A DNA stretch of 64,000 bases from Aphelocoma coerulescens (taxonomy: Eukaryota; Chordata; Aves; Passeriformes; Corvidae). Location: NCBI RefSeq assembly GCF_041296385.1, contig NC_091017.1, positions 79,537,055 to 79,601,054 on the forward strand, written 5' to 3'. Below are positions 1-64,000 of this stretch, piece after piece. Made by a program: the position numbers and the translations under genes. Position 1 is the first letter of the stretch, and each line of letters starts with the position of its first letter. Under the pieces are notes generated by a model. That model was not told the DNA's origin, made no database searches, and saw nothing but the letters and a program-made list of their open reading frames with translations.

Positions 1-709
1 CCATGATTCTGCAAGTAACATTAGTACTGGAGCAGCAGTATTCAGCACTAAGAACGACCTGAGCAGGCTGCTGGCTTCCCTGGGTGAAGTTATGCTAGTT
101 TAAATCAACTTAATAACTGGCTGGGGACTGTGTTGGCAGAACATATGCAAACCCTGTTGTTCAGCCACTTCGGGCTAAATTAGTTTCCTCAGCCATGTAA
201 TCTCTGAGATACAGAGCCTCACATTTATAGAAAGTTTATGAAACTACACTTTATCCAAACTTTTATACATGGACTTGTCATTAAGAGAAGGACTGGTCCG
301 GCTGACTTCTGTGGAAAGGAATGGATGTATAGTTAAACTGGTGCCTGCAACTGAAGAAGAGTGGAACTTCCCCATGGGCTGGTCTGTGGCCTGTTGAAAC
401 AGCACACAAGGAACTTGGGTTTTAGATTATATCAACATATTTTTCTTCCTCCTATCATGACAGGCCAAACCAGTAAGGAGTTACTGATTTTACATTGAAA
501 CCAGTTCTCCAAACACCTCTCCAAAATAGTTGGGCAAAGTATAATTGAGATAATAGAGCCCAGGATAATAACAGCATTGTAGCAGGTATTTTGCTAGAGG
601 TTGCATGAATAGCACTGGAGGGTAGGAAATGCCTAAAAGAGGGGGATGGACATACAGAGAACACACAAATACAGGGGTGAATTCTTATGGGTGAAGAAAG
701 CAGAACTGT

Positions 710-795
710 GGAATCACAGAAAAATTGAGGTTGGAAGAAGTCACCTGGTCCAACCCTCTCCCCTTCCACCAAGCAGCTCAAACCACCTTGGAGAA
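710..795 (-). repeat. CR1 LINE 3'-end fragment
   Basis: Read on the minus strand this is the last part of a CR1 element. The plus strand shows the usual antisense hallmark, 'gaatcacag' followed by a 'ggttggaag' motif and 'ccaaccctctcc'. It is short and diverged, so it is an old 5'-truncated insertion. Confidence 0.7.
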
Positions 796-2375
796 ATATT
801 TGAGGCTTGAAGATAAATGACTAGTCAACACCTCTGAGCACTAAATCAAGATTAATAGTTTCATGCAACTTAACTGCAGTACAGCTGCAGATGCCTATAT
901 ATTACAGGACTTAACAGGGGATTAAACCAATTTTAGGAGTGAAAGAACCTTGGAAGCATGTTCGTTCCTCCCTTGGTAGAGACGGTGTAACTCCATCAGG
1001 AGGAGTACCACCAGGGCATGGTTTTTGGGTGGCACAGAGAGAGGAGGAATAAACTGCTGGGAGCAGACCTGCAGCAGCCTTTGTCCCACTGGGTGAGTCA
1101 TTGCAAAATCTGGGTGCGAGGGCAGAGGGGTCCTGAGGAAAGGGAGAGAGAAGTGAACAGAGTAGGAAACAGATGCTACCGTACAACTGGTTTGTGTAGG
1201 ATTTATGACAGGTAATGGAGTCAGAAGCAAGAAGGGACCATTAACTTATGGAGGCTGTCTTCCTACATTTTGGTTCCATCCTGTTTCCTGGGGTGCAGAC
1301 TGTACTCCTACTCCATTCACAGTCCCAGAGGGTCTCACATCTCTGGGCTCCTAGGTTGTGCTGGAAAAGCTCAGTTCTGTGGCACAATTTGGGGTGATGG
1401 CCACTGCAATTTGAGCCCTATGCGGCTGTTCAACAAAGCAGAACATTTGGCTCAAGAAGGAGATTGCTGTGGAATCTCTTGGGAGGAAACAGTTTTTCAT
1501 TATAATCCAGGAAGGTCTGGGGGACTGGATTTCTTTTTTTTTTTTTTTTTCCCCAGTTTAATTGAATGTGGCTTAAATGTAAAAGGTTGTGATTTATGAA
1601 ATAAATATAGAAAAGTTTTTTGGCATTTCTTCCACTACTTTGAGCTCTCCTCAGCATGATCGTGTGAGTGTCCAGTCTGAGCAAAGACAGACAAGGAGGA
1701 AACGTGGGAGGCAAAGGAATGGGGAAAAAAACACCCCCAATTCAGCACAACTGCAAGTGCAGGTTCACAACTATTGGGAGATGATGAGACACCTGCCAAA
1801 ACAAGAAATGGTGGTTTAGAAAGAGCAAAACTGTCTTGTGCAGACTCAGAATCTACCCTGAGCACACAAAACTGGCTGCTGCTGTGTTTGAGAATGCAGA
1901 TGGAAAACAGAGCGGGCTCTTCCACAGTGCGACAAGCCCCAGGGGTGTCTTTATAACACGATTGTGTGTTTTAGAAATAACATTGGATAGAATCATTTTC
2001 TGGGAATCTGTGAGTCAGCTTGTGTTTGGTACTGGCAGATAAATATATGAATAAGCACATGGAATAATACCCACCTTGAAGGAACAGCCTCAGCTGCTGT
2101 TGCTAACAAAGTGCAGAGATTGACATTAAGAAGTCATCATGGTTAAGTCCTGAACAGTCAGGGAGAGCCAAGAAATGCATTCCTTGGCTGAACTGTGCTC
2201 CAGCACATGAGTAAGTGATGGCCTTTCTGGACCCTCAGATGCCATCCTTGCTCCAGGCCAGAAGTGCTGCATGGGCTCCGGGTTCCTTGATATTTTATGG
2301 ATAGCACTGCCTCTGTCCCAAAGGGTGGGACTCACCTCAGTTGGCCTGTGAAACTGGCAGCAACTGGAAGATGCT

Positions 2376-2590
2376 TAGATGAGATTTCAGGAAGAAATTC
2401 TTCCCTGTGAGGAAGGTAAGGCACTAATACAGGTTGCCCAGAGAAGCTGTGGCTGCCCCATCCGTGGGAGTGTTCAAGGGTAGGTTGAAGTAACCTGGTC
2501 TAGTGGAAGGTGTCCCTGCCCATGGAGGGGGGGGTTGGAATGAGGTTGTCTTTAAGTGCCCTTTCACTCCAAACCATCCTGTGATTATGT
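2376..2590 (+). repeat. CR1 LINE 3' end, 5'-truncated
   Basis: The segment follows the CR1 3' untranslated order: 'gaagaaattcttccctgtga', then 'gcccagagaagctgtggctg', 'tggtctagtggaaggtgtcc', and a tail close to 'accatcctgtgatt'. It is the terminal ~215 bp of an element in plus orientation. A separate, more 5' CR1 piece follows in the same orientation, so two insertions or a rearranged one are present. Confidence 0.85.
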
Positions 2591-2624
2591 CTTCTTCTGA
2601 GGCAGTCCCAGAGGTTTTTTCTGT

Positions 2625-2775
2625 AGTCAGTAGAGAATTGATCAGAAGTCTGGGGCACCTCTCTGATGGGCAAAGGCTGAGGGACTTGGGATTGTTCAGC
2701 CTGGAGAAGAGGAGGTTCAGAGAGACCTTATTGCAACCTTTCAGTACTTCTAAGGGGGCCTGTAAGAAAGATGGG
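2625..2775 (+). pseudogene. CR1 ORF2 C-terminal remnant
   Basis: This is the end of the CR1 reverse-transcriptase ORF in plus orientation. A conceptual frame contains the typical tail block with GLFSLEKRR, which in intact elements follows a YEERLRELG motif. Here the upstream part is diverged (DGQRLRDLG). The piece is only about 50 codons long, truncated on both sides and not functional. It lies downstream of a 3'-end fragment, the reverse of the natural order, so it is a separate insertion. Confidence 0.75.
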
Positions 2776-2977
2776 TACAAACATTCAAAGCAAATTTTGT
2801 CTTTGAAACAGGAAATCAAAATTCTGCCGTGCTTTGGTCTGCAGATGAGTGTGAGTGAGATCCAATTACTGTTGTGTTTGGAAAGCCTTTAGAGAGCCAA
2901 GAGAGAGTACACACCACAGGGCTGCAATGCAGATATCCATGTACGGCAGCTCAAGAAAATCTGTAGATTTCTGTAGT

Positions 2978-3373
2978 TCATAGAATCCCAGAATCATGTC
3001 ATTCCAATCCCCTGCCATGGGCAGCATTACCTTCCACTAGACCAGGGTGATCCAAGCCCTCTCCAGCCTGGCCTTGAACACTTCCAGGGATGGGGCAGCC
3101 ATACCCTCTCTGGGCAACCTCTGCCAGGGCCTCACCACCCTCACAGGGAAGAATTTCTTCCCAATATCCCATCTAACCCTGCCTTCTGTCAGTGGGAAGC
3201 CACTCCCCCTTGTCCTGTCCCTCCAGCCCTTGTCCAAAGTCCCTCTCCAGCTCTCCTGGAGCCCCTTTAAATTCTGAAATGTGCAGGAAGGTCTCCACAA
3301 AGCCTTCCCTTTTCCAGGCTGGACACCCCCAGCTCTCCCAGGCTGTCTCTAGAGTAGAGGGGCTCCAGCCTGT
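2978..3373 (-). repeat. CR1 LINE fragment, antisense
   Basis: About 395 bp of CR1 3' sequence on the minus strand. On the plus strand the order is 'tagaatcccagaatcat', 'ccatgggcag', 'ccttccactagaccagg', 'tggccttgaacacttccagg', 'agggaagaatttcttccc', 'ttgtccaaagtccctctcc', then the end of the ORF2 tail. Similarity to other CR1 copies in the window is high, so the copy is fairly young. Confidence 0.9.
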
Positions 3374-4636
3374 AACATGCGTGTTAGACATCCTCATACA
3401 CTTACCAGATGCGTTTTCAGGGCCTCAGCTGAGATCAGAGGTTTGGTGTGTAGGATGTCAAGCAAAGCAAAAGATGTCTTCTGCAGGAAGCTCAGAACTG
3501 AGCAGCAGGAAGGACTTGGCCAATGGAGGAGCCAAGCAAAGAAGGTGAGAGGAAGGATGAGCATAGAACTGAAGAGCTGTGATTTTTGCAGATTTCAGCA
3601 AGAGGTGATCTTCCAGACACTGTGGGGGCATTTCACGGGCAAGATTGAGGAGCAACTTAAAGAAAAAGCAGGCAAAAATGTCAGATTCTGGGGGCTGCAA
3701 AAGGCTGCAGCTATATGGAGAACAGTTGCAAAGGTGGTCTGTTTGGTGCAGGCTCAGACTGTGAGGCAGGGGAAGGATGGAGTCACATGGACAATGTGTT
3801 TGAGCCATTGCTGCTGGGAAGATGATGCCAGCAGCAATGGAGGAGTACCAACATGCTCTTGGAGAAGTGTCATAGATAACCCAACTCCTCAGACCACCTT
3901 TCAACCCTTCGGCTCACACAGAAATCTCATGACCATGTAAAGTGTCTCTTTTTCACAATGAGCCCCATTTTACTTTTATTACTTTTTCACTCTCCTTTTG
4001 CTCAGAAATGAATGGATTACCTTTGGAGCAAAATAGCAAGAAATAGGTGATTCACCTGCACACAGAACTCAAGGTAAAGAGTGAGGAGCATGAGGGGAAA
4101 ATAACTCACCTTGTGATGAGAGGAATTATGAGTGGGAAGCGGGAGGTAAAGAATGTAAATTTTCATGCTGGAGTAATTTTAACGACACACAACAAGCACC
4201 TTGCCATAATTAAGTGCTAAGAAATAACAACCTACCATTAAGTGATCACATTATAGTCTCAACGGTGATCATGTAGCAGCCTCAATATCCATGGTGTCAA
4301 ACCAGGATATTCACAGGAGGATTAATGAGCAGCTAAAACATGAAAGCTCCTCACCAGAAGGTTTTCTCCAGGAAATGCCTGCAAGCTCAATTGTTGTTAC
4401 TTAAATAAACAGAACAGCATTGTTGAATATGAACATTTTTACATTGTCTTATAAAAATGTCAGAATAAAGGTGAAGAGGAAGTATTTTACAGCAAATATC
4501 CAGAGGAAAACCTGTTTTCTGCATAATATGCCACAGCTTTACACCCCAAGCTCCCTAATTTGCCTACAGATACCATGCTGTGATCTGTGCTTTCTGACAC
4601 TATCTTAGGGAGTCCCCTGCCCTGGAGAAGGGTTAT

Positions 4637-4755
4637 TTCATAGAATCATGAAATGGTTTTGTTTGGAAGGGGCCTTAAAGATCACCTAGTTTCTAAACCC
4701 CTGCCCTGGGAAGGGATGCCACTCACTAGATCAGGTTGCTCAGGGCCCTTGATTT
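4637..4755 (-). repeat. CR1 LINE 3'-end fragment, antisense
   Basis: It begins with 'tcatagaatcatgaaatggt' and continues through 'ccttaaagatcacctag' and 'cactagatcaggttgctcag', the reverse complement of a CR1 terminus. Only about 120 bp survive. Confidence 0.85.
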
Positions 4756-5450
4756 CTTCTAAAGCTGTTTTGTGAGGGACATTAATATATCATTCTCATT
4801 TCTATATTCTTTTTCCTGGTGTGAAAATATATTCACCTTCTTCTGCCCAAGCTCACAGAGCATGACAAACTCCTGGCTGGTGGCTAGAAAAGTTGCAGAA
4901 GCTTCCAAGGAATACCTAGTCCAAAACTGGGATTGCTGGTGTTACTTTCCTCAGCCTGGTATCTCATATTAGAGGAAAAGGATTAAAAAGGCTTAGAGGG
5001 GGTAACTGGTCTTGTGTTTGGATGAGAGTCACTGTGAAGATGGTGATTAAATGCTCCGCTGTCTGTTTTTAGAGGATTTGCCTTGTGGGAGGTGATCCTA
5101 TAAAAGTCACCTGTCTACCTAGGAAGTGCTGATGGCTGATAAAGAGGCAAGGCAGGAGGGTGGATGAGGGTGACTCAGGAGCCAGGTGCTCTCAGGGAAA
5201 TGAACTCTCTTTGTAGACACTGAGATAATGAACTTGTTTTAGCCTCTGTCATCCAGGACTGAGTTCTGTTTCATGAGCTCAAACTCCACTTAGGAGACAG
5301 TGGTAGAGACTTCACATGGGGTGAAGCCATGGGATTTCATGGATCACTGGCCATCTCTTGTCTCCAGAGGGAAACTAACATCAGATGGGTGGAGAAACCA
5401 CTGAACCAGCATCAGTGGAGATGACTGGATGCAGGAGTGACAACCACTTA

Positions 5451-5605
5451 AAATCACAGAATCACAGGATGGTCTGGGTTGAAAGGGAGTTAAAGGACAT
5501 GTGGTTTAACGTCCCTCCCATGGGCAGGGATACCACTCACTAGATCAGGTTACTCAGGGCCCCATCCAGCCTACCCTTGAACACTTCAAGGGATGGAACC
5601 ATGCA
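5451..5605 (-). repeat. CR1 LINE 3'-end fragment, antisense
   Basis: It starts with 'atcacagaatcacaggatgg' and shows 'cccatgggcagggatacc', 'cactagatcaggttactcag' and 'cccttgaacacttcaaggga', the antisense CR1 3' region. It shares the 'cactcactagatcaggtt' variant with the copy at 4637, so both come from one CR1 subfamily. Confidence 0.85.
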
Positions 5606-6125
5606 AAACCTTGTTGGGAGAGCTCAAGATACGAACTGGAAAATCTCTTCACTGTGCCACTGGTGCTCCTCGGTAGGTCTGCACATCAGAGGACCTGTTT
5701 CTAACATGTGAATCTTGAGAATCTCACCCTTCGGGTGCCCTGACCTGTGTGTATGCTCCCCGAGCCACTGTACACAGGCTACCAAGTTGGGATTGTTCAT
5801 CCCAGACAGTTCAGGTCAGCCTCGCTTTGGCCTGTCTCCACTACAGGGTGACAGAATCAGGACTAAGAACCTGCAGATGGATAGAAATGGGCCTGTCAAG
5901 TCCTCTGCTTTCCAGCTTCTTCACTGCTGAATTAAACCAAGCTACATGTGAGGAAATTCACAGAGAGCATCCCCAGAGCTCTGTCAGCAACCAGAAATCA
6001 CAGATGCTCCCAGACATCTTCTCTGTCCCTCACATCTTCTGTAATTATCCAGAGGATCTGTCCATCCCACTGGCATGACTGTTTCTGCACCAAATACCTG
6101 GATCAAACCCACAAGTAGCTTTTCC

Positions 6126-6367
6126 AGGATTAGATTATTAGATATTCGATACTAAGAAGATGTTCTTTACTATAAGGATGATGAGGTCCTGGCACAGGTT
6201 GTCTAGAGAAGCTGTGGCTGTCCCATCCCTGGGACTGTCCAAGGCCAGACTGGACAGGGCTTGGAGCAACCTGGGATACTGGAAGGTGTCCCTGCCAATG
6301 GCAGGGGGTCCGAACTGGATGGTCTTTAAGGTCCTTTCCAACCCAAATCATTCCATGATTTTATGAA
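6126..6367 (+). repeat. CR1 LINE 3' end
   Basis: Plus-orientation CR1 terminus. It contains 'gaggtcctggcacaggttg', 'tagagaagctgtggctgtcc', 'tggaaggtgtccctgcc' and the end motif 'accc-aaatcattccatgatt'. The 5' part is truncated at the usual position near the UTR. Confidence 0.85.
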
Positions 6368-7119
6368 GGCTGCAGGTCGCCTGCCCTTGGCACAATGCAT
6401 CATAGTCCCATGACTTATCATATAAATTTACTTTTGGCATCCACCTCTCAGATGACAGAGGTCTTGCAGACCCAGGATAAAGCCCTGTACTTTCCCATCT
6501 CCTCCTGATTACCCAGCTCTCTGATGCTAGCAGGAACACACTGCAGTCTACTCCAGCTAGCACCACCAGCCCCAGCAACCTTCTTTCCTTTCCAGCTTGC
6601 AAAAGCCAGGCTACAGCACCTCAGATATCCAGAAATCCCCCAGTTCGCACACAGAAGACCGTCCCCTCTGTACCTTGCACTTACCCTTCCCCAGGTGACC
6701 CCAGCCGCAGTCAAGTTCCAGCAGTTTCTCTTTGAAGGATTTTTGTGCAGTATTAAATCAAGTGCACGAACGACTGGGAACACAGCCTTTTCCACCAGGA
6801 AATGCCCTTGAGAAGGCATTGGCTCTTACCACATTCACAGCCTCACAGCACCTGGCAGAGCCCTTGGCTTGCCCAAAATGCACTCAGCTGCTTCTGAATG
6901 GGAAGTGCTATAGGGAGGCAAGGTGAAAATTCATTGTGTGGGATTTGGTTTCCTTCTGGCATAGTCAGAAGAGAATAAAGAAATGAAAAGGAAAAGCTTA
7001 GTGAAATCAGACTTGGCTTTCCAGAGCAGAGTATCTGAGTACCTCACTTCTGCGTCCGAGTGCCTCACTCCCCTGCCACATTCCCAGCATTCAGCCAGCT
7101 CAGCTCTTGGCTCAGCTCT

Positions 7120-7352
7120 AGATGGAGGCTGACAAATTCCTTCCTGAGAGTGTGGCGAGGCCCTGGCACAGGGTGCCCAGAGAAGCTGTGGCTGCCCCAT
7201 CCCTGGAAGTGTCCAAGGCTGGGTTGGACAGGGCTTGGAGCACCCTGGTCTAGTGGAAGGTGTCCCTGCCCATGGCAGGGGGGTGGAACTGAATGATTTT
7301 TAAGGTCTCTTCGAACCCAAGCCATCCTGTGATTTTATGATTCTATGATCTG
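7120..7352 (+). repeat. CR1 LINE 3' end with octamer tail
   Basis: Plus-orientation CR1 3' end running from 'ttccttcctgagagtgtggc' to 'gccatcctgtgattttatga', then 'ttctatgatc'. The final bases are the 8-bp ATTCTATG-type tail that marks true CR1 3' termini, so this end is original. Confidence 0.9.
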
Positions 7353-7880
7353 ACATGTAAACACTGCCAGGACAACAAACAAGAAACTTCAGGTTTTGAA
7401 ATATGGCTTTGAAGCTTTGTCATTCTTCAGTCCCCAGTGCAGGATTTTTGGTGCAGTGGTTTCTGCTCCAAGTGATTTCCCACTCCAGCAAACAGGCTGG
7501 TTACTGCAAGGCAGGAGCACAATATATCTGCCCATAACAGCTAAATTGGTCTGAGCTCTACAGAGCTTATCAGCCATGAAAATGCCCCTCCTTGCCATCC
7601 TAGAAGAATTCACTTTAAAGAGGAGACATTCTCTTTTGAGTCTGGTCAAAAGGGCAGGATGCCTTTTCAGGGGGATTTCAGCTCATCCTTGAGAGCATCT
7701 CATGCAGTCAGAGAGCTCAGAGCTTTCTCTTAACCCTCTCCTGGAGTAAGGAATTTCAGAAGCTCAATATAGCATTAATACAAGACTTGGAATTATAATA
7801 TATATAATTACTACAAGACTTAGCATGTGGGATTTTAAATTTTTTTCTTGGCGATCTTCTTAATGTGTTTCTTTTTTAAA

Positions 7881-8345
7881 CACCTTCAGGAACGGTGACT
7901 CCACCACCTCCCTGGGCAGCCTATTCCAATGCCAAACCACTCTTTCTGTGAAGAATTTTTATCTAATACCTAGCCTAAACTTCCCCTGGCACAGCTTGAG
8001 GCTGTGACCTCTCATCCTGTTACTGGTCGCCTGGGAGAAGAGACCGACCCCTGCCTGGCAACAACCTCCTTTCAGGCAGTTGCTGAGAGAAATAAGGTCC
8101 CCCCTCAGCTTTCTTTTCTCTGGGCTAAGCAGCCCCAGCTCCCTCAGCTGCTCTTCATACAGCTTGCGTTCCAGGCCCATCACCAGCCTTGTTGCCCTTC
8201 TCTGCATGCATTCAAGCATCTCAACGTCCTTCCTAAACTGAGGGGCCCAGAACTGGACACAGTGCTCAAGGTGCAGCCTCACCAGTGCCAAGTATAGGGG
8301 AAGAATGACTTCCCTGGTCCCGCTGGCCACACTATTCCTGATACC
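7881..8345 (-). pseudogene. CR1 ORF2 (reverse transcriptase) C-terminal remnant
   Basis: On the minus strand a frame of about 120 codons reads as the C-terminal tail of CR1 ORF2. It contains [12 protein letters not shown], then MQRRATRLV, then [22 protein letters not shown], then SQATSNR and GKFRLGIR. These blocks are characteristic of the region after the RT domain of avian CR1. The catalytic endonuclease and RT parts are missing, so this is a 5'-truncated dead copy. It is the longest recognisable coding remnant in the left half of the window and belongs to an older subfamily than the short 3' pieces around it. Confidence 0.9.
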
Positions 8346-8994
8346 TGCTGGGAAAGCTCCTGTAGCATCTCACTAGAAATGTTCTTGCGCATTGTGTTTA
8401 TCCCAATGTCCTTGACCCAGCTAAAAGGATACAATTCCTGGCTCCTGTCCTTACATCTGTGTTCTACATCCGGTCTCACATCCACGCAGCCACAGATGAG
8501 ATTTATCTCCAGCATGCATAGGGCTGTTATCTGTGTCTATGTTCAGACTGGCAATGCCAGCAGGACCCTGTGCTATTTTCCCCTAATAATTCCTTGTATC
8601 TTTCTAAGGCAGCAATTTTTCCTCATGCTTCCCCTCTCTGAGCAGTATCTCCTAATAGCCCAGTCTCAGCTATGGGAGCTATGAAATGTGATAGAAATGA
8701 TGGGATATTTATCCTATCTCCCAGCTGGGCTGCACTGACTGCCAGGGCTTTGATGAGCCCAGATTTAGGACACAGCTGCAAAGAATTTGTGAGTCAGGGG
8801 CTGAGATTTTCAGGGGATTAATAAGGGCCCTCTCCGTCAGTAAGCTGGGTAGAAGAGATGACCATCTTGAAAGGAAATGGTTTTAAGTTTCCCCTGGAGG
8901 AGCATACTTGCCATGGAAGAAGGTGTTTCTCTCTGTGAGAGCAGCCTGATCTCTTACTAGTTATTAGTAAGTAACCATAATAACTAAGTTTTAA

Positions 8995-9383
8995 TTAGTG
9001 GGCTGAGAGAGCTGGGGTGTTCAGCTTGGAGAAGAGAAGGCTTCAAGTAGATTTTACTACCCCTTCTAGTGCTTAAAGTGGCACAAAGAGAGCTGGAGAG
9101 GGACTTTGGACAAGGACATGGATTGCCAAAACAAGGGGGAATGGCTTCACACTGGCAGAGGACAGGGTTAGATGGGATATTGGAAAGAAATTCTTCCCTG
9201 TGAGTGTGGTGAGACCCTGGCACAGGCTGCCCTGAGAGGCTGTAGCTGCCCTATCCCTGGAAGTGTCCAAGGCCAGGCTGGATGGGGCTTGGAGCACCCT
9301 GGTCTAGTGGAAGGTGCCCCTGCCCATGGCAGGGGTTGGAATGAGATGGTCTTTATGGTCCTTTTCAACCATTCAATGATTAA
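8995..9383 (+). repeat. CR1 LINE, ORF2 tail plus 3' UTR
   Basis: Plus-orientation CR1 of about 390 bp. It starts in the ORF2 tail ('ttcagcttggagaagagaag'), passes 'gagctggagagggactttgg' and 'gggttagatgggatattgg', and ends in the 3' motif 'ccttttcaaccattcaatga'. It is more complete than most copies here. Confidence 0.9.
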
Positions 9384-11208
9384 TAATAATACTACCTGGT
9401 CTTACTGCAGCATCTGAAGTTACAGCCACAAAGGACATGTGGGTTGTGCCACTCTAAGAGGACATCCCTCCCATAGGGCTGATAAGGCAAGGTGCGCTTT
9501 TTAGGTCACTGTGATCAGCTATGACCTCCCAGCTTGGGTCTGAGATGGCTCAAAATTTAGGCCCAGGAGTCATATTACCCTAGTCCCTCTTCTGCTGATT
9601 GTCCATCAAAGGCATATCTTGAATCCTGAGCAAAATATTCCTATCAATAATCCTGGAGAAAATAGAGGAAAGTCCTGCAAGCAGGACTGGAATGTAAATC
9701 CACTGGTTCTCCTTTTTCTTCCACAATCCTCAGGTACTGCAATTAACAAAGTAATGGAGTGAAAATATGGATTCAGCACAATCCAAAGACAAATCTTTCC
9801 AATTTCTCTGTGAGTTCTCTGTGCCAGATCAGCCCAAGAGATGGTTATGGATTGATTGCACATCTGAGCTCAGTGAGCTAGGGGTTACTGTGCCTCAGTG
9901 CTTTACTCCATGCCAAAACCCCTTGCTGTGAGTCTGGAGGGAATATTCCCAATGCAAATGAGTTTATGGTATATATAAATTAAACCCTGGAGGACTTGCC
10001 AGCAGAACAATTCTCTATCTAAGCACTTCATCTCACACCCAGCCTTCCTACCACAGCTCTGCACTTTATAGGGAGGGAGGGGTTTAGTCTCCATCACCAA
10101 ATCCTCCACCAAATTACCAGGAAAAGAGGCAGTTACTCCCAACAGCTTTGCTGAAGTAGCTTCTCCAGTATAGGGAGGCCACTAAACTCACCACACCAAG
10201 CTAATGAACACCTGGTGGGAACAATGCTCAGTCATTGCACAGCCATTGTGGATTCTGGTCTATTCTCAGCCCTGATGATTTCTTGCAGTGATGTATTTAA
10301 GCCCATATCAGGGTTGCTCAAGAGCTGAGTCTGCAAGCCAAGTCCATCACTCCTGGGACTGATTTTTTTATCGCAGGACAATCCATCCTGCCATGACAGT
10401 ATCTCTTTATCATTGAACACTATTGCTCAGAGCATGTCACCACCTTATTTTTCATTCATGGGTCATCTGGTTTTGTTTGTCGTTCACTAGGAGACAAGCA
10501 TGTGTTCAGCCATTTAGGATCCTTAATAGATGATCTTGCTCAGGGAGCAAGACAGGGAAAACACATACTAGGTTGAGAAGAGTTGGTCAGAGGAGTGTGC
10601 AGCAACATGTGCTCATGAATTTTACATCCCTGGATCTCTATACCCGCAGAGTGGAGTTCTCCACTCTCCCAGGCTTTAGCAGGTAAACTCAGGTTTTGGT
10701 TTGCTTGGTTGATCAGAAATCCACCACATGAGTTCATGTGCTGGAAGAAAGTCAATGCAGATAGCTGGACATTTTCTTGCTCCTGGCGATGCCTTTTCCA
10801 TGTCTGAGCAGCCTCAACACTGTTCCCTCAAAGCCCAAGGGTGAAACTCTTCCCTTTTCCCAGGAAACCCATTCTGGCTGCAGAGCTGGGATTCCCTCAG
10901 CATGATTCGTCTGTCAGGGTTAGGGGACTGTCTGTTGTCTCCACATTTCCCCATGCACCAGAGGTTGTGGTGATGTCCTCTGGAATGACCTCTGATGGAC
11001 CACAAGGCAAAGGCAGCATGGAGGAGAGGCTCTGATGGGAAGGTCCTCTGCAACCAGGGAGGAAATCATCTAGAGATGTTGTTAATTTAGCAAATTAACA
11101 TAAAGTGTTGCTCCAGCCATAGGTGGCTCCAAGAAACTGTAAAGCTTCTTGGTCAGGCTTTTTTTCTGCTGGTTTGGTGATCAGATATGTTATAATATGC
11201 TCAGGTTC

Positions 11209-11290
11209 AGAATCATGAAATCATTTAGGTTGAAAGAGAGCTCTACGATCATTGACTTCAACCATTAACCCAACACCTCTACCTGTGCAG
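11209..11290 (-). repeat. Short CR1-like LINE terminus, antisense
   Basis: The order 'agaatcatgaaatcatttag', 'gttgaaagagag', 'acgatcattgacttcaacc' matches the reverse complement of the older CR1 subfamilies whose end reads 'atcatttaggttgg'. It is about 80 bp and diverged. Confidence 0.6.
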
Positions 11291-12585
11291 TACAAATAAC
11301 AATTCAAGACAGGGTGTTGATGAGGGTTGGTTAAGCCTTCATACACCTGCCTCGAAACCACTGATCAGTGGTTTCACCTCATTACACAGATTCCTAAAAT
11401 ACCTGTTCCTCTTCCTCTGTTCAGTCACCCTCATGGTGCATTTTTCCTTCCTTATATCCAGTTGGATTTCTTTTTCCTGCATATTGTACCTTGTCCCTTT
11501 GCTGTGAATCTGTAAGAAGTCTGTCTCTCCTCTGTCATCCCCCCCACTGCCAAGACAGTAGAAAGCTTTACAGGAGCACTTTAAAATTTATTTGTATACA
11601 ACCAGTTCTAGACAAGTTCTCTTAAATATTTATAGCTTCCTAAGCCCATCTGCAATCTGGAGAGTTGAAGATATGGAACAGATGCACTGGCCATGTAGGA
11701 AAGCCTGGGGAAAGAAGAGCTCAGCTGGATCCTGGGAAGGAGCACAACAGGAGGACTAGGTTTGTCCTGAGGAACTATCCATCTGTACAACCTTTGATGC
11801 GATTTTGTTCTATAGCAACCCTCTTGCAACTTTTTTATTTAAATTCTTTTTGAGTAGTTAGGCCCATTTCTCTGCTCTGTCACCTTCAGGCTGTGGGTTT
11901 TATTTGGACTCCTGGAAGTCTGGGAAGCCAGAGCATGCTTTGTGTGCATGAGCTGCTTACTTTCTGCCTGGACTGCTCTGTGTTCTCCTCCCTCCATCCT
12001 GAGGATGCCTGAGATAGGTTGCACTCATCAGGCATTGTCTTAGCCTTAACACCATATTGAGTCACACAAACTGTTCCCATGTCCTTCAGCTCCTCGATGG
12101 AGCCATATATGCCTCATTTTTCTGCCTGCTCCTGCCCTAGACCACTTGTTTCACCTCCTTGGTGGGCACATGTAGATCTTCGCTTCCAAGGCACACATGC
12201 CTGAGTGCTTTGAGCTCTGTTCTCAGCTACCTGCCTCCATGAAGGTTTTTAATATTTTTTAACAACCACCTTCAAAACAGGGCAGCGATTAGAGACAGAA
12301 GGAAGTCTCTGAGCAGGCTGTGGTTAGAGAAGAATCTGAGGTTGGGCAGGCTTTGCCCTGGCTCTCTGTTCCCTTAAGGTAGCCTGGCTGTGATGTGAGG
12401 GTTTTTAAGTCTAGTCCAACACCAAGTCCCCTCCTGTGCCACCCCAAAAGTGTCTTTGAGCTTAAAAAATTAAATAATGTTGAGTTTTCCGAATTTGCCA
12501 CACATACAACTGCTTGAGTTGGAAGGAGAAATGCGACTTTCATAAAACCTTTTCTCTTACAGCCACTGGGAGGCTGAGCCCAGGA

Positions 12586-12798
12586 AATCATAGAATCACA
12601 GAATGGTTTGTATTGGAAGGGAATTTAAAGGTTATCCTTTAAATTCCCCTGCCATGGGCAGGGACACCTTCCACTGTCCCAGGGTGCTCCAAGCCCCATC
12701 CAACCTGGCCTTGAACACTTCCAGGGAAGCAGGGACAGCCACAGCTTCTGTGGGCAGCCTGTACCAGGGCCTCAGCACTCTCCCAGGAAGGATGTTCA
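12586..12798 (-). repeat. CR1 LINE 3'-end fragment, antisense
   Basis: It begins 'aatcatagaatcacagaatg' and continues through 'ccatgggcagggacaccttc', 'gccccatccaacctggcctt' and 'gccagg-gcctcagcac'. It breaks off at 'cccaggaagg'. A small local duplication of 'ccttta-aattccc' near 12625-12650 disturbs the terminus. Confidence 0.85.
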
Positions 12799-15024
12799 TA
12801 GTAAATATTTCATTTATTTTATATAATTAAAATTCATTTGCACAGTAAATCCTCTCCTTGCAAGGCCCTTTTGACACCTCCCAGTACTGCAGAACCTTGG
12901 ACACCCCAAATTCTTTTGGTGGCACTGATTTTCCACAGCTCAGTGACTTAATGATTTTTGGAGCAGAAATGCAGTGTGCCATGTGCCTGTGCAGCTGTGG
13001 CCTCAGCTGGGGGATGTATTCAAGCACCCTCCGAGATCCTTTCACTGGGATGTCTCCTGGCACTAAGCAGCCTGGTCTGGTGGCATGGTTAGGGAAGATC
13101 CACATCCCAAGGAGTCCAGCAGATTTCCATCCAGCTTGCTGAATCACTTGACAAAATTACATCATGAACAGCATTTCCAGGTCATGCCAAGTGTTCTTTG
13201 AGCCTCTTGGACTGCACAAGCAAGAAAAAGCTCATGACAGGACGCAGCTGGAAGGATGTCAGCAAAGGGAGGGAGCTTGCTCACCCCTGGCAGCCCCATG
13301 GCCGCCACACCGCTCCAGCCTTCGGAGGTGACTTGAAGACACAGCAGAAGATCTGGTGGGAAAGAAGGAACTATTTTCATTTGCAGGTCACAAAAAAAGC
13401 ACTCGTGACTGCAGTCGCCTTACAAACACAGGCCCCTTATTGTTTGCAAAGACACCCTTGGCAACCTTTCGGAGCAGCCTGGAGATGAACCAAGAAGGCC
13501 TTTGTGAAGCCTTATAAAGGGGCATTATGAGCAGGGGGCCCCACAGGCGGGCGGGATGTGCTGGGGCGATCCTCCCCAGAGGGAGCTGTGGGAAGCAGGA
13601 ATCTCTAGGAGATGTTTTATACTCAAACTGGTCTGGATCCAGGCTCTAATGTGCTGGGGATAGGCCCATTGTTCCCACCTTCCTGCACAGAACATCCTCA
13701 CAGTGAAGAGAGAAGCTCTTTGGGAAGCTGAGCAAGAGATGGGGATGATCTAACTTGAAAAACTTCACTGACACCCATCACAGTTATGGCTGGGATGGGG
13801 TTGGAGGAGTTTCAGTCCTGGATCCTAGTCCTGCTGCTCTGCTGCAGAGCATCTGATAGCACTGAGCAGATGTCCCACACCAAGAAAATCCTGTTTTCTT
13901 GTGAAAATATAAAATAACAACTGGTGAAATCCAGTCCTTTTTGTTTAATGGAATATTAGTGATTAGCCCAAGTCAGGCGCTTCAGTTCCGGAAAGGATTT
14001 TCCTTGTCTTTGGTCATTTGGCATCAAGAGGAAGACCTAATAGCCAAGAAAAAGTGCTGTCTGGAGGGAGGCATGAGTGTGTTATGGATGATAAAATAAA
14101 GATGGCTTAATCTCAAGCTTATACGCATGGTCTCACACTTGTTTTGTTGTTTCTGTGGCTGAAGGACCACTTGCCTTGAGATGCTGAGACAAGGCAGCTG
14201 AGTGCCCAGCCATGGCAAGAGGTACCTACAGCCTTCCTCAGGAAGGATGACCTAAAAGTCAGGGATGATTTTCTGTCTCCAGATCTCGGGGTGTCTTGTT
14301 GAGCCAGGAGGTAATGATGTGGAAGCTCCCAAATTCTTCCTGCATGCTTGTCACAGCAGAAGGACACACCACCTTGTCTATGGTGTGAGCAAACCAGCCT
14401 TTCAGGGGGAGGTTGGTTTTTGTGAGAGCCACAGCCAGGACTGTGCTTCTGCAGACAGCAGAGGCAGAGAAAAATCAGGCCAGTGCAACCCTGGGTGTAT
14501 TTTATGGAGGTGACAGCAGCAGGGAACCTTCCAGCCATGCTGGGCCACAAACTCTGCAGGCTGAGGCCACAAACCACCTGTGGACTCCAGGGAATGGTGC
14601 TCTTCCTCCTTTTTCCATTGGTTTCGTAACAAGGTTCTGCCCCAAAGCCAGCCCTCTTGTCACAAGTGGGGGATGTGACCACACAGCAGAGGACCCTCTA
14701 TTTTGTCATGAGAGCAGCACATGTGTCCCTTTACTCAGGCCAGATGTGTGAGCTGAGCCCACTCACGACCCAGTGTGTGCCCCTTGTGCAAGGGGACTGC
14801 ATTTGGGTCATTGGATGCGTGTGACAGTCAGGGGTGTTGAAAACAACAAGAAAAGGCCATCAGTCATCTTTGCCCTTGAGAAGATGGAGAGGTGGGATGA
14901 GCCATCCTGCAAACCTCCTAACGTGGGGATGCCCAGAGCTGCCCCTCACCAGAGCACCCCCACACCAGGCTGATGGTCTGCATTCAACATGGACTGGCAG
15001 AGGTGAGATCAGGCTGCATGCCTA

Positions 15025-15293
15025 AAAGGGGTTTTACAAGAAAGTTGGAGAGGAACTTTGGACGAGGGATGGAGGGACAGGACCGGGGGGAATGGCTTCC
15101 CAGTGCCAGAGGGCAGGGTTAGATGGGATATTGGGAAGAAATTCCTCCCTGCGAGAGTGGTGAGGCCCTGGCACAGGCTGGCCAGAGCAGCTGTGACTGC
15201 CCCATCCATGGGAGTGTTCAAGGCCAGGTTGGATGGGGCTTGGAGTACCCTGGGATAATGGAAGGTGTACCGGCTCATGGGAAGGAGGTTGGA
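15025..15293 (+). repeat. CR1 LINE 3' region
   Basis: Plus-orientation CR1: 'gaaagttggagaggaacttt', 'gggttagatgggatattggg', 'gtgaggccctggcacaggct', 'tggaaggtgtacc', ending at 'ggttggaa' without the octamer tail. The 3' end is therefore slightly truncated. Confidence 0.88.
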
Positions 15294-15500
15294 ACCTGTG
15301 GTGTCTTGTATGTGGGCTCCATCTCCTGGCTGTTCTGCAAACCCCGCCGCCACCAGCCTGCTGCTGTGCAGGCATTGCCACCAACACCACCTCTGCTCCC
15401 TCACAGACACTTCTCCATGCATCAAGTCCTGTTCGTAAAGAGCTGTGGAATCACATCGCAATTGCCAGGGGTTTCCCCAGGATGTGATCCTCTCACAAAC

Positions 15501-16085
15501 CATAGAACAACAAACTCATTTAGGTCGGAAAACTGCTCCAAGACCATTGAGTCCAACTGCTACCCCAGCACTGCCAGGACCAACACTAAGCCATGTCCCC
15601 AAATGCCACATCCACATGGCTTTTAAATCCCTCCAGGGATGGGGACCACTTCCCTGCACAGTCTGTGCCAGGGCTGGACAACCCTTTCCCTAATTTTCAC
15701 TAATATTTAGCCTGACCCTCCCCTGGCCCAGCCTGACGCTGTTCCCTCTCATCCTGTCCCTGTTCCCTGGCAGCAAAAATCCCTACCCCCAGCTGGCTGC
15801 CCCTTCCTGTCCGGGAGTTGTGCAGAGCCACAAGGTCTCCCCGAGCCTCCTTTTCTCCACGCTCAGCCCCTTTCCCAGCTCCCTCAGCCGCTCCTGCTGC
15901 TCCAGCCCCTTCCCAGCTCCCTTCCCTTCCCTGGGCACGCTCCAGCCCCTCCAGGTCTCTCTTGTCAGGAGGGGCCCAGAGCTGTCCCCCAGCACTGGAG
16001 GTGCCCCAGCAGTGCCAGCACAGGGGACGGGCACTGCCCTGGGCCTGCTGCCACTCCAGTGCTGGCATAGCCCAGGGGCCATTGT
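15501..16085 (-). pseudogene. Old CR1 fragment with ORF2 tail, antisense
   Basis: About 585 bp of antisense CR1 of an older subfamily. The plus strand begins 'catagaacaacaaactcatt', then 'gagtccaactgctaccccag' and 'ccctccagggatggggacc'. Further on, the minus-strand conceptual frame shows the degenerate ORF2 tail (RLRELGKGLSVEKRRLGETL, VGIFAAREQ). Frameshifts are present and the sequence is unusually GC-rich. No functional product is possible. Confidence 0.8.
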
Positions 16086-18008
16086 CCTTCTCGGCAGCTC
16101 CACATCATCCCCTTCTGAGCATCCCTTCGGAGCTGGATGTAATCACCCTGTGTATCACTCATCAGATTGGATCTGTAGCACCTTCCAACTGAGCAGATCT
16201 TCTGCTCTCCAAGTGATTTGGCTCCAATCTTCCCGTGGTGAGAAGCCCCACTCAAGCCACGGGGCTCTCCTTCCAAACTGCTCAGGGAAGGCTTTGCAAC
16301 TCCCCATGACAGCATTTGGAGCAGCCCAGCTTCCACAAGCTGTACTGGAGCCAGGAGAAGCTTTCTCAGTAAGGATAAATTTGCCAAAATCAAGATCCCA
16401 GACTATTTACAAATTCAAGCCAAATTATTTTTGCCAGGCAAAAGCCCTGCAGAATCTGGGCAGAGAGATTGCTGGAGTAACTGGTGAAACCCTGTTTTAC
16501 TGGAAATGTCAGTGACTGCACCAACCTGCCCCTGCGGACCCATAGGATACCTTCAACCCCAGGCTGTAGCCCATTGGGACAATCTGAGGGGCCTTAGAAT
16601 CTGCACACCACTGCTTAAACTGGAACCACTTCTCCCCTGCCATAGCAACAAGACTGGCTGGTATCTTAACATGGTTCAGGGCTCTGTGGTGTTGTGGTGG
16701 AGCTGTTCAGCCGAGTGTGAAGCACTTAAGTAATCACTAAGGTCACAAGTAATCACTAACGTGACACTGGGAACAGCTCAAGCTGATAGTGCAGAACATT
16801 CACTCAGAACACAGAAAAAAATGAAGAACCTTTCTCCTCTTCCATTACTCACACAAAATTACTCTGGTGTCAGCAGAGAGATAGAAAAGAGCGTCCCCCA
16901 ACTCCAGCCTTTCTCTGTGAGTCTGGGATCCCTCTGGACAGGGCTCCAACATCCTGGTCCGTGTCTCCTACTGGGAGACATACAAGTGGGAAGTCTATGA
17001 AGACCTGAGCTCTTTTTATGCTTTATAGGGGCCCAAGTGGTTTCATGAGAAGTAAAACATTGCTGTCAAGCCTAGAAATAAATGAAGATTTTGATTTTTA
17101 GAGTGTTTTGACAAGAAAGAAAAAAGCAGCACAGTTTTCTCTTTGGCACTTAGGAAGCAGACAAGGGCTGCAAGCAAGAAATAAGTGATTCAGGGGTGGC
17201 ACAGATGAGAGAGCTGAGAGTAATGGGATTAATATAAGGAAGAACAGACTGGCATGGAAAATGCATTTTCTAACAGCCAGGAGCAGCTCTCCAAGAAAGG
17301 GATGAGAGTCCCAGCATGGGAACTTGCCATTTCCAATAGAATACCCCAGAAAACATCCCACTGAGGATAGTTCCCATCCTGCAAGTCCCCATTGGTGGGA
17401 AGAGTGAATCCTCAGCTCTTCTGACGCTGGCTCACTCCAGTTTCTCCAATTTTCACACATTCTCCTGAGTTGTAAGACCGGCTCTGAAAATGATGAGCAG
17501 TTGCAAGATTAAATGCTTTAAAAGCAAAAAAGGAACAGAAAATGCCTGAAGGCACATGGACAGATAATATGCTGTATTCATAAAGGTTTTAATAATTTAC
17601 TACCACCAGCTGTATTCTGTGGTATTCCGTCCCCTTCCAGCACTCCTCTTCAAGGACGACTCAAGGAACACGAATCAAAGGATGTCTTGCATCCTTCCAG
17701 GTGGAGTCATATTTTATTAACCACAGAAACTTGTTTTCTGGTAAGAAATTGAAAGTTCTTTTATTGAGTTCAAGGCTCGTGAAAAATTGGAAATAAAACT
17801 GGAAATAAATTGGAGAATTGGAGGAAAAAAAACCTGGAAATAAAAGACAGTGTTTGCCTCGGTTCTGGCCAGGAAAAGAAAACCTGCTCAGGGGAAGGAG
17901 TTAAGCATATCCTTAAAATTAGCTGTGTACCTAAGGGATTTCCTGAAAATAAAGCCCAAAATGCAGCATTTCAGGACTCTCCTTTGCTAGAGACCTGCAT
18001 ATCCTTTG

Positions 18009-18576
18009 TGTCTTAGGTTACAATGTGAGATGTAACCAAAAGTATGTATTCTACTACCATCTTCATAAGGTGTTAAGATAGGTGGGGCAGTGTTCTTTAT
18101 CTCCTCCATGACTCATCCCTGATAACACCCTCTGGAGAGGCTATCTCTGCTGATGAGCCATCAAGGGCTCCCAGCATGACTCATAAAATTACATCATCCC
18201 ATTGTGAGATGCTCCGCCCAGGGGGAGGAACCAAACATTCCTGCCTATCTATAATCAGAGGTTTGGAACACTATGAGCACTACCTACTGGATTCCTAGAG
18301 GACAAAAGCTAAATAACCACCACTGGACCTCCAGAGATAGACCAGACCTTCCTACAGGATCGCTGCTTCGGCGGAACCACATCCATCACTCCAACCGCAC
18401 TGTAGCCACCATTTAATTGGACTACTACCACCACCCTGCCCAACAGGGTGTCAGGTTATATTCTGACTTCGTCAGTTTAAGCCAGTGTTTCTGTACTATT
18501 GCCTTTATTTTAATTTTCCTATTAAATTGTAGTTCTGACTTGGAATCTCTTGCTGGTTTGCTTTCAAACTAGTACA
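18009..18576 (+). mobile_element. Solo LTR, ERVL-like, with 5-bp target duplication
   Basis: A 568 bp element begins TGTCTTAGGTTACAA and ends TTCAAACTAGTACA, so it has TG...CA termini. It is flanked by the direct repeat CTTTG at 18004-18008 and 18577-18581. A 5-bp duplication fits ERVL-type integration. There is an ATTAAA polyadenylation-type signal near 18523. No internal gag or pol sequence is present, so it is a solo LTR left by recombination. The same family recurs at 27776. Confidence 0.9.
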
Positions 18577-19059
18577 CTTTGGCACTGAGAAGGTGGAACG
18601 TCTGTCTGGGAATCCCTTAGGATTCCTGCAACAGGGTGGTGGGTTTCTTCCATATGATTCCACTCACAGCCATAACCTTCTGCCTTTTTTTTTTTTTTTT
18701 TTTTTTGTAATTTATTATGTTTAGAGGCATTTCCTTCAAAAATATGATCCTAGTTGTAAAGTGGAGAGCAGGATATTGCTGTGAATAAATTAATTTGACC
18801 AGAATACGTCTGGTGTAAGTGACTTAGCTGGTGATGCTGCAATGGCACTGCTATACAGGGGACCTGCAGATGGGTTTTGGTTGAGCACTTGTGGTTTGGG
18901 AAACTTCTGTAGGATTGCCCTCAGGAAAAGCAGGTGCAGAGCATGGCTGGCCAGGGAAATGGGATCTGCCATCCTTTTCTTTTTAGGAGAAAAATAATGA
19001 AATTAAAATTAATCAGAAGCAGGAAGGGGTGTGAAGACCAAGGGCTTGGTGGAGCTCTG

Positions 19060-19140
19060 TCAGGCTTGGTGCCATGACCACTTCCCTGGGGAGCCTGTTT
19101 CCCTGCCTGAGCACCCGCTGGGGAAAGAACCTTTGGTTTC
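19060..19140 (-). repeat. Possible old CR1 fragment
   Basis: The plus strand reads 'tgaccacttccctggggagc' followed by 'ctgtttcc-ctgcctgagcac' and 'aaagaacctttggttt'. This resembles the antisense of the CR1 block seen more clearly at 28820-28880. It is short and diverged, so the call is tentative. Confidence 0.45.
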
Positions 19141-19562
19141 TTTGGTTCTTCAGTTTAGAGAAACCTTGAAAAGACCAAGCTGAGCACCAATTGTGGAGAT
19201 GGGAGCAGTTTCCATCCTGACCCTCAGTTCCTACCACCACATTTTGTCCAGCTTGATCACAGCTGAGGGGTGAAGAGGTCCCCTGGCCTAAAGGGGCTGT
19301 GGAAGGTAAATTCTGGAGTCAGTGGGGATGGGGTATACAGCTGCCACACACAAGGTGCGCCAGGGACCCCTTTCACCACCAATGGGACAGAAATTTAGAA
19401 GGCTGCGGATGTGCAGTGACAGCAGAGCAGGATTGGCCACAGGCTGAGGAGGAGACCACATCAGCATTCAGGCAGGATGGCCCTCCAGCATTTGGGCTGT
19501 GGGAGGATTCATAAATCCAGGTTTGCAGTTGAGAGGAAGAACCTGTCTTCTGACTACCAGCT

Positions 19563-19625
19563 ATAAAATCACAGAATGGTTTGGTTTGAAAGAGACCTTA
19601 AAGTCCATCTAGTTCCAGTCCCTGA
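19563..19625 (-). repeat. Short CR1 terminus, antisense
   Basis: Contains 'aaatcacagaatggtttggt', 'ttgaaagagaccttaaag' and 'ccatctagttccagtccctg', the last ~60 bp of a CR1 element on the minus strand. Confidence 0.8.
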
Positions 19626-20884
19626 ATATATATATTCTATACTCGATAGTCTGTAGTTTTGTTTTAACACAGGTGTGATGAATTTTCCAAGATCAAGCTC
19701 ATGAGCGGGGGGGTTTTTTCTAAGGACTGTGTTCCTGAGAAGAGGTAAGTGGAGGAAGTGAATGATCATCCACACTGTTGTGGTGCACCAGTTTGGGGTC
19801 ATCAAGTGAGATTTTAGGTTGGCTGGTTCCAAACCAGTACAGAGTTTAACCGGAGAGAGACTCGTTTCTGTAGATTGACATGGAAGCCAGCACTTTCTAT
19901 GGCTTTAGAAAGCAACTGACCTACTCTGTTAAACAAAGGAGTATGCAGTTCATCCCTGGCATCTGCTGAGCCAGTGAGAGCTGCATGTTGGAGGGTGTCC
20001 AGAGAAGGACCACTCTGCTATTACCTAGGAACTAAAGGAAGTTTTAGGTTGATCCAGTGTGGCCATTTGTAGGATCTTCCATTCTGAAACCTCCACATTT
20101 TAAATGCAAATTAAATCCCATGTCTTGACTTATTCTGGGGGTCCAATTAGACAAATACAATGATCCCTTTCAGCCTCAAAATCTGTGAATAAAGTGAACA
20201 GGAACTATCCTTTTATCTGTGGCAGATCTGGCCCACAGATGATAATAACTGCTTTAAATTGAGCCTGCTCAGCTCAGAGAAGGCAGAGATTATATTAATA
20301 ATTTATGAAACTAGATAGAACACAGAGAAAAGATTATTTTTTTCCCTTAATCCTTTGACAGTGGAAGAGATAAAGACCATGGATTCTCTTAATGATGGGA
20401 GGTTGAAACCGCAGTGAGGACGATTGGGTCTGGTCCATTTTGTTGTGACAGGTATGACATCCTTTGCTGAGTTACAAGTGACTCAGGAACTCAGCTGATT
20501 GAGGGTAAAACCAGATGAATTAGATTAACAGAAAATATTAATATCATTCCTTCCATGGGCAGAAACCTATAGGAAAGGCAATCCTTAAGTTTTGTATCTA
20601 CACCTGTTTAAGCACAATCTTGTCCATGTTGATGCTCTACGGGCTGAGAGGCAGACCAAGATCTGTGTTGGTCATTCAGAGATCAGAGAGGTCATCCCTT
20701 TCTTGGCTACTCCAACTTCAGAGCCAGGAAAAAAATGCCTCGGAGCCACACACTACCATGTAGAGGGGTTGTGAGAAAATAAAAAGTGGCCAAATTGCTG
20801 CTGAGCATTAACTGGTACCATGGAGCCAATTGTGGAGGTACCTACCCCACATCCCTTAGGGACAGACGGTCTCCCCAGGTCTCG

Positions 20885-21312
20885 GGCATGGAACACCTCT
20901 CCTATGAGGAAAGGCTGAGAGAGCTCAGGTGGTTCAGCCTGGAGAAGAGAAGACTTTGGGGAGACCTTTGAACACCCTCCAGTGCCTAAAGAGGCTCCAA
21001 GAGAGCTGGAGAAAGACTTTGGACAAGGGCATGGATTGCCAGGACAAGGGGGAATGGCTTCCCACTGACAGAGGGGGTGGTTAGATTGAATGTTGGGAAG
21101 AAAATCTTCCCTGTGAGGGTGGTGAGGCCCCTGGCACAGGTTGCCTAGAGCAGCTGTGGCTGCCCCATCCCTGGAAGTGTTCCAGGCCAGGTTGGATGGG
21201 GCTTGGAGAAACCTGGTCTAGTAGAAGGTGTCCCTGCCCATGGTAGAAGGCAGAATTAGCTGGTCTTTGAGGTCCCTATCAATCCAAATCATTCCATGAT
21301 TTAGTGATTCTC
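20885..21312 (+). repeat. CR1 LINE, ORF2 tail plus 3' UTR
   Basis: A 428 bp plus-orientation CR1. A conceptual frame gives HLSYEERLRELRWFSLEKRR at its start, the ORF2 end. Then come 'gagctggagaaagactttgg', 'ccctgtgagggtggtgaggc', 'cctggtctagtagaaggtgt' and the terminus 'aaatcattccatgatttag'. It is one of the more complete CR1 3' ends here. Confidence 0.92.
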
Positions 21313-22792
21313 AGCAGATCCTGCCAGCCAAGTAAGGGAAGCACTTGCCACTTAAGCCAGGCTATGAAGCTGTTCCCTGTTGCACTGCCTCTTTTCCATG
21401 GAAATAGCATGTTCATCACAAATGTTTTGTTGTTGCTACTCCTGGGCTCCACCAGAGGCTCTTCTCTGACCTCGCCAAGCCTTTTCTTTCTCCTTCTGTA
21501 ATTAATACCCTCATTCACACCCTTGTGGTCTTGGCAAGTTGGCAGGTGGCATAAAGACCTTGGCATTAAGTATTTCATTACCAGGCAGTGCAAGATATTA
21601 ACAGGGACAGTAAATAGTAAGTGTCCTCTTTGTGAAGGAAAATTAACTAATTTATGATATACTGCCTTGCTTGTTTCCACAAGAGAAGGCAAAATCGGGG
21701 TTTTAGCTCTCATTCAAACGCCCAATAAAAATACCGCTTAAATCCTAAAGAAGGGTTTGCCTGAAGAGTTTGTGTATTATAGGAATTCCTGGGTAAATAA
21801 AGATAGGCTCCTGTGTCTGTAAACAGCAAGGATTTCTCAGCAGCTAAAACCTGCCTGGCTGGACCTGCAGGGGAAACAAAATTCATCATATTTCTAGAAA
21901 GAGAACAGAGAATTTCTAGTCTCTTCTCTTTCTGTTCATTTCACTGAGCCATGCTACCAGTGCATCTTGCAGTCATTTAATTAGTTTGATTAACTAGTCT
22001 GTTTCTGCAGCATCTCTGAAGGCTTTTCATTAAAATTGAGGTTATTCCTCCTCAGTCTTTCTTTAAACCTCCCTCTTTTTTGTGCAGATCTGTAAATTTC
22101 CTTAGTATTAACTGTGCTGGTATAGGAAGGGTAACATATTTTTCTTTGCTTATTTTCATGGCAGGTTTTTTGATAATTTCCTGATTTTCCTCTTTTGAAA
22201 ACCTCTAATGCAAGCTGAATGCCCATCAGCTGGGACATGAGGAGGATGCTGGCCATGATAGAAGCTCTCCTGGCCCAAGGAGGGGGAGGGATGGAGAGGG
22301 GACAGGAGGACAGGATGAGGTTCCCATGGCCTCCTTGCTTCTCTGGTCCCAAGCCTGGCAGCAGGGATGCACCACCTAGATGTGGCCAAGGAGCCATGTG
22401 GCACTGACAGTGCGTGGGGTGGCTTTCTCTCTGTGTAGCAGCTTTATTGGCTTTTAAGAGATATAAGCAGTGAGTCAGTGACAGATCCTGCTGTTAGCAT
22501 CCCACACAGGCTGCCAAATTTCCCCAGGGAGGGGAAGGGAGGGAGCTGCATCTGTGCTGCCTTTATACAGCCAGGCTGGTGCCTGTTTTAGGAATTAGCA
22601 TCTTGGCTGGACTCTGGGGTAAGCCTTGGCACCATACTGAAGCAACCAGACAGCCTGCAGACATCAAGGGCTGCAAGAAGGCAGGAGGTTTTTCTCACCA
22701 GACACAGCTCCCCATATCCATTTGAAACAAGTAGAAAATGCACAGAGATCTTGCAAAAAGGCCTGTTCCACCAGTAATGTCCTTGTTCAATC

Positions 22793-23165
22793 AGAGGATC
22801 TCAGAACGGTTTGGGTTGGAAGGGATAATAAAGTTCATCTCATTCCAACCCCCCTGCCACGGGTCTTTCCACTAGACCAAGCTGCTTCAAGCCCCATCCA
22901 ACCTGGCCTGGAACACTTCCAGGGATGGGCAACACTTCCAGTTTCTGGGCAACGTGCACCAGGGCCTCACCACCCTCACAGGGAAGAATTTCTTCCCAAT
23001 ATCACATCTAACCCTGCCCTCTGGCAGTGGGAAGCCAAATCCCCTTGTCCTGTCACTCCAGGCCCTTGTCCAAAGTCCCTCTCCATCTCTCTTGGAGTAC
23101 AATTAGGCACTGGAAGGTGCTCAAAGGTTTCCCTGGAGCCTTCTCTATGTCCAAGCAGGATGCAC
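22793..23165 (-). repeat. CR1 LINE fragment, antisense
   Basis: Begins 'atcagaggatctcagaacgg' and contains 'tttgggttggaagggataat', 'caccctcacagggaagaatt', 'cttgtccaaagtccctctcc' and part of the ORF2 tail. A small deletion removes the 'catgggcagggacacc' block near 22862. Confidence 0.9.
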
Positions 23166-24489
23166 AAGAGATGATGCCAAAGATGGTTTCATTCCTGTCT
23201 GCTTGACTTTGCACCCCAATTCCACTCTCTTGCCATGGGATCATGAGACCTTCATTAAATCTGATTTACGGGCTGCTGACTTCAACCTTGAGCCAGGTGC
23301 TGATGTCATATCATCAATACCTCTTAGTGTAGCACCTGTAATCCTGATGCAACCATGGTCCTAACATAGCAATGCAGTGGGAAGAAGAGCAAGCTGTCAC
23401 GGATATGAGACATCTTCTTATAAAATACAACCAAACCTGAGACATTTTGGTTTAACTACCTGGATAAAAAAAACACCCCGGTCCTAAGTATCCAAGAGGA
23501 ACACAACCGAGGTGGACAAAAAATATGTATTTAAATTCTGTGTTCTGCTCACTCAGCATTGGAGAGGTATGGAAGATAAAGCTGAAATCTCAAGAAACCT
23601 TTTTTCTGTGCTAATTAAGAGCCATCACTTTGCTGAATTGAAGACATGAATCTCTTTTTTTCCATCTCCTTTTTTCATGTCCCAGACGAATTTTACTGTC
23701 TTAGAGACTGGTGAAGCGGTAATTGCTCCAGCTGCACCATGCAGCCTACTCCAGAGAAAGCTCTGTGTCCTCAACTTAGGCACTGATCAGGTGCATCTAT
23801 ATGCTATTGCATTCACAGCCCCCTCTTGCACAGGAGACAAAAGAGCTGATAGAGAACTGTAGGAGAAAAAGGAATTTTATTTTCAGGAATTTGGGAAGAC
23901 AAAGTATTTTGCAGGATAAGACAAAGGGGGTTATTATTGCTTTTTGGTCCTTTTTTTTTTTTAACTAACAAGAATGAAAACAGGAGATAAAACATGCAAT
24001 TACTTGATTCAGGTTCCATCTCAGTCTGTTTTTTCTCACCTAGAAAGTGTCTGATGGACAGACGGGGATTGTTGCTGTGGTTTGCACCCAAATACAGCAC
24101 CCAGCTCGTCAGCTTTTTGCTTCTTTGTTTATCTGATATTTCTTTCTCATCTCACACAACCAAAACTTTCAGCACTCATTCTTTTCCACCTGTAACTCCT
24201 CAGATCATTCCTTTCCCAGTCTTCGTTGATGTGAACGTTGTTTGTGCCATCCAAGGACTCTCCTCCACATTAAACCTAATCCAAGCAGTCATGTCCATGG
24301 CTGAAATCCTCCTGGTAGTGCTGATGAAGAGGCAAGAGGCTTAAAGATTCTCATGTCTTTTTGGTGCCTCTGCTGAATGTTGTGCCCATCAAAGTAACAG
24401 AATTTTAATTCACATTGGCTGTAACCAGCCTGAAGGCAAATTCCACAGGTAGATTTGAGCCCAGATGTTCTTTTGATGCCTTTTCCTAG

Positions 24490-24905
24490 TCTTAAAATCA
24501 AGAGTCAAACACAGTTAGAAGGGAAAAGGGATTTTACCTTGGTATTTATTTTAAGGAACCTTAGGTGCACACGTCCAGGTTGAATGCACCGAAATGCACC
24601 CCACAATGCACACCCCCAAAAGATCTGGTATATCATTATAGGTCTTACTAATTAGCATATCTATCAAAGATTCCCCAATGAGAGGCTCGAGTGAGCCCCC
24701 TCCCCAAGGAGCCTTCCCCTGGATGGTTCTATCTTGGTTTACAGAATGTGTTCTGGAGAGGACCTTGGGGTCTGGGGCACACTGATCCCTAGCTACAAAG
24801 CTTCTAAAATGTTTAGTCTTCTAGCTGAACAAACCAGGCCAAGAATGTAGGCAAAAAGCACTAAGAACACAGGAGTTGTAAAAAGGTATAACAGGGGTAT
24901 AAAAG
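24490..24905 (-). mobile_element. Probable LTR fragment, antisense
   Basis: Read on the minus strand this AT-rich stretch looks like an avian LTR. It has a block 'gagcctctcattggggaatc', then 'tagatatgctaattagtaag', and near its 3' end an AATAAA signal inside 'ccttaaaataaataccaagg'. I could not find matching target duplications, so the ends are approximate and the superfamily is open (ERVK or ERV1). No coding internal region is visible. Confidence 0.5.
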
Positions 24906-25199
24906 AAAATGCAAAAAATCTTCATGGCATTACTTTCTTGGGTGATCAAGAAGAGGAGGTTGCAAAAATGCTCACTTACTGTTCTTCAGCTTTTTCCTTC
25001 CTTGCCCTCCTGTACTTCACATTCCCCAGGTCTGTGGATTCTTTGTGGCACTCCTTATTTTGGAAAGATCGTTTTCCTGGTGAGCAGGAGGCACAAAGCT
25101 GGAGCAGGAGTGATGAAGGTGCCTATTCGCATCCATAGGTATTTGTCCCTGCAAGTGTGAACCGCAATCCTTCGCTATCAAGGATGCCAACAAGGTTCT

Positions 25200-25476
25200 C
25201 TATTATCCACTCTAGAGGAAACAGCCTCAAGTTGCTCCCAGAAAAGGTTCAGGTTGGGTATTAGGGAGTATTTCTTCACGGAAAGGGCTGTCCAGCCCTG
25301 GCACAACTGTCCAGGGCAGTGGCGGAGTCCCCGTCCCTGAAGGGATTTAAAAGCTGGGTGGATGTGGCACTTGGAGACATGGGTTAGCGGTGGCTTTGGC
25401 AACGCTGGGGTAGCAGTTGGACTTAGTGATCTCAGAGGGCTTTTCCAACATAAAAAATTCTGTGTTTCTGCCATTC
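25200..25476 (+). repeat. Old CR1 3' end
   Basis: Plus-orientation CR1 of an older subfamily: 'gaaacagcctcaagttgct', 'gtattagggagtatttcttc', 'ggcagtggcggagtccccgt', 'gcacttggagacatgggtta', ending 'agggcttttccaacataaaa'. The LTR at 25494 inserted shortly after its 3' end. Confidence 0.85.
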
Positions 25477-25533
25477 TCTGCGAAGTTCCTTTGTGTAGTA
25501 GGTTGAAACACAGTTGATGGACAAGCTGTTAAT

Positions 25534-25567
25534 CCAATGTCGCTTCGTGGGATTTGCATATTTAAAG
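25534..25567 (+). promoter_or_regulatory. LTR promoter: CCAAT, octamer and TATA
   Basis: CCAAT (25534-25538), the octamer ATTTGCAT (25552-25559) and TATTTAAA (25559-25566) lie within 33 bp. The octamer and TATA overlap by one base. This tight packing is a classic RNA polymerase II core promoter and would start transcription near 25590, inside the GC-rich part of the LTR. Confidence 0.6.
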
Positions 25568-25782
25568 GACGCGCCGGTGCGGGAATTTCTCCCTTTTGTT
25601 CCTGCTACCCGCGGAGGGGTGGAAGGGGGGAGGCCTCCGGGCCGCATCCCGGCGCGGACCCGGGCCCCAGGCCCCCCCTCGGCCCCCGGCGCTGCGCACG
25701 GGCCCCGCCGCGACCCGGGAAGCCACACCGGGGCCGTGAGGAGCCGCGCGGCCCGAAAGCCCCACCTGAGGGGAACGGCGCG

Positions 25783-25908
25783 GCCGAGTAAGAGCTGAAG
25801 CTGCCGAGGTAAAAGCTGAAGCTGCCGAGGTAAAAGCTGAAGCTGCCGAGTAAGAGCTGAAGCTGCCGAGTCAGAGCTGAAGCTGCCGAGTCAGAGCTGA
25901 AGCTGCCG
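25783..25908 (+). repeat. 20-bp tandem repeat inside the LTR
   Basis: About six copies of a 20-21 bp unit, GCCGAGTAAGAGCTGAAGCT with variants 'gaggtaaaag' and 'gagtcagag'. It sits downstream of the predicted LTR start site, so it would be transcribed. The 'ag-gtaa' and 'ag-taag' variants resemble splice donors. Confidence 0.85.
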
Positions 25909-27483
25909 CGGCGCTGCGCGGAGCCGGCGGAGCCTCCCTGCAGCCAGCACAGCTCGTGCCGAACCGAAGGTGACACCATGCAGCCAGCAGCATAAAGGAA
26001 GCGAGGCTTTCTCCAGTGTAAAGCCTGAGCAAGATCAGCTCCTTGACGTGGCGACTCCAAGGTCAGAGAGAAAGGGAAGGATGGGATCACACGGGACAAA
26101 GCTATAAATGGCGGCGGGGAAAAGAGGGCGGAGGCGCTTCCAGCGCGGAGCTTGAAAATGCTTCTTGCAAGCCGTGGTAAAAACTGTAATATCATAAACT
26201 GTTTTTCTCTGTAATTCATCTAAAGTACATGGGGAGACAGAAAATCCACGCGCGCCCTGTGAAGATAAGAGAATGCCTATGCCAGGCCATATAGAAGCGG
26301 TTAAAGCCTTCTAGAGATTTTTGAAGAAGAGAGCTTTTGTTTCTAGGCTAGAATAACTCATCCTTAAAAGACTGAAACCCTATGTTATTATGGCCCATGA
26401 CAGAAGTGTGAAAAGACTGTGAGATTTCATGGGAGAGATGTTTTTCCACCTCAGCAGACTGGTTTTTTTCCAGGCGGACTTTTGCTGGTGACAGTTTGGA
26501 AACCACATTAAAGCAGAAGAAACTCTTTTTCCTTAAATATTGCAGAGACTTTAAAGAATTGCAATAATGACCAAATCCCATGCCTTGTTATCCCTAGTGC
26601 GGGTCAGTGGGAAGGAGGGAGGTGCTGGGAGAGAAAGATGTTTGAAAGTTTGCTTTAATTTCTTATTACCTTTTTCACTTCTCATTCTGTAACTAATAAA
26701 CTTTCTTTATATTGTAACTGCTTAAGTGTGGGCCTGTCTTGCCTTGCAGTCTTTTCTGTTTTCCTCAATAACCCTTATTTCCCCTTATGCAAATAATTAG
26801 ATTTCACGTGCTTGGTGCTTAACTGTGCGTCAAACCACGACACTTTGATATCCCTGTTTTCTTCTCCCATTGCTGCTTTCTCTGCTTCTTTTCCCCATTA
26901 ACAGCAACACAGAGGTGCCAACCACCTTTCTCGTGACCTTCCTGTGTTTTATATTCACACATCAAATGTTTGAGGAGGGAGGGAGGCAAAGGTGTTTTGT
27001 GGTTTCTGTCTCATGGATGGGATTCTCTCCAGTGGTTTTGATACACAGACTTGAGCCAATCGATTTCTGGCTGTGTTTCCCCCCTGAGCCTCCCTCCTGC
27101 TGCACTGAATTGGTTTTCATGTGCAGATTGTAATGATACCAGCACTGTGTGTGCACAAGCATCCACAAGATTAATTTGCAGAACTGCAATGCAGGTAGCA
27201 TCGAGGTTGTTCAAAAGAAAAAAAAGAAAAAAAATCAGGGCTGTTGAATTGTGAGGACCACATCATGCCCAAGATCCCGAGGAGTATGCGAGTGGAACAA
27301 AGAGGGGAGGAAATTCGTTGCTCCATGAACCAAATCTGGGACACCAAATTTTTTAAACTGTATCCCCCAAGCTTGTACAGGTCCATCTCTTCAGCATTTT
27401 GTTAGGGAACCTTGTGGGCTGCATTGCTTCTGCCTGAAGCTGAGGGCTCAGTTTAAACTTTGAGTTTAAAACTGTTTAAACCG

Positions 27484-27716
27484 AGAGAGGGCAGGGTTAG
27501 ATTGAATATTGGGAAGAAATTCTTCCCTGTGAGGGTGGGGAGGCCCTGGCACAGGGTGCCCAGAGCAGCTGCCCCATCCCTGAAAGTGTCCAAGGCCAGG
27601 CTAGATGGGGCTTGGAGAAACTTGGTCTAGTGGAAGGTATCTGCCCATGGCAGGGGGTGGAATGAGATGATCTTTAAGGTCCGTTCTAACCCAAGCCATT
27701 CCTTGATTTTATGATG
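27484..27716 (+). repeat. CR1 LINE 3' end
   Basis: Plus-orientation terminus: 'gggcagggttagattgaata', 'aggccctggcacagggtgcc', 'cttggtctagtggaaggtat', ending 'ccattccttgattttatga'. A short gap near 27570 removes 'tgtggctg'. Confidence 0.9.
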
Positions 27717-27775
27717 GCTCTAGGCCTTGACAGTGTTGACAGATCTCCACATTGTTTCTGAAAGCTGGAGATGAG

Positions 27776-28624
27776 TGTCTTAGGTTACAAAGTAAGATGT
27801 AACCTGTCAGGGTCCCTCCCCCCCACCATGTAGCCCTGGGAGAGGGGCCCTGGGGGGAGGCACGGGGTTCCCCTGCCCCTGGTCAGCCTCGTTCCCCGTT
27901 GGTGGTTTTGTGTTCCCCTGCGTGGGCAAGGACCCTCGGGTCCCGGGATTGAGCAGTTCCTCGGCAGAGCCCCGGCCATGCGGCTGGGGAAATAAACATC
28001 TCTGAAACATCTATCAAGAATCGGCCCATATATATTTCTTTCCCACCGGCTGCCTTGTTTGATACGCGTGTTACAGTAATCCCCACTGTAACAGTAACCA
28101 AAACTATGTAGCCTGTCATCATCTGTTAAAACCAGGTGGGGCCGTGTTCTTTGTCTCTTCCATGACACATCCCTGATAACTCCCTCTGTAGAGAAATCTT
28201 CTGTTTATGGGCCATCCAGCCTCACTGCGTGACTCATAAAATTACATTATCCCTTTGTGAGATGCTCTGACCAAGGAGACAAACTAAGCATTCCTACCTG
28301 GATATAATCTGAGGTTTGGAACACCACAGGCAGCCCTTACCTACTGGATTCCCAGAGGACAAGAACTAGATAACCACCACTGGACCTTCAGAGGAAGACC
28401 AGACCCTTCTACAGGATCACCACTTCATCAGAACCACATCCACCACTTCAGGAGGACTGCAGCCACCATTTAATCGGACTGCTACCACCACCCTGCCCAA
28501 CAGGGTGTCAGGTTGTACTCTGACTCTGTCAGTGTTTCTGTACTACTGTATTTATTTTTAATTTTCCTATTAAATTGTAAATTCTGATTTCTATCTCTCA
28601 CTGGTTTCCTTTCAAACTAGTACA
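27776..28624 (+). mobile_element. Solo LTR, same ERVL-like family as 18009, with nested insertion
   Basis: The outer element starts TGTCTTAGGTTACAA and ends TTCAAACTAGTACA, like the copy at 18009. The direct repeat ATGAG flanks it (27771-27775 and 28625-28629). Without the nested ERVK LTR (289 bp plus 6 bp duplication) it is about 554 bp, close to the other copy. No internal coding region remains. Confidence 0.92.
27805..28093 (-). mobile_element. Nested ERVK solo LTR, antisense
   Basis: A 289 bp element with TGTCAGGG... and ...CTGTAACA termini is inserted in the outer LTR. The 6-bp duplication GTAACC lies at 27799-27804 and 28094-28099, as expected for ERVK. Comparison with the copy at 33465, which reads in the opposite direction, shows this is the same family. 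I assign the minus strand only because the copy at 33465 runs opposite; sense cannot be fixed from ends alone. An 'aataaa' is present near 27992 on the plus strand, which would instead favour plus as sense. Confidence 0.8.
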
Positions 28625-28672
28625 ATGAGAAGCCAAATGTTCCAGCCTATTATTGTCTTGATTAGATAAAAT

Positions 28673-28960
28673 CAATCATAGAAGCACAGAATGAGCTGGA
28701 AGGAATCCATCAGGATCATCGAGTCCAACCCCTGGCTCTGCACAGGACACCCCAACAATCCCACCTTGTGCCAGAGAGCATTATCCAAATGCTCTTAGAG
28801 CTCTGGCAGCCTTGGGGCTATGACCATTCCTAGGGGAGCCTGTTCAATGCCCAACCACCCTTTGGATGAAGAACCTTTTCCTGATACCCACCTAAATCTG
28901 CCCTGACACAGCTCTAGTCATTCTCTCGGGTCCTGTCACTGGTCACAGAGAGATGAGATA
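28673..28960 (-). repeat. Older CR1 fragment, antisense
   Basis: Plus strand: 'aatcatagaagcacagaatg', 'atcatcgagtccaacccctg', 'ctctgcacaggacaccccaa', 'ttggggctatgaccattcct', 'aagaaccttttcctgatacc'. This is the antisense of an older CR1 subfamily distinct from the common 3' pieces. Confidence 0.85.
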
Positions 28961-29413
28961 AAATATCCTATTTCCTGCCTTAAATGACTGCATGTTGTTC
29001 CTCACCATGTTTCACTCAAGCCCAGTATGTAAATCATCTCTAATCACTGGTGGGTTACAGGGAGGGCACAATTACATCATGAAAATATGCCACAATTCCA
29101 AAGCAGGTCCTTGTTCTGAGTCAGAGAAAACATTACAACCGCTGCTAGAGAGAACTACTGAAAATCCCTCAAAAAGTCTAGTCAATCAAAATGTTCTGTT
29201 TCTATTTTGACTGTTTTCTTTTCCAGTACATAAGAGACTGAAGTAAGAAGCCCTTCTAAAATGAAAAGGCCTCACTCTTAAAACATTAAAATATTTTGGT
29301 TTGATACCTTTAGAACACTTGTGAGCCCTTTAGAATTTTTTTCAAGCTGTGCTTTACTTAAATCTTCAGTCTCAGGGAAGCTCAACTCTTTGATCTGCCT
29401 CAGTAAATTGAAT

Positions 29414-29755
29414 TATAGAATCACAGAATGATTTGAGTTGGAAGGGACCTTAAAGATCACCCAGTTCCAACCCCTGCCATAGGCAGAGACACTTTCCACT
29501 AGACCAGGTTGCTCCAAGTCCCGTCCAGCTTGGCCTTGGACACTGCCAGGGATCCAGGGACAGCCACAGCTTCTCTGGGCAACCTGTGCCAGGGCCTCCC
29601 CACCCTCGCAGGGAGGAATTTCTCCCTAATATCTCATCTACACCTACGGTTGGTGTGAAACCCTTTCCCATTGTCCTGTCGCTCCATGTCCTTGTCCAAA
29701 GCCCCTCTCCAGCTCTCTTGGAGCACCTTTAGGCACTGGAAAGTGCTATAAAGTC
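29414..29755 (-). repeat. CR1 LINE fragment, antisense
   Basis: Begins 'tatagaatcacagaatgatt' and passes 'ccactagaccaggttgctcc', 'cttctctgggcaacctgtgc' and 'cctctccagctctcttggag', ending in the ORF2 tail. About 340 bp with good similarity to other copies here. Confidence 0.9.
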
Positions 29756-31148
29756 ATGAAAGGGGGGCTTCCACTGTGCTTTGGTTTCACCCTTTCTTGG
29801 TGTAAGCCCATCCTGGAGGAGAAGCACAACCACCTCTACATTAAATCACGTTTCGTTGTGAGTTATTTCGAAGTTTCCAGCTTGCTCTCTTAGAGTGAAA
29901 CACCTCCTGGATGAGTTAAATATAAGGTAAATTGTTCAGAGGCTCTGGAAACCAGGTTTTTGGGCAGCAAGGGACTTCATCTCATGCTGGTAGATGCTAA
30001 AGGTCACTTTCTGATAATATTTACACAGACTAAATGAAGCAGTTAAAATAACCAATCTGCCACTGTTATCTCTCACAAGAGACAGTCACAGCAGTGGAAA
30101 TAACTTACTCACTAGGAAAAACTCCTTGGAAGTGTCTAATTGGCTAGCTGAGGCTCTGTCTAATTGGAGTCTCTGTTTGCCCTGAAATTTGTGATGCAGC
30201 AGGAGCAAAATGCTCTTCTGAACCCTGACTCTCCAGGGCTACTCCAATGCCTTTCCCGGTTCAGGGCGTTTGGACATTCCCATACAGTGCTGGAGGCAAG
30301 AAGCTGCCTGCAGCCTTCATTTCTTGACAGATTTGCCAGAAATAGAAATACTTTCCCTGTCTCAAGCTATTTCCAACCCTCATTCCCATCCCTGACACAT
30401 CCTCACAGCTGCAGCAGGATGCAGACAGCAATTATCCAATGGACAATTCAGGAAGGGTTGAAGGGGGAAAAATGAAATTGCAAAGGTTCTCCCAGCCCAT
30501 AACCATGGGAGATGAGACACAAGGGATGAATCTTGTATGGACTGGAAATCAACAGCAAGACCCTACTGACTGAAAGAGGTTTAATTCTCCCTTCCTAGAG
30601 GAGTTGGGCAGTTGCACAGAGTGCTCCGTTTAGCTGGATACAAAACCAGCAGGAAGAAAACAGATTGGAAGCTGGCTGCCACAGTGAATTTGCCTTATGT
30701 TGCACTTATCACCCGGCTAACGCTATATAAATGGTAACATTTTATGATTTACTTATGAACAAGCCTAGGGGTGACCTCCAGCTGCAGACTCATGAAGCCA
30801 CAGTAATCACCCAGACATTTGGATACTGGTCTCTAAGAGAAAACAGAATCTGTGGACCTGACCCAAGGAAAAGTAAAGGGAGGGTTTATTTTTTGGGAGG
30901 CATGATTTCTTGGGGAAGAAGGGCAGGGATCTTTCATCATGAAGGTCATGGAAAAAGCAGTTGTGAGGAGGCACCTCAGGAATGGGGCTGGGGAGGTGAT
31001 TGGGGACCTCTGGTACATAAAGGTCAAAGAAAGGAATTGAAGGTGATATTGCTGCATGTGGGCAAAGAAAACCCCATGTGTAAGGAATGAATACATGGAG
31101 ACAATGCAATAAAGGCTGTGAAAATTCAGCTAAGTGGTAAGGGCTGAT

Positions 31149-31545
31149 GTAGAATAACAGAATGGTTGGGTTGGAAAGGACCATAAAACACCATCTTCTT
31201 CCACCCCCCTGCCAGGGAAAGGGACACCTTCCACTACCCCAGGTTGCTCCAAGCCCCATCTAGCCTGGCCTGGAACACTGCCAGGGATGCAGGGGCAGCC
31301 ACAGCATCTCTGGGCAACCTGTGCCAGGGCCTCACCATCCTCACAGGGAAGAATTTCTCCCTAACATCGCCATCTCAACCTACTGTTGTTGTAAAGCCAT
31401 TCCCCCTTGTCCTGTCAACTCCCTTCTTTGTCCAAAGTCCCTCTCCAGTTCTCCTGGAGCCTCTTTAGGCACTGAAAGGTGCTTTAAGGTCTCCCCAGAG
31501 CCTTTTCTTCTTCAGGTTGAACATCCCCCAACTCTCCCAGCCTCT
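31149..31545 (-). repeat. CR1 LINE fragment, antisense
   Basis: Begins 'tagaataacagaatggttgg' and continues through 'aagggacaccttccactacc', 'gggcaacctgtgccagggcc', 'ccctctccagttctcctgg' and 'ccttttcttcttcaggttga', ending within the ORF2 tail. It shares the 'ctactgttgttgtaaagcca' variant with the copy at 29414. Confidence 0.9.
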
Positions 31546-32305
31546 ACAAGCACTGCAACAGAAGACTTGGGTGCACCTTTCTGCCTCTCATCTTGGAGCC
31601 CCTTGGAGGTCCCAGAAAATGGCTCACCAGTAGAGTCTGCTGGGACCAGTCCTCTCTCGCCAGTGCTTCAGCACCCTCCAGAAAGCCAAAGGTAAATGTG
31701 GCAGACCTCCACCAAAGAATGAATCAGAGACTCAACCAAAACTGAGGGGTCTGAAGAAAAACTCATCAACTGAATATCCCAGACATTTACTTGGAAGTTC
31801 AGAGACTTCTCATTTGGTTTTTATTTCCTGTCCCTCCCATCAATGTGGTTGGAAGTCAAACTACATTGGGTAGTTTCTAGCCCTTGTTTTCCTTAAGACC
31901 CACCAGACTGTCCTCAAGACACACCTCATGAGTTCCTAGGAGAGGGAAGAGGAGCCATGGGTTCAGCCCTGTACCTCCTGTCCATGCTCTATTCACCCAA
32001 ATGCACCTTGTAACCAAATCTGCCTGGGATGATGACCAGGGTTGGCATCTGCTGGACCACAAGCCACTGTCTCCACTAGGCAGACCTGTTTCCCAGGGTG
32101 TCTGGTTTGATTCATGCTGACAGAGCAGATAACCGCTCTGCACTCCCCATGGACGGGGGGAAGCTGGGCTTCCAGATGATTGTTTATAGGGTACAGCATT
32201 ATTTATGTGCCCCTATTCTCTCTGTATTGCTGTCACGCCCTGAGCTGCATTTCAAAACCACAATTTAGTAGCAGTAGATCTGTGATTTCAAAGAGAATAA
32301 ATTCT

Positions 32306-32470
32306 ATGGAATGAAACGAAATGAAATTTTAAAATTTCATTTCATGAAGTGAAATTAAATTCTATGGAATTTTATGGAGTGAAATGAGATTCTAAAAAAT
32401 GAAATGAAATGAAATGAAATGAAATGAAATGAAATGAAATGAAATTTCATGGAATTAAATGAAATTAAAT
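32306..32470. repeat. (ATGAA)n microsatellite with inverted flanks
   Basis: A perfect pentanucleotide run of ATGAA/GAAAT lies at about 32397-32445. Interrupted copies extend from 32306 to 32470. The inverse motif 'aaatttcatttca' occurs at 32328-32345 and again as 'tttcatgg' at the right, so the strand could fold back on itself. Confidence 0.85.
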
Positions 32471-33119
32471 GCTGCAACTGACAGATTTTTGTTCATTTCC
32501 TTCAAAATTTTGAGAGTTCTCAGCAGCTGATTTGCTGATATTAACATCTGCAATGCTACTTCTCTGAAAAATTTAATTAATCTTATTCCACACAGGATTA
32601 AATGTCTCTCAAATTATTTATGACCTGATGAACTGTTTGCTGAACCAGTACTCACTCTCAAGGGTCAAGATTCACAGCTTACTGGCAACTCCAGTGGACA
32701 CACAGACTCCTTGTGGTTGTGCACTTGTGGCTGTAGAGAGTGTTTGGTAAATCAAATGCTTATAAATCTCTGTGGCATTTTCTCACATAACTAAATGCAT
32801 TAATGGATATTACATTGTGACATCAGCTGTGGTATTCCTTGTTTAAAACGATTAAGTATTTCACTATGAAATAAAGCTTTCCTTTCTCTTCTGTCTCTGT
32901 TTTCCAGGGTTTTCAATAAGTATTCATATTTATTTCTGCAAACTCAAATTTACTCTAAAATACACAGAAAAAAATCAATGCATTGTCAAAGCACCTAAGC
33001 ACTTACGAGAGGCAAATCAGGGGCTTATTTCAAAAGCTCTTCAAAGGAAAATGTTAATTGAATTAGTTGGAAGCCTCAAAATTAGTTAAACTTGTTCCTG
33101 TAACTAATGACATGACTAA

Positions 33120-33460
33120 TGATGCCGCCCCGCTCCCCGCACGCTCTCAGCGCGTGCTGATCGGTCGGGAGGGGCGCGGGGCGGCAGCACCCGCGGGCGG
33201 CACCGGGGCTCGCAGAGGATGCCACGGTCCGGCCGCGGCGTCAGGTGAGTGCGGCTCCGGCGGGAGGCTCCGGGGGCGGCTCGGGGCCCGAGACGTGCGG
33301 GGACTGGTCGGTATCTCCCCCCTTCCTCGGGGAACGACCAGCCCGGCGGCTCCGCCTGAGGGAGGGGACACCTCCTCGAGACCCCCGAGCAGGGCTGGGG
33401 TCCTTCAGGAGCGGATGGGCGTGGAGCATCGAGGGGCACCGGGGCGGGCACGGCGGTGGT
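33120..33460 (+). promoter_or_regulatory. CpG island, candidate promoter
   Basis: After AT-rich sequence the composition jumps to very GC- and CpG-rich for about 340 bp. GC-box-like stretches occur near 33165-33185 ('gggaggggcgcggggcggc'). No LTR termini enclose it, unlike the GC-rich block at 25.6 kb. An exon-like end with a perfect donor lies inside it at 33244/33245. It is therefore a candidate host promoter pointing right. The gene it serves is not identified. Confidence 0.6.
33200..33244 (+). other. Candidate first exon end with CAG|GTGAGT donor
   Basis: The segment ends 'ggcgtcag' before 'gtgagtgcgg', a consensus donor at 33245. An ATG at 33220 within 'gcagaggatgcc' would start a short frame (MPRSGRGV, then two bases carried over the junction). 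The upstream limit of the exon is unknown; 33200 is arbitrary. I could not find its partner exon downstream with confidence. A possible 43-nt exon at 33881-33923, ending before 'gtgagctgac', is weak. Confidence 0.35.
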
Positions 33461-33464
33461 GGTC

Positions 33465-33748
33465 TGTTGCAGTGGGGATACTGCAACACGCCTATATCAA
33501 ACCAGGAGTTCCGTGGAAAGGAATATATACGGACGGATTCCTGCTAGATGTTTCAGAGATGTTTATTTCCCCAGCCGCATGGCCGGGCTCTGCCCAGGAA
33601 CTCTTACAGTCCGCACCCGAGCTCCTTTGCCCGCGCAGGGGAACACAAACCAACCAATGGGGAACGAGGCTGACCAGGGGCAGGGAAACCCCGTGTGTCT
33701 GTGCCCTCAGGGCTCCCAGGGCTACAGGCGGGGGAGGAGACCCCAACA
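33465..33748 (+). mobile_element. ERVK solo LTR with 6-bp target duplication
   Basis: A 284 bp element, TGTTGCAG... to ...CCCCAACA, is flanked by GTGGTC at 33459-33464 and 33749-33754. Its sequence is the reverse complement of the nested LTR at 27805-28093, with the shared internal block 'ggatgtttcagagatgtttatttccccagc' split by small changes. It landed at the right edge of the CpG island. Coding sense of the LTR itself is uncertain, so the strand is nominal. Confidence 0.88.
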
Positions 33749-33754
33749 GTGGTC

Positions 33755-36700
33755 GTGTCTGGGTCGGCACGAGAAGGGCCGCCGAGCCGGGGCTCAGACG
33801 GACCAGGGATCGGCTCCCCCGGCCAGCCTTTCCCGTGAACAGCTCTGTGTTTTGGGGTGTTTGCTGCTGGTGCCTCGCCCAGAGAGACAAAGTTTGGCAC
33901 AAACACCTGTCTGGAAGTGTGAGGTGAGCTGACAGTGGGGCTGGCTCTGGTGGGCAAAGGCAGCCTTTTGTTAGTCCCGGCCCGCTTTTCATCCAAAAAT
34001 GGGAAGGAGATCCTGTGCAGTGCTTACAGAGCATGATTTTGGGGCTGAATCATTCCCAGAGATGTGTCCGGTTGAACAAGCTGCATCACAGCAACCTTCA
34101 AAGGGTCACAAGTGCTGGAATTTGGATCTTTAAAATGACAGTGCACACTGCTCGGTGGAAACACACTGGGAAGAGGGGAGTCCCCGGGGGTGTTCTGTCC
34201 TACATTCAGGGGGCAAGGGGACTTGCTTACAGGTGTGCTCCCAGAGAGCAGCCACCTGTCCCCAGCTGGGAGGGTGGGGGCTGCACATCTGCGGCAGGGC
34301 TAGTTCTAGGGACAGGTTGTGTCTTCCTAGAGGTAAGTGCTCACCTCTCTGTGGGCTTGAATACCTGCATCATCCTTTCAAAGCTGTAGCCCAGAAATGT
34401 GTGTTTTCCAGTGCTTCAGGCTCCTGGGATTGATGGATACAGGACAGGGAACACAGAGATACAAAAGGGATGGCACATGAAAAGGGAAAGCGTCTGTTTT
34501 GCTGAGGATGTTGTTATGTGGGACCTGGTCCTTTATGGGGGAAGTTTTACTGTGGATGTTGTTACAAGGTAAATGGTTCTTTATGTGAGATGTTTTATTT
34601 TCTTTCCAGAAAGTGTTTGAGGGGAGAGCTGATGTACTCCCCAAAAGTCTTGGCAAGGGCAGTTCTGGCAGTGCTAATGCAATTTTTGGCTTTAGGTATT
34701 TGTTCTGAGCTCTGCTTTGTCACACTTGTTGCAGCGTGTGCTTGCCATGAGAACTGACTGTGCCCTGAGAATTGGGTGCTTCGCAGTAACGCTTTATTGT
34801 ACCTCATGTCCAGCTCCCCCTTCTTTTATTATTCTTGCCCCTTTGCCTCTCTGGTCTGTACATCTTAAAGCATTTAGCTACGTGCTCTTCTGGCCTCTTG
34901 TGGAAAATAAATTGACAGCTACCATAAAGAGTAATTTTTTTTTTTTTGGTGCCTTGCTAGGAGTTACAAAATGTTTTTACAGCACTTATTTTATTGAGGT
35001 GGTTGGTGAATAGCAGAGCTGCTGAGCAGCCCCATTGTCCTGTGGTGCTTTTCCCTTTTTGTGCCATATGAGATGACCATGAAATAATTTAACACCATGT
35101 ATCAAACGCCTGTGGTAGCATTTGTGGGCTTGGAATGCATGTGTGGTGTAGTTCAGCTATTGCCATACCTCACGTACAATCCTGTTTCGAGCTTCTAGTT
35201 CAGGAATAACATGACTCTCTTTTTTTTTTAAATCTGTAGAATTACTGTTAATAGAGTCATAGGAATCATAGAATTCCAGAATGGTTTTGGTTAAAGGACC
35301 TTAAAGCTCATCTCATTCCACGCCCCTGCCACAGGCAGGGACACCTTCCACTAGACTAGTGTGCTCCAAGCCCCATCCAACCTGGCCTGGAACACATCCA
35401 AGGAAAACAACGTGAGTCTTTTAGGCCACAGGTGGGACACAGGGCTCAGGTGGCTCATCCAGGGAGAGGTTGCTTGGGTCCAAACCAATGTTGCTTTTCA
35501 TTTTTGAAATATTGCATTGGATTTTGTATGTCAAGTCATACCACCAGAATAGAATCAGAATAACTGAGCTTCAGGACTCTCCTCTTAATTCTTCTTATGT
35601 GTTTGGGTGATTAGAGGTACGGGAAATGCCAAATCCCAAAGCAATTATATGTTGGTAATGTTAAGTGCAACATCTTTAAAACCAAGTCATCACTGTGGGG
35701 TTTTCACGTGGGTGCATACGGTCTGAAGGCCTTGTGTCCCAAAAGCCAAAAGCAACCTGCCAAAAGCAGGCCTTCATTGTGTATCCAGGATTTCAATTTG
35801 CCATTGGATTTTCCCCTCCAATCTTCTCTCAAGTTCTTGTGCCAACGGTGATCTGACCCCAGAGCCATGCAGGGTGTCTGTTGCCTTGATAAATGTAAAT
35901 TAAATTTGCCAAGTCTGACAGGACAGCAAAAACATCCTGGGGTTTGCTTGGCCAAAGACGGAACATGAATGTGTCCGTACTGATAGTGGGCGTGAGTGCT
36001 GATAGTTTTGGGTTGTGTGGTGCCTCTAGCCCCTCAGAAGTCAGGGCAAGGCTGAAGCAAGGAGGGAAGCTGCCATTGCTGTAGGTGAGGACATGAGTAG
36101 CGGCTGTTTCAAACTGCTTAGTCCAGAATGGGGAGAACTGGAAGAACAAGTTTTCTCCTTCTTTCTGTCCATCACCAGGCAGAATGTTAAGATGCTGCTG
36201 CACTAAGCTCTTTATTTTGTGGTTTGTTTTTTTTCTTTAATTTTTTCTAAGTGTTGCAGTGAGGTGCAAGTTTCTGAGTTACACGATTTCTGACTGACGT
36301 GTCACCGAAATGTATGTGTGTGTGTACGCGCACTTTCCAGCACATCCAGATGTAATGTGGAAAGCCTAAGTGAGGATTTCCAGCCTTGACTACACAGGCC
36401 ATGACACAGGCTTCTGAAAAAGCTTAGTAGCTGAACAGTAGGTTGTTGTATCAAATTTGGAGAGGGATGTGTTTATATCTGGGGACCACTCAGTTAACTG
36501 TGTGTGAAAGTCATCCCTGAAGTAGTGAACCTGAGCAGTTTTTGATAATTCCAAGCAATATGTCTTTAAGATTTTTAATAAAATATAAATGTTTTTTTAA
36601 GAGACCTGGGTATGTTCGGGTAGCCTTATTCTCTAGACACTGCATTTGTTAGACTGGCAGAAGTGTTTTTTCACCTGAAATGGAGTTGCAATAATCAACA

Positions 36701-39700
36701 TCACTCAAGATTCAATCAGTCTTCATTTTTTAATCTTTTTTTCCTTTATAGATTGTGAATAGTCTGGGGAAAATATTTGAGGGTAAATAAATGAAATGTA
36801 TTAAAGTATTTCCTTCCTAGAGAGGTAGTTTGTTATTTTGTTACAAATCCTCAAGCAAATGAAATCAAAGTCCAGGAAATGAATTTGCCTGTGGCTTCCT
36901 GAAGTTCATAATCTGCTGGATCAGATTTCTTTTGGCCAAGATAGCTTTTAAGAAAGTGCAAACTCTAGCTAAGAGAAGCTAAATATTTATGAAAGATGAA
37001 TGGTTTCAAAAGAATTTGATATCTTTTTCCTTTTGGTGTAATTTTGCCTAAGGCAGGGATGCTCCAATGTCTGCACGCTCTTCCAGCTTCTTTTCACAAA
37101 GGTGCCACATGAACACAAATCCTCAAAGCACCAGATTTGGGGTATGAAGGGAAAACCAAAGCAGCTTTCCCCCTCTGAAGTACCTCAAGGGCTGCAGTCC
37201 TGTGCAGAGCAGTCGTTCTGAGCTATTTCCCTGTGCCAAAGCCCAGGGAGAAACACTGGCCCCCATGAGGGACAAGACAGGGCTTTCTGCCTGGGCCCCT
37301 CCACGGTGGGGAGTGGCAGGTGGTGAACGAGGCCTTGGCAGGGCTCTGTCATGGTGAGCAAGTGACTTTCACAAACACACCTGCGGCAGCTGAACATCTG
37401 CCAAAGCTCCCCACTTAAGAGTTTCTGTTGCTTGGCTGTGTGAATCCTGATTCGGCTAGAGCACAGATGTGCTTGAGGCCAGCAGGGCCCTCAGGATGCT
37501 GTGTTGAGAGGGTTGGATGGTGTGTTGGCATCCTTGTCATGTGGGAGCTGGCACCCAGCCAGGCCATATCCTTCCGAAGTTGTAGTAGCCACTGCCGCTC
37601 AGTTCTTTTGGCACCTATCCACTAGACCTGTTCAGAGGTTCTCATTGATAGCTCCAACCTCCTCCCAAATCAGGGGGTTTCTGCCCCAAAGCAGGCTGCC
37701 AGCCTTAAAGAGCTTTTCTTTTTTTCCCTCTCCAAATTGCTGTTGCACTGTGGAAGAAGTTAAAAAAGTTGCTCCTGAGAAACTGATTTTCAAGTGTCTT
37801 CCATCATAATTGCCTGAATAACAGGGTTGGGAATAAATGCATATGCTTTGACTTGACACCTGGATTACGTGTTTTTTTCCTCTGTCAATTTGTTTTTGCA
37901 GCCTCTTCCTTTTTCTTCTGCCATTCCGTGAAGTTTTCTTTCGTTGCTGCCATGAAACTTGCATGCTTGTTACTACTGTGCTTTTCTAGCTGTTAACTTT
38001 GGGCTTGACTCTTCTCAAGCCCCCCATAGAGGAACTATGGCACACTAAAACTCCCACAGCATTCTCCTTAGTTTTTTCCTGGTGACTGTATTTTGGCAAT
38101 GGTGTAAGGGAGTGTAAGGTGACGGGCTCATGCATGGGGATGGAAGCATGTGCCCACAATCAGGGCTCTTTTCTTGCCCCACTTTGGAATGAGTGGTATG
38201 TGATTAGAGAATTGTTGCTCAGCTCAATGGTTCTGATCACAGGACTCATTTATTTTGCATTTGTGACCCAAGTCATCAAAAGGAAAGCCCTAGTAAGGCC
38301 TCATGTATGTTTAGATGTGACACAGCACTCATCTGCTTTAAGTGGGGGAAGATGTGGCCACAGCATCCCAACTGGTACTGTGTTCTGTTTGGTGCTGTAA
38401 CAGTTGAAGAGGATACTGATTCTTGTATCATTTGCCTGCTGTTCATGGCATTCCAGTCTCATGTGTATTAGACTTTCTCTCTCTTGGCTTGTCTTGATTT
38501 TTCTTCCCTGCTGTTGTACATGCAGTTCTGTGTGGATCTGCTTGTGGGTGACGAACCTGTACCTGCTCCCCACATCCCTGCAGGGCAGCAGGAGAAGCAC
38601 TGAGCATTTCACTTTGCACTCTGCTCTGCAGGTTAGCCAGACAGGGCAGCAACACAGCAAGCTCCTTGTTTCAGGGCACTGCAGGAGTAGAATGGGATTA
38701 CTGGAGTTGATTCCCGAGGATCACCCTGCTCAGGCTGTTGGCAATAGCAGGTTCTCCTGCCGTCAGGGAGCTGGCACTGGATCTGCTGTGATCTCAGCCT
38801 CCTATCCCAGTCACTGAGGTGTCTAAGCATGACAGAATGGCTGTGGCGTCCTTGGGGTGCAGTAAGGCAAAATAGGTCTTGTATCACATTTACTTTTACA
38901 AATCTGCAGTCTGGAAGTAATTCAAGTATTTTGGGCTTAAAACTGCCTGAAACTTGTCCTGAAAATGATACTGTGTGTCTCACCTCTTTAATATACCTAC
39001 TGCTATTTATATAATAAGAGTGTAGGCTTGATAGCTTTTCCACAGAAACTGGTAGGCTGAACTCACCCCTAATTACAGAAACATACTTTAGATAGCCTAA
39101 GTTTTTTTAAAGAAAAAAATCAACATGGAACGCCCAAGCTTTCTGTGGGCTTTATTGGTTTTGCTCTTTATTTGAGCCACACCTTTAAGTAATGACATTG
39201 ATGCCTACTACAAACAGCATTAAATAGATTTTGCACTCTCTCATGAGATCTTTAAGCCCAAGTTTTCCGATATCTGTGTCAATACAGCAGCAGAGGTTGC
39301 GTTAATTGCAGGTCCAAGCTGACAGTGTCCCATGCACCTGTTGTTCATTGATCTGTTCATGGTGTTCATTTCATCTGGATGCAAAGTTAGGCTTTTGGAA
39401 CAGACAGTGCTCCTCAAACCATGAGGCTTGCTTAAACTATGTTCTCTATTTTGTAAATACAGAAGGTAGGTAAGGAATTTGTCTTCTTGTTGTACTACAG
39501 AATGGAATGCAGGAGGTTCCTACAATATTGCCATTGAAGTTGGAATGTTCAAGGACATCAGTGTGACAGTTGTTAGGGATGAATCTTATGCCTAGCAATC
39601 TGTAGTGTGGTAGCATGGGACACAACAACACAGTGTTTGAGGGACAGGGACTGTTTTAATGTGGAGTAGTTCTAGCTGGGGACAGCTGTGGAACCTGCCT

Positions 39701-40194
39701 GTGTCACCCAGGGCTGCTGCCTCCTCTTAGTGTAACAAAACAGTTTTGTTCTGGACTCTGGTGCATTTTTGAGATCTGCAGAAAAAAAGGGTTTGAAAAT
39801 GCCCTAGGCAGTGAACCAGTGTCCATCAAGGGGAGCTTTTCCATGGTGTGTTTTTGAGAGCTCCAGCTGTCTTTTGATGACATGGCTCATGGACCTGAGA
39901 GTGTCAAACTGTCTCATCTCTGAGCTGTGGCTCAGCCCTGGCTGGGCCCGGAGAGGGGAGTCAGTTTTCAAGGGAGCCCCGGACTGCATGTTAGTGCAGG
40001 ATGTCCCCGAGCTGGCGGGAGAACGGGCAGCTGCCGTCCCGTGCCAGTGGTGTGCCCCGGGTCTCCAAGCTACAGCCGCGCTGGGCAGGGGCGATGCTGT
40101 AGCAGGGAAAGGAAGGGCCTGTGCTTTGCAAGGCGGGGTAAGAGCAGCGAGGTGCTTCGTGCTGGCAGCTCAGTTTGGTGTTGCTGGCTTTTTA
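33755..40194. other. Mostly unique sequence, few repeats
   Basis: This 6.4 kb holds only one CR1 fragment (35256-35405) and short T runs (34929, 35220, 36222). The sharp fall in repeat density compared with the left 33 kb could mean an intron or a conserved intergenic stretch downstream of the CpG island. I found no convincing exon. The longest frames (for example 38404-38817) show no known domain. Confidence 0.5.
35256..35405 (-). repeat. CR1 LINE 3'-end fragment, antisense
   Basis: Plus strand: 'gtcataggaatcatagaatt', 'ccagaatggttttggttaaa', 'ccttccactagactagtgtg', 'ccaacctggcctggaacac'. About 150 bp of antisense CR1. Confidence 0.85.
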
Positions 40195-40515
40195 TCAGAA
40201 AACTAGGTTTCAAAATCCCAGAAAACCAAGTTTTGAAATACCAAAGTTATCCAGTTCCAAAATACCAAGTCCAGAAATACCAAAGTAATTCGATTCCAGA
40301 ACAGTAGAATACCAAGTCCCAAATTACCAAAGTAATCCAGTTCTGCAATACCAGAAAACCAAGTTTCAGAATAGCAAAGTAACCTACTTTCAAAATACCA
40401 GAATACCAAGTTCCAAAATACCAAAATAATTCCCTTTCAAAATACCAGAATATTAAGTTCCAAAATATCAAAATGTCCCCATTTCAAAATATCAAATTCC
40501 AAAATACCAATTTTC
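40195..40515. repeat. Degenerate minisatellite, about 20-bp unit
   Basis: About 320 bp built from variants of 'ttccaaaataccaaagtaat', with 'agaaataccaag', 'cagaataccaagttcc' and similar. Units vary from 17 to 30 bp. The minus strand gives apparent open frames rich in Phe, Trp and Tyr, which are by-products of the repeat and not a gene. Confidence 0.85.
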
Positions 40516-41229
40516 AGATGCCCTATATGGGCAGGATTCCCAAACACAAAAGAATGCATTATTGTCAAAATGGGATCTGCGCTATCAAAATGGATATTTT
40601 CTGTTCTGAAAAGCTTTTTCCCAATGACCATCAATACTTGTATTTATTTTGATCATTTAGCCAGATGTAATATGAATTTTACTTTAAAAGCCAACACTTG
40701 TAGCAGTTTTCTGCTTAATTCTTGTCTGTGAGAACCGGCATTTGGGCAGGAGAGCTGCGGTCAGGAGCAAAGGATGGAGTAATCTGCTCCCTGGATGGAC
40801 AGGGAAAGACAGAGTAGCAGGCAAAGGGAGTATTTATAAACTATATCAATATTTCATGGAAATTTGGGGTAGACCAGCGATGGGGAGCTCGGGTTCTGTC
40901 GGGGCCTGTCAGGATTAGCCATAAAAAACCCGGCCAAACCCTCGTCCCCTCAAGGGATGTGTCAAACACTTCACAGAAACACAATTCAGTAATGATTGCA
41001 GAGGAAAAATTACCTGTAATCGCTTATAATCTGAGGGAAATTTCCTCGGTAATTAAAAAGCTAGGACATAGGGAATTTTGGAGGCAGAATCCCAATTTTG
41101 GCCACAGGCACCTGGCTGAGAAGGCTGGTTCTTTTCCACAGAAAGGAAAGCCCAGGACCCCAGTGTTTCAGGGACAGACAACAGCCCATGTATGGGAGGG
41201 AACAACCAGCAGGACCTTTCTCCACCTCA
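40516..41229. other. Unassigned sequence
   Basis: About 700 bp of unique sequence between the minisatellite and the C tract. I see no exon, repeat or RNA gene in it. Confidence 0.5.
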
Positions 41230-41252
41230 CCCCCCCCCCCCCCCCCCCCCCC
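41230..41252 (+). repeat. Poly-C tract (23 C)
   Basis: An uninterrupted run of 23 C after 'ccacctca'. The opposite strand is a G run able to form quadruplexes. Its length is uncertain in most sequencing methods. Confidence 0.9.
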
Positions 41253-41524
41253 GCTCCAAGGCACAGCAGGTCCAGGCATGACCAGCTGCCTTCAGAGGGT
41301 TGCCCGGGCACACCTTCACAGGGAGCTACTAGTTCAGAGGGGCTGATGAAGGCATCCCGAGTGTCCCTCCAGGAACGACAGTTGGAGCATCCTAGCAGGA
41401 GCTAGGGAGCAGCCAGATGCACCTGGGCACCTGAGCATGCCAGGCAGCATGTGGGGGTGCCATGGGGAAACTTTCAGCTTTCCCCTTTTATCTTGTCAGT
41501 CCCTCCCCAGAGCTCCCAGAAAAG

Positions 41525-42070
41525 AGAGGTATTATTAGGAGAAAAGGGGCTTAAATTGAGGGAAAAAACATAATTTTTCCATAATTATCTCTATCAAAAT
41601 TGAGGGGGAATCCCCTTCCCCTGCAATTTTGATAGCCTCATTTGAAGGAAACCCCACCCCTTCTTTGCTGTTAGGGGTATCAATTGACAGCAAATCCCCA
41701 TTTCCCATTATTTTCTAGTTTAAATGGAAAGGGAAAACCTTGACTGTGCTATTTTATGGGTTTGAATTAAGGGTAACTCCTGCATTTTCATCATCCAAAT
41801 GTGTAAATGGAGGGGGAAGCCCAGTTGTCCCCCCTTTTTAAGGGTTTGAGCTGAGGGAAAAATTACTCTTTCTGTATCATTTGAGAGATTTAAAGTGAGG
41901 AAACCCCCTCTTTTCCAAATATTTTAGGGGATTAAATTAAAGGGGAGAAGCCATTTATTTGCCCTCGTATTAGCTTAAGTGGAGGTAAACACCCCATTTC
42001 CTCATTTTAGGGGTTCAGTTAAAGGAAGTGCTCCCTTTTTCAGCATTTTAAGGGTTTAAATCTGCATTTC
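41525..42070. repeat. Degenerate tandem repeat, about 40-50-bp unit
   Basis: About a dozen loosely conserved units. Each carries 'ttaggggtttaaattgaggg' or a variant, followed by an A-rich then C-rich stretch such as 'gaaaccccctcttttcc' and a 'cattttagggg' end. Examples start near 41548, 41598, 41665, 41719, 41760, 41845, 41890, 41935, 41970 and 42012. The repeat is old, since units differ by many substitutions and indels. Confidence 0.65.
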
Positions 42071-42540
42071 AGGGCACTTCTACCCATACCCCAGTACCAA
42101 ATATCTCATATGGGAGTAAGCCCAGCATATACATAACCCTAACAGCACCCAGGAGTCTATTAGTTTTGTTATTTTTATTTATAATGTATCTAGCCCTAAT
42201 TAGAGGTCCCAATGAGAGCTTCACCATTCATATAATTACTACTCTTCTCCACCCTACTTAGTCACATGTGAAGTACTACTTACTAATCACTAAGTTAACA
42301 GCTAGTTATCCCACTTAGCTATCTACACTGCCAAAATACAAAGTTTTACTTCTTACCTGGTCTCTGCCCTTTTGCTTGATATAGCTGTAGTAAAAAAGAA
42401 GGTATCATCAATTCCCTGAAGAGCTTTTTTTCTCTCTCCAGCCCTTTACTCATTTTGAATTTACATCAGAGGAGCCAAGCAGCTATAGCTCCTTTGACAG
42501 CTTTTATACATTGTAGTAATTACCTCCTCCCTTTTCTGGG

Positions 42541-42552
42541 GCATGATGGGAA
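42541..42552 (+). promoter_or_regulatory. ZNF143/Staf-type motif
   Basis: GCATGATGGGAA is the exact reverse complement of the core TTCCCAKMATGC bound by ZNF143 (Staf). This factor works close to transcription starts in either orientation. The TATA box lies 24 bp downstream, so the arrangement is promoter-like. The ACTACAA extension of the longer motif is not adjacent. Confidence 0.55.
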
Positions 42553-42575
42553 TGAGAGGCGGACCCGGCCAGGGG

Positions 42576-42612
42576 TATATTAACCCCAGCCTTTGCCAAA
42601 GGGATTCATTTC
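42576..42612 (+). promoter_or_regulatory. Core promoter: TATA box and initiator
   Basis: TATATTAA (42576-42583) sits in GC-rich flanks ('ccggccaggggTATATTAAcccc'). The initiator TCATTTC (42606-42612, predicted start A42608) lies 32 bp downstream of the first T, the expected distance. Together with the ZNF143-type site this is the best host promoter candidate in the window. It points into the tandem array, on the same strand as the splice signals there. Confidence 0.6.
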
Positions 42613-42768
42613 CTCCCTGGGATTGCCTGGGATGGGAGATCTCCTCTCATTTCAATGAAGGGGGCCTTTCAGCTTATATCAGGTTTTTTTTCCCCCCCAG
42701 TAAATGCTTTTGGCCTCTAAAGCACCAGTGGTTTTGAAGACATTGGGAAGAAGATAGTGTTGAACACA
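42608..42768 (+). other. Predicted first exon of array transcript
   Basis: From the predicted start A42608 to the donor GTGAGTATTT at 42769, giving 161 nt. It contains only short upstream frames (the longest about 21 codons), so it would be mainly untranslated. The intron that follows (42769-42861, 93 nt) has a branch-like 'ttctaatttc' and a long pyrimidine tract ending TTTCTTTAG. Supported by signals only. Confidence 0.45.
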
Positions 42769-42861
42769 GTGAGTATTTAGGCTCATAATTTTGGCTTGAG
42801 TGTTCAGAGGTGGTAAGGTGCTTTTCTAATTTCAGTTTTTCTTCTTGGTTTTTTTCTTTAG

Positions 42862-42983
42862 GAGCATTGTAACTTCCAGGTTGTATTGAGTATGAAGCTT
42901 CAAATTTTTTTAGCACATTCATTGTGTCATAAAAGGACCTTGCCCATATCAAAGATGATATCCAAAATTGTGGCTTCTGATAG
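42862..42983 (+). other. Predicted second exon of array transcript
   Basis: It starts after the acceptor TTTTTTTCTTTAG and ends before a perfect donor GTAAGTTATG at 42984, giving 122 nt. One frame is open throughout, with an ATG at position 31 of the exon (MKLQIFLAHSLCHKR...), leaving two bases at the junction. Joined to the E4-like module of the leader it stops within six codons. Joined to module E1 of monomer 1 it stays open through E2. Coding status is unresolved. Confidence 0.45.
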
Positions 42984-43203
42984 GTAAGTTATGGATTGCA
43001 GCTGGGAGAGTGTGAGCAGGGTAGCTGGCTTAGGAAGTGCCAGAAGGGGTTTTGAAGGCCATAGGGTGGGAAAAGGTGTCTATTTGGGCCTACCTAAGGC
43101 TTTTTTCCTAAGCACAGTAGATGCATTTATACATCTTAAAGCACACAAATGCATCCACCGCACTCATAGAAATACCATATAACTTTGCCCCTTGCTGTCT
43201 CAC

Positions 43204-44450
43204 GTGTCTATAGAAATAATGGCCACAGCTTTTGATTCTGGGTGAAGCTAGAGACCCAAGGACCTGGATGGGCTTAGGAGGTGGTGAGTAGCCAAACTGT
43301 GGGCATTTGGCCTATATGCCACTAGATTTGTGCATTGATCTTGATTTTTTTTTTTTTTTTTATTGTAGCTGACTATGAGGCTAACCCAGCTATTATGGGG
43401 CCTTCCAAGATGACTGAGGAGGACTCATTTCACATCCAATGTGGATTCATATTGCCGGTCATCCAAAAGATAAGTCAGGGGCTATGACCTGGTGATGGGA
43501 TGGCAGCAGGGTAGTGAGTTAGAAATTCCTGGGAAAAACTTAATAATTAGTGCGGGGGTAAGGGATGCTCTCTAAGGGGCCTCTTAGGATAGCTAAAGGG
43601 AGAGGCTCCACATTTGATTGCAATTGTAGGCTATGCAGTGCAGAGCAGTTCCAGTCTCTGTTGTGTTGTCTGGTGTGTTGTGTTGTTTAGCATGTCTTCA
43701 GGATCCCTTGAATCAGATATGTCTGCCTTTTATCCTCAAGGACCTTATGGCAAGTGTCAGCCATCATCTCTAGGTTCTCAAACATTTGTACTTCTCGGCA
43801 TGTCACCGATATCATTTGTTCTCTTACTGACGGGCTCAGCCGTGTCTCAGAATCGCATCTCAGAAGTGTTGAGTCAGATGTCTTTTGAGGCCTCATTCCC
43901 GGCTGTATTGCCATACATCCTTCCCAGCCGTGAGTTGTAATGTCCTGGGGCTTATAACATTGTAAGGATACAGGGAGCATTCTGAACATAGCATTGTTTT
44001 GCAGCCGTCTTGATCATTGTGACTGACAGTTCTTATAATAGGTCACTCTATTACAGTCTTTTCTTCTGCTCCTTAGAGCCGCTTCTGTCTACTGTCACTA
44101 CGCCATCGGTCATCTCTTTTGGCGTCATCTCGGTCCTCACCGTCATTCTTCTCTCAGAGAGCTTTTTTTATCATCCTTGCGTCCCACTGTTTGTAGCATA
44201 ATGTGTTGTTTGAGTTTGTGTTTAGCCTGGAACTGCTCTGCCCTGTGGAATAGACTGGGGGGTAGGTGGAATAGAAAGAAGGCTTTACGGGTAACCTTTA
44301 CCTTTGCATAACCACCTGAGCCACACCTCAGATGGAGCAACCACGGCCGGTCTGTGCGGGGTTCGGCGGGAGCGGTATGGCGGCATCTTGCAGTTTTCTA
44401 GTCCTAAGTTATCATGCAGCCCTTTAACTTTTGTCATCACTTTCTTTCAG
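43204..44450 (+). repeat. Leader unit M0: diverged partial monomer (long type)
   Basis: The first recognisable homology is an E4-like segment ending 'ggcttaggaggtg' before GTGAGTAG (donor 43284), then an E5-like segment after TATTGTAG at 43369. The rest matches the long monomer type, for example 'tctcagaatcgcatctcag' and 'gtgttgagtcagatgtcttt' at 43845-43890. E1 to E3 are absent or unrecognisable. It is the most diverged copy, so it is the old edge of the array. Confidence 0.75.
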
Positions 44451-44491
44451 ATGCAGATGGATTAAATCGGTGGCAGAGTGCCCCATACCGG
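44451..44491 (+). other. Module E1 of M1 (exon-like, 41 nt)
   Basis: Acceptor TTTCTTTCAG, donor GTGAGAGGG. With one base carried in (g) it reads D-ADGLNRWQSAPYR and ends on a codon boundary. That phase is also open in the right-hand copies (ADGLNPWQSAPYR). Other copies have lost parts: M2 lacks two bases before the donor and M5 has CTG in place of the acceptor CAG. Confidence 0.5.
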
Positions 44492-44591
44492 GTGAGAGGG
44501 CTTGCACAGGAAGGTCAGTCACCATTTGTCTTTGCAGGGCAAGTGTAAATGGTGACTGTGTTCCAGCATTGTTCTTTGTCTTTATTTTTAG

Positions 44592-44633
44592 GAGGGAAAG
44601 CTAGATCTCAGCAGTCAAGGTCAAGTGAGCAAG
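44592..44633 (+). other. Module E2 of M1 (exon-like, 42 nt)
   Basis: Acceptor TTTATTTTTAG, donor GTAAGCAG. In phase with E1 it reads EGKLDLSSQGQVSK; in later copies EVKPDLSSQGQVNE. This is the best-kept module: by eye the AG and the GTAAG donor are present in every monomer, and the length stays 42 nt. Confidence 0.55.
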
Positions 44634-44977
44634 GTAAGCAGTGACCGGTGGAAAGAAAAAGTTGTTATTCCTTGGGTGCCAAGTTCTGGTACAGCTCTAA
44701 GCATCCACTGTCATTTGTGTGTTTTAGGGGGTCCACTTGTATTATGCTGAGCCCCCTCACCGACTGGCCGATGTACCCGGCTCGCTGCCCTCATGAGCCC
44801 TCCCAAAGCATTATGGGACTCTGCGATGAAGCCTTTACCTTTTCCATTCAAAGATACCGTCCGGGCAGACTTTGGCAACGGCTGAGAAGTTGGGACGAGT
44901 CGGGGAGGGAGGGGGGAGGACCGAGGGTCTGCTCAAGTCTCAGCAATGCTGCATCGCCTTGTCTCCTCTTAACCCAG

Positions 44978-45057
44978 GTATACCCTACAATGATGGTGCC
45001 AGCCTTGGAGCGCGGCCAAAGTGTGTGGCCCCAGGACCCCGAGCTTCTTAGGAGATG
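44978..45057 (+). other. Module E4 of M1 (exon-like, 80 nt)
   Basis: Acceptor CTCTTAACCCAG, donor GTGAGTAG. Read from its first base the frame is VYPTMMVPALERGQSVWPQD. In other copies it is VYPA-(T/M)MA-SA-SERGQSVRPEDPGLLRRR, with several length changes of three or six bases. It ends with two bases over; joining to E5 normally makes CG|C TGA, a stop. Confidence 0.5.
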
Positions 45058-45764
45058 GTGAGTAGCGGAATTGTTGGGTTTTGGCTAACCTGCCACTAAG
45101 TTCAAGCCTTGATATTTGGTTTTCTTTATTGTAGCTGACTGAGACAACAGGCTGGCAATGGCAGGAGCTTCCTGGATGGCAAGGCGGCCCTCTTTTGCAC
45201 CCGAAGAGGATTCACATCCCTGGATGTCTGAGAGATAAGTCAACGGGATGGAAGCGGGGTGTTGGGTAGGGGGTTGCTGGGAGGGATTTTTGAGTCAGCT
45301 TTGGAGATAGGGCTACCCACAAAGGGGCCCCTTAGGCCACATAATGGGAAAGTCTCACTTTTGATCACAGTGCCGAGGTGTGCAGGGCAGAGCAGTCCCA
45401 GTGCATGTTGTGACACTTCTCTATTGTGTGTTCTGTGTCTTTTGGGCATCTTGTGTTTCATGTCTTTTGCCTTAGCCCTTTGATGTGCTTGTGGTCATTC
45501 TTCTCGTCGAGAGTTTTCTTTTCTTGTTGTGTCCCCTCCTTTGTCATCTGCTGCATGCAAATCCTGCATGGGATTTGGCCCGGAGCTGCTCTGCCCTACT
45601 GCACAGTCTGGCCTATAGGTGTAATAGGGCAAGGCTTGGGGACTTGGAATTTGTTCTGTAGGGTGTAGTTTGGCCTCTAGATGATATTCCTAGATTGACA
45701 CAAGATGCCTGGAGCTGTTAAGTTATCATGCAGCACTTTGACTTTTGTCATCATTTTCTTTCAG

Positions 45765-47064
45765 ATGCAGACGGATTAAATCAGTGGCAGAGCTCCCCAC
45801 ACCGTGAGGGGGTTCACACAGGAAGGTCAGTCACCATTTGTCTTTGCAAGGCAAGTGTGAATGGTGACTGTGTTCCAGCATTGTTCTTTGTCTTTATTTT
45901 TAGGAGGTAAAGCTGGATAGCAGCAGTCAAGGACAAGTGAGCGAGGTAAGCAGTGACTAGTAGACAGAATGACTTGCTATTGCTTGGGTATCAATTTCTG
46001 GTGCATCCATTGTTATTTGTGTGCTTTAGGGGGTCCACTTGTATTATGCTGAACCTCCTTGCCAACTGGCCGACAGACCCAGTTTGCTGCCCTCATGAAC
46101 CCTCCGGAAGCATTACAGGACTCTGCAATGAAGTCTTTACATTTTCCATTCGAAGCTACCATCCTGCTGCCTTTGGCAACGGCCGAGGAGTTGCAGCAAG
46201 TTGGGGATGGAGGGAGGCGGATTGAGGGTCCACTCAAGTTTCAGCTGTGCCACATCACCTTGTCTCCTTAACCCCAGTATACCCTGCAACGATGGCATCA
46301 GCCTCGGAGTGTGGCTGAAGTGTGCGGCCAGAGAACCCCGGCCTACATAGGAGACGGTGAGTGGCAGAGTTGTCGGGTTCTGGCCGAGGTGCCACTAACT
46401 TTGTGCACTGTTGTTTGGTTTGGTTTTGTTTATTGTAGCTGACTAAGAGAGAACAGCCCGGTGATGGCAGGAGCTTCCTGGACGGTGAGGCCACCTTCTT
46501 TTATGCCTGAGGTAGATTTGCATCCCTGGATGTCCAAGAGATAAGTTGAGGGGGTGAAAGCAGAGTGTCAGGTCAGGGCTTCCCAGGAGGGAACATTGAG
46601 CCAGCTTCAGAGATGGGGATGTCTAAGAAGGGGCCCCTTAGGCCCCATAAAGGGAAAGTATAACTTTTGATTAAAACGCTTATGTGTGCAGAGCAGTCCT
46701 GGTGCGTGTCATGTCACTTGTCTGTTGTGCGTTCTGTCTCATTTAGGCATCTTGTCTCATGTATTTAGTCTTAGCCCTTCAATGTGCTTGCAGCCATTCT
46801 TCCTGCTGAGAGTTTTCTCTCCTTGTTGCATCCCCTTGTTTGTCATCTCCTGTGTCACGGGTACCTGCATGGGTTTGGCCCAGAGCTGCTATGCCCTGCT
46901 GCATAGCCTGGCCTATAGTTGTAATAGGACAGGGCCCCGGTACTTGAGATTTGTTATGTAGGGTGTAGTTTGACCTCAAGATGTTATTCCTAGACTGACA
47001 CAGGATGGCTGGAGCTGTGAAGTTATCATGCAGCCCTTTGACTTTTTACATCACTTTCTTTCAG
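45765..47064 (+). repeat. Monomer M2 (short, 1300 bp)
   Basis: Same order as M1. The E1 donor follows a two-base deletion ('cacaccgtgagg'). E2 ends GTAAGC. The E4 acceptor reads CCCCAG with the first exon base missing, and E4 has an in-frame stop (TGA in 'tgtggctgaag'). The E5 donor is GTGAGG. Lacks the 400-bp long segment. Confidence 0.9.
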
Positions 47065-48375
47065 ATGCAGATGGGTTAAATCCATGGCAGAGCGCCCCCC
47101 CACTAGTTGAGGGGGTTCCCACAGGAAGGTCAGTCACTGTTTGTGTTTGCAGGGCAAGTGTGAATGGTGGCAATGTTCCAGCATTGTTCTTTGTTTTTAG
47201 GAGGTAAAGCTGGATAGCAGCAGTCAAGGTCAAGTGAGCATGGTAAGCAGTGACTGGTGGAAAGAAAAAGTTGTTAATCCTTGGGTGCCAAGTTCTGGTA
47301 CACCTCTAAGCATCCACAATCATTTGTGTGTTTTAGGTGGTCCACTTGTATTATGCTGAAGCACCTCCATGACCGGCCAACAGACACGGTCTGCCACCCT
47401 TGTGAGCTCTTCAGAAGCATTACGGGACTCTGTGACGGAGCCTTTACCTTTTCCATTCAAAGGTGCTGTCCAGGCACCCTTTGGCAACGGCCAGGTAGTT
47501 GTGGTGAGTCAGGGAGGGAGGAAGAGTGAGGGTCTGCTCAAGTTTCAGTAATGCTGCATCACCTTGTCTCCTCTTAACCCAGGAATATGTGGCGACGATG
47601 GCGTCGGCCTCGGAGCACGGCCAAAGTGTGCGGCCCGAGAACCCTGGCCTTCTTAGGGGATGGTGAGCGGTGGAATTGTTGGGTTCTGGCCGAGGTGCCA
47701 CTAAGTTTGTGCACTGATGTTTGGTTTGGTTTTGTTTATTGTAGCTGACTAAGAGAGATCAGCCCAGTGATGGCAGGAGCTTCCTGGATGGTGAGGTGGC
47801 CTTTTTTTGTGCCCGAGGAGGATTTGCATCCCTGCACGTCTGAGAGATAAGTCGAGGGGGTGAAAGCAGAGTGTCGGGTCGGGGCTTGCCGGGAGGGAAT
47901 ATTGAATCTGCTTCAGAGATGGGGATGTCTAAGAAGGGGCCCCTTAGGCCCCATGAAAGGAAAGCCTCACTTTTGATCACAAGGCCGAGGTGAGCCAGGC
48001 AGAGCAGACCCAGTGCATGTCATGTCACTTGTCTATTGTGCGCCCTGTCTCTTTTGGGCATCTCATGTCTTCTGTCTTAGCTCTTCAATGTGCTTGTGGT
48101 TATTCTTCTCACTGAGAGTTTTCTCTCCTCATCCGTTCACCTCGTTTGTGATCTCCTGTGTCACAGGTGCCTGCATGGGTTTGGTCTGGAGCTGCTCTGC
48201 CCTGCTGCACAGTCTGGCCTATAGTGTGTTAGTTGTAATAGGACAGGGCCCCGGGACTTGATATTTATGTAGGGTGTAATTTGGCCTCTAGATGATATTC
48301 CTAGATTGACACAGGATGCCTGGAGCTGTTAAGTTATCATGCAGCACTTTGACTTTTGTCATCACTTTCTTTCAG
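47065..48375 (+). repeat. Monomer M3 (short, 1311 bp)
   Basis: The E1 donor has decayed to 'ctagttgagg'. E2 (GTAAGC), E4 (GTGAGC) and E5 (GTGAGG) donors remain. E3 keeps a GTGAGC donor ('cccttgtgagctc'). E4 begins 'gaatatgtgg', an insertion relative to the others. Confidence 0.9.
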
Positions 48376-50079
48376 ATGCAGATGGGTTAAATCTGTGGCA
48401 GAGCGCCCCCCACCGGTTGAGGGGGATTCCTGCAGGAAGGTCAGTCACTGTTTGTGTTTCCTCAGCAAGTGTAAACTGGTGGCTTTGTTACAGCATTGTT
48501 CTTTGTCTTTGTTCTTAGGAGGTAAAGCCAGATCTCGGCAGTCAAGGTCAAGTGAATGAGGTAAGAAGAAAGTGGAAAGTGGAAAGAACCACTTGGTATT
48601 CCTTGGGTGCCAAGTTCTGGTACAGCTCTAAGCATCCATTGTCATTTGTGTGTTTCAGGTGGTCTGCTTGTGTTCTCTGAAACTCCATGACCGGCAGACC
48701 CGGCTCGCCACCCTTGTGAGCCCTCTGAAAGTATTATGGGACTTTTTGACCATGCCTTCACCTTTTCCATTCGAAGGGTCTTTCTGAGCAGCCTTTAGCA
48801 ATGGCTGGGGAGCTGCAGCATGTTGGGGAGGGAGGAGGAATGAGGGTCTGCTCAAGTCTCAGCAATGCCACATCACCTTATCTCCTCCTAATCCAGGTAT
48901 ACCCTGCAATGACAGTGTCAGCCTTGGAGCGTGGCCAGAGTGTGCAGCCTGAGGACCCTGGCCCTATTAGGAGACGGTGAGTAGCAGAATTGTCGGGTTT
49001 TGGCTGAGGTGCCACTAAGCTAATGTACTGATGTTGGGTTTGGGGTTTTTTTGTAGCTGATTGAGAGAGAACAGCCCAGTGACTGCAGGATCTTCCAGGA
49101 CGGCAAGGTGGCCTTCTTTTGTGCCCGAGGCAGATTCACATCCCCAGGCGTCTGAGAGATAAGTCGAGGCTTGTTGACCCACAGAGGGGGTGACATCAGG
49201 TTGTTGAGTTGGGACTCGCTGGGAGGGATTTTTGAGTCAGATTTGGAGGTGGGGATACCCAAGAAGGGGCCCCTTAGGCCAACATAAAGGGAAAATCTTG
49301 CTTTTGATCACAATGCCAAGGTATACAGGGCAGAGCAGTCCTGGTGCATGTCACTTGTCTAGTGTGTGTTCTGTCTTTTGGCCATCTTGTGTCACAGGTG
49401 TTTTGCCTTAGCCCTTTGAGATGCTTATTGCAAATGCTGGGCGTTACTCTTAGCATCTCTGTTCTTGGTGTTCCTCAGTGTGGTGCTGATACCATTGATC
49501 CTTTGACTCTTGAGCTTGGAGCTGCATCAGAATCGCATCTCTTTAGCAGTGTTGAGTCAGGTGTCTTTTCAGGTCTTGTTCTGAGCTGCATTGACAGCTA
49601 TGCACCACAACAATCCACTAAAGGGGATGAGGACTTGCGAAAATACGAAGATAGCTAGAGGATTCCACCCGTACAACTCAGGCATCCATTTTTGCGGTTC
49701 TTGGATAAAGCCTTTGTGTTAGCATCCTCTTCTGCCAGGGTTCTTGGAGCCCTGTTGGCTCACTGTCGGTCTCACCTAAGTCATCTCATTCCTCATTCTC
49801 TTGGTCCTTGTGATCATCTAGCCCAGAGTTTTCCCTCCTTGTTGTGTCCCTCATTTGTCATCTCCTGTGTCACGGGTGCCTGAGTGGGTTTGGCCCAGAG
49901 CTGCTCTGCCCTGATGCACACTCTGCTGTATGGGTGTAATAGGACAAGGCCTGTGGGCTTGTAATTTGTGATGTAGGGTGTAGTTTGCCCTCTAGATGGT
50001 ATTCTGAGATTGTCACAAGATGGCTGGAGCTGTTAAGTTCTCATGCAGCACTTTGAATATTGTCCTCAGTTTCTTTCTG
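48376..50079 (+). repeat. Monomer M4 (long, 1704 bp)
   Basis: First full copy with the extra ~400-bp segment (about 49419-49829). E1 donor 'ggttgagg', E2 donor GTAAGA, E3 donor GTGAGC, E4 donor GTGAGT, E5 donor GC. The E5 pyrimidine tract is T-rich ('ggtttttttgtag'). Confidence 0.9.
49419..49829 (+). repeat. Extra segment defining long monomers (M4 copy)
   Basis: About 400 bp starting 'gagatgcttattgcaaatgc' and ending before 'agagttttccctcc'. It recurs in M5 (about 51149-51553), M8 (55520-55925) and M11 (59886-60295), and a diverged version lies in the leader (about 43710-44160). Short monomers jump from 'ccctttgatgtgcttgcag' directly to 'gagagttctctctcc'. Its presence in the oldest unit suggests that short monomers arose by deletion. 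Confidence 0.8.
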
Positions 50080-51813
50080 ATGCAGATGGATTAAGTCCGT
50101 GGCTGAGTGCCCCTGTACCAGTTAAGGGGGCTCCCGCAGGAAGGTCAGTCACTGTTTGTCTTTGCAGTGCAAGTGTAAATGGTGGCTGTGTTACAGCATT
50201 GTTCTTTGTGTTTGTTCTTTGTGTTTGTTCTTAGGAGGTAAAGCTAGATTTCAGCAGTCAAGGTCAAGTGAATGAGGTAAGAAGTCACTGGTGGTAAGAA
50301 CCACTTGTTATGCCTTGGGTGCCAAGTTCTGGTACAGCTCTAAGCATCCATTGTCATTTGTGTGTTTCAGGCAGTCACCTTGTATTACATCAAAACCTCT
50401 CACTGACCGGCTGACAGACCCGGCTTGCCACCCTTGTGACCCCTCGAGAAGTATTACGGGACTCTGCGATGAAGCCTTTACCTTCTCCATGTGAAGGTAC
50501 TGTCTGGGTAGCCTTTGGCAACGGCCAAGTAGTTGCAGTGAGTTGTGGAGGGAGGGAGGAGTGAGGGCCCCCTCAAGTTTTGGCAGTATCGCATCACCTT
50601 GTCTCCTCTTAACCCCAGTATACCCTGCGACAATGGCGATGGCGTTGGTCTCGGAGCTTGGCCAAAGCGTGCGGCCCGAGGACCCCGGCCTTTTTAGGAG
50701 ACGGTGAGTGGCAGAATTGACAGGTTTTGGCTGAGGTGCCTCTAAGTTCATGCACTGATGTCTGTTTTGTTTTGTTTATTGTAGTTCATCAAGAGATAAG
50801 CAGCCCGATGAAGGCGTGAGCTTCCTGCATGGTGATGCAGCCTTCTTTTGCACCCGAGGCAGATTGACATCCCCAGACATCCAAGAGATAAGTTGAGACC
50901 TGTGACCCACAGTAGGGGTGAAAGCGGGGTGTTGAGTTGGGACTCACCAGGAGGTATTTTTGAGTCAGATTTGGAGGTGGGGATACCCAAGAAGCGGCCC
51001 CTTAGGCCCCATAAAGCTTAAGTCTTGCTTTTGATCACAGTGCCGAGGTGCGCAGGGCAGAGCAGGCCTGGTACGTGTCACCTGTCTATTGTGCGTTCTC
51101 TGTCTTTTGTGCATCTCGTGTCACAGGTCTTCTGCCTTAGCCCTTTGAGATGCTTATCGCAAACGCTGGGCATTATTCTTAGCGTCTCTGTTCTTGGTGT
51201 TCCTCAGTGTGGTGCCGATACCATTGATCCTTTGACTCGTGAGCTTGGAGTCGCATCAGAATCGCGTCTCTCTTCAGCGACGTTGAGTCGGGTGTCTTTT
51301 CAGGTCTTGTTCGGAGCTGCATCGACAGCTGTGCACTGCAACAATCCATTATAGGGCATGAGGACTTTTAATAATGTGAAGATAGCTGGAGGATTCCACC
51401 CGTCCAATTCGCGGGCATCCGTCTTTGCGGTTCTTGGAATAAGCCCTTCTGTTATCATCCTCCTCTGCCAGGGTTCTTGCAGCCTTGTTGGCTCACTGTC
51501 GGTCTCGCCGTGGTCATCTCATTCCTCATTTGCTCGGTCCTTGTGATCATCTAGCCTAGAGTTTTCTCTCCTTGTTGTGTCCCCTTGTTTGTCATCTTCT
51601 GTGTCACGGGTGCCTGAGTGGGTTTGGCCCAGAGCTGCTCTTCCCTGATGCATACTGTGGAGTATGGGTGTAATAGGACAAGGCCTGGGGATGTGGAATT
51701 TGTGGTGTAGGTTGTAGTTTGGCCTCAAGATGGTATTCCTAGACTCATACAGGATGGCTGGAGCTGTGAAGTTCTAATGCAGCTCTTTGACTTTTGTCAT
51801 CACTTTCTTGCAG
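50080..51813 (+). repeat. Monomer M5 (long, 1734 bp)
   Basis: A chimeric copy. Its left part is as diverged as M1-M4: the E1 acceptor has mutated to CTG, the E1 donor is 'gttaag', and a 17-bp duplication 'tttgttctttgtgtttg' precedes E2. From about 50850 rightwards it is nearly identical to the same part of M8 and M11. The higher-order repeat therefore starts inside this monomer. Confidence 0.9.
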
Positions 51814-52495
51814 ATGCAGACGGATTAAATCTGCGGCAGAGCGCCCCATACCGGGTGAGGGGGTTCCCACCTGAAGGTCGGTCACTGTTTGTCTTTGCAG
51901 GGCAAACATAAATGGTGGCTGTGTTACAGGATTGTTCTTTGTCTTTGTTCTTAGGAGGTAAAGCCAGATCTTAGCAGTCAAGGTCAAGTGAATGAGGTAA
52001 GAAGTCACTGGTGGAAAGAACCACTTGTTATGCCTTGGGTGCCAAGTTCTGGTACAGCTCTAAGCATCCATTGTCATTTGTGTGTTTCAGGTAGTCCCCT
52101 TGTATTACACCGAACTCCTCGCCGACTGGCTGACAGACTTGTCTTGCCGCCCTCCTGAGTCCTCCGCAAGTATCACGGGACTCTGCGATGAAGCCTTTAC
52201 CTTTTCCATGCGAAGGTACCGTCCCGGTAGCCTTTGGTGACGGCCGAGGAGTTGCGGGAAGTCGGGGTGGGAGGGGGGGGAGCGAGGGTCCGCTCAAGTT
52301 TCAGCAGTCCCGCATCACCTCCTCTCCTCTTAACTCAGGTATACCCTGCGATGGCGGTATCGGCCTCGGGCGTGGCCAAAGCGTGGGGCCCAAGGACCCC
52401 GGCCTTCTTAGGAGACGGTGAGTAGTGGAACTGTTGGGGGTTTGGCCAATGTGCCACGAAGTTCGTGTACTGATGTTTGGTTTTCTTTATTGTAG

Positions 52496-52541
52496 CCGTC
52501 TAAAAGACAAAAGCCCGGCAATGGTAGGAGCTTCCAGGATG
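52496..52541 (+). other. Module E5 of M6 (exon-like)
   Basis: Acceptor CTTTATTGTAG, donor GTGAGGCG, 46 nt. In M6-type monomers the first bases are 'ccgtctaaaag', which removes the stop seen in other copies. Following E4 the frame then stays open for about 33 codons, up to 'gagagataa', if the donor is not used. Confidence 0.45.
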
Positions 52542-53128
52542 GTGAGGCGGTCTTCTTTTGCGTCCCAGGTGGATTCACATCTCAGGACGTCTGAGAGATA
52601 AGTCAAGGGGATGAAAGCGGAGTATCGAGTCGGGCCTTGCCGGGAGGGATTTTTGCGTCAGCTTTGGAGATGGGGATACCCAAGAAGGGGCGCCTTAGCC
52701 CGCATAAAGTGAAAGTCTCACATTTGATGACAATGCTGAGGTGCGCAGGGCAGAGCAATCGGAGTGCATGTTGCGTCACTTGTCTATAGTGCATGCCATG
52801 TCTTTTGGGTGTCCTGTGTCACAGGTCTTTTGCCTTAGCCCTTTGATGTGCTTGCAGTCATGCTTTCCACCCTGAGTTCTCTCTCCTTGTTGTATCCTCT
52901 CGTTTGTCATCTCCTCTGTCATGGGTGCCTGCATGGGTTTGGCCCAGAGCTGCTCTGCCCTGCTGCATACTCTGGCATATAGGTGTAATAGAACAAGGCT
53001 TGGGGACTTGAAATTTGTAATGTAGGGTGCAGTTTGTCCTCTAGTTGATATTTTTAGATTGTCAGAAGATGGCTGGAGCTGTGAAGTTCTCATGCAGCCC
53101 TTTGACTTTTGTCATCGCTTTCTTGCAG

Positions 53129-53169
53129 ATGCAGACGGATTAAATCTGTGGCAGAGCGCCCTATACCGG
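53129..53169 (+). other. Module E1 of M7 (exon-like)
   Basis: Acceptor CTTTCTTGCAG, donor GTGAGGGG, 41 nt. Phase with one carried base reads ADGLNLWQSALYR. This monomer shows the complete set of five modules with the clearest edges. Confidence 0.5.
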
Positions 53170-53269
53170 GTGAGGGGGTTCCCACAGGAAGGTCGGTCAC
53201 TGTTTGTGTTTCCTCAGCAAGTGTAACTGGTGGCTTTGTTATGGCATTGTTCTTTGTCTTTGTTCTTAG

Positions 53270-53311
53270 GAGGTAAAGCCAGATCTCGGCAGTCAAGTTC
53301 AAGTGAATGAA
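53270..53311 (+). other. Module E2 of M7 (exon-like)
   Basis: Acceptor TTTGTTCTTAG, donor GTAAGAAG, 42 nt, reading EVKPDLGSQVQVNE in phase with E1. The last base is A here (gaa|gtaag) where other copies have G. Confidence 0.5.
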
Positions 53312-53405
53312 GTAAGAAGTCACTGGTGGAAAGAACCACTTGGTATTCCTTGGGTGTCAAGTTCTGGTACAGCTCTAAGCATCCACTGTCATTTGTGTGT
53401 TTCAG

Positions 53406-53470
53406 GCGGTCCCCTTGTATTACACGGAAACCCCTCACCGACTGGCTGATGGACCTGGCTCCCTGCCCTC
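53406..53470 (+). other. Module E3 of M7 (exon-like)
   Basis: Acceptor TTGTGTGTTTCAG, donor GTGAGTCC, 65 nt. In phase with E2 it reads AVPLYYTETPHRLADGPGSL and two more codons, leaving two bases. The donor is kept in M3, M4, M7, M10 and M13 but lost in the M6- and M8-type monomers. An alternative later donor AAG|GTACCG near 53531 would give a longer exon. Confidence 0.45.
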
Positions 53471-53651
53471 GTGAGTCCTCTGCAAGTATCATGGGACTCT
53501 GCGATGAAGCCTTTACCTTTTCCATGCGAAGGTACCGTCTGGGTAGCCTTCAGCAACGGCCGAGGAGTTGCAGCATGTCGGGGAGGGAGGAGGAACAAGG
53601 GTCCACTCAAGTTTCAGCAATGCTGCATAACCTTGTCTCCGTTCAACCCAG

Positions 53652-53731
53652 GTATACCCTGCGATGATGGCGTCGGCCTTGGAGCGCGGCCAGAGCGTGC
53701 GGCCTGAGGACCCGGGCTCTCTTAGTGAACG
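53652..53731 (+). other. Module E4 of M7 (exon-like)
   Basis: Acceptor CAACCCAG, donor GTGAGTAG, 80 nt. Read from its first base it is VYPAMMASALERGQSVRPED and continues open. In the phase delivered by E3 it stops at once (CGA TGA), so E3 and E4 cannot both be coding in one transcript of this copy. Confidence 0.5.
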
Positions 53732-56184
53732 GTGAGTAGTGGAATTGTTGGGTTTTGGCTGACATGCCACTAAGCTCATATACTGATGTTTGGTTGTCTT
53801 TATTGTAGCTGACTGAGAGACAATAGCCTGGCAATGGCAGGAGCTTCTGGGCCGGCGAGAGGCCGCCTTCTTTTGCGCCCCAGGAAGATTCACATCCCCA
53901 GATGTCCGAGAGATAAGTTGAGGGATATGACCCACGGAGGGAATGAAAGCGGGGTGTGGGGCCGGGTCTCTCGGGGAGGGAGTTTTGAGTCAGCTTTGGA
54001 GATGGGGATGTCCAAGAAGGGGCGCCTTAGCCCGCATAATGGGAAAGCCTCACATTTGATCGCCATGCTGAGGTGCGCAGGGCAGAGCAATCGCAGTGCA
54101 TGTTGTGTCACTTGTCTATTGTGCATGCCGTGTCTTTTGGGCATCTTGTGTCACAGGTCTTTTGCCTTAGCCCTTTGATGTGCTTGCAGTCATGCTTTTT
54201 GCCGAGAGTTCTCTCTCCTCGTTGCATCCCCTCTTTTGTCGTCTCCTGTGTCACGGGTGCCTGCATGGAATGGCCCAGAACTGCTCTGCCCTGATGCATA
54301 CTCTGGCATATAGGTGTAATAGAACAAGGCCCAAGGCCTTTAAATCCATAATGTATGGTGTAGTCTGGCCTCTAGATGATATTCCTAGGTTGTCACAAGA
54401 TGGCTGGAGCTGTGAAGTTCTCATGCAGCTCTTTGACTTTTGTCATCGCTTTCTTGCAGATGCAGACGGATTAAATCCGTGGCAGAGCGCCCCATACCAG
54501 GTGAGGGGGTTTCCTGCAGGAAGGTCAGTCACCGTTTGTTTGCGGGGCAAGTGTAATTGGTGGCTGTGTTACAGCATCGTTCTTTGTCTTTGTTTTTAGG
54601 AGGTAATGCCAGATCTCAGCAGTCAAAGTCGAGTTCGTGAGGTAAGTGGTGACCGGTGTACTGAACTGGTTGTTATTGTTTCATTGCCAAGTTCTGGCAC
54701 TCTAAGCTTTAAGCATCCATTGTCATTTGTGTGCTTTAGGCAGTCCCCATGTATTATGGTGAAATTCCTTGCCAACTGGCTGATGGACCTGGCTCGCCGC
54801 TGTCATTAGCCCTCCGGAAGTATTACAGGACTCTGTGAGGAAGCCTTTACCTTTTCCATTTGAACGTGCCGTCCAGGTTGCCTTCGGCAACGGCCGGGTA
54901 GTTGCAGTGAGTTGCGGAGGGAGGGAGGAGCGAGGGCCCACTCAAGTTTCGGCAATGCCGCATCACCTCGTCTCCTCTTAACCCAGGTATACTCTGTGAC
55001 GATGACGATGGCGTTGGCCTCAGAGCGTGGCCAAAGCGTGCGGCCTGAGGAGGCCAGCCTTGTTAGGAGACGGTGAGTGGCAGAATTGACAGGTTTTGGC
55101 TGAGGTGCCACTAAGTTCATGCACTGATGTTTGTCTGGTTTTCTTTATTGTAGCTGACTAAGAGAGAACCAGCCCGGTGAAGGCACGAGCTTCCCGCATG
55201 GTGATGCAGCCTTCTTTTGCACCCGAGGCAGATTGACATCCCCAGACATCCAAGAGAGATAAGTTGAGACCTGTGACCCACAGTAGGGGTGAAAGCGGGG
55301 TGTTGAGTTGGGACTCACCAGGAGGTATTTTTGAGTCAGATTTGGAGGTGGGGATACCCAAGAAGCGGCCCCTTAGGCCCCATAAAGCTTAAGTCTTGCT
55401 TTTGATCACAGTGCCGAGGTGCGCAGGGCAGAGCAGGCCTGGTACGTGTCACCTGTCTATTGTGCGTTCTCTGTCTTTTGTGCATCTCATGTCACAGGTC
55501 TTCTGCCTTAGCCCTTTGAGATGCTTATCGCAAACGCTGGGCATTATTCTTAGCGTCTCTGTTCTTGGTGTTCCTCAGTGTGGTGCCGATACCATTGATC
55601 CTTTGACTCGTGAGCTTGGAGGTGCATCAGGATCACGTCTCTCTTCAGCGATGTTGAGTCGGGTGTCTTTTCAGCTCTTGTTCTGAGCTGCATTGTCAGC
55701 TGAGCCCTGAAATGATCCATTATAGAGGATGAAGGCTTGTAAGAATGTGAAGCTAGCTAGAGGATTCCACCCGTCCAATTCTCGGGCATCCATCTTTGCG
55801 GTTCTTGGAATAAGCCCTTCTGTTATCATCCTCCTCTGCCAGGGTTCTTGCAGCCTTGTTGGCTCACCGTCGGTCTCGCCGTGGTCATCTCATTCCTCAT
55901 TTGCTCGGTCCTTGTGATCATCTAGCCTAGAGTTTTCTCTCCTTGTTGTGTCCCCTTGTTTGTCATCTTCTGTGTCACGGGTGCCTGAGTGGGTTTGGCC
56001 CAGAGCTGCTCTTCCCTGATGCATACTGTGGAGTATGGGTGTAATAGGACAAGGCCTGGGGATGTGGAATTTGTGGTGTAGGTTGTAGTTTGGCCTCAAG
56101 ATGGTATTCCTAGACTCATACAGGATGGCTGGAGCTGTGAAGTTCTAATGCAGCTCTTTGACTTTTGTCATCACTTTCTTGCAG

Positions 56185-59100
56185 ATGCAGACGGATTAAA
56201 TCTGCGGCAGAGCGCCCCATACCGGGTGAGGGGGTTCCCACCTGAAGGTCAGTCACTGTTTGTCTTTGCAGGGCAAACATAAATGGTGGCTGTGTTACAG
56301 GATTGTTCTTTGTCTTTGTTCTTAGGAGGTAAAGCCAGATCTTAGCAGTCAAGGTCAAGTGAATGAGGTAAGAAGTCACTGGTGGAAAGAACCACTTGTT
56401 ATGCCTTGGGTGCCAAGTTCTGGTACAGCTCTAAGCATCCATTGTCATTTGTGTGTTTCAGGTAGTCCCCTTGTATTACACCGAACTCCTCGCCGACTGG
56501 CTGACAGACTTGTCTTGCCGCCCTCCTGAGTCCTCCGCAAGTATCACGGGACTCTGCGATGAAGCCTTTACCTTTTCCATGCGAAGGTACCGTCCCGGTA
56601 GCCTTTGGCGACGGCCGAGGAGTTGCGGGAAGTCGGGGTGGGAGGGGGGGGAGGGAGGGTCCGCTCAAGTTTCAGCAGTCCCGCATCACCTCCTCTCCTC
56701 TTAACTCAGGTGTACCCTGCGATGGCGGTATCGGCCTCGGGGCGTGGCCAAAGCGTGGGGCCCAAGGACCCCGGCCTTCTTAGGAGACGGTGAGTAGTGG
56801 AACTGTTGGGGGCTTGGCCAATGTGCCACGAAGTTCGTGTACTGATGTTTGGTTTTCTTTATTGTAGCCGTCTAAAAGACAAAAGCCCGGCGATGGTAGG
56901 AGCTTCCAGGATGGTGAGGCGGTCTTCTTTTGCGTCCCAGGTGGATTCACATCTCAGGACGTCTGAGAGATAAGTCAAGGGGATGAAAGCGGAGTATCGA
57001 GTCGGGCCTCGCCGGGAGGGATTTTTGCGTCAGCTTTGGAGATGGGGATACCCAAGAAGGGGCGCCTTAGCCCGCATAAAGTGAAAGTCTCACATTTGAT
57101 GACAATGCTGAGGTGCGCAGGGCAGAGCAATCGGAGTGCATGTTGTGTCACTTGTCTATAGTGCATGCCATGTCTTTTGGGTGTCCTGTGTCACAGGTCT
57201 TTTGCCTTAGCCCTTTGATGTGCTTGCAGTCATGCTTTCCACCCTGAGTTCTCTCTCCTTGTTGTATCCTCTCGTTTGTCATCTCCTCTGTCATGGGTGC
57301 CTGCATGGGTTTGGCCCAGAGCTGCTCTGCCCTGCTGCATACCCTGGCATATAGGTGTAATAGAACAAGGCTTGGGGACTTGAAATTTGTAATGTAGGGT
57401 GCAGTTTGTCCTCTAGTTGATATTTTTAGATTGTCAGAAGATGGCTGGAGCTGTGAAGTTCTCATGCAGCCCTTTGACTTTTGTCATCACTTTCTTGCAG
57501 ATGCAGACGGATTAAATCCGTGGCAGAGCGCCCCATACCGGGTGAGGGGGTTCCCACAGGAAGGTCGGTCACTGTTTGTGTTTCCTCAGCAAGTGTAGCT
57601 GGTGGCTTTGTTACGGCATTGTTCTTTGTCTTTGTTCTTAGGAGGTAAAGCCAGATCTCGGCAGTCAAGGTCAAGTGAATGAGGTAAGAAGTCACTGGTG
57701 GAAAGAACCACTTGGTATTCCTTGGGTGTCAAGTTCTGGTACAGCTCTAAGCATCCACTGTCATTTGTGTGTTTCAGGCGGTCCCCTTGTATTACACGGA
57801 AACCCCTCACCGACTGGCTGATGGACCTGGCTCGCTGCCCTCGTGAGTCCTCTGCAAATATCATGGGACTCTGCGATGAAGCCTTTACCTTTTCCATGCG
57901 AAGGTACTGTCTGGGTAGCCTTCAGCAACGGCCGAGGAGTTGCAGCATGTCGGGGAGGGAGGAGGGACAAGGGTCCACTCAAGTTTCAGCAATGCTGCAT
58001 AACCTTGTCTCCGTTCAACCCAGGTATACCCTGCGATGATGGCGTCGGCCTTGGAGCGCGGCCAGAGCGTGCGGCCTGAGGACCCGGGCTCTCTTAGTGA
58101 ACGGTGAGTAGTGGAATTGTTGGGTTTTGGCTGACATGCCACTAAGCTCATATACTGATGTTTGGTTGTCTTTATTGTAGCTGACTGAGAGACAATAGCC
58201 TGGCAATGGCAGGAGCTTCTGGGCCGGCGAGAGGCCGCCTTCTTTTGCGCCCCAGGAAGATTCACATCCCCAGATGTCCGAGAGATAAGTTGAGGGATAT
58301 GACCCACGGAGGGAATGAAAGCGGGGTGTGGGGCCGGGTCTCTCGGGGAGGGAGTTTTGAGTCAGCTTTGGAGATGGGGATGTCCAAGAAGGGGCGCCTT
58401 AGCCCGCATAATGGGAAAGCCTCACATTTGATCGCCATGCTGAGGTGCGCAGGGCAGAGCAATCGCAGTGCATGTTGTGTCACTTGTCTATTGTGCATGC
58501 CGTGTCTTTTGGGCATCTTGTGTCACAGGTCTTTTGCCTTAGCCCTTTGATGTGCTTGCAGTCATGCTTTTTGCCGAGAGTTCTCTCTCCTCGTTGCATC
58601 CCCTCTTTTGTCGTCTCCTGTGTCACGGGTGCCTGCATGGAATGGCCCAGAACTGCTCTGCCCTGATGCATACTCTGGCATATAGGTGTAATAGAACAAG
58701 GCCCAAGGCCTTTAAATCCATAATGTATGGTGTAGTCTGGCCTCTAGATGATATTCCTAGGTTGTCACAAGATGGCTGGAGCTGTGAAGTTCTCATGCAG
58801 CTCTTTGACTTTTGTCATCGCTTTCTTGCAGATGCAGACGGATTAAATCCGTGGCAGAGCGCCCCATACCAGGTGAGGGGGTTTCCTGCAGGAAGGTCAG
58901 TCACCGTTTGTTTGCGGGGCAAGTGTAATTGGTGGCTGTGTTACAGCATCGTTCTTTGTCTTTGTTTTTAGGAGGTAATGCCAGATCTCAGCAGTCAAAG
59001 TCGAGTTCGTGAGGTAAGTGGTGACCGGTGTACTGAACTGGTTGTTATTGTTTCATTGCCAAGTTCTGGCACTCTAAGCTTTAAGCATCCATTGTCATTT

Positions 59101-60550
59101 GTGTGCTTTAGGCAGTCCCCATGTATTATGGTGAAATTCCTTGCCAACTGGCTGATGGACCTGGCTCGCCGCTGTCATTAGCCCTCCGGAAGTATTACAG
59201 GACTCTGTGACGAAGCCTTTACCTTTTCCATTTGAACGTGCCGTCCAGGTTGTCTTCGGCAACGGCCGGGTAGTTGCAGTGAGTTGCGGAGGGAGGGAGG
59301 AGCGAGGGCCCACTCAAGTTTTGGCAATGCCGCATCACCTCGTCTCCTCTTAACCCAGGTATACTCTGTGACGATGGCGTTGGCCTCAGAGCGTGGCCAA
59401 AGCGTGCGGCCTGAGGAGGCCAGCCTTGTTAGGAGACGGTGAGTGGCAGAATTGACGGGTTTTGGCTGAGGTGCCACTAAGTTCATGCACTGATGTTTGT
59501 CTGGTTTTCTTTATTGTAGCTGACTAAGAGAGAACCAGCCCGGTGAAGGCACGAGCTTCCCGCATGGTGATGCAGCCTTCTTTTGCACCCGAGGCAGATT
59601 GACATCCCCAGACATCCAAGAGAGATAAGTTGAGACCTGTGACCCACAGTAGGGGTGAAAGCGGGGTGTTGAGTTGGGACTCACCAGGAGGTATTTTTGA
59701 GTCAGATTTGGAGGTGGGGATACCCAAGAAGCGGCCCCTTAGGCCCCATAAAGCTTAAGTCTTGCTTTTGATCACAGTGCCGAGGTGCGCAGGGCAGAGC
59801 AGGCCTGGTACGTGTCACCTGTCTATTGTGCGTTCTCTGTCTTTTGTGCATCTCATGTCACAGGTCTTCTGCCTTAGCCCTTTGAGATGCTTATCGCAAA
59901 CGCTGGGCATTATTCTTAGCGTCTCTGTTCTTGGTGTTCCTCAGTGTGGTGCCGATACCATTGATCCTTTGACTCGTGAGCTTGGAGGTGCATCAGGATC
60001 ACGTCTCTCTTCAGTGATGTTGAGTCGGGTGTCTTTTCAGCTCTTGTTCTGAGCTGCATTGTCAGCTGAGCCCTGCAATGATCCATTATAGAGGATGAAG
60101 GCTTGTAAGAATGTGAAGCTAGCTAGAGGATTCCACCCGTCCAATTCTCGGGCATCCATCTTTGCGGTTCTTGGAATAAGCCCTTCTGTTATCATCCTCC
60201 TCTGCCAGGGTTCTTGCAGCCTTGTTGGCTCACCGTCGGTCTCGCCGTGGTCATCTCATTCCTCATTTGCTCGGTCCTTGTGATCATCTAGCCTAGAGTT
60301 TTCTCTCCTTGTTGTGTCCCCTTGTTTGTCATCTTCTGTGTCACGGGTGCCTGAGTGGGTTTGGCCCAGAGCTGCTCTTCCCTGATGCATACTGTGGAGT
60401 ATGGGTGTAATAGGACAAGGCCTGGGGATGTGGAATTTGTGGTGTAGGTTGTAGTTTGGCCTCAAGATGGTATTCCTAGACTCATACAGGATGGCTGGAG
60501 CTGTGAAGTTCTAATGCAGCTCTTTGACTTTTGTCATCATTTTCTTGCAG
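56185..60550 (+). repeat. Higher-order repeat copy 2 (M9-M10-M11, 4366 bp)
   Basis: M9 56185-57500 (1316), M10 57501-58831 (1331) and M11 58832-60550 (long, 1719). Sequence order and module edges match copy 1 almost base for base. One visible difference is a 6-bp deletion in E4 of M11 ('gacgatggcgttgg' against 'gacgatgacgatggcgttgg' in M8). Confidence 0.95.
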
Positions 60551-63500
60551 ATGCAGACGGATTAAATCTGCGGCAGAGCGCCCCATACCGGGTGAGGGGG
60601 TTCCCACCTGAAGGTCAGTCACTGTTTGTCTTTGCAGGGCAAACATAAATGGTGGCTGTGTTACAGGATTGTTCTTTGTCTTTGTTCTTAGGAGGTAAAG
60701 CCAGATCTTAGCAGTCAAGGTCAAGTGAATGAGGTAAGAAGTCACTGGTGGAAAGAACCACTTGTTATGCCTTGGGTGCCAAGTTCTGGTACAGCTCTAA
60801 GCATCCATTGTCATTTGTGTGTTTCAGGTAGTCCCCTTGTATTACACCGAACTCCTCGCCGACTGGCTGACAGACTTGTCTTGCCGCCCTCCTGAGTCCT
60901 CCGCAAGTATCACGGGACTCTGCGATGAAGCCTTTACCTTTTCCATGCGAAGGTACCGTCCCGGTAGCCTTTGGCGACGGCCGAGGAGTTGCGGGAAGTC
61001 GGGGAGGGAGGGGGGGGAGGGAGGGTCTGCTCAAGTTTCAGCAGTCCCGCATCACCTCCTCTCCTCTTAACTCAGGTGTACCCTGCGATGGCGGTATCGG
61101 CCTCGGGGCGTGGCCAAAGCGTGGGGCCCAAGGACCCCGGCCTTCTTAGGAGACGGTGAGTAGTGGAACTGTTGGGGGCTTGGCCAATGTGCCACGAAGT
61201 TCGTGTACTGATGTTTGGTTTTCTTTATTGTAGCCGTCTAAAAGACAAAAGCCCGGCGATGGTAGGAGCTTCCAGGATGGTGAGGCGGTCTTCTTTTGCG
61301 TCCCAGGTGGATTCACATCTCAGGACGTCTGAGAGATAAGTCAAGAGGATGAAAGCGGAGTATCGAGTCGGGCCTCGCCGGGAGGGATTTTTGCGTCAGC
61401 TTTGGAGATGGGGATACCCAAGAAGGGGCGCCTTAGCCCGCATAAAGTGAAAGTCTCACATTTGATGACAATGCTGAGGTGCGCAGGGCAGAGCAATCGG
61501 AGTGCATGTTGTGTCACTTGTCTATAGTGCATGCCATGTCTTTTGGGTGTCCTGTGTCACAGGTCTTTTGCCTTAGCCCTTTGATGTGCTTGCAGTCATG
61601 CTTTCCACCCTGAGTTCTCTCTCCTTGTTGTATCCTCTCGTTTGTCATCTCCTCTGTCATGGGTGCCTGCATGGGTTTGGCCCAGAGCTGCTCTGCCCTG
61701 CTGCATACCCTGGCATATAGGTGTAATAGAACAAGGCTTGGGGACTTGAAATTTGTAATGTAGGGTGCAGTTTGTCCTCTAGTTGATATTTTTAGATTGT
61801 CAGAAGATGGCTGGAGCTGTGAAGTTCTCATGCAGCCCTTTGACTTTTGTCATCACTTTCTTGCAGATGCAGACGGATTAAATCCGTGGCAGAGCGCCCC
61901 ATACCGGGTGAGGGGGTTCCCACAGGAAGGTCGGTCACTGTTTGTGTTTCCTCAGCAAGTGTAACTGGTGGCTTTGTTACGGCATTGTTCTTTGTCTTTG
62001 TTCTTAGGAGGTAAAGCCAGATCTCGGCAGTCAAGGTCAAGTGAATGAGGTAAGAAGTCACTGGTGGAAAGAACCACTTGGTATTCCTTGGGTGTCAAGT
62101 TCTGGTACAGCTCTAAGCATCCACTGTCATTTGTGTGTTTCAGGCGGTCCCCTTGTATTACACGGAAACCCCTCATCGACTGGCTGATGGACCTGGCTCG
62201 CTGCCCTTGTGAGTCCTCTGCAAGTATCATGGGACTCTGCGATGAAGCCTTTACCTTTTCCATGCGAAGGTACCGTCTGGGTAGCCTTCAGCAACGGCCG
62301 AGGAGTTGCAGCATGTCGGGGAGGGAGGAGGGACAAGGGTCCACTCAAGTTTCAGCAATGCTGCATAACCTCGTCTCCACTCAACCCAGGTATACCCTGC
62401 GATGATGGCGTCGGCCTTGGAGCGCGGCCAGAGCGTGCGGCCTGAGGACCCGGGCTCTCTTAGTGAACGGTGAGTAGTGGAATTGTTGGGTTTTGGCTGA
62501 CATGCCACTAAGCTCATATACTGATGTTTGGTTGTCTTTATTGTAGCTGACTGAGAGACAATAGCCTGGCAATGGCAGGAGCTTCTGGGCCGGCGAGAGG
62601 CCGCCTTCTTTTGCGCCCCAGGAAGATTCACATCCCCAGATGTCCGAGAGATAAGTTGAGGGATATGACCCACGGAGGGAATGAAAGCGGGGTGTGGGGC
62701 CGGGTCTCTCGGGGAGGGAGTTTTGAGTCAGCTTTGGAGATGGGGATGTCCAAGAAGGGGCCCCTTAGCCCGCATAATGGGAAAGCCTCACATTTGATCG
62801 CCATGCTGAGGTGCGCAGGGCAGAGCAATCGCAGTGCATGTTGTGTCACTTGTCTATTGTGCATGCCGTGTCTTTTGGGCATCTTGTGTCACAGGTCTTT
62901 TGCCTTAGTCCTTTGATGTGCTTGCAGTCATGCTTTTTTCCGATAGTTCTCTCTCCTCGTTGCATCCCCTCTTTTGTCGTCTCCTGTGTCACGGGTGCCT
63001 GCATTGGTTTGGCCCAGAGCTGCTCTGCCCTGCTGCATACCCTGGCATATAGGTGTAATAGAACAAGGCCCAAGGCCTTTAAATCCATAATGTATGGTGT
63101 AGCCTGGCCTCTAGATGATATTCCTAGATTGTCCCAAGATGGCTGGAGCTGTGAAGTTCTCATGCAGCCCTTTGACTTTTGTCATCACTTTCTTGCAGAC
63201 GCAGACAGATTAAATCCGTGGCAGAGCGCCCCATACCAGGTGAGGGGGTTTCCTGCAGGAAGGTCAGTCACCGTTTGTTTGCGGGGCAAGTGTAATTGGT
63301 GGCTGTGTTACAGCATTGTTCTTTGTCTTTGTTTTTAGGAGGTAATGCCAGATCTCAGCAGTCAAAGTCGAGTTCGTGAGGTAAGTGGTGACCGGTGTAC
63401 TGAACTGGTTGTTATTGTTTCAATGCCATGTTCTGGCACTCTAAGCTTTAAGCATCCATTGTCATTTGTGTGCTTTAGGCAGTCCCCATGTATTATGGTG

Positions 63501-64000
63501 AAACTCCTTGCCAACTGGCTGATGGACCTGGCTCGCCGCTGTTGTTAGCCTGCCGGAAGTATTACAGGACTCTGTGAGGAAGCCTTTACCTTTTCCATTT
63601 GAACGTGCCGTCCAGGTTGCCTTCGGCAACGGCCGGGTAGTTGCAGTGAGTTGCGGAGGGAGGGAGGAGCGAGGGCCCACTCAAGTTTCGGCAATGCCGC
63701 ATCACCTCGTCTCCTCTTAACCTAGGTATACTCTGTGACGATGACGATGGCGTTGGCCTCAGAGCGTGGCCAAAGCGTGCGGCCTGAGGAGGCCAGCCTT
63801 GTTAGGAGACGGTGAGTGGCAGAATTGACGGGTTTTGGCTGAGGTGCCACTAAGTTCATGCACTGATGTTTGTCTGGTTTTCTTTATTGTAGCTGACTAA
63901 GAGAGAACCAGCCCGGTGAAGGCACGAGCTTCCCGCATGGTGATGCAGCCTTCTTTTGCACCCGAGGCAGATTGACATCCCCAGACATCCAAGAGATAAG
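60551..64000 (+). repeat. Higher-order repeat copy 3, cut by the window (M12-M13-M14)
   Basis: M12 60551-61866 (1316), M13 61867-63198 (1332) and M14 from 63199, interrupted at 64000 just after E5. The end of M13 and the start of M14 (about 62937-63200) differ from copies 1 and 2 and resemble the neighbouring monomer type instead. The array clearly goes on to the right. Confidence 0.93.

Follow-up and report, generated by a model that had tools for sequence, protein, structure and literature searches.

Tandem five-exon cassettes in Aphelocoma coerulescens, probably the body of one spliced gene

Introduction

The window analysed here, a 64-kb stretch of Aphelocoma coerulescens DNA, ends in a tandem repeat whose units look like small sets of exons. 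Is this a plain satellite in which splice-like sequences occur by chance, or an amplified block of real exons that yields a long spliced transcript, as a preliminary description had proposed? No published description of the array was found, as judged by titles and the beginnings of abstracts, and four of the names of the matching crow genes returned no papers.

Results

Array organization

Fourteen monomers (M1 to M14) lie in head-to-tail tandem at 44,431-64,000, each with five exon-like modules (E1 to E5) on the plus strand (Table 1). Thirteen units are complete (1.30-1.73 kb) and one is cut by the window end. By alignment, the M6-M8 trimer of about 4.37 kb recurs at 98.0-99.7% identity as M9-M11 and as M12-M14; the distinct monomers therefore number eight of 14, and the tests of conservation, the shuffles and the simulation were confined to these eight, the near-copies M9-M14 being set aside. 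Identity among the eight was 78.3-86.3%, save for M5 and M8 at 90.6%. The exons measure about 41, 42, 126, 80 and 46 nt, and the introns between them in M1 100, 94, 124 and 77 nt.

Table 1. Coordinates of the array units and associated features, all on the plus strand
Feature	Span	E1	E2	E3	E4	E5	Remarks
Candidate upstream promoter (unproven)	33100-33300						CpG-rich; donor-like GTGAGT at 33245
Leader exon, upstream of array	42862-42983						AG/GAG ... GATAG/GTAAGTT; homologue of C. hawaiiensis LOC125323244 (P0003) residues 45-88
M0, diverged leader monomer	43167-44430						E4 end, intron, E5, spacer; E4 donor GT at 43284; E5 acceptor AG ends 43368
M1	44431-45744	44451-44491	44592-44633	44728-44853	44978-45057	45135-45178	E5 GC donor; alignment and exon spans
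M2	45745-47044	45765-45803	45904-45945	46030-46155	46277-46356	46439-46484	
M3	47045-48355	47065-47106	47201-47242	47337-47462	47583-47662	47745-47790	
M4	48356-50059	48376-48416	48519-48560	48659-48776	48897-48976	49057-49102	Extra spacer segment, ~380 nt
M5	50060-51793	50080-50120	50235-50276	50371-50496	50618-50703	50785-50831	Extra segment; E1 acceptor lost
M6	51794-53108	51814-51854	51955-51996	52091-52215	52339-52417	52496-52541	
M7	53109-54439	53129-53169	53270-53311	53406-53531	53652-53731	53809-53854	
M8	54440-56164	54460-54500	54600-54641	54740-54865	54987-55072	55154-55200	Extra segment
M9	56165-57480	56185-56225	56326-56367	56462-56586	56710-56789	56868-56913	Near-copy of M6
M10	57481-58811	57501-57541	57642-57683	57778-57903	58024-58103	58181-58226	Near-copy of M7
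M11	58812-60530	58832-58872	58972-59013	59112-59237	59359-59438	59520-59566	Near-copy of M8
M12	60531-61846	60551-60591	60692-60733	60828-60952	61076-61155	61234-61279	Near-copy of M6
M13	61847-63178	61867-61907	62008-62049	62144-62269	62390-62469	62547-62592	Near-copy of M7; best spliced match to crow P0001
M14	63179-64000	63199-63239	63339-63380	63479-63604	63726-63811	63893-63939	Near-copy of M8, cut by window end
Crow 'E0' homologue in spacer	62916-63050						Matches residues 1-45 (extra exon of P0001, P0002)
Further 'E0' homologues, e.g.	46782-46919, 48088-48225, 57218-57352						In other monomers

Splice sites

The five modules with AG and GT borders that had been described for each monomer were recovered when the sites were counted over all 14 units. 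E2 carries AG and GTAAG in 14 of 14, and the E4 donor GTGAG(T/C) is likewise present in every unit, both as first read; the E4 acceptor AG is found in 12, lying one base off in M2 and M5. The acceptors of E3 and E5 are AG throughout. At E1, AG is present in 13 units (lost in M5) and the donor GT in 12, M3 and M4 having TT there. The E5 donor is GT in nine units and GC in five, and that of E3 is a weak GT (mostly GTACCG or GTGCCG) in 11. Decay had been correctly noted at the E1 acceptor of M5 and the E1 donor of M3, with M4 now added, but it had been misplaced for the E3 donor: at the junction backed by the crow models (44853/44854 and homologues) GT is gone in M1, M2 and M4, not in the M6 and M8 types.

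Donors and acceptors exceed chance on the plus strand and are few on the minus strand. Sites were scored using weight matrices of approximate human values. The consensus of the eight distinct monomers held seven donors scoring at least 7, four of them module donors (E1, E2, E4, E5), and eight acceptors scoring at least 8, including the five module acceptors; 2000 dinucleotide shuffles gave means of 2.7 and 2.1, and 1.35% and 0% of them reached the observed numbers. At stricter cut-offs, five acceptors (at least 10) compared with 0.59 in shuffles (0% reached this), and two donors (at least 9) with 0.7, which was not significant (15.75%). The minus strand of the consensus gave three donors and one acceptor at the looser cut-offs. 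Alignment columns with a site in at least six of the eight monomers comprised five donors and five acceptors on the plus strand, and one donor and no acceptor on the minus strand; 1000 shuffles, confined to gap-free columns, gave means of 1.1 donors and 0.56 acceptors with maxima of 6 and 5. All five kept acceptor columns were module acceptors, while module donors made up only two of the five kept donor columns (E2, E4).

Retention summed over the consensus sites was 92 versus 85.2 +/- 6.0 in a neutral simulation from which columns with fewer than six of eight letters were dropped, and 14.75% of 400 simulations did as well. The expectation that splice dinucleotides would be more conserved than their neighbours was therefore not clearly borne out; the conservation test is not decisive, and such conservation was rejected as sole proof. 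A contrast of score with retention (p 0.02 and 0.01) was discarded, since retained sites are favoured by high maxima and the comparison is thereby biased.

Crow gene models and the leader region

Five models annotated as uncharacterized proteins (P0001 to P0005) in three Corvus species match the array exons; their genes are LOC116438844 and LOC116438855 (C. moneduloides), LOC121660875 (C. kubaryi) and LOC125323244 (C. hawaiiensis). Protein searches returned one match among 32 candidates and, in a further round, five among 156 (E <= 0.1), the query being one of these. The matches include isoforms X3 and X5, numbers which presumably imply transcript support, and P0005 is an isoform of P0004. These annotations were produced automatically, and some of their structure may have been predicted ab initio from the very splice signals considered here.

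HSP edges fell exactly at 44491, 44592-44633 and 44728, and the junctions 44491/44592, 44633/44728 and 45057/45135, proposed from the letters, proved exact. Residues 46-138 of P0001 (LOC116438844), 93 in all, gave an ungapped alignment to spliced E1-E2-E3-E4 that scored 319 versus 212 unspliced and at most 142 for 300 decoy exon chains. P0003 and P0004 follow the order E4-E5-E1-E2, which would take them across a monomer boundary. Their spliced scores were 145 and 160, whereas each scored 84 unspliced and the decoys reached at most 87 and 74. Decoys were run for these three models; P0002 scored lower spliced (122) than unspliced (153). For P0003-P0005 the matches considered were those at 43.9-51 kb and, elsewhere, those with E < 2. 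These alignments support an amplified block of real exons, and the annotated crow proteins are the strongest evidence for the predicted spliced exons. The models share homologous exons and junctions with the array, but they are labelled as proteins and most also hold unique exons not found in the window. The unique 3' exons of P0002 and P0004 (VHLQDV... onwards) had no convincing match in the window, off whose end the array runs, and no GT donor was found by eye at the place in the array spacer that matches 'E0'.

The leader exon occurs together with array exons in P0003, one of the five models. It was found by tblastn at default settings (E 2e-4, match 42862-42984), its edges are canonical splice sites with the end within one base, and the alignment scored 82 (Smith-Waterman), with 60 shuffled peptides reaching at most 51. 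No convincing match within 30-44.4 kb was found for P0003 residues 1-46 and 86-146. Between the leader exon and the array, M0 was detected by nhmmer (E 3.5e-71 over 43167-44285, with an extra marginal match at 44405-44429). It retains the E4 donor motif GGTGAGTAGC from 43283, in keeping with the preliminary description, and the E5 acceptor motif TTTATTGTAG, where a 17-base stretch is the second longest exact run shared with a monomer in 42501-44430.

Transcription and composition signals

CpG o/e was 0.75 in 33001-34000 versus 0.03-0.24 in most flanking kilobases; no convincing crow exon match was found at the candidate promoter located there. A T>A skew starts after 33 kb (mean 0.078 over 34-44 kb versus 0.000 to the left, p 0.007); the upstream G>C skew was not significant (p 0.18). 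The plus strand lacks AATAAA from 37,838 onward, up to the end of the window. Exons other than E3 are A-rich or neutral, in contrast to T-rich introns, a difference that circular shifts equal in 2.7% of cases and random five-exon placements in 0.7%; taken together, the five exons had a purine excess that was not significant (29% of shifts). Exons were no more conserved than introns once CpG columns were excluded, and singleton substitutions gave no significant strand asymmetry in six type pairs with or without CpG columns (all p > 0.1), E3 and E5 being taken slightly longer here (to 44862 and 45184) than in the final spans. Substitution asymmetry was accordingly rejected as a test of germline transcription. 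A viral-contig scan using a 30-base pattern gave no matches.

Coding potential

No codon-position signal was found in the eight distinct monomers, and an open, constrained frame in each unit was lacking: in the crow frame, E3 has stops in six of the eight and frame-shifting deletions in the other two. The E3 frame differs between P0001 and P0004, and P0002 and P0004 translate one unique 3' exon in two different frames (a 17-residue compatible run versus a maximum of 9 in 60 shuffles). E1 and E2 are in one frame in all five models and E4 in one frame in all four that hold it; stops interrupt the remaining frames of E2 in 8/8 and 7/8 monomers. P0001-P0004 had no Pfam match above cut-off, P0004, the sole one tried, had none in PDB, and the ORF at 44645-45058 had none in the protein database. 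Given the differing frames, the E3 stops and deletions and the missing codon-position signal, the array gene is read as spliced and most likely non-coding.

Small RNAs and RNA structure

Rfam gave no match in the window at the gathering score, and four weak matches, none a snoRNA, in 42.0-51.8 kb at a relaxed threshold. A C/D-box scan found no candidate common to the eight distinct units, four of which had none on the plus strand; M4, M5 and M8 each have a box C with one mismatch, followed 70-71 nt later by a D box, and other candidates lay in M3 and M4. In intron 1 a 12-bp inverted repeat is paired in 93.8% of cells over eight monomers and folds strongly in M1 (z -4.8), with changes that are one-sided or pair-breaking and in no case compensatory. 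Spliced units from the eight monomers showed no folding advantage over shuffles (z -0.75 to 1.46), and conserved RNA structure was rejected on this ground; four sliding windows, located in M1, M2 and M8, went beyond z -2.5.

Discussion

The array is probably the body of one spliced plus-strand gene with periodic exons, most likely a non-coding one. Its transcript would start with the leader exon (42,862-42,983) or an exon further upstream and continue through repeated cassettes of five small exons, a spacer intron of 0.6-1 kb linking each E5 to the E1 of the following unit. Of the long periodic transcript proposed earlier, the crossing of one monomer boundary is implied by the crow models; that the locus is transcribed in A. 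coerulescens with many units in one RNA is what we infer beyond this. Such an RNA would be repetitive and probably nuclear, with repeat number setting the dose of binding sites, and unit number probably grows by unequal exchange, as the three near-identical trimer copies suggest. More tentatively, and with some doubt, the locus might be a fast-evolving passerine lncRNA in which many five-exon cassettes (here at least 14), spliced from unit to unit, give a very long periodic RNA that acts as a nuclear, dose-tunable binding platform, its exon number changing by unequal exchange. On the main reading, the exon-intron cassette of a bird gene has here turned into a satellite-like array, and the crow protein records are predicted to be pieces of one repetitive, probably non-coding transcript.

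A chance origin of the splice-like sequences in a plain satellite hardly deserves credit. Pyrimidine-rich sequence makes acceptor-like sites common and the strict donor count was not significant, but the shuffles and the minus strand speak against it, as does the exact agreement of the exons with crow gene models, and it is already contradicted unless those models are artefacts. An unlikely yet more serious reading is that a fragment of a spliced gene gave rise to the satellite and that the copies here are now silent or unspliced, the active gene lying in crows or at another locus. Near-neutral site retention, the changed ends of E1, E3 and E5 in some units and a homogenised trimer typical of satellites agree with such a relic; against it, the E2 and E4 donors and the E2, E3 and E5 acceptors are kept in all 14 units, though six of these are recent copies, the more diverged leader retains its E4 donor and E5 acceptor, and one crow model unites leader and array exons.

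That the units were tandem protein-coding genes (crow ORFs of 172-269 aa) and have decayed here is improbable: the P0001 frame is open from E1 to E4 and aligns to the spliced unit without gaps, and by eye the E4 frame meets a stop at the start of E5 in most units, yet codon-position bias is absent, E3 is interrupted or shifted, the models use different frames for the same exons, and neither the Pfam searches of P0001-P0004, above cut-off, nor the PDB search of P0004 gave a match. Still less probable is a host gene for intronic snoRNAs or miRNAs. The intron 1 inverted repeat and the box C and D pairs of the long units would suit one, whereas the hairpin changes without compensation; a snoRNA host was rejected for want of any Rfam family in the window at the gathering score, of a snoRNA among the relaxed matches at 42.0-51.8 kb, and of a C/D candidate common to the eight units.

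The non-coding spliced gene favoured here resembles, by analogy, snoRNA-host exon arrays and macrosatellite lncRNAs. MEG8/Rian is like the SNORD115/SNORD116 host transcripts, Firre has a repeated-exon structure, and chicken MHM is a tandem repeat with a unit of ~2.2 kb, hypermethylated in males. Like the array, the SNORD115/SNORD116 hosts combine tandem units with a spliced host, tandem spliced exons being found here by homology to the crow models only; unlike it, they belong to an imprinted mammalian locus, and here Rfam gave no known snoRNA in the introns, nor did the C/D-box scan give a candidate shared by the eight units. Introns of the host transcript carry snord116, and the spliced host RNA builds up close to where it is transcribed (PMC8162545). 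Chicken MHM, Z-linked beside DMRT1, is also a bird locus of (here probable) non-coding RNA, likened by description and not sequence; its expression is female-specific (PMC12518621). Chicken LL2R, another bird tandem repeat likened by description and not sequence, is transcribed, and its RNA makes up RNP-rich lumpy loops (PMC7151628). The macrosatellites DXZ4 and Firre share a kilobase-sized tandem unit with the array and theirs is transcribed, that of DXZ4 measuring 3 kb (PMC6985041). In the array, kilobase-sized tandem units are accompanied by higher-order copies, the trimers being at least 98.0% alike.

Array organization

Fourteen monomers were found head to tail (M1-M14), 13 complete units of 1.30-1.73 kb and one that was cut by the window end. 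M6-M8 form a trimer with further copies in M9-M11 and M12-M14 (identity at least 98.0%), which leaves eight distinct monomers. The diverged leader monomer (M0, profile match E 3.5e-71) corresponds to the portion of one unit from E4, the fourth of five exon-like modules (E1-E5), to the spacer. Four long units carry an extra spacer segment; because a piece of it is also present in the diverged leader, the long form may be ancestral. Coordinates are collected in the table.

Features of the array and its surroundings
Feature	Unit	Position
Head-to-tail array	M1-M14	44,431 to window end
Diverged leader	M0	43,167-44,285
Match of P0003 residues 45-88 to the leader exon (+, 42862-42983)		42,862-42,984
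Exon junctions of the preliminary description		44491/44592, 44633/44728, 45057/45135
Extra spacer segment, ~380 nt	M4	49427-49803
Extra spacer segment, ~380 nt	M5	51156-51536
Extra spacer segment, ~380 nt	M8	55527-55907
Extra spacer segment, ~380 nt	M11	59893-60273
Piece of extra segment	M0	43847-43913
Shifted E4 acceptor	M2	46271-46278
Shifted E4 acceptor	M5	50611-50619
Intron 1 inverted repeat, 12 bp	M1	44516-44558, and homologues
Box-C-like element	M4, M5, M8	~49810, ~51543, ~55914
mir-5595 family match (-)		43102-43173
CpG-rich stretch with donor-like site		33.1-33.3 kb
Repeat pair		18032-18576 / 28094-28624
Repeat pair (inverted)		27804-28094 / 33464-33749
20-bp minisatellite and ~47-bp A/T-rich repeat		25783-25908 and 40196-40502

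CpG observed/expected per kb was 0.40-0.60 in the trimer part (51001-64000) versus 0.22-0.50 between 44 and 51 kb; in the flank, taken from 30 kb onwards, most values were 0.03-0.24. The window is bird-like, with many 3' ends of CR1 type among the repeats below 36 kb. Two repeat pairs outside the array (300-550 bp, about 80% alike) are possibly LTR-like pieces, and short tandem repeats occur at two places.

Crow gene models

An ORF from M13-M14 had one match in the protein database, LOC116438844 of Corvus moneduloides (P0001). Residues 1-141 of this protein, used as query, gave four more matches from C. kubaryi, C. hawaiiensis and C. moneduloides. The edges of the tblastn matches of crow proteins coincided with the exon junctions placed by eye in the preliminary description.

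Crow proteins were aligned to exon chains assembled from the window, with unspliced DNA and decoy chains as controls. P0001 aligned ungapped for 93 residues, crossing three junctions, with a spliced score of 319 (unspliced 212; the highest score among 300 decoys was 142). P0004 scored 160 over E4-E5 of M8 and E1-E2 of M9 (unspliced 84, best decoy 74), with one 3-residue gap at E4/E5, and its isoform P0005, scored without decoys, gave 142 against 84 unspliced. Numbered isoforms would imply transcript support. P0003 (C. hawaiiensis LOC125323244) scored 145 (unspliced 84, best decoy 87) with several gaps; one of them, 8 residues long, falls in E5, an exon of greater length in this model. For P0002 the spliced score (122) was below the unspliced (153), probably reflecting its first 45 residues, from a spacer exon absent from the tested chain. 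The leader exon match of P0003 starts after an AG and ends within one base of a GT; on this match, P0003 is the single crow model holding leader and array exons together.

Splice signals and conservation

The E2 and E4 donors, described earlier as conserved, are indeed kept in 14/14 units, as are the E2, E3 and E5 acceptors; the E5 donor is GT in nine units and GC in five. Splice sites exceeded shuffles on the + strand and were few on the - strand; for strict donors (score at least 9) the excess was not significant. Five donor-like columns were kept in at least six of the eight distinct units, three of them non-module donors. T relative to A was lower in predicted exons than elsewhere, E3 excepted. 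The second longest run shared exactly between the leader and a unit is a 17-base stretch at the leader E5 acceptor (TTTATTGTAGCTGACTA), and the leader E4 donor sits inside one of the 11-base shared runs. In two units the E4 acceptor AG was shifted one base through two changes, with AG retained.

Greater conservation of splice dinucleotides than of neighbouring bases, the criterion put forward beforehand, was not clearly borne out: 92 sites were retained versus 85.2 +/- 6.0 in neutral simulations started from the monomer consensus, 14.75% of 400 reaching 92. Identities without CpG columns overlapped (exons 80-89%, introns 86-88%). Since neutral simulation retains nearly as many sites and these identities overlap, the array on its own would not prove function.

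Coding capacity

The crow models are named as uncharacterized proteins, and a protein-coding role in crows was weighed against a non-coding product. The E3 frame differs between P0001 and P0004, and the 3' exon shared by P0002 and P0004 is likewise read in two frames. When E3 of the window is read in the crow frame, six of the eight distinct units show stops, and the other two have small deletions in E3 (8 nt in M4, 1 nt in M6). No segment of the units had the third-position excess of change of a conserved protein. P0001-P0003 were without a Pfam match at E<=1; the one match of P0004 fell under its cut-off (12.5 versus 22.4 bits). Because of the conflicting frames, the stops and deletions in E3, the lack of third-position excess and of any Pfam match reaching cut-off, a non-coding RNA is the favoured product from these sequence comparisons, and a coding role in crows is less likely.

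Proposed transcription unit and mechanism

T>A skew sets in past 33 kb (p 0.007), and G>C skew is not significant (p 0.18). A CpG-rich stretch at 33.1-33.3 kb has a donor-like site. AATAAA was absent from the + strand of the array, which is weak evidence by itself because only 1.7 were expected from base composition. Strand bias of singleton substitutions was not significant.

A + strand transcript would enter the array from the leader. Splicing would take out the short introns within a unit as well as the spacer that separates its E5 from E1 of the following unit, so that each unit would contribute about 335 nt to the RNA (computed 327-342 nt, 8 units). E2 and E4 would be bounded by strong sites, isoforms would arise through weak or variable E1, E3 and E5 donors, and unit number may be altered by unequal exchange. 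By analogy with the snord116 host RNA, which remains near its site (PMC8162545), and with bird repeat RNAs, which form RNP-rich loops (PMC7151628), such a transcript may serve as a repetitive scaffold in the nucleus.

Intron hairpin and small-RNA-like elements

The inverted repeat of intron 1 had 93.8% of cells paired and no compensatory changes across 8 monomers; it folds strongly in M1 (z -4.8), not in most units. The mir-5595 family match is weak (28.1 bits against a gathering score of 100, E 0.038). Only in the three long units M4, M5 and M8, near the end of the extra segment, is there a box-C-like GTGATCA with one mismatch, followed by CTGA after 70-71 nt and accompanied by a short terminal stem; it may be due to chance.
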